Below, in pieces: positions 1-31,625 of a stretch of DNA of 31,625 bases. The notes under the pieces were generated by a model. That model saw only the letters and a program-made list of their open reading frames with translations. It did not search any database and was not told where the DNA came from. The stretch spans positions 1-31,625 of the IMG/VR virus record IMGVR_UViG_3300031857_000868, one strand, 5' to 3'. How positions within the stretch are numbered: position 1 is the first letter of the stretch; each line of letters starts with the position of its first letter. The translations under genes and the position numbers were made by a program. This DNA is from a virus.

Positions 1-342
1 ATGATCACTCTGTGCGGTTGTTCGATTCAAACTGTAGAACAGCCGCGCATCGTCAGTTCATACCACTTAAAAGCCTCATGGTATGAATGTTGTAAGAAAA
101 CCGCAAACGGAGAAAACTACAATCCAGAAGGAATGACTGCGGCTCATCGTAGTCTTAAATTTGGGACGAGGCTTAGACTAACAAATCCCAGCAATGGAAA
201 GTCAGTGATTGTGAGAATCAACGATCGTGGTCCGTTTATCAAGGGCGTTGATCTAGATGTTTCGAGGGGCGTTGCAAGACACTTGGATATGATAAAGAAA
301 GGTCATGCAATACTTCTCGTCGAACAATTGGCTCATGACTAA
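1..342 (+). CDS. RlpA-like double-psi beta-barrel protein (possibly 5'-truncated)
   Basis: The 113 residues match the RlpA-type double-psi beta-barrel, a fold found in septal lytic transglycosylases and expansins that act on peptidoglycan. Visible family marks are ASWY at 25-28, a TAAHRSLKFGT stretch at 46-56, the TNPSNGKSV turn, and NDRGPF at 74-79, whose Asp is the usual catalytic acid. The first in-frame ATG is base 1, so the gene may begin upstream. LCGC at residues 4-7 could be the end of a lipobox whose signal peptide lies outside the window. In a phage it is a likely cell-wall enzyme for entry or lysis. The fold is fairly sure, the substrate is inferred. A strong terminator follows. 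Confidence 0.75.
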   Translation: MITLCGCSIQTVEQPRIVSSYHLKASWYECCKKTANGENYNPEGMTAAHRSLKFGTRLRLTNPSNGKSVIVRINDRGPFIKGVDLDVSRGVARHLDMIKKGHAILLVEQLAHD

Positions 343-366
343 GGAGGTGCTTGTTTGTCATGAGTC

Positions 367-394
367 GGGGAGCGGTGTGGTGCCGCTCCCCTTT
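367..394 (+). terminator. Rho-independent terminator
   Basis: A perfect 9-bp GC-rich stem (GGGGAGCGG at 367-375 with CCGCTCCCC at 383-391) has a 7-nt loop and is followed by TTT and then GCATTT. It ends the RlpA-like transcript just before a late promoter. Confidence 0.8.
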
Positions 395-399
395 GCATT

Positions 400-407
400 T
401 ATAAATA
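400..407 (+). promoter_or_regulatory. T4-type late promoter box TATAAATA
   Basis: TATAAATA is the exact T4 late -10 element (gp55/gp33 sigma system) and needs no -35. It sits between the terminator and the ATG at 441, so transcription would start near 413-414 and run through the late genes downstream. Confidence 0.75.
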
Positions 408-440
408 GGGTTGGATAATAACATCCAAAGAGGAATAGCG

Positions 441-842
441 ATGTCTTATATTCTAACACCTTCAGGTCGAAAACAGATTGTAGCAGAATCTGTAGAACAA
501 GTCGATGAGCTTTCTAAAAAAACTCTGGCTTCATATACAAGTAAAGCCGCCTATGATATTTCGAAAACTTCTGCTGTGCACGCAAGAGCACAGGATGCAG
601 CTGCAGCTAGAAATGATGCAGCTCGTAAAGCTAGAAAAAAAATCGATTATGATAGCCCAGACCATAAGAAAGGTCGGGAGGCTCTTGCTCGTTTGAGAAA
701 GCGTCAGGTTGGTATTCAAACCGCAGTAAAGAAACTTTCGAAAGAAGACATCGACATGGATCATTTCGTAGAATACGTTATTGAAAACTTTCCAGAACTA
801 ACTGAAAAATACATTCAGGAAAACTACGAACAAAAAGATTGA
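441..842 (+). CDS. Predicted internal head/virion protein with cleavage module (133 aa)
   Basis: The start at 441 has AGAGGA upstream and is preferred over an in-frame TTG at 411. The protein is highly charged and Ala/Lys-rich, as expected of a DNA-associated core protein. Residues 13-23 contain two sites of the T4 prohead-protease type, IVAE before Ser17 and QVDE before Leu24. The following SKKTLASYTSKAA and the later GIQTAVKKLSKE recur in the 460-aa protein at 10209-11591, so this is a shared module. No enzymatic motif is seen. The role as a processed internal head or scaffold-core protein is inferred from the cleavage-like motifs and late position. Confidence 0.65.
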   Translation: MSYILTPSGRKQIVAESVEQVDELSKKTLASYTSKAAYDISKTSAVHARAQDAAAARNDAARKARKKIDYDSPDHKKGREALARLRKRQVGIQTAVKKLSKEDIDMDHFVEYVIENFPELTEKYIQENYEQKD

Positions 843-845
843 TTT

Positions 846-1457
846 GTGCTAAAGTTCAAAGAATATATCGCAGAGAGCGTTAGAGCAGGGAGTCTGTCGA
901 TTTTCGACATCGACGACACTCTGTTCCACACGACGACGCAGGTTCTGGTGAAGAAAGCTGATAAAGTCGTTGAAAAGTTAACTCCAGCTGAATTCAATGT
1001 CTACAAGCTAAAAGACGGCGAAGAGTTTGACTTTGCTCAGTTCCGTTCAGCTAAGATATTCGCTGATACAGCCAAACCTATCGAGAATGTATTCAAAACT
1101 GCTAAGAAGCTGATCAACAAGTTCTCAGTGCACCCAGATAAGCGTATCATCATTGTTACAGCTCGTGCTGATCTTGATGATAAGCAGCTGTTCCTTGATA
1201 CGTTTAAGAAGTATGGATTTGATACTAGAAAAGTTCATATCTATCGCGCTGGTAATATCAAAGCTCCTGGCGCAGAAGCTAAGAAACAAATCATTCGCGA
1301 TCAGATGAAAGGTGGAAACTATAGCATCGTTCGTATGTTCGATGATGCGAAAGCCAATCTAGACAAGTTCATCGAGCTTCACACAGAGTTTCCTAAAGTC
1401 AGCTTCGAAGCATTCCTCATCCACGAAGATGGACGAATCACAAGGTATAACGGCTAA
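846..1457 (+). CDS. HAD-superfamily phosphatase with capsid-targeting peptide
   Basis: Starts with GTG at 846, four bases after the previous stop. The first ten residues, MLKFKEYIAE followed by Ser, closely resemble the T4 IPIII capsid-targeting peptide (MKTYQEFIAE before Ala), which the prohead protease removes. The HAD domain follows at once: FDIDDTLFH at about 20-28 is motif I (DxDxT), IIIVTAR near 101-107 is motif II, and a Lys plus MFDDAKAN near 160-165 fit motifs III and IV. The acceptor could be a nucleotide, a polynucleotide 3' end or a protein. The presence of the tag implies packaging into the capsid, which is inference. Stop and next start overlap as TAATG. Confidence 0.8.
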   Translation: MLKFKEYIAESVRAGSLSIFDIDDTLFHTTTQVLVKKADKVVEKLTPAEFNVYKLKDGEEFDFAQFRSAKIFADTAKPIENVFKTAKKLINKFSVHPDKRIIIVTARADLDDKQLFLDTFKKYGFDTRKVHIYRAGNIKAPGAEAKKQIIRDQMKGGNYSIVRMFDDAKANLDKFIELHTEFPKVSFEAFLIHEDGRITRYNG

Positions 1458-2572
1458 TGTCTTTGAAACCTAAAGATATGATTGTTACAAACAAAATCGT
1501 TTCGGTCGATGACGTTACGAAACAGTTGAACACGAATATACCTAAAAAAGCAAAAGATCCTGTTAGAACTTATCTTGAGTTGTTAGTTGAACACTATGAC
1601 AATCCTACAACAAAATCTAAAGAAGAGATAAAGAAACATTACATCGCAAATAAAACCGCAATCAATGGACAGATGAGTCTCATTAAAAATGACTTTGGTG
1701 AAATTCTTGGAGGAATAGCTACAGTCAAACAAGAGTTGCTAAAGAAATTTTATTCTAAAGTTCCTTTCAAAACCAAAGGCTCATTAGAGTATCCAACAGC
1801 AGCAAACGAACCACTGAAAGATTACTCTGTTTATGTGGGTAAAGATGAATACATAATTTCTGCTAAGATTGCTGGTGCAACAAGCAACACAGTTAAGCCA
1901 CAAGACGTTATCTCTCTCATAGAAAAATCTAAAGTTATACCTCCGAAAAGAAAAAAAGAACTACAATCTACATTAGAGTACAATCTACTTAAAATTCTAC
2001 AAGAAGAAAACACTTTGCGTGGACCAGCTGCAGCACTGTCATATTTTAAAGACAACGCTCCTTCAGCAATGAAAAGTAGAATGAACAAACATATCGAAGT
2101 TAACAAGATACCATCGTACTCTCAATTCCAAAAAGAATTCGCTGATATTTCTAGCAACATTAGTGTAAGTCAGAAAACGTCAAAACCATATCGCGGAACT
2201 GCATACAAAGGCATCGTTGAATCTACGAAGTTTAAAGAATATGGAAAAACACATGGCGTCGGTAAGATAGTTAACTGGGCTGATATAGTTCTATACTTCG
2301 AGTATGTGATTCAAAACGCATCTAAACAAACTCCAAAAGCATTAGACTTCGGAGATCTATTCATCGACGCCATAACATCACAAGTTCACTATGTTAAACT
2401 TTCTATAGACTCTTCTGGTATACCTGTGTTCGAGGCATATGCTTCTGTAACGCCTCCAGGCGGAAAGAACATAAGCAATTTTGATGCAAAAGATATCTAC
2501 ATAAGAAGCAAGAGCAGTAAGTATAAAGATGGAAGATATCGCCTAAAAGATAAGATTGGTATTCAGACATGA
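1457..2572 (+). CDS. Conserved-looking phage protein of unknown function (371 aa)
   Basis: I do not recognise the family. The protein is soluble, Lys-rich (many KSK and KKEL stretches) and has no membrane segment, cysteine cluster or nucleotide-binding motif. Unlike its neighbours it has no 10-residue capsid-targeting peptide. It lies between the HAD phosphatase and the ligase-like gene with overlaps on both sides (TAATG before, ATGA after), so it is translationally coupled to them and probably works with them. The ending resembles a compact beta-rich domain (VKLSIDSSGIPVFEAYASV). Confidence 0.6.
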   Translation: MSLKPKDMIVTNKIVSVDDVTKQLNTNIPKKAKDPVRTYLELLVEHYDNPTTKSKEEIKKHYIANKTAINGQMSLIKNDFGEILGGIATVKQELLKKFYSKVPFKTKGSLEYPTAANEPLKDYSVYVGKDEYIISAKIAGATSNTVKPQDVISLIEKSKVIPPKRKKELQSTLEYNLLKILQEENTLRGPAAALSYFKDNAPSAMKSRMNKHIEVNKIPSYSQFQKEFADISSNISVSQKTSKPYRGTAYKGIVESTKFKEYGKTHGVGKIVNWADIVLYFEYVIQNASKQTPKALDFGDLFIDAITSQVHYVKLSIDSSGIPVFEAYASVTPPGGKNISNFDAKDIYIRSKSSKYKDGRYRLKDKIGIQT

Positions 2573-3801
2573 AGTCATTTCATAGTTATCTGTCGGAAGA
2601 AAAGAATGTTCACATGGAACACATTGAGGATTTGATTCTCAATGCAGGCGTAGATGGCGCAAAGCAAATCTTTTCTTTCCTTTCACAGACGCGCGACATG
2701 CTCGCAGGAAATACAACTAAGAAGATCGCTGCTACTGTAAAGTGGGATGGTGCTCCTGCTATCTTCGCTGGTGTTGATCCACGCGATGGAAAGTTTTTCG
2801 TCGCGAAGAAAGGCATTTTCAATAAGAATCCTAAAGTTTATAAAACACAAGCTGATATCGACGCTGATCTTGAAGGCGATCTAGCTGCAAAATTCAGTGT
2901 TGCTCTTCGCGAGTTTAAGAAGCTAGGAATTACGAAAGGTGTATTCCAAGGCGATCTCATGTTCACGAAGGGTGATGTTCGCACGGAAACAATCGAAGGG
3001 AATAAGTATTACACATTCCAACCAAATACAATCGTGTATGCAGTTCCTATGAATTCTGCTCTAGGTAAAACTATATCAAAAGCAAGCATCGGCGTCGTGT
3101 GGCATACAACATACGAAGGCGCTTCGTTCGAATCTATGAAAGCGTCGTTCGGAAAAGGAATCGTAGAAAAGCTGAATCAAGTGGGTACGATCTGGATGGA
3201 CGATGCTACTTATAAGGACGTCAGCGGAACAGCTACGTTCACTGCTGCTGAAACAGCAGAGTTCAATAAGATCCTTTCGCAAGCAGGAAAAATTTTACAA
3301 AGTTTACCTCGCGAAGCAGTTGATGCTTTTCATAAAGATTCAGAACTGCTACTTCGTGTCAAGACGTACAATAACAGTAAAGTTCGCGCTGGTCAAAAAA
3401 TTACAAACACAACAGCGCACGTATCTGGATTCGTTCACTACATGAACGACTACTATCAGAAAGAAGAAGACAAAAAGAAAACGCCCGCTGGTAAGGCGAG
3501 CGTTAAGGCTAAAAAGATGCAGTCGTTTGGTCCAATCATTCGAACTCCATTTTTACAGCTGAAGTTGATTTTCGATTTTATGAATCTGGTTGTTGACGCT
3601 AAGATGATGATCGTATCTAAGATGAATTCATCAGCCGCTATCAATACGTTCCTGCGCACGCGACAGGGATTGAAAGTTACTTCGCCAGAAGGTTATGTAG
3701 CAGTCGATCACTTGACTGGCGGAGCTGTAAAACTGGTAGATCGTTTGGGATTCAGCCAAGCAAACTTTAGTCCAGACATTATCAAGGGATGGGAACGATG
3801 A
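2569..3801 (+). CDS. Nucleotidyltransferase/ligase-like protein with capsid-targeting peptide
   Basis: 410 residues, starting at an ATGA overlap. It opens with MKSFHSYLSE then Glu, matching the T4 IPIII targeting peptide in length and pattern. The body has signatures of the covalent nucleotidyltransferase (polynucleotide ligase/capping) fold: VKWDG at 57-61 as a KxDG motif I, AKKG at 79-82 in the motif Ia/III zone, VFQGDLMF at 125-132 like the motif III acidic strand, and IGVVWHT at 174-180 like motif IV. QLKLIF later could supply the motif V lysines. Large phages encode such proteins without known function, so ligase activity is inference. It sits beside a phosphatase and an adenylyltransferase-type domain. 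Confidence 0.65.
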   Translation: MKSFHSYLSEEKNVHMEHIEDLILNAGVDGAKQIFSFLSQTRDMLAGNTTKKIAATVKWDGAPAIFAGVDPRDGKFFVAKKGIFNKNPKVYKTQADIDADLEGDLAAKFSVALREFKKLGITKGVFQGDLMFTKGDVRTETIEGNKYYTFQPNTIVYAVPMNSALGKTISKASIGVVWHTTYEGASFESMKASFGKGIVEKLNQVGTIWMDDATYKDVSGTATFTAAETAEFNKILSQAGKILQSLPREAVDAFHKDSELLLRVKTYNNSKVRAGQKITNTTAHVSGFVHYMNDYYQKEEDKKKTPAGKASVKAKKMQSFGPIIRTPFLQLKLIFDFMNLVVDAKMMIVSKMNSSAAINTFLRTRQGLKVTSPEGYVAVDHLTGGAVKLVDRLGFSQANFSPDIIKGWER

Positions 3802-4061
3802 AAAAGTTCTCAGAGTTTATTACAGAAGAAACATACAATCGCGAAAAGCATATAAAGAAACTAGCTAAGATGGCAAAGACTTTGGAAAACCAAATTCGTA
3901 GATCCAACTATAGTGCTAGGAACAGTAAAACTTGGCGACTCATCTATAAGTATGACGATCTAATGCAGGAAATAAAAGATCAAGACTACGAGGGTTGGAA
4001 GAAGTATTGTAAAGATAAAGACTGGAGCATATATCATACAGGTAAAGATTTTCTAGCATAA
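3798..4061 (+). CDS. Small internal head protein candidate (87 aa)
   Basis: Starts at ATG 3798, overlapping the previous stop as ATGA, with GGGA upstream; an in-frame ATG at 3789 is less likely because it would dilute the N-terminal motif. MKKFSEFITE then Glu is again a T4 IPIII-like capsid-targeting peptide with the predicted cut after residue 10. The remaining 77 residues are very basic and helical (KHIKKLAKMAKTLENQIRR) with aromatic residues at the end, consistent with a small DNA-binding core protein packed with the genome. No enzymatic motif is seen. Confidence 0.7.
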   Translation: MKKFSEFITEETYNREKHIKKLAKMAKTLENQIRRSNYSARNSKTWRLIYKYDDLMQEIKDQDYEGWKKYCKDKDWSIYHTGKDFLA

Positions 4062-4083
4062 CTGACCCCTCGTAACATAACTC

Positions 4084-4112
4084 ATTATAATGGTTGTAAA
4101 TGAAATTGTCAA
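4084..4112 (-). promoter_or_regulatory. Consensus sigma70 promoter pointing into late genes
   Basis: Read on the minus strand: TTGACA (4112-4107), 17-bp spacer, TATAAT (4089-4084), all bases consensus. The start would be near 4077, with transcription leftward, antisense to the 87-aa gene and then the ligase-like gene. No long minus-strand gene is convincing there. Confidence 0.6.
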
Positions 4113-4120
4113 GATCTTTT

Positions 4121-4128
4121 TATAAATA
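4121..4128 (+). promoter_or_regulatory. T4-type late promoter box TATAAATA
   Basis: Exact TATAAATA, 77 bases before the ATG of the 1225-aa polyprotein, in the only sizeable gap of the left-hand late region. It would start transcription near 4134, inside the base of the following hairpin. Confidence 0.75.
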
Positions 4129-4129
4129 A

Positions 4130-4163
4130 AGGGAGCAGAAAGCTACGAGCAATCCTGCTCCCT
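4130..4163. other. 9-bp hairpin at the 5' end of the late transcript
   Basis: AGGGAGCAG (4130-4138) pairs perfectly with CTGCTCCCT (4155-4163) around a 16-nt loop. It lies just downstream of the late start site, so it may protect the mRNA 5' end. Read on the minus strand it is followed by a T-rich stretch and could be a terminator there. Both readings are inference. Confidence 0.55.
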
Positions 4164-4204
4164 AATTGTTTGCGGTCAGGCCAAGGCAATCCCGCGAGGA
4201 GAAA

Positions 4205-7200
4205 ATGAAGAGCGTCGTGTTCACCTTCGGGCGTATGAATCCGCCCACTACAGGTCATCAGCTGCTTGTAAACAAGCTGGTCGCATATGCTCGCTCACAC
4301 AGCGCGACTCCTCGCATCTATCTGTCCCATTCAGTCGGACCTAAAGATCCCCTACAATACGATAAGAAAATAGCGTTCGCTCGAGCAGCATTTGGTGCGC
4401 TCGTTAAGAAGTCGAACGCTCGCACTTTCATTGAAGTTCTCAAACAGCTCGATAAAGAAGGATTCAAGAACGTAACGATGTTCGTTGGATCTGATCGTGT
4501 TGTTCAGTTCAATAAGTTGCTGCAGCAATACAACGGTAAAGAATACAACTTCGACAAGATTGAAGTTAAGTCTGCTGGCGAACGTGATCCAGACGCAGAT
4601 GACGTATCTGGAATGTCAGCAAGTAAAATGCGCGCACTAGCCAAAGACGATAAAGTCACAGAGTTTCTTCGTGGCGCTCCAAACACACTAAAAGCAGCAC
4701 AAGCTAAGAACATGTTTAAAGCTGTGCGCAAAGCATTACTAGGAGAAGACGTAATGGAATACGGACACAACGAACGTTTTCTTGAGTTCATTTTTGAATC
4801 CGATATGAAAGAAGATGATATGAACGATCTTCCTTCTGACGGAGAAATCTCGAAGCACTTTGATTCGCTTGGTGCTGATGATCTTGAGCTTGATGACGCC
4901 GACGCAATGATGCTTGATATTCTGCTTGGTGATGAAGAAGATGATAAGGAAGATATCGAAGAAGCTAAAGTTCTTTCTATTCAGCAGCGTCAGAAACTCG
5001 CACAGCGCATGAAGTCAATGAGCAAGCGTCTTGCTCGTCTTCGTCAGATCAAAGCAAAACAAATGCCAGCTGCTCAGCGTCTTCGCATGCGCGCGCGAAA
5101 GGCTGCTCTTATGATTCTTCGTAAGCGCGCAACAGGTAGAAAAAATCTTGAATACAGTTCGCTGTCAAAATCACAGCGTATCGCAGTAGATACAGCTCTC
5201 GTGCAACGTTTTGGCAAAAATCTCAACACACTCGTAGGTCGTTTGGCTACAAGATTGATGCCACGAGTTCGCAAGCACGCGCAGGAATACATGAAGAAAT
5301 CAAGAGAAGAAACCAAAGAGTCATTCGTTGCTGAGGCAAAAGAAAAAGAAGGATCAGCTAAAGACGTAGCTCAGGATAAGATCCAAGCTGCAAAGCGTGG
5401 TATGTCTGTTTCAGATTGGGAAAAGACAAAGGCTGATGCTGCTCACGATTCTCCACTGAACATCGATCCGACCAGGCTGGATACGCTGTCGATTGATCCT
5501 ACGAAAAATGATCGTGAAGCACCAAATCCTAAGCAAGGTCATTTGCATCTGAACAGAAAACTTTCACACTACGCCCGTTCTGTTGATGAAGGTCGTAAAG
5601 GAACTGTTGATCAGCAAGATTCTGGCGATACTAATATCATGTATCAGCTGCGTAAAGTTCTCATTTCTCGCGGTAATCACGAAGTAGAGTTTGCCGATAA
5701 GTCGAAGCATAAGATTTCTGTTTCAGACGCAAACAAGATGCTTGATAAGTTTGCTGCTACTCGTATGCCAGCAGATAAGCATGAGATGACAATCCAAGCT
5801 GGTAAGTCGCTTTCTTCATTCAAGAACGTTCTTGCTCATGGAATCGAAAAGCAAAAGAAAAAGATTTCACTTGGCGGAAAGAACTTCAAAGAGTTTTATC
5901 TCGGTGTAGGTCGTTCACGCACTGTATCAGCATATGATAACGACGAGCCGCCTGGAGTTCGCAGAGTAGCCGAAGCTGCTAAGGATGAAGATCGTCCAGA
6001 AAATCCTAATCGTTCGCGTCCACTTTCACAGAAGCTCGATCTGCTGCTGCGCCTTGGTCTTTCTGATGCTGAAGATTTACAGAAGTATCGCCGTGCGCTG
6101 CGTTCGTCAAAGAAAGCTGCACTTCAGTCACCAGAGATGCGCGAAAAGCTCGCTGATCTGCTCGACAAACTGATTGATCTTACAACACAAGATCCAGCGA
6201 CATATTCACGTGTTCGCTATCGTGTTCAAACTAAAGAAGCGTATGCGCTTCTCAATAAAGCCGAAAAGTCTGGTGTTGACGTAGATATCATCTTCGAAGT
6301 GTTTGCTCGTGGTTACGAACAGAACGAAGATATCAACGAAGCGTTTAATCGCGTCAACTCATTCATTGCTGGCGGAAAGGCTGCTGAAATGGATAAGGAT
6401 CTTTCTGAAAAGCGCGGACTCTGGGATAACATTCATGCGAAGCGTGAAAGAATCAAAGCTGGTTCGGGTGAGCGTATGCGCAAGCCAGGATCTAAAGGAG
6501 CACCAACTGACGCTGCGTTAAAAGCGTCACAAACTGAAGACAAAGATCCATGCTGGTCAGATTATAAGCAAGTTGGCATGAAGATGAAGAACGGTCGTCA
6601 GGTTCCTAACTGTGTTCCGAAAGAAGAAGCTGTTTCTGAAGTTGTTGTATCTAGAAAAATGACGCCAGCAGAAAGAAAAGCGCACGCTAGTTATGTTGCT
6701 CAACATATCAGAAAAGTTGCTGCGGCAACTCCTGATGATAAACCTGCTAAAAAAACAATGAAGGATATTTCTAAAATTTCTCATAGCGATTACACACATC
6801 AACCAAGTAAGATGGCTAGCGTCGGTTATGATAAGCATGAATCGACACAGCAGCAGAAAGCAGCTGGCGCTGCTCTTGCTACACAGCGTGGAGAATATGC
6901 TGGCGGTAAGAAGGGTGGAGCTATCAATCGTATGTCTCTTATGAAGACAAAGGATCTAGTTAAGCTCGCTCGCGGCAAAAAGGTGAAGGAAGAAGTTGTT
7001 GATGAAGTCAATCGTCGTGTTGACGTGAAGCTCGTAAAAGTTAAGCAGCCTGATGGTAAGATTGTTTATCGCAAGGAACATCCAAAGACAGCAGTTCAGA
7101 TGGAAGCAACACATCCACATCCTGTTGTTCAAAAAACACATCCGCATCCTACTGGAAAAGTTCCGTATGCTGGACAAACGAACAAGGAACTTCGTGATGC

Positions 7201-7882
7201 GCTTCCTAAGAAAGTGAAAGCTGCCAGCGAAGCATATACAGGATCGGAGCCAGCATCAAACAATACAGCTGATCCAGCGAATCGTTTCGTAGGAACAAAT
7301 TCCATTCGTCAAAATTATGCGAACGTAACTCCTGGTCAAGGATCGGCTGCTGGTGAAATTGCTGTGGCGAACTTCGCTCCAGAAAAAGTTGACTACACTT
7401 CTTCTATGTCTAAGAAAACACATGCAGAAGTAGATCAGTCGAAAGACAATCTCTCTAAGAAACACTTCAGCGATATCCGCAAGGCGCTTGGTGGTATTCG
7501 TGAGTCAAATGAATTAAACGAATCATTCTCGGCAGGTTTTGAACTTGCTCCATTCGCGCGCGACTACGGAATGAAAGTTCAATCAGCTTTCGAACATCAC
7601 CCTGAAGTTCAAGAACAGCTTGATGCAATGGAAGCTACATATAAGGGAAAGACAGTTCCTTTGAATAAACCTATGAAGGGTGATGTCAAAAAATCTAAGG
7701 TTTACGTTGATCCAGATGGTGACGGTAAAGCTAAGAAAGTAAACTTCGGTGATAAGAAGCTAAGTATTAAAAAAGGAATTCCTGCTCGCAAGAAATCATA
7801 TTGCGCTCGATCTAGTGGGCAAGGTAATTTGACAGATAAATCGAGTGCTAACTATTGGTCCCGTAGGGCATGGGATTGTTAA
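4205..7882 (+). CDS. Giant virion polyprotein with N-terminal nucleotidyltransferase domain (1225 aa)
   Basis: ATG 4205 has GAGGAG seven bases upstream, better than the first in-frame ATG at 4166. Residues 1-190 form a cytidylyltransferase/NMN-adenylyltransferase-type domain: FGRMNPPTTGH at 8-18 is the (H/N)xGH-type nucleotide site and SGMSASKMR at 135-143 the SxSxxR-type motif. The rest is low-complexity, Lys/Ala/Glu-rich, with prohead-protease-like sites after 253 (DIEE), 377 (FVAE), 590 (RVAE), 812 (AVSE), 934 (VVDE) and 1106 (ELNE). Familiar phage head modules follow: RGLWDNIHAKRER near 737, a CW...NCV segment at 783-804, and a C-terminal KKSYCARS...WSRRAWDC block with Cys1200 and Cys1225. 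Probably cut into several internal proteins during head maturation. The enzyme domain has no targeting tag of its own. Confidence 0.75.
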   Translation: MKSVVFTFGRMNPPTTGHQLLVNKLVAYARSHSATPRIYLSHSVGPKDPLQYDKKIAFARAAFGALVKKSNARTFIEVLKQLDKEGFKNVTMFVGSDRVVQFNKLLQQYNGKEYNFDKIEVKSAGERDPDADDVSGMSASKMRALAKDDKVTEFLRGAPNTLKAAQAKNMFKAVRKALLGEDVMEYGHNERFLEFIFESDMKEDDMNDLPSDGEISKHFDSLGADDLELDDADAMMLDILLGDEEDDKEDIEEAKVLSIQQRQKLAQRMKSMSKRLARLRQIKAKQMPAAQRLRMRARKAALMILRKRATGRKNLEYSSLSKSQRIAVDTALVQRFGKNLNTLVGRLATRLMPRVRKHAQEYMKKSREETKESFVAEAKEKEGSAKDVAQDKIQAAKRGMSVSDWEKTKADAAHDSPLNIDPTRLDTLSIDPTKNDREAPNPKQGHLHLNRKLSHYARSVDEGRKGTVDQQDSGDTNIMYQLRKVLISRGNHEVEFADKSKHKISVSDANKMLDKFAATRMPADKHEMTIQAGKSLSSFKNVLAHGIEKQKKKISLGGKNFKEFYLGVGRSRTVSAYDNDEPPGVRRVAEAAKDEDRPENPNRSRPLSQKLDLLLRLGLSDAEDLQKYRRALRSSKKAALQSPEMREKLADLLDKLIDLTTQDPATYSRVRYRVQTKEAYALLNKAEKSGVDVDIIFEVFARGYEQNEDINEAFNRVNSFIAGGKAAEMDKDLSEKRGLWDNIHAKRERIKAGSGERMRKPGSKGAPTDAALKASQTEDKDPCWSDYKQVGMKMKNGRQVPNCVPKEEAVSEVVVSRKMTPAERKAHASYVAQHIRKVAAATPDDKPAKKTMKDISKISHSDYTHQPSKMASVGYDKHESTQQQKAAGAALATQRGEYAGGKKGGAINRMSLMKTKDLVKLARGKKVKEEVVDEVNRRVDVKLVKVKQPDGKIVYRKEHPKTAVQMEATHPHPVVQKTHPHPTGKVPYAGQTNKELRDALPKKVKAASEAYTGSEPASNNTADPANRFVGTNSIRQNYANVTPGQGSAAGEIAVANFAPEKVDYTSSMSKKTHAEVDQSKDNLSKKHFSDIRKALGGIRESNELNESFSAGFELAPFARDYGMKVQSAFEHHPEVQEQLDAMEATYKGKTVPLNKPMKGDVKKSKVYVDPDGDGKAKKVNFGDKKLSIKKGIPARKKSYCARSSGQGNLTDKSSANYWSRRAWDC

Positions 7883-7894
7883 GGAGAAACTGAA

Positions 7895-8182
7895 ATGAAT
7901 GATTTATACATTTGGGCTGGTATTGCTGCTGCTGTTGTAGTTCTTGCTTGGTTGCTGTGGCCACAGAAAACTATGACTGAAGCTCTTCAAGAAGCAAAGG
8001 CTGAAGAAAAGGCTGAAGAAAAGGCTGTTACTCCAGTTGCTGCTGTCAACGATCAGATCACAGACGCAGTTACTCAGACTGCTCCAGTCAAGAAGACGCG
8101 TGCTAAGAAGCCAGCTGCTCCAAAGAAGACAGCTGCTAAAAAGGCACCAGCCAAAAAGGCTGTAAGGAAGGGAAGAAAGTAA
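7895..8182 (+). CDS. Small membrane protein with histone-H1-like tail (95 aa)
   Basis: AAGGAG precedes ATG 7895. One N-terminal membrane helix (residues 5-22, ending in LAWLLW) is followed by an acidic Glu/Ala/Lys repeat (AEEKAEEKA) and a strongly basic tail of KKTAAKKAPAKK type, like histone H1 C-termini. This predicts a membrane anchor with a cytoplasmic nucleic-acid-binding tail. It sits one base before the Dps gene and in the late operon. The tail composition can arise by low-complexity drift, so DNA binding is inference. Confidence 0.7.
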   Translation: MNDLYIWAGIAAAVVVLAWLLWPQKTMTEALQEAKAEEKAEEKAVTPVAAVNDQITDAVTQTAPVKKTRAKKPAAPKKTAAKKAPAKKAVRKGRK

Positions 8183-8183
8183 G

Positions 8184-8624
8184 ATGGAACAGCTCGTAGA
8201 GGCACTCAAGAAGGCGCAAGCTACTAGCTTTGCGTTTTATCTGAAAGCTCATAACTATCACTGGAACGTGGAAGGTGCGAACTTCTCAGAGTATCATGCA
8301 TTCTTGGGTGATCTCTACGCTGAAGTTTGGGGTGCGGTTGATGCTATCGCAGAACACATCCGCACCCTAGACGCCTATGTTCCTGGATCGTTCATTCGTT
8401 TCCAGCAACTATCTTCGATTGAAGATGAACAGAGCGTTCCTACTGGTCGTGCTATGATGGCAAGATTACTTGCTGACAATCAGCGCGTCATCGGTGATCT
8501 CATGGCAGCTCATCGCGAAGCTGAGATGCTTGGTAAGCGCGGAATCGTAAACTTCATCGAAGATCGTATTGATAAGCATGACAAACATGGTTGGATGCTA
8601 CGCTCATTTACTAAAGGCGACTAA
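8184..8624 (+). CDS. dps: Dps-family ferritin-like DNA-protection protein
   Basis: 146 residues, the short end of the Dps family. Dps forms 12-subunit shells that oxidise and store iron and shield DNA from peroxide damage. The ferroxidase ligands fall at the family spacing: His26 (in HWNVEG), His38, Asp53 and Glu57, matching E. coli His51, His63, Asp78 and Glu82. The ending DKHGWMLRSF is typical. AAGGAAGGG precedes the start, and the stop overlaps the next ATG as TAATG. A basic N-terminal tail is absent, so DNA binding may depend on partners such as the upstream basic-tailed protein. Its place among late genes suggests action during assembly or packaging in the virion, which is inference. Confidence 0.88.
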   Translation: MEQLVEALKKAQATSFAFYLKAHNYHWNVEGANFSEYHAFLGDLYAEVWGAVDAIAEHIRTLDAYVPGSFIRFQQLSSIEDEQSVPTGRAMMARLLADNQRVIGDLMAAHREAEMLGKRGIVNFIEDRIDKHDKHGWMLRSFTKGD

Positions 8625-9940
8625 TGGCTCAGTTTAGAACCGATACAAGCAAATACTTGAACAACTGCAACACGATCTTCGAGGTCGTGATGCTTGCAGA
8701 TCCTTATGGCAATCGTATCGGTCCTGCTAACCCATCAGGCACAGCCGTTGATGCGTTTGGTCGTGCTCGCGTATCTATGCCGCTTACACTATTCGATTCG
8801 TCGCATAGATATCGCGATAACGGATTGTGGAGTACATCTAACACAGCTGGCACGACTTACGCGCACACCTTTCACGAAGGTCTTGTAAAGCTCAACGTAA
8901 GAACTGGAGCGAATCAAGAAATCATTCGCGAAACAACAAAAGTGTTTTCGTATCAGCCAGGTAAGTCGCTACAAATCATGAACACGTTTGTGATGAATCC
9001 AGCTAAAACTGGATTGCGTCAACGTATTGGATACTTTGGTGCAAACAACGGCGTTTATCTTGAGCAGTCGAACAACGATATCTACTTTGTCGAAAGAAGC
9101 TGGAACACTGGTGCTCTAGCGGAAACTCGTGTAAGTCAGGCTAACTGGAACATTGATACTCTGTTGGGTGATGTTGATTCAAGTCCTTCACACAGAACGC
9201 TTGATCTGACGAAAGCTCAAATCTTATTCTCTGACATCGAATGGTTGGGTGTAGGGTCGATCAGATGCGGATTCGTTATTGATGGTCAGCTCATTCACTG
9301 TCATTCGTTCCATCATGCTAATTTCATAACGTCAACTTATATTTCAACAGGATCACTTCCTGTTCGCTATGAGATTAAGAATACTGGCGTTACGGCTAGC
9401 AACAGCACGTTGAAGCAGATATGCACGACTGTTATTTCCGAAGGCGGTTACGAACTTCGTGGCGCTCAGCAAGCTATTGAAACCGCGATTGGTGCACCGC
9501 GTGATCTTACTACGGCTGGAACATACTATCCAGTGATTTCGCTAAGACTCAAAGCTACACCTAATCGACTAGATGCTATCGTCATTCTTACTGCGCTTTC
9601 GCTACTAGCCATTACGAACAACGCGAATTATAACTGGAAAGTAGTAACAGGCGGAACAACGACTGGTGGTAGTTGGGTAGATGCTGGAATCAACTCGGCT
9701 GTCGAATACAACATTTCAGGAACAAGTTTCGCTGGTGGTCGTGCTATGGCTAGCGGATTCTTGAGCGGATCTAATCAAGGATCAACACCGACTGACATTC
9801 TGAAAGAAGCATTGTTCAAGTTTCAGCTAGAGCGTAATGGTCTTACGTTAGCGCCATTTGAACTTACATTGGTGGCCGCATCTGATACTAACGGTGCGGA
9901 TGTCTATGCTTCTATGGATTGGGAAGAAATTTCAAGATAA
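8624..9940 (+). CDS. Virion structural protein (438 aa)
   Basis: A Thr/Ser/Asn/Gly-rich, beta-type protein of the kind common in T4-like marine phages as a conserved structural protein. It has a recognisable opening with RTDTSKYLNN, a middle MADPYGN-like segment, and repeated beta hairpins. There is no signal peptide, membrane helix or catalytic motif. It begins at the TAATG overlap with dps. The composition suits a head-decoration, neck or baseplate-associated protein; I cannot tell which. Confidence 0.65.
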   Translation: MAQFRTDTSKYLNNCNTIFEVVMLADPYGNRIGPANPSGTAVDAFGRARVSMPLTLFDSSHRYRDNGLWSTSNTAGTTYAHTFHEGLVKLNVRTGANQEIIRETTKVFSYQPGKSLQIMNTFVMNPAKTGLRQRIGYFGANNGVYLEQSNNDIYFVERSWNTGALAETRVSQANWNIDTLLGDVDSSPSHRTLDLTKAQILFSDIEWLGVGSIRCGFVIDGQLIHCHSFHHANFITSTYISTGSLPVRYEIKNTGVTASNSTLKQICTTVISEGGYELRGAQQAIETAIGAPRDLTTAGTYYPVISLRLKATPNRLDAIVILTALSLLAITNNANYNWKVVTGGTTTGGSWVDAGINSAVEYNISGTSFAGGRAMASGFLSGSNQGSTPTDILKEALFKFQLERNGLTLAPFELTLVAASDTNGADVYASMDWEEISR

Positions 9941-9949
9941 GGAAAACAA

Positions 9950-10207
9950 ATGTCGTATCGTAGCTTAGAAAATACAATCCGCGAAACAGCCTGCGGTTGC
10001 ACTAAAGTAAAAGAAAACAATGAAGTTGATGACGAAGGCAATATGGCAAAGGGCGAGCTTCGCATGATCGCTTCGCGCGCGCAGGAAATCATTTCTATGC
10101 TCGACGATAACACACAGCTTGAGGGATGGGTTCAAAGCAAGATCACCAAAGCTGAAGATTATATCAATTCAGTTTACGATTACATGAAGGGTCAGAAAGG
10201 AAACTAA
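9950..10207 (+). CDS. Conserved small phage protein (85 aa)
   Basis: Start has AAGGAAA upstream. The pattern GNMAKGELRMI...DNTQLEGWVQSKITKAEDYINSV is widespread in T4-like and other myophages as a small helical protein of unknown function. DDNTQLEGWVQ at about 51-61 and the Tyr-rich C-terminus are its hallmarks. It is followed after one base by the EF-hand polyprotein. A virion or assembly role is likely from position only. Confidence 0.7.
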   Translation: MSYRSLENTIRETACGCTKVKENNEVDDEGNMAKGELRMIASRAQEIISMLDDNTQLEGWVQSKITKAEDYINSVYDYMKGQKGN

Positions 10208-10208
10208 C

Positions 10209-11591
10209 ATGTCAGTAGATCCAAAGAAGTTTGGTCTTACGCCATCTCTTGTAGAAACCGTAAAGGAAGCTCTCAAGGGCGATCAGCATAAGATTGATGC
10301 TAACAAGAATGGTAAGATCGACGCGCAGGATTTTAAGAAACTGCGCGGAGAAGAATTAAAAGGCGATCAGCATAAGATTGATAAGAACAAGAATGGTAAA
10401 ATCGACGCTCACGATTTCAAACTTCTTCGTAAGAAGAATGATACGAAATTAGTTGCTAAGCCTCAATACGATAAAATGCGCCCTGCTTTTAAAGAAGAAG
10501 TTGAGCAGATTGATGAAAAGGTAAAAACAACACACGAAAACCCTCTTGTCACAGTTCATGATAAAGATGGTCTTCATACTCACGCCAATCTTTCTACAGC
10601 AAATAAGATTTTTAACACTAAAGTTAAACATACTGATGTGCATGCTGGACCAGTAAAGACAAAAGATGGTCATGAAACAAAAAATAATTTAACATTTGCT
10701 ATCTCAAAGCATCATGCGTCTGCAATGAAAGAAGAAGTTGAGCAGGTCGATGAAATTTCGAAAGCGACTCTTGGTTCATATGTAACAAAGGCGGCTGGTT
10801 CCGCAGCTACGCATACTGGCGCAGCAGCTGCTTATGGTGGTTCTAGCAAGAGCCCAGATCCAAAGAAGATGGCTCAGCATCAAGCTATTGCAACAAAGCG
10901 TACGACTGGTATTCAGAAAGCAGTTGGCAAGCTGACTAAGGAAGAAGCTGAACAAACTGATGAAGCAATGTCGCCAAAGCAAAAGGCACATTCTAATCGT
11001 CTGAAGAACAATCCTGGACGTAAAGGTAGCGTGTTTGATCCATCATCAAACTTCGATGCACCTAACCACAAGGTTGATGTTGTAGTTTCTAAAGATAATA
11101 AAAAAGAAACTAAAAATGATGTCGTGCAAGCTAAAGATAAGCACGATGCTATGTTTAAAATTCAGATGAAGTATCATAAGATGGGCTATAAAGTCCATGA
11201 TACTAAACACAAAGGTACAGTGAAAGAAGAAACAGAAATCACTGAAGCCGAAGACGCAGTAGCAAAGCAGATTGCTGCTAAGAAGGATGCGATGCAGAAG
11301 CAGATTCAGCAGAAGATCGCTCAGAAGCAGATGTCAGCAATGCAAGCTAAGGCTAACAAGCGTCTGTCGAGCATCAATGCTAGCAGCCATGATGATGAAG
11401 AAATGAAGAAGGGTGGTAAGGAAAAGATTGAAATCAATCCACCACTCAAGGAAGCTGAAGAGCTACCTAAGGCTGTAGTTAAGAAGGGACACGAAATCGC
11501 TAAGTCGCTGATCAAGCACCGCGCGAAGGTTCGTGAACCATATGCTGTCGGTATGGCAACAGCTAAGAAATCAGCTGGTATCAAAGACTAA
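10209..11591 (+). CDS. EF-hand-bearing polyprotein of the virion (460 aa)
   Basis: Two tandem calcium-loop repeats open the protein: DANKNGKIDAQD at 30-41 and DKNKNGKIDAHD at 58-69, EF-hand/dockerin type with Asp at position 12. Then come four VEQ(V/I)DE-like or ITE sites: QIDE ending at 103, QVDE at 182, QTDE at 252 and EITE at 346 before Ala, all resembling prohead-protease cuts. Residues 175-245 repeat the module of the 133-aa protein at 441. The remainder is Lys/Gln-rich and helical (QKQIQQKIAQKQ at 364-375). No enzyme domain is visible. Likely a core polyprotein processed into several pieces, with the calcium sites perhaps stabilising one of them. Confidence 0.7.
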   Translation: MSVDPKKFGLTPSLVETVKEALKGDQHKIDANKNGKIDAQDFKKLRGEELKGDQHKIDKNKNGKIDAHDFKLLRKKNDTKLVAKPQYDKMRPAFKEEVEQIDEKVKTTHENPLVTVHDKDGLHTHANLSTANKIFNTKVKHTDVHAGPVKTKDGHETKNNLTFAISKHHASAMKEEVEQVDEISKATLGSYVTKAAGSAATHTGAAAAYGGSSKSPDPKKMAQHQAIATKRTTGIQKAVGKLTKEEAEQTDEAMSPKQKAHSNRLKNNPGRKGSVFDPSSNFDAPNHKVDVVVSKDNKKETKNDVVQAKDKHDAMFKIQMKYHKMGYKVHDTKHKGTVKEETEITEAEDAVAKQIAAKKDAMQKQIQQKIAQKQMSAMQAKANKRLSSINASSHDDEEMKKGGKEKIEINPPLKEAEELPKAVVKKGHEIAKSLIKHRAKVREPYAVGMATAKKSAGIKD

Positions 11592-11620
11592 ATAGGATAA
11601 CTAGGAAAAGGAGTGCAGAT

Positions 11621-11971
11621 ATGGCACAATGGACAATGACAGATAACGCTAACGGCGCGCCAAGCTGGGCTAACACAACGCTCAATCTTGCTAAGAATAG
11701 AAACGAGCTGTTCGGTAACACGACAATCGGCACTTTTCGCGCTAATATCGCATACGGAACATTTGGTGTAAGCTCAGGCGAAATGACTTACGCTAATACA
11801 GCAGGTACAGAAGCTGATAACATCCCGCACGCTGGATGGGTTCTTCGCAAACAAGGTCAAGGTGGTCGTGCTGGTCGCGTTCACTACGAAGTTCTCGTTG
11901 CAGCTTCTTCTATCGTCAACGATGCTGGCGGTGGTGGTGAAGCTCTCGATGATGGAATTCTCCCAGAATAA
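11621..11971 (+). CDS. Conserved virion protein (116 aa)
   Basis: AAAAGGAG lies nine bases before ATG. The HAGWVLRKQGQGGRAGRVHYE segment, described here by its core HAGWVLRK and GGRAGRVHYE, is a known hallmark of small structural proteins in cyanophages and relatives. Gly/Ala-rich, no membrane helix. ACTAAATAGGAT just upstream at 11587-11598 carries six of eight bases of the late box and might be a weak late promoter. Exact position in the particle unknown. Confidence 0.65.
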   Translation: MAQWTMTDNANGAPSWANTTLNLAKNRNELFGNTTIGTFRANIAYGTFGVSSGEMTYANTAGTEADNIPHAGWVLRKQGQGGRAGRVHYEVLVAASSIVNDAGGGGEALDDGILPE

Positions 11972-11989
11972 TAGATTTGGAGTCGCTAG

Positions 11990-12370
11990 ATGGCTGACAA
12001 GAAAGTATCACAGCTTACAGCATTGACGACCACAGCGGCTCCAGATCTGCTGATGATTGTCGATGATCCGAACGGAACACCAGTATCGAAGAAGATCACA
12101 GTAAAGAGCTTCTTCGGTTCTGTTCCTTCTAATACTGTATTCAGCGCAAACGTAACTGTATCTGGTAACAGAGTACAGCTTGCGTCAAACGTAAACATCA
12201 CAAAAACGCTTACAGCCAACACAGTCAAAATCACGTTTGGTACTACTCCAGGATCAAACAATGCGACTTCTGTTGGTATGGCTGTTGGTGAAATGCGTTT
12301 CACGAATACTCATTTGTATATCGCAGTGAATGCGACAACAATCAAGCGCGTAGCATTGAGCACATTCTGA
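11990..12370 (+). CDS. Virion protein, fibre-like beta-structure (126 aa)
   Basis: The start SQLTALTTTAAPDLLMIVDD is the opening typical of phage fibre or head-decoration proteins; it is followed by Thr/Val/Asn alternation (NVTVSGNRVQLASNVNI) that suggests a beta-helix or fibrous trimer. No enzymatic residues. Ends in a TGATG overlap with the holin candidate, so it is the last structural gene before the lysis block. Confidence 0.6.
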   Translation: MADKKVSQLTALTTTAAPDLLMIVDDPNGTPVSKKITVKSFFGSVPSNTVFSANVTVSGNRVQLASNVNITKTLTANTVKITFGTTPGSNNATSVGMAVGEMRFTNTHLYIAVNATTIKRVALSTF

Positions 12371-12705
12371 TGTCGATTGAAGCAGCAGGATCATACGTCG
12401 CAGCTAAGTCTGCATCAGCAGCTGGTGGTTTGCTTGGCGGATTGACTATGTTTGCGTTCATGAAACCAGCAACAATTTTAGATGCCACTATTCGTGGTGG
12501 CATCTGCACAGGCTCCGCAATTATATTTGCTCCGATTCTTTGTGAATACATTAATACTGAAATTACAGTTGAGCATCTAGTAGCAGCTGGAGCAGTTATC
12601 GGATTTTTAGCATGGGGCGTGTTGTCGATGACAGCACGCTTTTTCATTAAGGCAGAAGCGACCAACAAGGATATCGTGGAGGCCGCTAAGGAAATTAAAA
12701 AGTGA
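12370..12705 (+). CDS. Holin candidate (111 aa, three membrane segments)
   Basis: Three hydrophobic segments at about 15-33, 42-60 and 68-92, the first Gly/Ala-rich, and a charged C-terminus (KDIVEAAKEIKK). Size, topology and charge fit a class I-like holin that opens the inner membrane at lysis. It lies upstream of two spanin-like genes, which supports this. It could also be an unrelated small membrane protein, as there is no sequence-specific holin motif. Confidence 0.5.
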   Translation: MSIEAAGSYVAAKSASAAGGLLGGLTMFAFMKPATILDATIRGGICTGSAIIFAPILCEYINTEITVEHLVAAGAVIGFLAWGVLSMTARFFIKAEATNKDIVEAAKEIKK

Positions 12706-12706
12706 A

Positions 12707-13096
12707 ATGAAGGGTAAGTTGGACGATAACAATTTTTTTCTTTATGCTGCACATCATTATTTGAATCCATGTGTTGATGAGCAAGAGTTCCTAGATGATT
12801 TGAACAGAATCAAAAATCTTCGTAGACTTTTTGGTCGCTATGAAAAACACGGAGAGCTCAAAGAACGATTGATCATAAACCACTTGATGGTTCTATACAA
12901 TGTGTTTGAGCATAAGGCTTTGACGCGGATGCTTGCGTTTAAGTTGTACGATCAACTTCACATTCTTAAACCTTTTCTTATGTTATTGAACTACTGGCCC
13001 GATCTTATAGAAAACATTGGTTCTGATAATTACACGATTAGATCTAACGAAGTCGTTATGGATATGCGAGTAATCGACGTTCTGAGGAAAATCTGA
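12707..13096 (+). CDS. Conserved T4-like phage protein (129 aa)
   Basis: The pattern HHYLNPCVDEQEFLDDLNRIKNLRRLFGRY (core NPCVDEQEF and RRLFGRYEKHGELKERLI) with NHLMVLYNVF is a widespread conserved hypothetical in T4-like phages (DUF7207-like). All-alpha, soluble. No catalytic motif. TGATG overlap with the next gene. Confidence 0.65.
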   Translation: MKGKLDDNNFFLYAAHHYLNPCVDEQEFLDDLNRIKNLRRLFGRYEKHGELKERLIINHLMVLYNVFEHKALTRMLAFKLYDQLHILKPFLMLLNYWPDLIENIGSDNYTIRSNEVVMDMRVIDVLRKI

Positions 13097-13533
13097 TGCG
13101 TAATCTTAACGAAGACGAAGGCGGTCCTCCCGCTAATCACGCTGGTCCAGCTACAAGCACATCTGATGTTCACTGGAGCAAGCGTCAACCTCGCATTGGT
13201 GCTAAAGGTAAACTCAAGAAGTATGGTCAGCCCATATTATTCAAAGCTATCATGCGCAGAAAAAGCGTCAATGAACAGCTTCAGAATCCTCCAATGAAAA
13301 AAGTTTATTATAAAATACTAAAGAAGAAAGTTCCTGCGGTGAGCAGAACAAGCGCATCAGGTGGTGGTAGTGATGGATCCAGTGAACAAGTCCAACGCGA
13401 GCATATTGTTAAAACAGACGGTGGATTCCGCCTTGTCTCGAAGAAAACAGGAAAAAACCTCGGAACGTATCCTTCGCGCGCGGGCGCAGAGAGAAGAGAG
13501 CGTCAAGTCCAGTTCTTCAAACATAAAGGATAA
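13096..13533 (+). CDS. Basic conserved phage protein (145 aa)
   Basis: N-terminal half is Pro/Gly/Lys-rich and likely disordered. The C-terminal 40 residues, with IVKTDGGFRLVSKKTGKNLG and ERQVQFFKH, form a small conserved domain found at the end of several phage proteins. Very basic, so perhaps nucleic-acid-binding. The end overlaps no gene; the spanin-like gene starts five bases later. Confidence 0.6.
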   Translation: MRNLNEDEGGPPANHAGPATSTSDVHWSKRQPRIGAKGKLKKYGQPILFKAIMRRKSVNEQLQNPPMKKVYYKILKKKVPAVSRTSASGGGSDGSSEQVQREHIVKTDGGFRLVSKKTGKNLGTYPSRAGAERRERQVQFFKHKG

Positions 13534-13537
13534 GAAA

Positions 13538-13999
13538 ATGGGTTTGGGTATTAAGATTGCGATTGCAGCTATTCTCTTTTCTGTCATATCTGGCGGATAC
13601 TTCTACATCGAAGCTCTACAGGGTAAGTTAGAAGCAGCGGCTGAAGTTCAGCAGCGTATGGAAGGCGTGATCACACAACAGAAGATGGTCATGGAACAGC
13701 AGCAAGCTGATATGAAGAAGATGCAGGCTATCAACATAGAAGTTGCAGCAAAAGCTCAGCAAGCACAGAACGAAGTCAACGCTCTTAGCCGTAAGATGTC
13801 GCGACTAGATAATCTTGCAAAAGCTCCGCCTTCAGAAACTGAAGTTCGCGTCAATCGCGGAACAAGAGATGCTCTACGTTGCAATGAATTAGTTACAGGT
13901 GCACCCTTGACAGCTGACGAACAAAGCGGTAGAGTAAGGAATACAATATGTAATGACTTTATTCAGGCTCAGTTGCCTAAGAAGGAGCCAGCACAATGA
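13538..13999 (+). CDS. Inner-membrane spanin-like protein (153 aa)
   Basis: ATG 13538 follows AAAGGATAAG; a longer in-frame start at 13361 would overlap the previous gene for 170 bases. Residues 5-24 form one membrane helix, then a Gln/Glu-rich coiled coil runs to about residue 90, followed by a Cys-containing tail (RCNELV...TICNDF). This is the Rz/i-spanin plan, which bridges to an outer-membrane lipoprotein and fuses the two membranes at lysis. The next gene is a lipoprotein and overlaps it by ATGA. Assigned on topology and order, not on strong sequence identity. Confidence 0.65.
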   Translation: MGLGIKIAIAAILFSVISGGYFYIEALQGKLEAAAEVQQRMEGVITQQKMVMEQQQADMKKMQAINIEVAAKAQQAQNEVNALSRKMSRLDNLAKAPPSETEVRVNRGTRDALRCNELVTGAPLTADEQSGRVRNTICNDFIQAQLPKKEPAQ

Positions 14000-14337
14000 G
14001 AGTTGCTATTGCTGCGTTATGCGCCCTGTTCCTAGCTGGGTGCGATGAAACTACCAAGGTTTTTGATAAGCCAGTTCTTGTCGAAAGAGCTGAATTGATT
14101 CTACCTCCAACTATGCCTATCAATCAAGCGGAAATGAAATGGATTATCATTACTCCTGAGAACTATGCTGCAAAGGCACAGGAACTCAGCGGTAAGGGTG
14201 ATGTTGTTCTTTTCGCTCTTACCTCACAGGGCTATCAGGCGCTTTCTATGAACGTTGCTGAACTGCGTAAGCACATTCAGCAGCAGAACGCCGTGATTGC
14301 AGCCTACAAAGAATATTACAAACAAGAGCAGAAATAG
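13996..14337 (+). CDS. Outer-membrane spanin-like lipoprotein (113 aa)
   Basis: Signal peptide with lipobox LAGC (Cys16) then a 97-residue mature protein ending in a coiled-coil-like ELRKHIQQQNAVIAAYKEY. A lipoprotein directly after, and overlapping, an inner-membrane coiled-coil protein fits the two-component spanin arrangement, although it is longer and less Pro-rich than lambda Rz1. The alternative is an unrelated phage lipoprotein. Confidence 0.65.
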   Translation: MRVAIAALCALFLAGCDETTKVFDKPVLVERAELILPPTMPINQAEMKWIIITPENYAAKAQELSGKGDVVLFALTSQGYQALSMNVAELRKHIQQQNAVIAAYKEYYKQEQK

Positions 14338-14339
14338 TC

Positions 14340-14368
14340 TTGACAATTTTCCTTGAGCTGATTATAAT
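14340..14368 (+). promoter_or_regulatory. Consensus sigma70 early promoter for primase
   Basis: TTGACA (14340-14345), 17-bp spacer, TATAAT (14363-14368): all twelve bases consensus. The start site would fall at about 14375, the A of the primase ATG, so the transcript would be leaderless or nearly so. It marks the switch from late to early genes. Confidence 0.85.
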
Positions 14369-14374
14369 GAATTT

Positions 14375-15382
14375 ATGTCTACTATCACTGATCACAAATA
14401 TGCACAGATGATCTCGCACAAACTTCTGCTGTTCAAGCGGAAGTCTGAGCGAGTTTATAATTTCCGCTGTCCTTTCTGTGGCGATTCACAGAAGAACAAA
14501 TTGAAGGCGAGAGGCTATCTGTTTGAGAAATCAGGCGGCCTCATTTACAAGTGTCATAACTGCGATGTCGGTACTAATCTTGGTAAACTTATTGAGCTCG
14601 TTGATCCTGGTCTGGCCAAGTCGTACAGACTAGAGTCATATAAAGATCGCGTTTCAGCCAATACAGAATTGGATACGTTCATCATTCCTAAAACGGAAGT
14701 TGAACGCCCACCAATCATTCTTGACGAGATGCTCTTTCGTCTCGATAAACTTCCTGCACATCATCGTGCCGTGGAGTATGTCAAAGCGCGCCAAATTCCA
14801 AAAGAACGTTGGAATGATCTTTACTATGCGCGAGATTTTAAAGAACTCGAAACGCTGAATCCAATCTATGAGGGGCGTCTGGCATCAGACGAACGATTGG
14901 TAATTCCGTTTCGACGCGAGGATGGGTTGCTCACTGGCGTTACAGGTCGCGCTATGGGCAACTCATCCTTGCGATATGCAACTGTTCGTATCACAGATGA
15001 TCCATTGATTTATGGTCTTGATCGCGTAAAACGTGGCAAAACTATATACGTCGTGGAAGGTCCTATCGACAGTATGTTCCTTGATAATGCTATTGCTGCT
15101 GGTGGAACGGACTTTCAAAGAGCACTATATAGCTTGAACGGCGAAAGCGTAGTTCTGGTATTCGATAATCAACCGCGAAACAAACAAGTTGTGAAGCGTG
15201 TTGAGTCATATGTTCAACGTGGGTATACTATGGTTGTGTGGAATTCAAACTGGATTTATAAAGATATTAATGATGCAATTTTATCAGGATGTAGTGTTTC
15301 TGAGATTGAGTATCTACTAAATAAATCCACGTTTAAGGGTCTTGCTCTTAAGCTGGCTATCCGAGATTGGAAGAAGTGTTAA
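14375..15382 (+). CDS. T4 gp61-type DNA primase
   Basis: 335 residues, close to T4 gp61 (342). It makes RNA primers for lagging-strand synthesis with the replicative helicase. The N-terminal zinc site has Cys32, Cys35, Cys60 and Cys63 (CPFCGDSQ and CHNC). The TOPRIM catalytic core shows VVEGPID (Glu228) and VFDNQPRNK (Asp264), and KDIND at 296-300. There is no Shine-Dalgarno sequence; the promoter -10 lies only six bases before the ATG. Helicase is not in the window. Confidence 0.93.
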   Translation: MSTITDHKYAQMISHKLLLFKRKSERVYNFRCPFCGDSQKNKLKARGYLFEKSGGLIYKCHNCDVGTNLGKLIELVDPGLAKSYRLESYKDRVSANTELDTFIIPKTEVERPPIILDEMLFRLDKLPAHHRAVEYVKARQIPKERWNDLYYARDFKELETLNPIYEGRLASDERLVIPFRREDGLLTGVTGRAMGNSSLRYATVRITDDPLIYGLDRVKRGKTIYVVEGPIDSMFLDNAIAAGGTDFQRALYSLNGESVVLVFDNQPRNKQVVKRVESYVQRGYTMVVWNSNWIYKDINDAILSGCSVSEIEYLLNKSTFKGLALKLAIRDWKKC

Positions 15383-15401
15383 CACAAACGCAATGTTTGT
15401 G
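15383..15401 (+). other. Short hairpin before nrdJ
   Basis: CACAAAC (15383-15389) pairs with GTTTGTG (15395-15401), loop GCAAT, directly after the primase stop. No U-run follows, so an mRNA-processing or stability element is more likely than a terminator. The 64-base gap is too short for a cobalamin riboswitch. Confidence 0.45.
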
Positions 15402-15446
15402 AACGGTATTGTTTTGTCCGAAAAAAAGTAAGAAACGGAGTTTCAT

Positions 15447-17354
15447 ATGTCTAATTCTCTACCTACCCTCTATCAACAGTTTATTCATCTTTCACGATAT
15501 TCAAGATTTTTATGGGACGAGGGTCGTAGAGAAAACTGGGAAGAAACTATCGGTCGTTTCTTTGATTTCTTCGAAGGTCATCTGAAGGAACAGCACAACT
15601 ACGATATCAAAGCGTATCGTAAGGAACTTGAAGACGCAGTTCTGTCACAAAAGGTTATGCCTTCGATGCGTTGCGTTATGACTGCTGGTGACGCGCTCAA
15701 GCGCGAAAACGTTGCTGCGTACAACTGCTCGTATGTTGCAGTCAACAGCCCACGTTCATTCGACGAAATTCTTTATATTCTCATGAACGGAACTGGTGTT
15801 GGTTTCTCTGTCGAGTCAAAAGACGTAGAGCAGCTTCCTCTCATCGCAGAGTCGTTCTATCCTTCAGATACAACTATTATGGTTGCCGACTCCAAGCTCG
15901 GTTGGGCTAAAGCTCTCAAGGAACTCATTCATCTTCTCTATTCTGGACAGATTCCTAAGTGGGATATGTCAAAGGTTCGTCCAGCTGGAACTCCACTCAA
16001 AACTTTTGGTGGGCGCGCATCTGGTCCAGAGCCGCTCGATGCTCTATTCAAGTTCTGTATTGATATCTTCAAGAAGGCCGCTGGTCGTCGTCTAAACACA
16101 TTGGAATGCCATGACATTGTATGTAAAATCGCTGATATTGTTGTTGTGGGCGGCGTTCGTCGTTCTGCTCTTATTTCTCTTTCAGATCTAAACGATGATC
16201 GTATGCGCACAGCTAAGTCTGGTCAGTGGTGGCTCGACGAATCTCAGCGTGCGCTTGCTAACAACTCAGCCATCTATAAAGAAAAGCCTGACATGGGCTT
16301 GTTCATGGAAGAGTGGAAGTCACTCTATGAATCTAAGTCTGGTGAGCGTGGTATCTTCAACAGAGCATCTGCTAAGGCTACTGTTACGAAGCACGGTCGC
16401 CGTGATCCTAACTATGACTTCGGAACTAATCCTTGCTCTGAGATCATTCTTCGTGACAAGGAATTCTGTAATCTGTCAGAAGTTGTTATTCGTGCAACAG
16501 ATACGATGGAAACGCTCAAGGAAAAGGTTTACTGGGCAACTATCCTTGGAACGTGGCAGTCAACTCTGACGAACTTTAAGTATCTTTCATCATCATGGAA
16601 AAAGAACTGTGAAGAAGAACGCCTGCTTGGTGTTTCAATGACAGGAATTATGGATAATGATCTCACCAATGGAAAAACTCCAGGACTCGCAGAGCGACTC
16701 GAAGAACTCCGTGCTATCGCAGTCGAGACCAACAAAAAGTTCGCTAAGGATATTGGCATCCCACAGTCTGCTGCTGTCACTTGTGTTAAGCCCTCTGGTA
16801 CTGTTAGCCAGCTTACTGATGCTGCTTCTGGTATTCATGCACGCCATAATCCATACTATATTAGAACAGTTCGTGCGGATAAGAAAGATCCTCTGGCCGC
16901 ATTGATGATCGACGCTGGTGTTCCAGTTGAAGACTGTGCAATGCGTCCGAACAACGTATATGTGTTCTCGTTCCCAATGAAAGCTCCTGAGAATGCTGTG
17001 TTCCGCACAGATATGTCTGCTATCGAGCAGCTTGAACTGTGGGTAACATATCAGGATCACTGGTGTGAACACAAGCCATCTGTTACTATCTCTGTGAAAG
17101 AACACGAATGGCTCGACGTAGGTGCGTGGGTTTACAATCACTTCGACAAGATGTCTGGTGTTTCATTCCTTCCGTTTTCTGATCACGTCTACAAGCAAGC
17201 TCCTTATCAAGATTGCTCGAAGGAAGAGTACGAAGAGTTCGCTGCTAAGATGCCTAAGAGCATCGACTGGAGCAAGCTCAAGGATTACGAAAAGACTGAT
17301 ACGACAACTGGAGCGCAGGAGCTTGCTTGCGTTGCTGGTGGATGCGAGATCTAA
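15447..17354 (+). CDS. nrdJ: Class II (adenosylcobalamin-dependent) ribonucleotide reductase
   Basis: 635 residues, monomeric RTPR type. It converts ribonucleotides to deoxyribonucleotides using a B12-generated thiyl radical, without oxygen. Visible marks: NCSYVAVN with Cys94 (redox partner), NPCSEIIL with Cys330 (thiyl) and Glu332, Cys341 (second redox cysteine), and a C-terminal CVAGGC at 628-633 that is reduced by thioredoxin or glutaredoxin. ACGGAG lies six bases before ATG. The phage thus depends on cobalamin present in the host, which fits many Alphaproteobacteria. Followed by a small zinc ribbon. Confidence 0.93.
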   Translation: MSNSLPTLYQQFIHLSRYSRFLWDEGRRENWEETIGRFFDFFEGHLKEQHNYDIKAYRKELEDAVLSQKVMPSMRCVMTAGDALKRENVAAYNCSYVAVNSPRSFDEILYILMNGTGVGFSVESKDVEQLPLIAESFYPSDTTIMVADSKLGWAKALKELIHLLYSGQIPKWDMSKVRPAGTPLKTFGGRASGPEPLDALFKFCIDIFKKAAGRRLNTLECHDIVCKIADIVVVGGVRRSALISLSDLNDDRMRTAKSGQWWLDESQRALANNSAIYKEKPDMGLFMEEWKSLYESKSGERGIFNRASAKATVTKHGRRDPNYDFGTNPCSEIILRDKEFCNLSEVVIRATDTMETLKEKVYWATILGTWQSTLTNFKYLSSSWKKNCEEERLLGVSMTGIMDNDLTNGKTPGLAERLEELRAIAVETNKKFAKDIGIPQSAAVTCVKPSGTVSQLTDAASGIHARHNPYYIRTVRADKKDPLAALMIDAGVPVEDCAMRPNNVYVFSFPMKAPENAVFRTDMSAIEQLELWVTYQDHWCEHKPSVTISVKEHEWLDVGAWVYNHFDKMSGVSFLPFSDHVYKQAPYQDCSKEEYEEFAAKMPKSIDWSKLKDYEKTDTTTGAQELACVAGGCEI

Positions 17355-17357
17355 GCA

Positions 17358-17513
17358 ATGGTGGAAAAAGATATCACCTGCCCTTGCGGAGAATACGACT
17401 ACACAGTCATCTATGAAAAGCGTGGAAAGAAAGCAACACCTCAGTTCTGCCCCTTCTGTGGGGCAGACGCTGAGGAAGAAACTATTGAGGAATTAGAAGA
17501 GGATGACGAATGA
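17358..17513 (+). CDS. Small zinc-ribbon protein (51 aa)
   Basis: Cys8 and Cys10 (CPCG) with Cys31 and Cys34 (CPFCG) form a CxC/CxxC zinc ribbon, then an acidic tail (EEETIEELEEDDE). ATG is three bases after the nrdJ stop and the end overlaps the GT2 start. A recognisable Shine-Dalgarno is weak, so translation may be coupled to nrdJ. Function unknown; short zinc ribbons of this sort occur in T4-like genomes. Confidence 0.6.
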   Translation: MVEKDITCPCGEYDYTVIYEKRGKKATPQFCPFCGADAEEETIEELEEDDE

Positions 17514-18211
17514 TTTCGTTTATCATCCCCTGCTATAACGAAGAAAAGCATATCAAAGATTGCATTCGTTCTATTAGAAAAAACGTATGGTATGTTCCAT
17601 ACGAAATCATAGTAGTTGATAACAACTGCACTGATAAGACTGCAAAGATTGCTGAAAAAGAACAAGCGTTCGTTATCAAAGAAACTCGCAAAGGCGTCGT
17701 TTTTGCAAGACAAGCTGGATATCAAGCTGCTCAAGGTCGTCTGATAGCCAACATTGATGCTGATTCTAAGATAACCAGTGCTTGGCTGTGGGAAGCACTG
17801 AGTGGATTATCTGACGATAATGTTGTTGCTGTTACTGGCCCTCTAGAATATGAGGATGTCAGCTCTAGCTTACGAATGATGACGAAGTTCTATTATGCTC
17901 TTGCAAAAATCAGCAACGATCATATTGGTGTATTCTTACAAGGTGGTAATGCTATAATTAGAAAATCTGCTTTGGATGAAGTTGGTGGTTATGATACTTC
18001 TATCGCTTTCTACGGCGAAGATACAATGACTGCAAAACGTATTCAGCATCTTGGTAAGATAGTGTTCAATCCAAGAATGATAACTACAACTTCCCCAAGA
18101 AGACTTAAAGAGCAAGGTCTCATAAAAACTTCTTGGTTGTACATTAGTAACTATTTTTCCGTGACGTTCAAAAATAAATCCGCAACTAACGACTACAAGG
18201 ATTTTAGATGA
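17510..18211 (+). CDS. Family 2 glycosyltransferase
   Basis: GT-A fold: IIPCYNEEKHI at the N-terminus, VVDNNCTDKT nucleotide site, DAD at 83-85 as the metal-binding motif, QGGNAIIRKSALDEVGG and a GED at about 168-170 as the catalytic base region. No membrane helix, so it likely acts in the cytoplasm on a lipid or LPS-linked acceptor. ATGA overlaps tie it to the zinc ribbon upstream and to the LpxH-like gene downstream. Target sugar cannot be read from sequence. Confidence 0.85.
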   Translation: MISFIIPCYNEEKHIKDCIRSIRKNVWYVPYEIIVVDNNCTDKTAKIAEKEQAFVIKETRKGVVFARQAGYQAAQGRLIANIDADSKITSAWLWEALSGLSDDNVVAVTGPLEYEDVSSSLRMMTKFYYALAKISNDHIGVFLQGGNAIIRKSALDEVGGYDTSIAFYGEDTMTAKRIQHLGKIVFNPRMITTTSPRRLKEQGLIKTSWLYISNYFSVTFKNKSATNDYKDFR

Positions 18212-18942
18212 AGTCATACAAAACAGTATTCATCTCAGATATACATCTAGGCACGAAGATGAGTCAAGCGGATAAGCTGCTTGGTTTCATGAAAACTTTT
18301 GAATGCGAGAAAATATATTTGGTCGGTGATATTGTTGACTGCTGGGCTATGTCTAAGAAAAATATTTGGAATCAGTTTCACAATGACGTAGTGCAGAAGT
18401 TACTCCGTAAGGCTCGAAAGGGAACAGAGATAATCTACATTCCTGGCAATCATGATGATGTCATGAGAAACTATTGTGATAATGAGTTTGGTCACGTCAT
18501 CATAACTAATGAAGCGATTCATCTTGGAGTTGACGGTAAGCTGTATCTCGTTACACACGGCGATCAGTTTGATATTGTAATGAAAAACGCGGAGTGGTTA
18601 GCACACTTAGGTTCATGGGCTTATGATGTTAGCATTTCCATTAGCGTTATGTTGAACAAGATCAGAAATCTACTTGGACTATCACACTGGTCTCTGTCCT
18701 CATATCTGAAATATAAAGTCAAGGAATCAGTGAACTTCATCGGAGACTACGAAGAAACTCTGACGAAATATGTAAAGAACAAAGGTTTGAACGGTATAAT
18801 CTGCGGACACATTCATCACGCAAACATTCGTGATATCGACGACGTTAGATATATGAACTGTGGCGATTGGGTTGAGTCATGCACAGCGTTAGTAGAACAT
18901 CACAATGGAACATTTGAAATAATTAGATGGGAAGTGAAATGA
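18208..18942 (+). CDS. LpxH-like metallophosphoesterase
   Basis: Calcineurin-type phosphoesterase with the full metal set: DIHLG at 11-15, GDIVD at 40-44, GNHDD at 80-84, HGDQ at 117-120 and GHIHH at 200-204. The family nearest in plan is UDP-2,3-diacylglucosamine diphosphatase, which makes lipid X in lipid A synthesis; many Gram-negatives carry it or a paralogue next to a glycosyltransferase, as here. Lacks any membrane segment. It could instead hydrolyse another nucleotide-sugar or lipid phosphate. Confidence 0.8.
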   Translation: MKSYKTVFISDIHLGTKMSQADKLLGFMKTFECEKIYLVGDIVDCWAMSKKNIWNQFHNDVVQKLLRKARKGTEIIYIPGNHDDVMRNYCDNEFGHVIITNEAIHLGVDGKLYLVTHGDQFDIVMKNAEWLAHLGSWAYDVSISISVMLNKIRNLLGLSHWSLSSYLKYKVKESVNFIGDYEETLTKYVKNKGLNGIICGHIHHANIRDIDDVRYMNCGDWVESCTALVEHHNGTFEIIRWEVK

Positions 18943-19130
18943 GTGAATCTTTGCTTAGTATCAATGAACGATACAATATGATTCTTGACAAAATCGAAAA
19001 CATCAAAGCTAATCTTCATACGATTCACGAAGAAAACCTTGATGAAGCTATGAAGGAAATCGACAAGCTCGAAGAAACCCTGAAGCAGATCGAAGACTTG
19101 TATCCAGAGGAAGTTAGTCGTCATATATAA
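18939..19130 (+). CDS. Short coiled-coil protein (63 aa)
   Basis: Start at ATG 18939 overlaps the previous stop. Nearly the whole protein is amphipathic helix with heptad hydrophobics (INERYNMILDKIENIKANL and MKEIDKLEETLKQIEDLY). No other motif. Likely an adaptor or dimerising protein, function unknown. Confidence 0.6.
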   Translation: MSESLLSINERYNMILDKIENIKANLHTIHEENLDEAMKEIDKLEETLKQIEDLYPEEVSRHI

Positions 19131-19134
19131 TTGT

Positions 19135-19599
19135 ATGACGAATTATGAAAATCCATGGACGTTCAACGGAAAAGAGTTTACAAGTGAAGATATCGGCGAC
19201 TCGTATGGTTTTGTCTACATCATCACGACACCAGAAGGCCAGAAGTATATCGGACGTAAATACTTCTGGTCTATCCGTAAAGCCCGTGGAAAAAGTCGTC
19301 GCCAGCGATCCGAATCCGACTGGAAAGCATACTATGGATCCAGTGACGTACTCAAATCTAAGATCAAAGATTCTGACAAAAGCCTATTCAGGCGAGAAAT
19401 AATTTCTTTACATTCTACGAAAGGTAGAGTAAACTATGAGGAAGTTAGAGAGCAGTTCGCTCATGGCGTTCTCGAGGATGATAACTATTTGAACGACAAC
19501 ATAAACGGGAAGTGGCATCGTGGACCAGAACACATCAGAAGCAAATCAAGATTCTCTGCCCTCGCATCTGGGCGGTCATCTCAACAAGACCCACAATGA
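19135..19599 (+). CDS. GIY-YIG endonuclease-like protein (Seg-like)
   Basis: YGFVYIIT at 24-31 and KYIGRKYF at 37-44 are the GIY-YIG core, followed by an Arg/Lys-rich stretch and WKAYYGSS, the pattern of a conserved T4-like phage family often labelled Seg-like homing nuclease. The single GIY-YIG domain without an obvious DNA-binding tail suggests either a small homing nuclease or a repair-type nuclease. No clear Shine-Dalgarno. The last 80 bases overlap the methyltransferase. Confidence 0.75.
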   Translation: MTNYENPWTFNGKEFTSEDIGDSYGFVYIITTPEGQKYIGRKYFWSIRKARGKSRRQRSESDWKAYYGSSDVLKSKIKDSDKSLFRREIISLHSTKGRVNYEEVREQFAHGVLEDDNYLNDNINGKWHRGPEHIRSKSRFSALASGRSSQQDPQ

Positions 19600-20098
19600 T
19601 CGAGGTACGCTCGCATTTCTAATCAGCGAGTATGGCGTCAAGTCGTTTCTCGACGTAGGTTGTGGTCCTGGTGGTATGGTCGCACTCGCGAGCATGCGCG
19701 GGCTTGAAGCAGTTGGCATCGACGGTGACTGGGAAGTTCCAAAAGAAAAAGATACTGATATCATCATTCACGATTTTACCACTGGTCCTTGCTACACTAC
19801 GAAAGCTGAGTTTGATCTCGGTTGGTCTGTAGAGTTTCTTGAACACGTCGATGAAAAGTATCAAGACAACTATATGCGCGCCTTTGCTCGTTGTAAATAT
19901 GTTGTAGCAACTGCTGCGCCTCCAGGCTATCCTGGACATCATCATGTGAACTGTCAGCCGCAGGAATACTGGCACAAGGTTTTCGATAAGTATGGTTTTG
20001 ACTACGATGATGCTGTTACTCAGCGTATTCGTATGCAGGAATCCACAATGCAGAAGCCATTCATGCAAACAACTGGTATGTTCTTTAGGAGACGATAA
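19520..20098 (+). CDS. SAM-dependent methyltransferase
   Basis: 192 residues from GTG 19520. FLDVGCGPGG at about 44-53 is motif I of class I methyltransferases, with an acidic residue (GIDGD) at motif II and a FLEHVDEKY segment near motif IV. The substrate is unknown; sugar or small-molecule methylation fits the surrounding glycan genes. The start lies within the GIY-YIG frame and overlaps it by 80 bases, unusual even for this compact genome; the true start could be further downstream but still before motif I. Confidence 0.75.
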   Translation: MDQNTSEANQDSLPSHLGGHLNKTHNDRGTLAFLISEYGVKSFLDVGCGPGGMVALASMRGLEAVGIDGDWEVPKEKDTDIIIHDFTTGPCYTTKAEFDLGWSVEFLEHVDEKYQDNYMRAFARCKYVVATAAPPGYPGHHHVNCQPQEYWHKVFDKYGFDYDDAVTQRIRMQESTMQKPFMQTTGMFFRRR

Positions 20099-20817
20099 TG
20101 AATTACATTTCAAACGATAATGAGTCTGTTGTTGTATTAACAAGAGATAAGCTGATCTACGACGAAGGCCTGCGCAGCTTTATGTTGCAGGTTTATAACT
20201 ACATGACTTTCGCGCTGGCTCTTAGTGGACTATTTTCAATCGGCGTTTCGATGTCGCCAGCTCTCATGGCTGCTATCTGGGGAACGCCGCTCAAGTGGGT
20301 TGTTGTTTTTGCTCCGCTGGTTATGAGTCTTGGGTTTATGTTCTTGGCAGAACGAATGAGTTCAACATCAGCCAAGTATTTTCTGTTTGCTTTTGCTGCT
20401 GCGATGGGTCTGAGTCTCAGTTCGATCTTTGCTATCTACAAGATGGGTAGCATTATGCATGTGTTCTTTATCTCGGCTGCTACATTTGGCGCTGCTTCTT
20501 TGTATGGATACACTACGAAAAAGGACTTGACAACCTTTGGATCATTCCTTATAATGGGAGCTCTAGGGTTGGTTATCGCTGGTGTGGTAAACATTTTCCT
20601 ACAGAGTTCTGTGTTCGCTTTTGCCATCAGTTGTCTTGCGGTCCTCGTTTTTACTGGCTTGACTGCATACGATACCCAACAGATCAAGCAGACCTACGAC
20701 GATGCCGAAGGTGACGAACGAGAAAAGGCTGGTGTGATTGGTGCGTTGATGCTCTACATGGATTTCATCAACATCTTTGTTCATCTGCTGCAAATTATCG
20801 GAGATAAAAAAGAATGA
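20098..20817 (+). CDS. Bax inhibitor-1 family membrane protein
   Basis: 239 residues with seven hydrophobic segments starting near residue 35. The stretches FGAASLYGYTTKKDL, MGALGLVIAGVVNIFLQSS and FTGLTAYDTQQIK are strongly typical of the alphaproteobacterial BI-1/YbhL branch, and the MLYMDFINIFVHLLQ ending is the usual seventh helix. BI-1 proteins modulate ion leak and interact with FtsH-type quality control in bacteria; in eukaryotes they suppress cell death. The gene looks host-derived. It ends in an ATGA overlap with a glycosyltransferase. Role in infection is not known; protection against premature envelope failure or abortive infection is a guess. Confidence 0.9.
   Translation: MNYISNDNESVVVLTRDKLIYDEGLRSFMLQVYNYMTFALALSGLFSIGVSMSPALMAAIWGTPLKWVVVFAPLVMSLGFMFLAERMSSTSAKYFLFAFAAAMGLSLSSIFAIYKMGSIMHVFFISAATFGAASLYGYTTKKDLTTFGSFLIMGALGLVIAGVVNIFLQSSVFAFAISCLAVLVFTGLTAYDTQQIKQTYDDAEGDEREKAGVIGALMLYMDFINIFVHLLQIIGDKKE
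20527..20555 (+). promoter_or_regulatory. Consensus-like promoter inside the BI-1 gene
   Basis: TTGACA (20527-20532), 17-bp spacer, TATAAT (20550-20555), all consensus. It would start near 20562 and serve the glycosyltransferases from 20814. The bases also encode a conserved peptide (KDLTTFGSFLIM), so it could be chance. Confidence 0.45.
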
Positions 20818-21542
20818 TTGATCCTATTCGTATTTTCGTTGGCACTTCTGCCAACAATGAAGACTCTGAAGCAGAGATGGTTCTTGAGTATTCGCTTCGT
20901 AAGAATACAACGCATCCAATTGAAATCACATGGATGCGTCAGACAAATGACACAAACTCTATCTGGGGTGGATGGCAAACACAGCGTTGGTCTACACCGT
21001 TTTCAGGTTTCCGTTGGGCTATTCCTGAAGCATGTAACTTCCACGGCAAAGCAATTTACATGGATGTGGATCAGGTCAATCTTCGCGATATCGCTGAACT
21101 CTATGCGACTGAGCTGAAGGGTTATCCACTAGCTGCTCGTCGTGGTGCTCGCTTCGGCGGACATGAGTTCTGTGTCGTTCTCATGGACTGTGAGCGCCTC
21201 GGTGATATGCTCATGCCAGTATCGCGTATGAAGTCTAATCCAGACGCGCATCATCGCTATATCGCTCAGTTCTCTGGTTCTGAGATTGTGTATGATCTTG
21301 ATCCGCGCTGGAACTGTCATGATGGCGAAGGACGTTCGCTCGATGATATCTGGCATCTTCACTATACGAAGATGGAAACACAACCATGGAAGCCAGCTTG
21401 GTTTACTGGTAAGACTGAAGAACATCCGCGTCAGGATCTCGTTAAGTTTTGGAACGACATGAGAGCAGAAGCTGTTCTCAATGGTTGCACTCCAGTTCTC
21501 AATAACGATACGTTTGGTCAGTACAATATCATCGGACGATAA
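20814..21542 (+). CDS. Glycosyltransferase (GT-A, family 8-like)
   Basis: IFVGTSANNEDSEAEMVLEYS at the N-terminus (core IRIFVGTS), then a AIYMDVDQV segment at about 81-89 with the DxD metal site, and a later WHLHYTKM. Soluble, nucleotide-sugar-using. ATGA overlap with BI-1. Donor and acceptor unknown. It forms a pair with the next glycosyltransferase. Confidence 0.75.
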   Translation: MIDPIRIFVGTSANNEDSEAEMVLEYSLRKNTTHPIEITWMRQTNDTNSIWGGWQTQRWSTPFSGFRWAIPEACNFHGKAIYMDVDQVNLRDIAELYATELKGYPLAARRGARFGGHEFCVVLMDCERLGDMLMPVSRMKSNPDAHHRYIAQFSGSEIVYDLDPRWNCHDGEGRSLDDIWHLHYTKMETQPWKPAWFTGKTEEHPRQDLVKFWNDMRAEAVLNGCTPVLNNDTFGQYNIIGR

Positions 21543-22252
21543 TGAAACTCTTTGCTTCATGTGACCCTACTTATCTTAATCTGCATGCACCTGCGCTGGT
21601 AGCTTCAGCTGCTCGCGCGGGAAATAATCTTCATCTTCATGTTATCAATGCGAATGGTCCTGAAGTAGAGTTTCTGCATTATCTTTCTAGTAAGTGGGAA
21701 TCGCTGACAGACTCTTCTTTCACGTTTTCGTGGAAACATCAATACACGTTTCATCAAGACTCCGAACAACAGCGGACGATATTTGCTTGCGATCGCTTCG
21801 TAACTATAGTTGAAGCGATGGAGCGTTTTCCTAGTGAAGATTGGTTGATTATCGACACAGACTGTCTGATTATGAAGCACATCGAAAAGCCAGATGATGA
21901 TCAGATTGGTTTGTTTCTTCGCGAACCGCTTCCTGGAACAGTTGGTTGGGAAAATCAAGGATCACGCGTTGCAGCTGGCGTAGTCTACTATTCACATGAA
22001 GCATTGCCTTTTGCTCGTAAAGTCATGTATCGTATCAAGCACGGCCCAAACGCATGGTTCCTCGATCAGATAGCACTAAATGAAACGTATCAAGCAGAAC
22101 TGAGCAATTATCGTTTTCATTACTATGATGCTCAGTTTATGGATTGGGAGTTCATCGAAGGAACTACGATCTGGACGGGTAAGGGTCCGCGCAAGTATGA
22201 CAACCCAACATACTTGACAAAGAAGAACGAATTTGATAGGATGATCCGATGA
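21542..22252 (+). CDS. Glycosyltransferase-like protein
   Basis: MKLFASCDPTYLNLHAPAL opens a nucleotide-diphospho-sugar-transferase fold; WLIIDTDCLIM near 100-110 carries a DxD-type metal site and NAWFLDQIALN later is a typical acceptor-side segment. Shares the plan of family 8 but is divergent from the preceding gene. Weak promoter-like TTGACA/TAGGAT at 22214-22242 lies at its end. TAATG overlap at the start. Confidence 0.65.
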   Translation: MKLFASCDPTYLNLHAPALVASAARAGNNLHLHVINANGPEVEFLHYLSSKWESLTDSSFTFSWKHQYTFHQDSEQQRTIFACDRFVTIVEAMERFPSEDWLIIDTDCLIMKHIEKPDDDQIGLFLREPLPGTVGWENQGSRVAAGVVYYSHEALPFARKVMYRIKHGPNAWFLDQIALNETYQAELSNYRFHYYDAQFMDWEFIEGTTIWTGKGPRKYDNPTYLTKKNEFDRMIR

Positions 22253-22500
22253 CTAAGATTATTGAACGACCAGAATCTATAACACATGCGCTTGAGTTTC
22301 TATTTCATTACATCAAAGATGAAAAAGAAGCAGAGAATGTAAGAAAGCTAATTGGCGATAAGAAAGTTGTGCAAGTAATGCGCGGCATCGACCCACAAAC
22401 ATTTCAGCCAATTCTATACTTCGCTATCCCCGAAGAAGGTAAGATATTCTTTGAATGGATGAAGTTTGCAGCTCCAATGACACTATGGACGTTAGAATGA
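22249..22500 (+). CDS. Small protein of unknown function (83 aa)
   Basis: No recognised family. It is soluble, alpha/beta, with a hydrophobic ending (FFEWMKFAAPMTLWTLE). Coupled by ATGA overlaps to glycosyltransferase and capsule-type genes on both sides, so it probably belongs to the glycan cassette. Nothing further can be said. Confidence 0.5.
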   Translation: MTKIIERPESITHALEFLFHYIKDEKEAENVRKLIGDKKVVQVMRGIDPQTFQPILYFAIPEEGKIFFEWMKFAAPMTLWTLE

Positions 22501-23453
22501 AAGTAAAAGTTCTATTCCCACGCCTTGATGTTATGTTCAAGGAAGGCCCAGTTCCCGAAGCTCGCGGTGCTATTCCTGAGATTCGTATTCCTTGGGTTTC
22601 TGTTGCTAATCGTATTCAACATGCACATCGTATGAAGGGTGACGACGTAGAAATCATTGAGAAGCCTCTCTGGCAGTTCACGACAGACTTCGCGGAATCG
22701 CTTGATGCAGATATCATCTACGTTCCGCATAAGTCAAGCGACACATTCCCTGTTCGCGATAAGATTGTTCGTTACTATATGCAGTCTGTTTTTCCGTGGC
22801 AGTTCTATATCGACTCAAAAGGTTTTGCTGGTGGAGCTTCAGCGTATCCGTTTCTCATAGACAAGAATCGCGATGTTCCACATGGAAGTTTCTACTCTCA
22901 AATGCAAGCTCGTGCTGCTCTTGGTGAAAGCAAGTTCGCTCAGCCTGCTAGTAAAAAACTCGATCTACCGAATGATTTCGTGTTTTTTCCGTGTCAGATT
23001 CCGCACGATGAAACGATCAAGTATCATTCAAGCGTGACTGTTCCCGAAGCACTCGAAGCTACATGTAGGGCTACACAAACGCTAAATATCCCACTGCTTG
23101 TAAAAGGTCATCCAGTAAATCCTGGAAGCATGGCTCCTCTTCGTGAGCTAACGACTAAATACAAGCACGTCAAATGGATCGACGATGTTTCGATCCACGA
23201 TGTTATCCCTCACGCGCGAGCAGTCGTAGTCGTGAACTCTGGAACTGGTATGGAGACGCTACTACATAAGCGTCCTGTTGTCACTTTCGGAAGATGTGAA
23301 TATGATTGTGTGAGTAATAGAGCTACGACTGATAATATCGTCGATATCCTATGGGATCCTAAATTCGACGAAAAAGCTGTACGAGCATTTTTCGAGTCGT
23401 GGTATGAATGGACCTACGACACAAGAAGCAGTAAATCTTTTGAACGACTTTAG
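22497..23453 (+). CDS. Capsule/Kdo-transferase-like glycosyltransferase
   Basis: 318 residues from ATG 22497; an in-frame start at 22455 is unlikely as it lies deep in the previous gene. The C-terminal half has the capsule-synthesis (KpsC/KpsS) pattern: VKGHPVNPG, then VVVNSGTGMETLLHKRPVVT and FGRCEYD. That family adds Kdo or similar acidic sugars to lipid-linked acceptors. The N-terminal half is more divergent. With the other glycosyltransferases and the LpxH-like gene it points to modification of host surface glycan. Confidence 0.7.
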   Translation: MKVKVLFPRLDVMFKEGPVPEARGAIPEIRIPWVSVANRIQHAHRMKGDDVEIIEKPLWQFTTDFAESLDADIIYVPHKSSDTFPVRDKIVRYYMQSVFPWQFYIDSKGFAGGASAYPFLIDKNRDVPHGSFYSQMQARAALGESKFAQPASKKLDLPNDFVFFPCQIPHDETIKYHSSVTVPEALEATCRATQTLNIPLLVKGHPVNPGSMAPLRELTTKYKHVKWIDDVSIHDVIPHARAVVVVNSGTGMETLLHKRPVVTFGRCEYDCVSNRATTDNIVDILWDPKFDEKAVRAFFESWYEWTYDTRSSKSFERL

Positions 23454-23462
23454 GAGAAAGAA

Positions 23463-23828
23463 ATGGCATATTGGGGTTATCACTTAGTTCTCGACTGCGC
23501 TGAACTTGACAACGCAGCAATTACCAGCTATGATACTATCTACAATTTCACGAAGCGCCTTGTCAAGGATATCGACATGGTAGCCTACGGTGAACCCCAG
23601 ATCGTAAACTTTGGATCTGGTAATAAGGCTGGATACACTCTCGTCCAGCTAATCGAAACGTCGAACATCTGCGCTCACTTTGTGCCTGATGATGGTATGG
23701 GCGGAAACGCAATGTATCTTGACGTTTTCTCCTGCAAGGAATACGACGATCAAGTCGTAATCGCTCTTGTTAAAGAATACTTTGGCGCTAAGTATGTGCG
23801 ACCAAATTACTTGACAAGACAGGCATGA
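23463..23828 (+). CDS. speD: S-adenosylmethionine decarboxylase-like proenzyme
   Basis: 121 residues; GGAGAAAG precedes ATG. AdoMet decarboxylase self-cleaves at a serine to form a pyruvoyl group and makes the aminopropyl donor for polyamines. The family marks are GYHLVLDC at 5-12, AYGEPQI, ETSNICAHF with Ser67 as predicted cleavage residue and His72 five residues on (as in bacterial Ser63/His68), and DVFSC with Cys91. Several large phages carry this short form. No polyamine-synthase partner is in the window. Polyamines could neutralise packaged DNA, an inference. Confidence 0.85.
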   Translation: MAYWGYHLVLDCAELDNAAITSYDTIYNFTKRLVKDIDMVAYGEPQIVNFGSGNKAGYTLVQLIETSNICAHFVPDDGMGGNAMYLDVFSCKEYDDQVVIALVKEYFGAKYVRPNYLTRQA

Positions 23829-23837
23829 AAAAAGATT

Positions 23838-23912
23838 GCGGGTATAACTCAGGGGTAGAGTGTCAGCCTTCCAAGCTGTTCGTCGCAGGTTCGAATCCTG
23901 TTGCCCGCTCCA
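23838..23912 (+). tRNA. tRNA-Gly (TCC)
   Basis: Acceptor GCGGGTA/TGCCCGC with encoded CCA. Anticodon loop CTTCCAA reads GGA. It begins nine bases after the speD stop, so both probably share a transcript. Confidence 0.95.
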
Positions 23913-23938
23913 ACTTTCGCGACTGGCTAGAAATAGCT

Positions 23939-24016
23939 GTGGCGTTGGTCATCTGTAACTGGATGGCTTTGATAGCAGGAATAAGCCTGCTCGTTTGGTA
24001 TGGTGTTTTCAACTAA
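23939..24016 (+). CDS. Possible very small membrane protein (25 aa)
   Basis: From GTG 23939 the frame is one hydrophobic helix (MALIAGISLLVWYGVF). The same frame is open upstream only because it passes through tRNA-Gly. No Shine-Dalgarno is visible, so this may be noise. Confidence 0.25.
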   Translation: MALVICNWMALIAGISLLVWYGVFN

Positions 24017-24025
24017 GGAGTAATT

Positions 24026-24559
24026 ATGAAGAAGACAATCGTTGCGTTCGCTCTCGCACTCGGCACAGTTTCTGCTGCTGCTACAGATGCACCGAGCGTT
24101 CCTTCTCGTTCAACCCCGACTGCACCTGTTGCTAAGTCTGTCGCATCGCCTAACTTCTGGGTTGGCGTTAATGCTGGTGGTCTCGTCAACAACGGTCTCA
24201 ATGACATCCAAGATGCACCTTGGACCGTAGGTCTTGTTGGTGGATACAATTTCTTTAAGCTGGGCCCAATTCGTCTCGGCGCTGAAGGAACGTATGACTA
24301 CAAGAAGGGCGACGCGCAAGACGTAGTTGGTAATGTCATCGGTTCTTTCGCGTTTGGTTCAATCGCACCATACGGCCTTGCTGGCGTTGGTTATCGTTGG
24401 GCCGACGTAAAGAATGAAAAGATCTGGAATGTTGGTGGCGGTGTGAAGTATTCATTCGCTCGCAACTTTGAGATCGACGGACGTTATCGTCGCGTAGAAA
24501 ACTTTGATCGTGTGTGGCACGATGATCGTGTTACTCTTGGTGTGAACTTTAAGTTCTAA
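24026..24559 (+). CDS. Outer-membrane beta-barrel protein
   Basis: AAGGAG seven bases before ATG. A signal peptide (MKKTIVAFALALGTVSAAA) is followed by a Pro/Ser/Thr linker and about eight amphipathic beta strands (VGVNAGGLV, WTVGLVGGYNFF, IRLGAEGTYDY, APYGLAGVGYRW, WNVGGGVKYSF, FEIDGRYRRV, RVTLGVNFKF). The last residue is Phe, the usual signal for outer-membrane insertion. Opacity/OmpA-like size. Phages use such proteins to mask receptors or alter the envelope (for example Lom of lambda); that role here is inference. It is followed by two hairpins, the second a terminator. Confidence 0.85.
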   Translation: MKKTIVAFALALGTVSAAATDAPSVPSRSTPTAPVAKSVASPNFWVGVNAGGLVNNGLNDIQDAPWTVGLVGGYNFFKLGPIRLGAEGTYDYKKGDAQDVVGNVIGSFAFGSIAPYGLAGVGYRWADVKNEKIWNVGGGVKYSFARNFEIDGRYRRVENFDRVWHDDRVTLGVNFKF

Positions 24560-24561
24560 TG

Positions 24562-24593
24562 ATTAGAGCAGCATACATAATCGCTGCTCTAAT
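24562..24593 (+). other. 11-bp inverted repeat after the beta-barrel gene
   Basis: ATTAGAGCAGC (24562-24572) pairs perfectly with GCTGCTCTAAT (24583-24593), loop 10 nt, three bases after the beta-barrel stop. Only a weak TTT follows. It may stabilise the mRNA or terminate some transcripts. Confidence 0.6.
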
Positions 24594-24600
24594 GTTTCTA

Positions 24601-24646
24601 ACGACTGGACTGTTGCTCTGGTGGGCGTATGGTCCAGTCGTTTTTC
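24601..24646 (+). terminator. Rho-independent terminator
   Basis: ACGACTGGAC (24601-24610) pairs perfectly with GTCCAGTCGT (24632-24641), with a 21-nt loop, and runs into TTTTTC. It separates the beta-barrel gene from tRNA-Leu and the PP-loop gene. Confidence 0.8.
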
Positions 24647-24679
24647 TTTCCTATATAACGTTGTCTTTCATGTGCTGAC

Positions 24680-24756
24680 GCCCGTATAGCCCAACAGGCA
24701 GAGGCAAGAGACTTAAAATCTCTAGAGTGTCGGTTCGAATCCGACTGCGGGTACCA
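24680..24756 (+). tRNA. tRNA-Leu (TAA), short variable loop
   Basis: Acceptor GCCCGTA/TGCGGGT with a G-T first pair, D-loop with GG, anticodon loop CTTAAAA reads UUA, T-loop TTCGAAT, encoded CCA. The variable region is only 5 nt (24724-24728), unlike normal class II Leu tRNAs. Its last A is the A of the next gene's ATG. Confidence 0.9.
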
Positions 24757-25874
24757 TGATCACTTTTAGTCCTGATAAGTTTGGATATTATCAAGTAGGA
24801 AACAAAACCACATACAGCAAGCTAGAAGCTGCTGAGTGGGCAGGATTAAACAGTCAAGAAGTCGTTTGGCGTTTCAACGACGAAATCTATTCTTCCTTAA
24901 ATTGGAAACAAGAACCAGATACATCTTTGTGGGAGATGTATAAGGATCGTGCGCGACAGATACGCGCAGCATACGATTATGTCGTCCTTTGGTATTCTGG
25001 AGGAAGCGATAGTCATAATATGCTCTGTGCGTGGATTGAAGCGGGATTGAAGATCGACGAAATCGCTACGACGTGGAACTATGAAGCTACAGGCGATTGG
25101 CAAAATCATTATAATGCAGAGATAACGAACGTTGTTATGCCAGACGTGAAAACTCTACAGGATAAGGGTATAGAGTTTAAGTTTCGACCAATCGACATAT
25201 CACAGTATTGCGTAGATCTGTTTGATGTATGGGGAAATGAATTCGAATACAATGTCAACTGTCACTTCAGTCCCAACAATCCAGCTCGCAGTATCTTTCG
25301 TGAAAAGATTGAAGACTACAAGAATCTGATCGCTGAAGGAAAGAAGCTGTGTTTCGTTTGGGGTAAAGAAAAACCTATGCTGGGTTACGATCACGACTTC
25401 AAACGACATTACGTTCACTTCGCTGATAACGCGGATAACTGCGTTGGTCCATATGTTCAGAAGAACTATTGGCGCGGATGGTATGATGAGTTTTTCTATT
25501 GGACTCCAGACTATCCATTGATTCCAATCAAGCAAGCTCATGTCATTAAAAATTTCATAGAAACAACAAACGATCAAAGATATTTTTCTTCAGGTAAGTT
25601 TACTGTTAACGGATACTCCCCCAAGTTCGATGCGTATCTTCCAGAAAGATTTGTGAAGTTGCTTCTCTATCCTAAATGGAACGACAAGATTTTTTGTAAT
25701 GGCAAAACTTCTTCGTTCACATATTCTATGCGCGATGATTGGTTCTTCAAGAGTAATCTCGATCTGACCAGAAAGTTCATAAGCATAACCAATTCATACT
25801 TCAATCGAATTGATCCAGAAGATAAGACGAGAAAGTTCATTCGTCCGTATCAAAGTAAAAGGTATTATCTATGA
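24756..25874 (+). CDS. PP-loop ATP pyrophosphatase
   Basis: 372 residues with WYSGGSDSHNML at 79-90; SGGSDS at 81-86 is the N-type ATP pyrophosphatase P-loop, as in TilS, TtcA, QueC, asparagine synthetase and PAPS reductase. These enzymes adenylate a substrate and often act on tRNA or make sulfur or nitrogen derivatives. Beyond the loop there is no diagnostic zinc or FeS cysteine set that would pick one family. The start codon overlaps the 3' A of tRNA-Leu and the end overlaps the DUF2061 gene. A tRNA-linked role is suggested by position only. Confidence 0.75.
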   Translation: MITFSPDKFGYYQVGNKTTYSKLEAAEWAGLNSQEVVWRFNDEIYSSLNWKQEPDTSLWEMYKDRARQIRAAYDYVVLWYSGGSDSHNMLCAWIEAGLKIDEIATTWNYEATGDWQNHYNAEITNVVMPDVKTLQDKGIEFKFRPIDISQYCVDLFDVWGNEFEYNVNCHFSPNNPARSIFREKIEDYKNLIAEGKKLCFVWGKEKPMLGYDHDFKRHYVHFADNADNCVGPYVQKNYWRGWYDEFFYWTPDYPLIPIKQAHVIKNFIETTNDQRYFSSGKFTVNGYSPKFDAYLPERFVKLLLYPKWNDKIFCNGKTSSFTYSMRDDWFFKSNLDLTRKFISITNSYFNRIDPEDKTRKFIRPYQSKRYYL

Positions 25875-26314
25875 ACTATAATGAAAGTTACATTCGATCT
25901 ACGGTTAAGACGCTAACTGTTCGTGTGTGTTTTACACTAAGTCACATTCTTAATGGATTCATAGTCACAGGTTCGTGGATGACTGGCGTTACCATAGCCA
26001 GCGTAGCCGTGTTGGTCAATATGATACTGTTCTGGTGTCATGAGCGCGGATGGAACTGGGTTCAGTGGAATCGTAATCCGAAAGATGGACTATTCTTCGT
26101 CGATGGACATCCACGCACAATCAGCAAGTCCGTTACATGGCGAGTCATCATCACTGCAAACAATTTCTTGATTCCTTATTTAACAACTGGATCGTGGAAA
26201 ACTGCGCTCGCGTTTCTGACGATAGCAACTTTTCTCAATGTTGTTGTGTATTATACTCATGAAAGAGTTTGGAACAGAATTCGTTGGGGGAAGAAGATCG
26301 TAACGGAACCGTAA
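25871..26314 (+). CDS. Tandem DUF2061 membrane protein
   Basis: 147 residues made of two DUF2061 units in a row, each with a KT/VTWR-type start, a TGSW turn, and a hydrophobic segment ending in HER.W (HERGWNWVQW and HERVWNRIRWG). Four membrane segments expected. DUF2061 is of unknown function and usually single, so the duplication is notable. ATGA overlap with the PP-loop gene makes a two-gene unit. Confidence 0.8.
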   Translation: MNYNESYIRSTVKTLTVRVCFTLSHILNGFIVTGSWMTGVTIASVAVLVNMILFWCHERGWNWVQWNRNPKDGLFFVDGHPRTISKSVTWRVIITANNFLIPYLTTGSWKTALAFLTIATFLNVVVYYTHERVWNRIRWGKKIVTEP

Positions 26315-26355
26315 CGATTACTTTTTTGTAACGAAAATTGATACGAAAAAGGACC

Positions 26356-26384
26356 TTGACAATTAACCCCTAGTCGTATAGAAT
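26356..26384 (+). promoter_or_regulatory. Early promoter with TTGACA and 17-bp spacer
   Basis: TTGACA (26356-26361), 17-bp spacer, TAGAAT (26379-26384). Predicted start near 26391, giving a 69-nt leader before ATG 26460. An AATTGATAC-A/T-rich block sits just upstream at 26336, as it does before the next promoter. Confidence 0.75.
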
Positions 26385-26408
26385 CAATATAAGGGTCGCG
26401 TCCCGCCA

Positions 26409-26453
26409 CCCCCCTATAGCTAAAACTTAGCTATAAAAACCGTTTATAAGGGG
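26409..26453 (+). promoter_or_regulatory. 5'-leader hairpin able to hide the ribosome binding site
   Basis: TATAGCTAA (26415-26423) pairs perfectly with TTAGCTATA (26427-26435), with a 3-nt loop. A run of six C just upstream (26409-26414) can pair with GGGG of the AAGGGG Shine-Dalgarno (26448-26453) and with the TATA of TATAAGGGG, so the SD could be masked. Confidence 0.5.
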
Positions 26454-26459
26454 TTCCTA

Positions 26460-26609
26460 ATGGATTTACCGTCGATTTACCGTGATTTCCAAGCTCTGGA
26501 AACCGTAACAGAAAAAGTTACGTTCCTTAAGTCCTTGGAAACGCTTAACCTTCCCTACGATATCAATTACGAAAAGCTCATTTCCGCTTGGGAACGTAAC
26601 GTAAATTGA
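26460..26609 (+). CDS. Small early protein (49 aa)
   Basis: ATG 26460 has AAGGGG seven bases upstream and its own promoter. The 49 residues (MDLPSIYRDFQALETVTEK... NVN) are soluble, mixed charge, mostly helical. No known family. Typical of the small host-takeover proteins encoded early in large phages. Confidence 0.6.
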   Translation: MDLPSIYRDFQALETVTEKVTFLKSLETLNLPYDINYEKLISAWERNVN

Positions 26610-26634
26610 TACAAAAAAGTTGGGGTGGGGGCCA

Positions 26635-26663
26635 TTGACAATCCACCCCCGCCCTGATAGAAT
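26635..26663 (+). promoter_or_regulatory. Early promoter with TTGACA and 17-bp spacer
   Basis: TTGACA (26635-26640), 17-bp C-rich spacer, TAGAAT (26658-26663). Start near 26670, upstream of the 34-aa gene. Confidence 0.75.
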
Positions 26664-26697
26664 GATACATGTAAGGTCGATTCAAGGAGTTTTGCGT

Positions 26698-26802
26698 ATG
26701 TCCACCACCGATATTGCTATTGTGCTCGCACCCCTCTCAGTGCTGTTCACGCTCATGCTGGTCGGTTTCAGCGTTCGTCATTACCTTGACAATCGCCCTT
26801 GA
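26698..26802 (+). CDS. 34-aa single-span membrane peptide
   Basis: ATG 26698 has AAGGAG seven bases upstream and its own promoter. Residues 6-26 form one membrane helix (IAIVLAPLSVLFTLMLVGFSV) whose core is APLSVLFTLMLVG, ending RHYLDNRP. Size and topology match small phage inhibitor or signalling peptides. The -35 of the next promoter overlaps its stop codon. Confidence 0.6.
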   Translation: MSTTDIAIVLAPLSVLFTLMLVGFSVRHYLDNRP

Positions 26803-26827
26803 CAATCCCCGTAGCATCGGCTACAAT
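26799..26827 (+). promoter_or_regulatory. Early promoter with TTGACA and 17-bp spacer
   Basis: TTGACA (26799-26804), 17-bp spacer, TACAAT (26822-26827). A second TTGACAAT 13 bases upstream (26786) lacks a -10. Start near 26834, 22 bases before ATG 26856. Confidence 0.75.
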
Positions 26828-26855
26828 CAATAATGTAACTTGTGGAGACCTGTAT

Positions 26856-27464
26856 ATGGCTATAAAACTTAACCCCACCAAAGCTAATATCGTTATCAAC
26901 CTGTTGAAGTCTAACTCCAACCGCTTTACCACGAGTCAGCTCCTTACCGCCGCTGGTAATGAGCGTCGTGCTCGCTCCGCTCTCAGTCATGCTCGCATGG
27001 CTGGGGTGACTCTCGAAGCGATCCGCGATAGTGGTCGTGCAGTTACCGCGTATGTTCTCAACGGTTCGGTTCCTGCGATCGCTCCCGCTGCTTCGCGCGC
27101 GAAAGCTGCTAAGGCTAAGTCGCCGAAGGCAGCTGCTAAGGCTAAGACCGTCGATCATTCCGCTTCGAACAAGTTGATCGCTAAGGCGCTTGCGACTGGC
27201 AAGATCAAGACTGCGAAAGTTGTTTCGGTCGACGACTCTGCGGTTCGTGCGAAGAATCTCGAAACGATCAAAGCTGTTCACGCGAAAACCAAGCAGAAGG
27301 TTGCTAAGCATCCGATCACTGGTCGCGATCTGACCGACGATCAAGCGGATGTGCTCGAAGAGTTCCGCGCTCTCGAGCTTGCTTATGAAACGGAAGAGCA
27401 GGAGCGCAACGCAGCTCGCGCTGCCGTTCGTGAGAATCTGCCCAAAGAAGTCTACGCTGAGTAA
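26856..27464 (+). CDS. Early DNA-binding-like protein with H1-like linker (202 aa)
   Basis: ATG 26856 follows GGAG at a good distance; longer in-frame starts overlap the promoter. The first 70 residues resemble a small winged-helix domain (KANIVINLLKSNSNRFTTSQLL then ARSALSHARMAG). A Lys/Ala/Pro-rich linker (AKAAKAKSPKAAAKAK) follows, as in histone H1-like proteins, then an acidic helical C-terminus. A regulator or DNA-architecture protein acting early is likely; no family is certain. Confidence 0.6.
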   Translation: MAIKLNPTKANIVINLLKSNSNRFTTSQLLTAAGNERRARSALSHARMAGVTLEAIRDSGRAVTAYVLNGSVPAIAPAASRAKAAKAKSPKAAAKAKTVDHSASNKLIAKALATGKIKTAKVVSVDDSAVRAKNLETIKAVHAKTKQKVAKHPITGRDLTDDQADVLEEFRALELAYETEEQERNAARAAVRENLPKEVYAE

Positions 27465-27480
27465 CAGCTTGATTTAACAG

Positions 27481-27520
27481 TACCACGGGCCTTGACAATC
27501 ACGTCTGCCCGTGGTATCAT
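27481..27520 (+). promoter_or_regulatory. Early promoter overlapped by a 10-bp operator-like dyad
   Basis: TTGACA (27492-27497), 17-bp spacer, TATCAT (27515-27520). TACCACGGGC (27481-27490) and GCCCGTGGTA (27507-27516) form a perfect 10-bp inverted repeat centred on the -35 to spacer region, reaching into the -10. No U-run follows, so a repressor operator is more likely than a terminator. Confidence 0.65.
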
Positions 27521-27545
27521 TAAGTCAAGATGAATGGAGATTGTG

Positions 27546-28187
27546 ATGATTAAGTTGTCCAAGGCTTCTAAAATGCCTGCCAAGTCGTGGTCGCTGCAAG
27601 CTCGCAAGACCTGTCCAGGTTCGATTGATCCGACGACTAAGCAGCCCGTTGCTGTTTGCGCTGGATGCTATGCCGCTGAAGGTTTCTATATGATGCCCGA
27701 CGCGATCAAGGTCCGCGAGCACAATCGCGAAGACTGGAAGCGAGCTGAGTGGGTCGACGATATGGTTCACGAGTTGCGTCGTCAGAAGTTCTTCCGCTGG
27801 TTCGACTCGGGTGACGTATATCATCCCGCTCTGGCTTTCAAGATTTTCCTTGTTATGCAAAAGACTCCGCATGTCAAGCACTGGCTGCCTACTAAGTCAT
27901 ACAAGGTTGAGCGCATCCGTCCGATTCTTGAACGTATGAAGGCGCTCGAGAACGTTGCTGTTCGCTACTCGTCCGACTCTATGGTCGGTGAGTTCGACGC
28001 GGATCACGGCTCGACGGTTATTCCTTTCGCTGATAGCGAAACGAGCGCGAGCAAGGTGTGTGATGCGTATGAGCGCTCTGGCAAATGTGGCGACTGCCGC
28101 GCTTGCTGGAACAAGGAAGTTTCCGTCGTTGCGTATCCCGCGCACGGCCGCCGTATGGGTAAGATCGTAAAGGAACTCGCTGCATGA
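27546..28187 (+). CDS. GP88-family protein
   Basis: ATG 27546 lies five bases after GGAGA and is chosen over 27534. The 213 residues carry the GP88 pattern found in actinobacterial and other phages: SWSLQARKTCPGS, VCAGCYAAEGFY, RWFDSGDVYHP and a C-terminal KCGDCRACW set of cysteines. The Cys pattern (TCPG, CxxC, then CxxCxxC) suggests metal or iron-sulfur binding. Function unknown in the family. Its promoter carries a palindromic operator, so it is likely tightly regulated. Confidence 0.75.
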   Translation: MIKLSKASKMPAKSWSLQARKTCPGSIDPTTKQPVAVCAGCYAAEGFYMMPDAIKVREHNREDWKRAEWVDDMVHELRRQKFFRWFDSGDVYHPALAFKIFLVMQKTPHVKHWLPTKSYKVERIRPILERMKALENVAVRYSSDSMVGEFDADHGSTVIPFADSETSASKVCDAYERSGKCGDCRACWNKEVSVVAYPAHGRRMGKIVKELAA

Positions 28188-28396
28188 AATATATCGCAAA
28201 GCCATATCTGAACAGAAACACTGGTATGAAAGAGTTCGACGATATCAAGTTGGCTGTGAAGTATCTGGAAGACTTCACTGGCTATAAGATGGAGTTCGTT
28301 AAGGATCGTAAGACTAAGGAGAAAACCTATGACTGGGAACTCTGCGGAAAACTCATCCGCGTCAAGACGGAATCCGATGGCGCGCGAAGTTCGTAG
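28184..28396 (+). CDS. Small protein (70 aa)
   Basis: ATGA overlap with the GP88-like gene. Lys/Asp-rich, soluble, no motif; KLAVKYLEDFTGYKMEFVKDRKTKEK looks like a single helix and turn. Function unknown. Confidence 0.5.
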   Translation: MKYIAKPYLNRNTGMKEFDDIKLAVKYLEDFTGYKMEFVKDRKTKEKTYDWELCGKLIRVKTESDGARSS

Positions 28397-28481
28397 CCTA
28401 AAGTATCGCGCTCGTGTAGTTCGTTCGAAGAAAGCATACAAACGCATCTCCGTCAATAGAAAGGAACTATCACATGACTAA
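28377..28481 (+). CDS. Possible basic microprotein (34 aa)
   Basis: ATG 28377 lies in another frame at the end of the preceding gene and its stop is inside the HNH start region. The product is strongly basic (LKYRARVVRSKKAYKRISVNRK). ACGGA upstream could serve as a weak Shine-Dalgarno. Only length and charge support it. Confidence 0.35.
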   Translation: MAREVRSLKYRARVVRSKKAYKRISVNRKELSHD

Positions 28482-29046
28482 AGATGAGAAACGTCAATAT
28501 GCCCGCGAATACTACAAGAAAAACAAGAGCAGAATACTAGAAAAAGCTCGGCTTTGGAGAGAATGTAATCCAGAGCGCGCACGGGAAAACGCAAGAGCTT
28601 GGGCGCGAAAGAATCCTGATAAAGTAAAAGAAAATGCTCGAATCTGGAGAGAAAACAACTCAGAGTATCTTAAGGAACGTTCTAAAGAATATCACAGCAA
28701 ACTGAAAACTGATCGCTCTAGGATGGCACAAGCTCTCTACTATAAAACCAAGAGCGCAACGAAAAGATTAACGCGAACGTTAGAAAACAATCTCACGATT
28801 GAATATATACAGTCGCTCCTAGAAAAACAGAACTATCGTTGTGCTCTGAGTGGCATTGAACTTGATCATAAAGCTGGCACAAATGGTTTGCGAGTTGCTT
28901 CTGTAGACAGGAAAAATTCTAAGCGTGGCTACGTCAAGGGAAATGTTCAAATAGTATTGAACTGCTTAAACAAGGCCAAAGGTGATGCGTCCAACATGGA
29001 GTTTCGTGAGCTCTTGTTGGAAATCAAAAAGACAAAGGTCGCGTAG
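28474..29046 (+). CDS. HNH homing-type endonuclease
   Basis: AAAGGAA precedes ATG. The N-terminal 65 residues repeat a NPERARENARAWARKNP-like unit about three times, a known DNA-binding preamble of phage HNH enzymes. The HNH core is RCALSGIELDH, ASVDRKNSKRGYVKGNVQI and LNCLNKAKGD, with His near 132 and Asn near 157. The gene ends inside tRNA-Arg, whose first bases encode its last codons. Typical of homing nucleases next to tRNA arrays. Confidence 0.85.
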   Translation: MTKDEKRQYAREYYKKNKSRILEKARLWRECNPERARENARAWARKNPDKVKENARIWRENNSEYLKERSKEYHSKLKTDRSRMAQALYYKTKSATKRLTRTLENNLTIEYIQSLLEKQNYRCALSGIELDHKAGTNGLRVASVDRKNSKRGYVKGNVQIVLNCLNKAKGDASNMEFRELLLEIKKTKVA

Positions 29047-29113
29047 CTCAGCAGGATAGAGCAACAGCCTTCTAAGCTGTGGGCCGAAGGTTCGAGTCCT
29101 TCCGCGATCGCCA
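29037..29113 (+). tRNA. tRNA-Arg (TCT)
   Basis: Acceptor GGTCGCG/CGCGATC with a G-T pair, discriminator G and CCA. Anticodon loop CTTCTAA reads AGA. The first ten bases overlap the end of the HNH gene. Confidence 0.93.
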
Positions 29114-29132
29114 CTTGACAATGGAGATGAAA

Positions 29133-29417
29133 GTGACTAAGATAGTGTATAATGCTTGTTGGGGTGGCTTTGGTCTTTCTAAGGCTGCGTGGGAACGATA
29201 CGTTGAACTTGGCGGAAAGGCTGAAAGCGAATATGATGTTTCGCGCACAGATCCTATTCTTGTGCAAGTCGTAGAAGAATTAGGCACGGATGCTGATGGA
29301 GAATATGCTGAATTAGCCATCGCTGATGTTCCTGCTGGGACTAAATACCGTATCGACGAATATGACGGATTTGAATCTGTCAGGACAATCGACGACTATG
29401 ATTGGAGCGTAGCATGA
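29133..29417 (+). CDS. Conserved-looking small phage protein (94 aa)
   Basis: GTG 29133 has GGAG six bases upstream; ATGs at 29121 and 29127 in the same frame lie before that site. The start TKIVYNACWGGFGLSKAAWERY is a frequent phage opening, followed by a LGTDADGEYAEL and a compact Asp-rich end (DDYDWSVA). Function unknown. ATGA overlap with the lipoprotein gene. Confidence 0.6.
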   Translation: MTKIVYNACWGGFGLSKAAWERYVELGGKAESEYDVSRTDPILVQVVEELGTDADGEYAELAIADVPAGTKYRIDEYDGFESVRTIDDYDWSVA

Positions 29418-29728
29418 AAAGAATTATCGTAGCCTCACTTATCGCGCTTGGTCTTGCTGGTTGCACACCGCGCGAACAGCAGCTCGTCGCTGCTGGTGCT
29501 GTAGGTGCGCTTGCTGGTGCAGTCGTAGCGAATGGCGTGTCCGAATCTTATGATCGCACACACTATCGTTCGCGCCCATATGATCCATACTATGCTCCGC
29601 CGCGCCCATACTACCATCCGCGACCCGCATACAATCCGTATGTGTATCATGCGCCTCGTCATCCACGTTGCTATATCGTGGATCGTCATACGCCGTATGG
29701 TATTCGTCGCGAGCGAATCTGTCGCTGA
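29414..29728 (+). CDS. Tyr/Pro/Arg-rich lipoprotein (104 aa)
   Basis: ATG 29414 is preferred over an in-frame TTG at 29402. Signal peptide with lipobox LAGC (Cys17), a Gly/Ala-rich hydrophobic segment (AAGAVGALAGAVVANGV), then a PYYAPPRPYYHPRPAYNPY stretch. It probably sits on the inner face of the outer membrane or in the periplasm. Superinfection immunity lipoproteins look like this, but the link is inference. The stop lies at the start of tRNA-Lys. Confidence 0.7.
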   Translation: MKRIIVASLIALGLAGCTPREQQLVAAGAVGALAGAVVANGVSESYDRTHYRSRPYDPYYAPPRPYYHPRPAYNPYVYHAPRHPRCYIVDRHTPYGIRRERICR

Positions 29729-29805
29729 GGACTCTTAGCTCAGTAGGTTAGAGCAGCGGTCTTTTAAACCGAAGGTCCTGGGTTCGAGTCCCAGAGAGTC
29801 CACCA
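29729..29805 (+). tRNA. tRNA-Lys (TTT)
   Basis: Acceptor GGACTCT/AGAGTCC, discriminator A, CCA. Anticodon loop CTTTTAA reads AAA. Confidence 0.95.
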
Positions 29806-29822
29806 ATTTGATAAAGAGCGAC

Positions 29823-30017
29823 ATGATGACTTCTTACAAGATCCGCGTTCATAATTTTCCTGGTATCAATGTCTGGATTAAAGCTTTAGATGAACAAACA
29901 GCTTTAATAGAGGCGAAGTTGAAAATTATATCTATTTGTAAGAAAGACAAGATTGAAATTCCTTCAGAATGGAATCTTGAAATAGTCGATACAATGCCTC
30001 CTGTAGCTCAAAGGTAG
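29823..30017 (+). CDS. Small protein (64 aa) running into tRNA-Ile
   Basis: ATG 29823 has AAAGAG upstream; a TTG at 29808 is less likely. Soluble alpha/beta, no family (MMTSYKIRVHNFPGINVWIK at the start). The last 21 bases lie in tRNA-Ile, so tRNA and protein sequences constrain each other. Possibly a host-takeover gene. Confidence 0.5.
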   Translation: MMTSYKIRVHNFPGINVWIKALDEQTALIEAKLKIISICKKDKIEIPSEWNLEIVDTMPPVAQR

Positions 30018-30070
30018 AGCAGGCGGTTGATAACCGTCAGACCGAGGATCGTTACCTCGCGGGAGGACCA
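29997..30070 (+). tRNA. tRNA-Ile (GAT) with odd T-loop
   Basis: Acceptor CCTCCTG/CGGGAGG, CCA encoded. Anticodon loop TTGATAA reads AUC. The T-loop is ATCGTTA instead of TTCRANY; positions 54 and 58 are A and T, so the usual T54-A58 pair is replaced by A54-T58. Confidence 0.85.
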
Positions 30071-30079
30071 ATAAAAATC

Positions 30080-30108
30080 TTGACAACCAAGAGTCAATGA
30101 AATATGAT
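30080..30108 (+). promoter_or_regulatory. Promoter of the main tRNA array
   Basis: TTGACA (30080-30085), 17-bp spacer, TATGAT (30103-30108). Predicted start near 30115, so it would transcribe hairpin S1 and every RNA from tRNA-Pro onward. Confidence 0.8.
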
Positions 30109-30157
30109 ACTAAATATGGTGATTCGCTGTTTGACAATTTAATCTGGTAGAAACAAC

Positions 30158-30203
30158 GTTATGAAACGACTATAAGTAATGCTACTGTTAGCCGTTTTAT
30201 AAC
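30158..30203 (+). ncRNA. Spacer S1: hairpin RNA before tRNA-Pro
   Basis: GTTATGAAACG (30158-30168) pairs with CGTTTTATAAC (30193-30203), 11 bp with one G-U pair; inside, AGTA (30175-30178) pairs with TACT (30183-30186). It fills the gap between the promoter and tRNA-Pro. Processing signal or small RNA. Confidence 0.45.
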
Positions 30204-30208
30204 ACATA

Positions 30209-30285
30209 CGGAGATTAGCGCAGTCTGGTAGCGCATCTGCTTTGGGAGCAGAGGGTCGTAGGTTCGAATCCTGCATCTCCGACCA
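30209..30285 (+). tRNA. tRNA-Pro (TGG)
   Basis: Acceptor CGGAGAT/ATCTCCG, CCA encoded. Anticodon loop TTTGGGA reads CCA. Confidence 0.95.
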
Positions 30286-30290
30286 ATTAC

Positions 30291-30380
30291 GGAAGAGTGG
30301 CAGAGCGGTTGAACGCCTCGGTCTTGAAAACCGATATACCTTCACGGGTATCGTGGGTTCGAATCCCACCTCTTCCTCCA
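30291..30380 (+). tRNA. tRNA-Ser (TGA)
   Basis: Acceptor GGAAGAG/CTCTTCC, long variable arm as expected for Ser, CCA encoded. Anticodon loop CTTGAAA reads UCA. Confidence 0.95.
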
Positions 30381-30387
30381 TAACGAG

Positions 30388-30498
30388 CCCTTTAGTGTTG
30401 AAACAGACTAGGGTGATGGTGAATGATTCTCTCCTTCCTGCAGGTTACAAGGAGACACTTAAATAACCATCCGTTGCCAGACTACGATAGTGTTCTGG
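30388..30498 (+). ncRNA. Spacer S2: multi-hairpin RNA
   Basis: Between tRNA-Ser and tRNA-Asn. Hairpin one: CCCT/AGGG and AGT/ACT (30388-30413, with bulges). Hairpin two: GATGGT (30415-30420) with ACCATC (30466-30471), enclosing TCTCCTT (30430-30436) with AAGGAGA (30449-30455). Hairpin three: CCAGA (30477-30481) with TCTGG (30494-30498), inner CTA/TAG. No tRNA cloverleaf. A stable small RNA like T4 RNA C or D is suggested. Confidence 0.55.
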
Positions 30499-30507
30499 AG
30501 CTTTTAT

Positions 30508-30583
30508 TTCCCGATAGCTCAGTTGGTAGAGCAAGCGACTGTTAATCGCTTTGTCCTAGGTTCGAGTCCTAGTCGGGGAGCCA
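30508..30583 (+). tRNA. tRNA-Asn (GTT)
   Basis: Acceptor TTCCCGA/TCGGGGA with discriminator G, CCA encoded. Anticodon loop CTGTTAA reads AAC. Confidence 0.92.
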
Positions 30584-30587
30584 ATAC

Positions 30588-30662
30588 GGTCCGTTAGCTC
30601 AGTGGAAGAGCAACTCCTTTACACGGAGAAGGTCGGCAGTTCAACCCTGTCACGGACTACCA
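30588..30662 (+). tRNA. tRNA-Val (TAC)
   Basis: Acceptor GGTCCGT/ACGGACT, CCA encoded. Anticodon loop TTTACAC reads GUA; one A-A mismatch at the base of the anticodon stem. Confidence 0.9.
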
Positions 30663-30737
30663 TCGTGCCTCCACGAGCCCAATGGGAACACCTCGGCACA
30701 GTAGGTTGACAGTTATCCTACGGAGAAAAACTGTCAA
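30663..30737 (+). ncRNA. Spacer S3: RNA with competing stems
   Basis: Between tRNA-Val and tRNA-Ala. TCGTG/CACGA (30663-30676) or GTGCC/GGCAC (30665-30699) at the 5' side; TTGACAGTT (30706-30714) pairs perfectly with AACTGTCAA (30729-30737). GTAGG (30701-30705) can pair with CCTAC (30717-30721) in its loop, giving mutually exclusive or pseudoknot-like states. Confidence 0.5.
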
Positions 30738-30742
30738 GTTTT

Positions 30743-30818
30743 GGGGCCATAGCTCAGTTGGGAGAGCGTCTGCTTTGCAAGCAGAATGTCGGCGGTTCGA
30801 TCCCGTCTGGCTCCACCA
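30743..30818 (+). tRNA. tRNA-Ala (TGC)
   Basis: Acceptor GGGGCCA/TGGCTCC with a G-T pair, CCA encoded. Anticodon loop TTTGCAA reads GCA. Confidence 0.95.
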
Positions 30819-30820
30819 TA

Positions 30821-30906
30821 ATTTCGTATCTAGCAGACGTGTGAAAGCTCAGAGAAGGTGAATAGGGAAGTCGCGCTCCCGAAGGGCTGGAGAGTTGATA
30901 CGAAAT
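30821..30906 (+). ncRNA. Spacer S4a: RNA closed by a 10-bp stem
   Basis: ATTTCGTATC (30821-30830) pairs perfectly with GATACGAAAT (30897-30906), enclosing 66 nt that hold GGGA/TCCC (30865-30880) and an alternative CCC-GAA-GGG (30878-30886). It starts two bases after tRNA-Ala and looks like one compact RNA domain. Confidence 0.55.
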
Positions 30907-30908
30907 AT

Positions 30909-30971
30909 CTAACTATAGGAGATACGGTTGGTCGCGTTAAATAGACTCGCGTGGGTCCACGGTTAGCCCAC
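30909..30971 (+). ncRNA. Spacer S4b: possible pseudoknotted RNA before tRNA-Thr
   Basis: CTAAC (30909-30913) can pair with GTTAG (30962-30966), and GTGGG (30951-30955) with CCCAC (30967-30971), which cross. CGCG (30933-30936) can pair with CGCG (30948-30951). Short stems, so less certain than S4a. Confidence 0.4.
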
Positions 30972-30980
30972 AACAGTTTC

Positions 30981-31056
<76 letters not shown>

Positions 31057-31063
31057 GTTGTCT

Positions 31064-31222
31064 ATTTGTAGGGTTGGGATCCTACAAATCGCCGATCATG
31101 TTAACAGCTGGCTGCGGCCATGATCGGATATGGTGACTAGCCACCGAGGTCTAGATAGCAGCCGTCTAATCCCGTTGAACCTACTCCGCGAAAAGGGAGA
31201 TGCTGGATGGCAGTAACCAGCA
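31064..31222 (+). ncRNA. Spacer S5: RNA with five consecutive hairpins
   Basis: Between tRNA-Thr and tRNA-Asp. ATTTGTAGG (31064-31072) with CCTACAAAT (31081-31089); CCGATCATG (31092-31100) with CATGATCGG (31119-31127), both perfect 9-bp stems; GGTG/CACC (31132-31145); CTCC/GGAG (31184-31199); TGCTGG (31201-31206) with CCAGCA (31217-31222). The strongest small-RNA candidate in the window. Confidence 0.6.
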
Positions 31223-31232
31223 CCAGAATTTT

Positions 31233-31308
31233 GGCTTCGTAGCTCAGTTGGGAGAGCGCTGGCCTGTCACGCCAGAGGTCGCGGGATCGAGACCCGTCGA
31301 AGTCGCCA
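31233..31308 (+). tRNA. tRNA-Asp (GTC)
   Basis: Acceptor GGCTTCG/CGAAGTC, discriminator G, CCA encoded. Anticodon loop CTGTCAC reads GAC. T-loop ATCGAGA has A at position 54. Confidence 0.92.
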
Positions 31309-31309
31309 T

Positions 31310-31385
31310 TGGGGATTAGTTCAGTTGGTAGAACGCCAGACTCTGACTCTGGATGTCCGAGGTTCGAGCCCTTGATCCCCAGCCA
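31310..31385 (+). tRNA. tRNA-Gln (CTG)
   Basis: Acceptor TGGGGAT/ATCCCCA, discriminator G, CCA encoded. Anticodon loop CTCTGAC reads CAG. One base after tRNA-Asp. Confidence 0.93.
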
Positions 31386-31387
31386 AT

Positions 31388-31462
31388 GTTCCCTGAGCGA
31401 GACGGTAACGCGCAGGACTGCAAATCCTTGAGAATCCAGTTCGACTCTGGAAGGGAACTCCA
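31388..31462 (+). tRNA. tRNA-Cys (GCA)
   Basis: Acceptor GTTCCCT/AGGGAAC, discriminator T, CCA encoded. Anticodon loop CTGCAAA reads UGC. Confidence 0.93.
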
Positions 31463-31469
31463 TCTAATT

Positions 31470-31544
31470 GCGGAGGTAGCTCAGTGGTAGAGCTCTTGCT
31501 TGCCAAGCAAGTGGTCGTGGGTTCGATCCCCATTCTCCGCTCCA
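31470..31544 (+). tRNA. tRNA-Gly (GCC)
   Basis: Acceptor GCGGAGG/TCTCCGC, discriminator T, CCA encoded. Anticodon loop TTGCCAA reads GGC. Second Gly tRNA in the window. Confidence 0.95.
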
Positions 31545-31548
31545 ATTT

Positions 31549-31625
31549 GCCCTATTAGCCCAACTGGTAGAGGTGTCGGTCTTAGAAACCGAAGGTTGTA
31601 AGTTCGAATCTTACATAGGGCACCA
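31549..31625 (+). tRNA. tRNA-Leu (TAG), short variable loop
   Basis: Acceptor GCCCTAT/ATAGGGC, CCA ends at the last base of the window. Anticodon loop CTTAGAA reads CUA. Variable region 5 nt (AGGTT), as in the other tRNA-Leu; the two share a TAGCCCAAC-GG-AGAGG D-arm and look like paralogues. Confidence 0.9.

Follow-up and report, generated by a model that had tools for sequence, protein, structure and literature searches.

The window analysed here, a 31.6-kb fragment from IMG/VR (31,625 nucleotides; record IMGVR_UViG_3300031857_000868), derives from a T4-like (Kyanoviridae-like) phage, and its gene order agrees with that of the Kyanoviridae Melnitz, HTVC008M, S-ShM2 and S-SM1. In the window and in these phages, a block of largely unnamed genes flanks the cytidylyltransferase gene, ahead of the gp61 primase and nrdA genes. 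No capsid, scaffold or protease gene was found in the 31.6-kb fragment. The features of the block are collected in Table 1, in which a slash marks a predicted cut. A sequence-only reading had placed its 133-, 1225- and 460-aa proteins at the correct positions and had taken them for polyproteins that a prohead protease may release as many internal head peptides.

Table 1. Genes, sites and modules of the block, in window coordinates.
Feature	Position	Strand	Remarks
133-aa protein	441..842	+	leader of 23 aa with ESVEQVDE at its end, followed by a single helical-hairpin module, LSKxTLxSYxxKA...GIQ.AV.KL
ESVEQVDE site of 133-aa protein, residues 16-23	486..509	+	predicted cut after codon 507-509
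203-aa HAD phosphatase, PNK-phosphatase-like, phrog_415	846..1457	+	N-terminal tag MLKFKEYIAE/S
410-aa DUF6267 protein	2569..3801	+	RNA/DNA-ligase-type nucleotidyltransferase fold (model), KWDG motif; N-terminal tag MKSFHSYLSE/E
90-aa protein	3789..4061, start at 3798	+	tag MKKFSEFITE/E
1225-aa mosaic protein	4205..7882	+	NMNAT/cytidylyltransferase domain (1-185), then several small modules
RVNSF module of 1225-aa protein (677-737)	6233..6415	+	tagged single-protein counterpart in relative L235
E735 of DLSE/KRGLWDNIHAK, 1225-aa protein	6407..6409	+	module border common to tagged 90-aa protein of L180
GLWDNIHAK module of 1225-aa protein (736-779)	6410..6541	+	
C-terminal module of 1225-aa protein (1143-1223)	7631..7873	+	tagged single counterparts in L160, L164 (MKSFGCFIDE/)
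85-aa protein, stand-alone module	9950..10207	+	tagged counterpart in L125 (MKSFVDYVAE/); fused into L070 polyprotein
460-aa mosaic protein	10209..11591	+	two EF-hand-like motifs (10269-10433), then modules parted by EEVEQIDE, EEVEQVDE, EEAEQTDE, ETEITE (the last ending at residue 346)
EEVEQIDE site of 460-aa protein, residues 96-103	10494..10517	+	
EEVEQVDE site (175-182) and LSKxTL helical-hairpin module, 460-aa protein residues 175-244	10731..10940	+	module shared with 133-aa protein
EEAEQTDE site of 460-aa protein, residues 245-252	10941..10964	+	

The 133- and 460-aa proteins contain one and three VEQxDE-type sites, respectively, against 0.00 expected from composition shuffles, and they share a longer module (50% identity, E=8e-9), so that both of these elements of the sequence-only reading are borne out. 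The 1225-aa protein contains no VEQ(V/I)DE, and the 133-aa protein has IVAE. The FVAE and VVDE sites are present, both in the 1225-aa protein (E377 and E934), but as patterns they occur at chance level. Generic [LIV]xE sites are likewise not enriched in that protein (17 against 12.8 expected, p=0.13), and their count was therefore dropped as evidence; the narrower pattern E[ES]..[VILT][DAST]E is enriched (3 against 0.16, p=0.001). A charge-hydropathy plot puts each of the three proteins on its disordered side, although "disordered" suits their linkers and not their modules, because the shared module is predicted to be a helical hairpin (core pLDDT about 90).

When the 460-aa protein was compared with annotated phages by BLAST, the only match was P-TIM68, a complete isolate genome that has one VEQxDE-type site; relatives, found mostly in IMG/VR, were gathered from that collection. 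Among 55 non-redundant relatives, the spacing E..E...E was counted 161 times, versus 18.6 in shuffles, with its open positions settling on V, Q, V/I/L and D to give the typical form (K)E-E/S-V-E-Q-[V/I/L]-D-E. At 115 such sites, P3 is V63/I35/L16/T1 (Val in 55%, I or L in 51/115), P2 is mostly D, and P1′ is variable, with Ala the most frequent residue outside the LSK module.

The sites mark borders between modules that assort independently, as judged from 112 VEQxDE junctions in 55 non-redundant proteins, at which it was asked whether both flanks of a site co-occur as homologues. Among 77 pairs whose upstream flanks are homologous, only 3 (4%) were homologous downstream as well, and in-register homology of the flanks was found in 9/321 cases (2.8%) at sites versus 163/727 (22.4%) at nearby non-site positions, in junctions that are not fully independent and with some of the tests designed after examples were known. 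Seven sites, for example, split a 1035-aa protein of the relative G002 into pieces of 270, 200, 165, 103, 66, 60, 82 and 89 aa, several of which reappear in G001 in changed order and spread over two different proteins. The module that most frequently follows a site, LSxxTLxSYxxKA...G...A..KL, is predicted to form a helical hairpin, with the site falling in the low-confidence region preceding it; a fold search with this simple hairpin gave no PDB match below E=0.4.

The 203-, 410- and 90-aa proteins begin with a 10-residue tag (MLKFKEYIAE, MKSFHSYLSE and MKKFSEFITE) that has F, Y or L at position 4, F or Y at 7, I, L or V at 8 and E at 10. A six-frame scan across the window gave no further start of this kind, and the 133-, 1225- and 460-aa proteins, which begin with MSYILTPSGRKQIVAE, MKSVVFTFGR and MSVDPKKFGL, lack the canonical tag. 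T4 IPII and IPIII begin with MKTYQEFIAE in the T4 record, and in IPIII targeting to the core of the head depends on residues 4 and 7, and processing on residues 8 and 10 (PMC9026906). The tag is carried by 67/72 homologues of the DUF6267 protein, those of S-SM1 and S-ShM2 being without it; the least variable of its first ten alignment columns are 1, 4, 7, 8 and 10, E10 is invariant, and the AlphaFold2 pLDDT of residues 1-15 is below 50. A scan of 2355 starts preceded by a ribosome site yielded 146 tags, in 53 sequence clusters, versus 1 in shuffled N-termini. No prior report of this tag in cyanophages was found, the literature search yielding only a T4 review.

The same modules exist both as small tagged single proteins and within mosaics, and, by comparison of these sequences, the tag and the site are interchangeable. 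The 90-aa protein of L180 (MLTFKEYIEE/KRGLWDNIHAK) and the 1225-aa protein of the window (DLSE/KRGLWDNIHAK) share 82% identity beginning at the residue that follows the Glu. [ILVM]xE ends 0-4 aa before the GLWxNIHAKR module in 13/13 non-redundant contexts and before the AWQRKEGK module in 8/8, that is, in 21/21 contexts when both are pooled, whether the preceding element is a tag or a VEQxDE-type site; the background is 9.4%. Thus AWQRKEGK follows KEFISE/TA or KEFLDE/SA in tagged proteins, and EIEQVDE/ATP or EVELDE/ASP in mosaics. Both elements occur in a single chain of L070, which opens with the tag MKTFKDHIAE, has five VEQxDE sites and joins modules of the separate 133-, 460-, 85- and 1225-aa proteins of the window. 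The sequence-only reading had included neither the T4-IP-like tags of the neighbouring genes nor the LSE/KRGLW border at residue 735.

Homologues of proteins of the block have been found in virions: the cytidylyltransferase in S-SM1 (PMC3037559) and S-CREM2 (PMC10665884), and the same enzyme, listed as NMNAT, in S-SCSM1 (PMC9602691). Its N-terminus is MKKFSAFLNEA in S-SM1 and MKNFSSFLTEA in S-CREM2, and among the non-shell virion proteins of S-CREM2 the tag is also present on the SAM hydrolase gp6, gp13 and the kinase gp14, with a tag-like stretch at a more internal position in the "Cas9" protein gp12. A K-containing form of the tag pattern, set after some of these N-termini were known, matches 4/219 S-CREM2 proteins, all 4 of which belong to the 52 proteins listed for the virion (p=0.003); looser patterns gave 13 matches, 7 of them in the virion (p=0.015), and were set aside as weaker. 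The virion proteins gp155, gp156 and gp160 have no tag, which counts against a universal tag; gp160 has modules in common with the P-TIM68 protein that bears VEKIDE (1e-22 and 5e-13). S-CREM2, the sole phage whose virion list was compared gene by gene, lacks the exact VEQ site. A gp21-type protease is present in the relatives G001, G002, G003, S-CREM2 and Melnitz, and in G003 a module protein adjoins gp21 and gp22. The propeptide sites of the major capsid proteins (MCPs) of relatives, placed by analogy with T4, are FLSE, FMTE, FLTE and LLTE (F/L-L/M-S/T-E), and the T4 gp21 cleavage rule is L/I-x-E.

Taken together, these observations suggest, with a probability of roughly two in three, that positions 441-11591 are an internal head (core) cargo cassette of tagged single proteins and mosaic polyproteins cut by a gp21-type protease. 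In such a cassette, the first 10 residues of the single cargo proteins would be a T4-type capsid targeting sequence (CTS) ending in E10, and the 133-, 1225- and 460-aa proteins would be module mosaics parted by hydrophobic-x-Glu sites. Tagged proteins and mosaics would enter the prohead core, and at head maturation the gp21-type prohead protease probably cleaves after the Glu of each site, so that tags are removed and modules freed; the freed modules would stay with the packaged DNA, and some may be injected. Packaging of the cassette proteins in the head is likely and has good support, and their cutting at VEQxDE by the prohead protease is probable on the pattern of sites and tags. The proposal that the three mosaics are processed internal head proteins is backed strongly and independently by the module borders, by single counterparts with T4-IP-like tags and by tagged homologues in published virions (PMC3037559, PMC10665884, PMC9602691), whereas the "many head peptides" would mostly be modules of 50-200 aa and not short peptides.

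The main doubt concerns specificity, as Val at P3 departs from the T4 rule, and this Val and the usual Asp at P2 both differ from the MCP sites. Val at P3 may be tolerated, because it occurs in 3/39 DUF6267 tags. The same difference from the MCP sites, together with a conserved stretch of about 8 residues (E-E-V-E-Q-V-D-E), longer than the known requirement of T4 gp21, would fit an uncut acidic linker or docking motif, perhaps one that binds the scaffold core, with the proteins entering the head whole. We regard such a linker as unlikely, since the simple tag sites KEFISE/ and KEYIEE/ stand in for VEQxDE before the same module, and the variable P1′ residue fits a cut recognised on the unprimed side. 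Less probable still is that the site serves chiefly as a DNA-level recombination joint for module shuffling, with a secondary meaning in the protein. Codon identity at repeated sites does exceed the expectation from codon usage in G002 (0.76 vs 0.46), L021 (0.83 vs 0.50) and L067 (0.85 vs 0.63), and recent duplication or recombination therefore contributes in these phages, but the window shows no such excess (0.79 vs 0.76). Moreover, many borders have only [ILVM]xE in common amid unrelated sequence, which is too short for recombination, and the Glu is invariably retained there.

The detections in virions could also be contamination, the block then encoding unpackaged cytoplasmic takeover or regulatory proteins. 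Several of the proteins are enzymes, and the authors of the S-SCSM1 study concede that NMNAT may have persisted in suspension after CsCl purification (PMC9602691). Independent detection in S-SM1, S-CREM2 and S-SCSM1, the T4-IP-like tag on the detected proteins and the adjacency of the module gene to gp21/gp22 in G003 nevertheless make this explanation highly improbable.

A head cargo cassette resembles several known systems in part. The CTS of T4 IPI-III, which is cut by gp21, is likewise a 10-residue tag with F/Y at 4 and 7, I/L at 8 and E at 10, shared by unrelated bodies in a T4-type genome; the T4 proteins, however, are small single proteins directed against restriction enzymes, whereas here the tag stands at the front of tens of families, enzymes among them, and the modules behind it recur, joined in series, in polyprotein-like mosaics. 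The internal head proteins of phiKZ and SPN3US are cut by gp175 and gp245, respectively, at S/A-x-E or A-x-E (PMC10052503, PMC9026906), in long propeptides with several cut places; the post-Glu cuts of minimal specificity are similar to those predicted here from sequence, but the known ones mostly trim propeptides, while the present sites part recurrent, independently assorting modules. The virion NMNAT/cytidylyltransferase of cyanophages (T4-GC190) is a homologue of the N-terminal domain (1-185) of the 1225-aa protein, in which this domain is joined to many modules and has no N-terminal tag; the cited virion papers draw no link between this enzyme and a targeting tag.

The enzymes of the cassette may indicate what is carried. 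The 410-aa DUF6267 protein, a family for which no paper was found, looks like a tagged RNA-ligase-type enzyme according to its predicted fold. RNA ligases are the best structural matches of its model (Z up to 8.3, 3.8 Å over 184 aa), nearly all VIA-align rows are ligases, and, as in T4 RNA ligases and the RNA-ligase nucleotidyltransferase superfamily, a K-x-D-G motif is invariant (K58, D60 and G61 in 39 sequences). It has a packaging-type tag, which T4 ligases are not known to have, and it gives no significant match by sequence search against PDB or by Foldseek (E not below 0.18). Kinases scored as Zeta_toxin/AAA_33 are among the other tagged relatives, and one mosaic polyprotein contains a HicA toxin domain. 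The combination of a HAD phosphatase, the putatively ligase-type DUF6267 protein and tagged kinases invites a reading in terms of packaged RNA repair. Quite tentatively, marine and freshwater T4-like phages might preload their heads with an interchangeable kit that, once injected, would shield or reprogramme the RNA of the host before the onset of phage transcription. The CTS-like tag would then import a set resembling RNA "heal and seal" enzymes (HAD phosphatase, a PNK-like kinase in some relatives, DUF6267 and NMNAT), and the mosaic polyproteins would supply many small effector modules per chain, to be freed by the prohead protease.

That T-even internal proteins share one tag on diverse bodies is already known. 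As far as our searches tell, three things are new: how widely the tag is spread in Kyanoviridae-like phages, the chains built as mosaics, and the finding that tag and VEQxDE-type site are equivalent before the same module. Cyanophage virion proteomes list many unexplained internal proteins, and, if the present interpretation is true, the tag together with the border site would predict head cargo genes and cut positions from sequence in very abundant ocean viruses and may be a source of new packaging tags. DUF6267, a family of unknown function, would gain a likely fold, on the strength of its model, and a likely location. The principle of the T4 internal proteins would thereby widen beyond a handful of small anti-restriction proteins to take in enzymes and chains of many shuffled modules.

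The putative capsid-targeting tag stands at the N-terminus of the virion-detected SAM hydrolase, gp13 and kinase of S-CREM2, encoded in a second cargo cluster apart from the cytidylyltransferase, and residues 18-25 of the S-CREM2 protein annotated as 'Cas9' form a tag-like stretch. The RimK-like ATP-grasp protein of Melnitz may be further head cargo, because one possible reading of its start is MTQKFSQFITEE.

In a VEQxDE polyprotein, a chain of modules separated by Glu-ending sites, one module is a HicA toxin domain, immediately preceded by EEVEQLEE. The G003 protein adjoining the prohead protease gp21 combines two modules of the KEQIDELSKTTLASY type with numerous HRDGDKPA repeats, with which the neighbouring gp22 also begins. 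Within the window's cassette of proposed cargo genes, a Dps/ferritin-like protein lacks the tag; the window's 95-aa protein is hydrophobic at its N-terminal end, and its tail, rich in Lys, Ala and Pro, resembles histone H1.

Coordinates of the features discussed
Sequence	Positions	Feature
Window	2569-3801	DUF6267 protein
Window	7895-8182	95-aa protein
Window	8184-8624	Dps/ferritin-like (PF00210, 2.7e-24)
Window	23838-31625	16 tRNA genes, many grouped at the fragment's right end
Melnitz (L003)	82-1131	RimK-like protein
S-CREM2 (L023)	3837-13331	gp6-gp15
G003 (L046)	21561-22814	417-aa protein (contig ORF)
L063	6280-8301	Polyprotein; HicA at residues 284-336 (PF07927, 1.2e-12)
L228	1863-2705	P-loop kinase
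L005	11291-11953	P-loop kinase

The DUF6267 protein has a tagged, disordered N-terminus and an invariant KxDG motif, and its structure models as an RNA/DNA-ligase-type nucleotidyltransferase. P-loop kinase genes, one of them tagged (MLTFDQFVNE), lie close to DUF6267 at L228 and L005. Together with the HAD phosphatase, the kinases and the ligase-fold protein would provide a complete nucleic-acid repair set.

Follow-up and report, generated by a model that had tools for sequence, protein, structure and literature searches.

Introduction

Capsid-targeting sequences on varied proteins are already known in T4-like phages of enterobacteria. The T4 internal proteins IPI, IPII and IPIII carry such a tag as their N-terminal ten residues, with an aromatic residue at positions 4 and 7, Ile or Leu at position 8 and Glu at position 10; according to a mutational map, targeting depends mainly on residues 4 and 7 and processing on residues 8 and 10, with the prohead protease gp21 cutting after L/I-x-E (PMC9026906). 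Delivered with the DNA, T4 internal proteins block restriction enzymes, and the cargo of known function consists of small inhibitors of GmrSD restriction enzymes (PMC12373910). T4 also places an enzyme in its head core, the ADP-ribosyltransferase Alt, which is likewise delivered at infection (PMC9026906).

Enzymes have been found in the particles of cyanophages as well, whose proteomes keep revealing NMNAT-like proteins, kinases, a SAM hydrolase and a protein annotated as Cas9, and whether these are cargo or contamination was left unresolved by the authors. For S-CREM2, in which 52 virion proteins were identified among 219 ORFs, packaging was considered and co-purification could not be excluded (PMC10665884). 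No packaging signal for the virion enzymes of S-CREM2, S-SZBM1 and S-SCSM1 is described in the literature that we searched, and the authors of the three proteomes do not mention a tag of the T4 type. In the open literature, with most subscription journals uncovered by our search, we found neither a prior report of the tag in marine or freshwater T4-like phages nor a prior use of it to explain cyanophage virion enzymes.

Here we analyse a DNA fragment of 31,625 nucleotides from an environmental, T4-like phage (IMG/VR record IMGVR_UViG_3300031857_000868), hereafter the window, in which three nearby ORFs begin with ten residues that are likely a capsid-targeting sequence like that of the T4 internal proteins, while packaging in this phage, cleavage and injection are inferred.

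Results

Three ORFs with a common N-terminal tag

The tagged ORFs and their tags are as follows.

846..1457, + strand: tagged ORF of a putative HAD phosphatase, PNK-phosphatase-like (phrog_415; DxDDT with D21 and D23, TAR 105-107 and FDD 165-167 invariant)
846..875, + strand: tag MLKFKEYIAE of the HAD protein, predicted cut after Glu10, conserved in aligned relatives
2569..3801, + strand: tagged DUF6267 ORF, putative RNA/DNA-ligase-like nucleotidyltransferase (PF19782; K58-W-D-G, Q127-G-D, E374-G-F-V, K388)
2569..2598, + strand: tag MKSFHSYLSE of the DUF6267 protein, found in nearly all of 80 relatives; pLDDT <50 over residues 1-15
3798..4061, + strand: tagged ORF of an 87-aa basic protein without a family (pI 9.4)
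3798..3827, + strand: tag MKKFSEFITE of the 87-aa protein, also present in locus L002 as MKKFSEFIVE

In all three ORFs the tag occupies residues 1-10, and with the cut marked by a slash the N-termini read MLKFKEYIAE/SV (GTG start), MKSFHSYLSE/EK and MKKFSEFITE/ET (both ATG starts). The start of the 87-aa protein is placed at 3798, the program-made ORF list having its first ATG at 3789. The T4 reference, read from NC_000866, is MKTYQEFIAE/AR for IPII and MKTYQEFIAE/AS for IPIII, and the three window peptides agree with it at positions 4, 7, 8 and 10.

These N-termini stand well apart from the rest of the window when scored with a position matrix built from 54 distinct tags of DUF6267 relatives, the window itself being excluded. 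The tags at 846, 2569 and 3798 score 22.4, 14.9 and 22.3, respectively, the next best of the 43 window genes reaches -6.8 and the best internal 10-mer (among 8,663) 4.7; across 697 candidate starts, only 846, 2569 and 3798 reach 9. Since the DUF6267 family supplied the matrix, the score at 2569 shows conservation, whereas the tags at 846 and 3798, on proteins unrelated to DUF6267, are independent tests of the matrix.

Predicted identities of the tagged proteins

The HAD protein matches phrog_415 (polynucleotide kinase, 1.3e-10) and has an invariant DxDxT nucleophile and acidic motif IV (D21, D23, T25, D166, D167), so that its identity as a PNK-like HAD phosphatase is supported by motifs and its activity is inferred; its AlphaFold model (pLDDT 53.5) was too poor for a fold search. 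The DUF6267 protein is a full-length match to PF19782 (8.5e-104, 348 bits against a cut-off of 27), a family without an assigned function. We take K58-W-D-G61 to be motif I (KxDG) of ligases, Q127-G-D to be motif III, and E374-G375-F-V and K388 to be motifs IV and V; motif III has QGD in place of the Glu of ligases, whereas K58-W-D-G61, E374-G375-F-V and K388 are conserved. With its AlphaFold model (pLDDT 84), the top 23 VIA rows were all RNA or DNA ligases, although the Z values of 5.8 to 7.5 lie below the safe level of 8 and the best Foldseek E was 0.059, which makes the fold comparison suggestive only, and a profile search against PDB sequences found no relative. The ligase-like identity is thus supported by motifs, and a ligase function remains an inference. 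The catalytic residues of both the DUF6267 and the HAD protein are conserved in relatives.

An earlier note on this stretch, made from sequence alone, had placed the three peptides at residues 1-10, matched them to the T4 IPIII peptide, remarked that two of the sites have Glu after the cut, and named a HAD phosphatase, a ligase-like protein and a small basic protein as the carriers. All of these claims held: the positions were confirmed on the three ORFs, the T4 peptide was checked on its genome record, the Glu was found to be common at this position among relatives, the two enzyme identities have the motif support given above, and the third carrier is the 87-aa protein.

The tag in relatives and on unrelated proteins

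A nucleotide search of a phage collection gave no match, and relatives were therefore found by protein, namely as 80 IMG/VR loci encoding DUF6267 relatives of 50-86% identity. Nearly all of the 80 DUF6267 relatives start with the tag, with F/L4, F/Y7, L/I8 and E10 as its conserved positions, and the residues that vary are those unimportant in T4. Among relatives in general, the tag is kept at 47-89% protein identity. Glu follows the cut (P1') in 22 of 78 DUF6267 tags and in 11 of 63 other tags. The HAD protein is tagged in seven other loci, and further tagged neighbours include NMNAT/cytidylyltransferases, a zeta-toxin-like P-loop kinase, a RelA/SpoT-type HD-domain protein and a possible ParB-like protein, in addition to several families without a Pfam match.

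Link to prohead protease and capsid maturation

The complete T4-like phage Melnitz-3 encodes a tagged DUF6267 protein (INFSKYITE/D) and, upstream of it, a tagged 361-aa protein (MQGFKTFLSE/A). Its prohead protease is annotated, and its major capsid protein (MCP) has FLSE/A at the expected maturation site. Corresponding MCP sites are FLTE/T in C48C1, FLGE/I in HTVC008M, LLGE/A in DLP_6 and MISE/T in G029, and, among cyanophages, LLTE/A in S-CREM2 and FLAE/A in S-SCSM1. The MCP maturation sites of relatives hence have the same [L/I]xE form as the tag, which is shown for the relatives, whereas the cleavage rule of the present phage itself is inferred. A prohead protease family search of the window record gave no match, as is to be expected of a fragment, and was uninformative, as the controls gave none either; the 31.6-kb fragment yielded neither a protease nor a capsid gene.

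Late promoter cores

Two T4-type late promoter cores were found in the window by motif match.

400..407, + strand: late promoter core TATAAATA before the first cluster gene
4121..4128, + strand: second TATAAATA core, before the cytidylyltransferase gene

For the window alone, two sites are near chance. In the 80 relatives, a TATAAATA core lies within 120 nt upstream of 31 of the 132 tagged genes, about 3 being expected from background density, and the cores favour the coding strand (152, with 11 on the opposite one); tagged genes are also often first in their cluster. Judged by these cores in relatives, tagged genes tend to be late-expressed, with transcription itself inferred.

Tagged enzymes in published virion proteomes

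The six best tag scores in S-CREM2 belong to ORF154 (cytidylyltransferase), ORF13, ORF14 (APH-like kinase), ORF6 (SAM hydrolase), ORF175 and ORF136, and five of these six best-scoring N-termini (of 219), all except ORF175, were detected in virions (P=0.003; PMC10665884), the detected set comprising the SAM hydrolase, the APH-like kinase, the cytidylyltransferase and two unknowns. The Cas9-annotated ORF12 of S-CREM2 is also a virion protein and has the tag at residues 16-25, like g128 of S-CRM01. In S-SZBM1, the detected cytidylyltransferase begins MRFRQFIIE/A (PMC9146016), and in S-SCSM1 the detected NMNAT begins MKSFLQFLKE/A (PMC9602691). Taken together, the three proteomes contain 7 of the 11 tagged proteins, where 2.2 would be expected (P=0.0016); the four that are missing are all short, namely S-CREM2 ORF175 (55 aa), one protein of S-SCSM1 and two of S-SZBM1. 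Looser tag patterns gave a weaker enrichment (P=0.012 to 0.039). A rank-sum comparison of tag scores over all S-CREM2 virion proteins was not significant (P=0.70; non-structural proteins, P=0.13), because most virion proteins are tail and shell proteins that need no tag, and it is the top-of-list test that is informative. One exception is the NMNAT of S-CBWM1, a phage outside the Kyanoviridae, which is found in virions without a tag.

The presence of tagged enzymes in purified virions of homologous phages has thus been shown by others, though not for a tagged DUF6267 protein or for this HAD protein, and no published N-terminal peptide shows the tag cut. Packaging is therefore well supported by analogy, through homologues, with no direct evidence for this phage.

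The earlier note had suggested head-packaged enzymes delivered at infection, with absence from virions and homologues without the tag among its refutations. The reading is supported, with packaging here, cleavage after residue 10 and injection all inferred, and as to presence in virions, the three cyanophage proteomes agree with it for tagged enzymes. Untagged DUF6267 homologues did occur, in S-PM2, P-HM2, S-SZBM1, S-CRM01 and XaC1, but they fit a view of the tag as a detachable N-terminal extension and, as we read them, do not contradict packaging. The Pfam PF19782 match starts at residue 13 and leaves out the tag, which in the AlphaFold model of the DUF6267 protein is disordered and outside the fold. 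Moreover, the untagged DUF6267 protein of S-SZBM1 (397 aa) is absent from the 30 detected virion proteins (PMC9146016) while its adjacent tagged cytidylyltransferase is present, which fits the idea of packaging through the tag.

Discussion

Taken as a whole, the data are likely best explained by late-expressed, head-packaged and injected enzymes, of which cleavage, injection and function are inferred. In this view, the proteins would be made late, from a late-expressed cluster, and residues 4 and 7 of the tag would attach each of them to the prohead core. Following its [L/I]xE rule, a prohead protease of the gp21 type would then cut after Glu10, so that the mature enzyme would remain in the head alongside the DNA and enter the next host together with it. 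There, as soon as infection begins, the PNK-like phosphatase and the RNA-ligase-like enzyme might work on RNA or DNA ends left by cleavage, countering nuclease-type defences of the host. This role in end repair is an inference and is weaker than the case for packaging.

Chance, gene duplication or start-codon context as the source of three similar N-termini can be all but excluded. Lys-rich starts are common in phage proteins, which is the one point in favour of this explanation; against it, each of the three tagged proteins comes from a different family, internal 10-mers of the window all score far below the tags, and relatives preserve the pattern in 54 distinct versions. It also seems very unlikely that virion detection merely reflects abundant soluble proteins sticking to particles and says nothing of the tag. 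The S-CREM2 authors themselves raise co-purification (PMC10665884), but contamination would not pick out tagged N-termini as is seen for the top of the S-CREM2 list and for the pooled set.

In another rival reading, tagged proteins enter the prohead to serve as part of its core or scaffold; maturation would then degrade or expel them, and the host would never receive them. The four short tagged proteins undetected in virions, two of which are homologous to each other in two phages, speak for it, as does the fate of the T4 core proteins, which gp21 cleaves into pieces (PMC9026906). We nevertheless consider it unlikely, given that a SAM hydrolase, a kinase and NMNAT/cytidylyltransferases were found in CsCl-purified virions and that conserved catalytic residues, as seen in the DUF6267 and HAD proteins, are unexpected for a scaffold. 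Finally, the N-terminus could dock to another phage complex, for instance in replication or late transcription, with packaging being incidental. The DUF6267 locus does adjoin replication genes, such as those for DNA polymerase, uvsX and gp41, in several phages, but the match to the T4 sequence at all four mapped positions, the identity of the motif with the MCP maturation site, the late promoters and the detection of tagged enzymes in virions render this very improbable.

On the preferred reading of packaged and injected enzymes, the window set resembles the T4 internal proteins in carrying the same tag on unrelated proteins from late genes, with head packaging supported for homologues. Unlike the T4 internal proteins, two of its three cargoes are predicted catalytic enzymes, and P1' in the window set and its relatives is often Glu, Ser or Gln, whereas it is Ala in T4. 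Alt is comparable to the predicted cargo as a head enzyme delivered at infection and differs from it in having a shorter propeptide of another sequence and in belonging to other enzyme families. The same tag is found on the NMNAT/cytidylyltransferases, APH-like kinase and SAM hydrolase of S-CREM2, S-SZBM1 and S-SCSM1 and on the kinase of S-CRM01, and an NMNAT homologue adjoins DUF6267 in many phages; cyanophage DUF6267 itself is untagged, unlike that of the window. As in T4 with its Pnkp and RNA ligases, a PNK-type HAD phosphatase and a ligase-like nucleotidyltransferase are encoded close together, but the window pair has no kinase domain, shows very low sequence similarity to the T4 enzymes and is predicted to be packaged.

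Given the tagged enzymes in the virions of relatives, these phages probably deliver ready-made enzymes into the host together with their DNA. As a sequence rule, the ten-residue tag would allow the injected enzymes of a very abundant phage group to be catalogued and thereby offer candidates for counter-defence in the first minute of infection; it is directly testable with the cultured phages Melnitz, DLP_6 and S-CREM2, and its versions might serve as further options when phage heads are to be loaded with proteins. A bolder reading, which we hold to be less likely than not, concerns the DUF6267-bearing T4-like phages as a group, many of them Kyanoviridae, whose hosts are bacteria of marine, freshwater and soil habitats. 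They would have a modular late operon in which the gene products, many of them enzymes, bear a common head-targeting tag of the T4 type and reach the host along with the DNA. In this phage, the delivered set would include a phosphatase for end healing and a ligase-like enzyme, both at work before any phage gene expression and countering defences that cleave RNA or DNA.

Three further ORFs of this region lack an N-terminal tag.

411..842, + strand: first cluster ORF, with a EQVDELSKKTLASYTSKAA stretch; no Pfam match and weak PHROG matches only
1457..2572, + strand: 371-aa protein encoded immediately before DUF6267; proteins at this place are tagged in several relatives
4205..7882, + strand: NMNAT/cytidylyltransferase-like domain joined to a long tail of low complexity (phrog_3041, 3.5e-59)

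For the NMNAT-like gene at 4205, an upstream in-frame tag was searched for and none was found; its protein has an internal tag-like ERFLEFIFE/SD about 200 residues in. Homologues of this protein are tagged and occur in virions, and they are the best documented virion cargo. The EQVDELSKKTLASYTSKAA stretch of the ORF at 411..842 is also present in the protein encoded at 10209.

Tagged proteins in related phages

The N-terminal ten-residue tag, which resembles the capsid-targeting sequence of T4 IPII and IPIII, is also found on a small protein encoded near the terminase genes of two cyanophages with published virion proteomes:

S-SZBM1 (NC_070839), 122311-122628: tagged protein of ~105 aa
S-SCSM1 (MK867354), 44215-44535: tagged protein of ~105 aa

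This protein is conserved and carries a strong tag (sequence SESVNISGDFNGNLY), and it is missing from the virion protein lists of both phages; it might be a core protein that is destroyed at maturation. In a third cyanophage, S-CREM2, the virion protein ORF12 (OR473000 7704-10313), called a Cas9 nuclease on the strength of its annotation alone, has the tag at residues 16-25, behind an RWSNWS-type leader that it has in common with g128 of S-CRM01.

Among the IMG/VR loci encoding relatives of the ligase-like family DUF6267 (PF19782), the product of L052:12168-12722 has both a tag (MKTFKKYIAED) and a RelA/SpoT-type hydrolase domain (HD_4), and may be a head-packaged ppGpp hydrolase. A tagged P-loop kinase matching the AAA_33 and zeta toxin profiles is encoded at L020:5245-5919, L038:7456 and L055:4171, and phage HTVC008M has an untagged or short-tagged homologue at the same locus.

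Neighbourhood of DUF6267 and other genes of the window

Window 1457-2572: gene immediately 5' of DUF6267; equivalent slot in L022, L031, L042, L045, L048 and L052

The gene in this slot is highly divergent in sequence among these loci and the window, and its products frequently contain a D-x(n)-[E/S]-x-K stretch resembling PD-(D/E)XK nucleases. In many relatives the protein of this slot carries the tag, which is absent from the window copy.

Since the profile phrog_455 covers both DUF6267 and an NMNAT/cytidylyltransferase-like domain, the two are fused in some phages. The window gene at 4205-7882 encodes such an NMNAT-like domain with a fused tail of ~1,000 low-complexity residues, and its product contains an internal tag-like ERFLEFIFE.

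Window 8184-8624: Dps/ferritin-like protein (PF00210, 2.7e-24)
Window 29037-31625: dense array of 14 tRNA genes, out of 16 in the whole window

The Dps/ferritin-like gene adjoins a virion structural protein gene (phrog_1645). The proteins encoded at 411-842 and 10209-11591 have EEVEQVDEISKATLGSY-like stretches in common and are otherwise different, the latter also having two EF-hand-like repeats. The tRNA array extends up to the fragment end.
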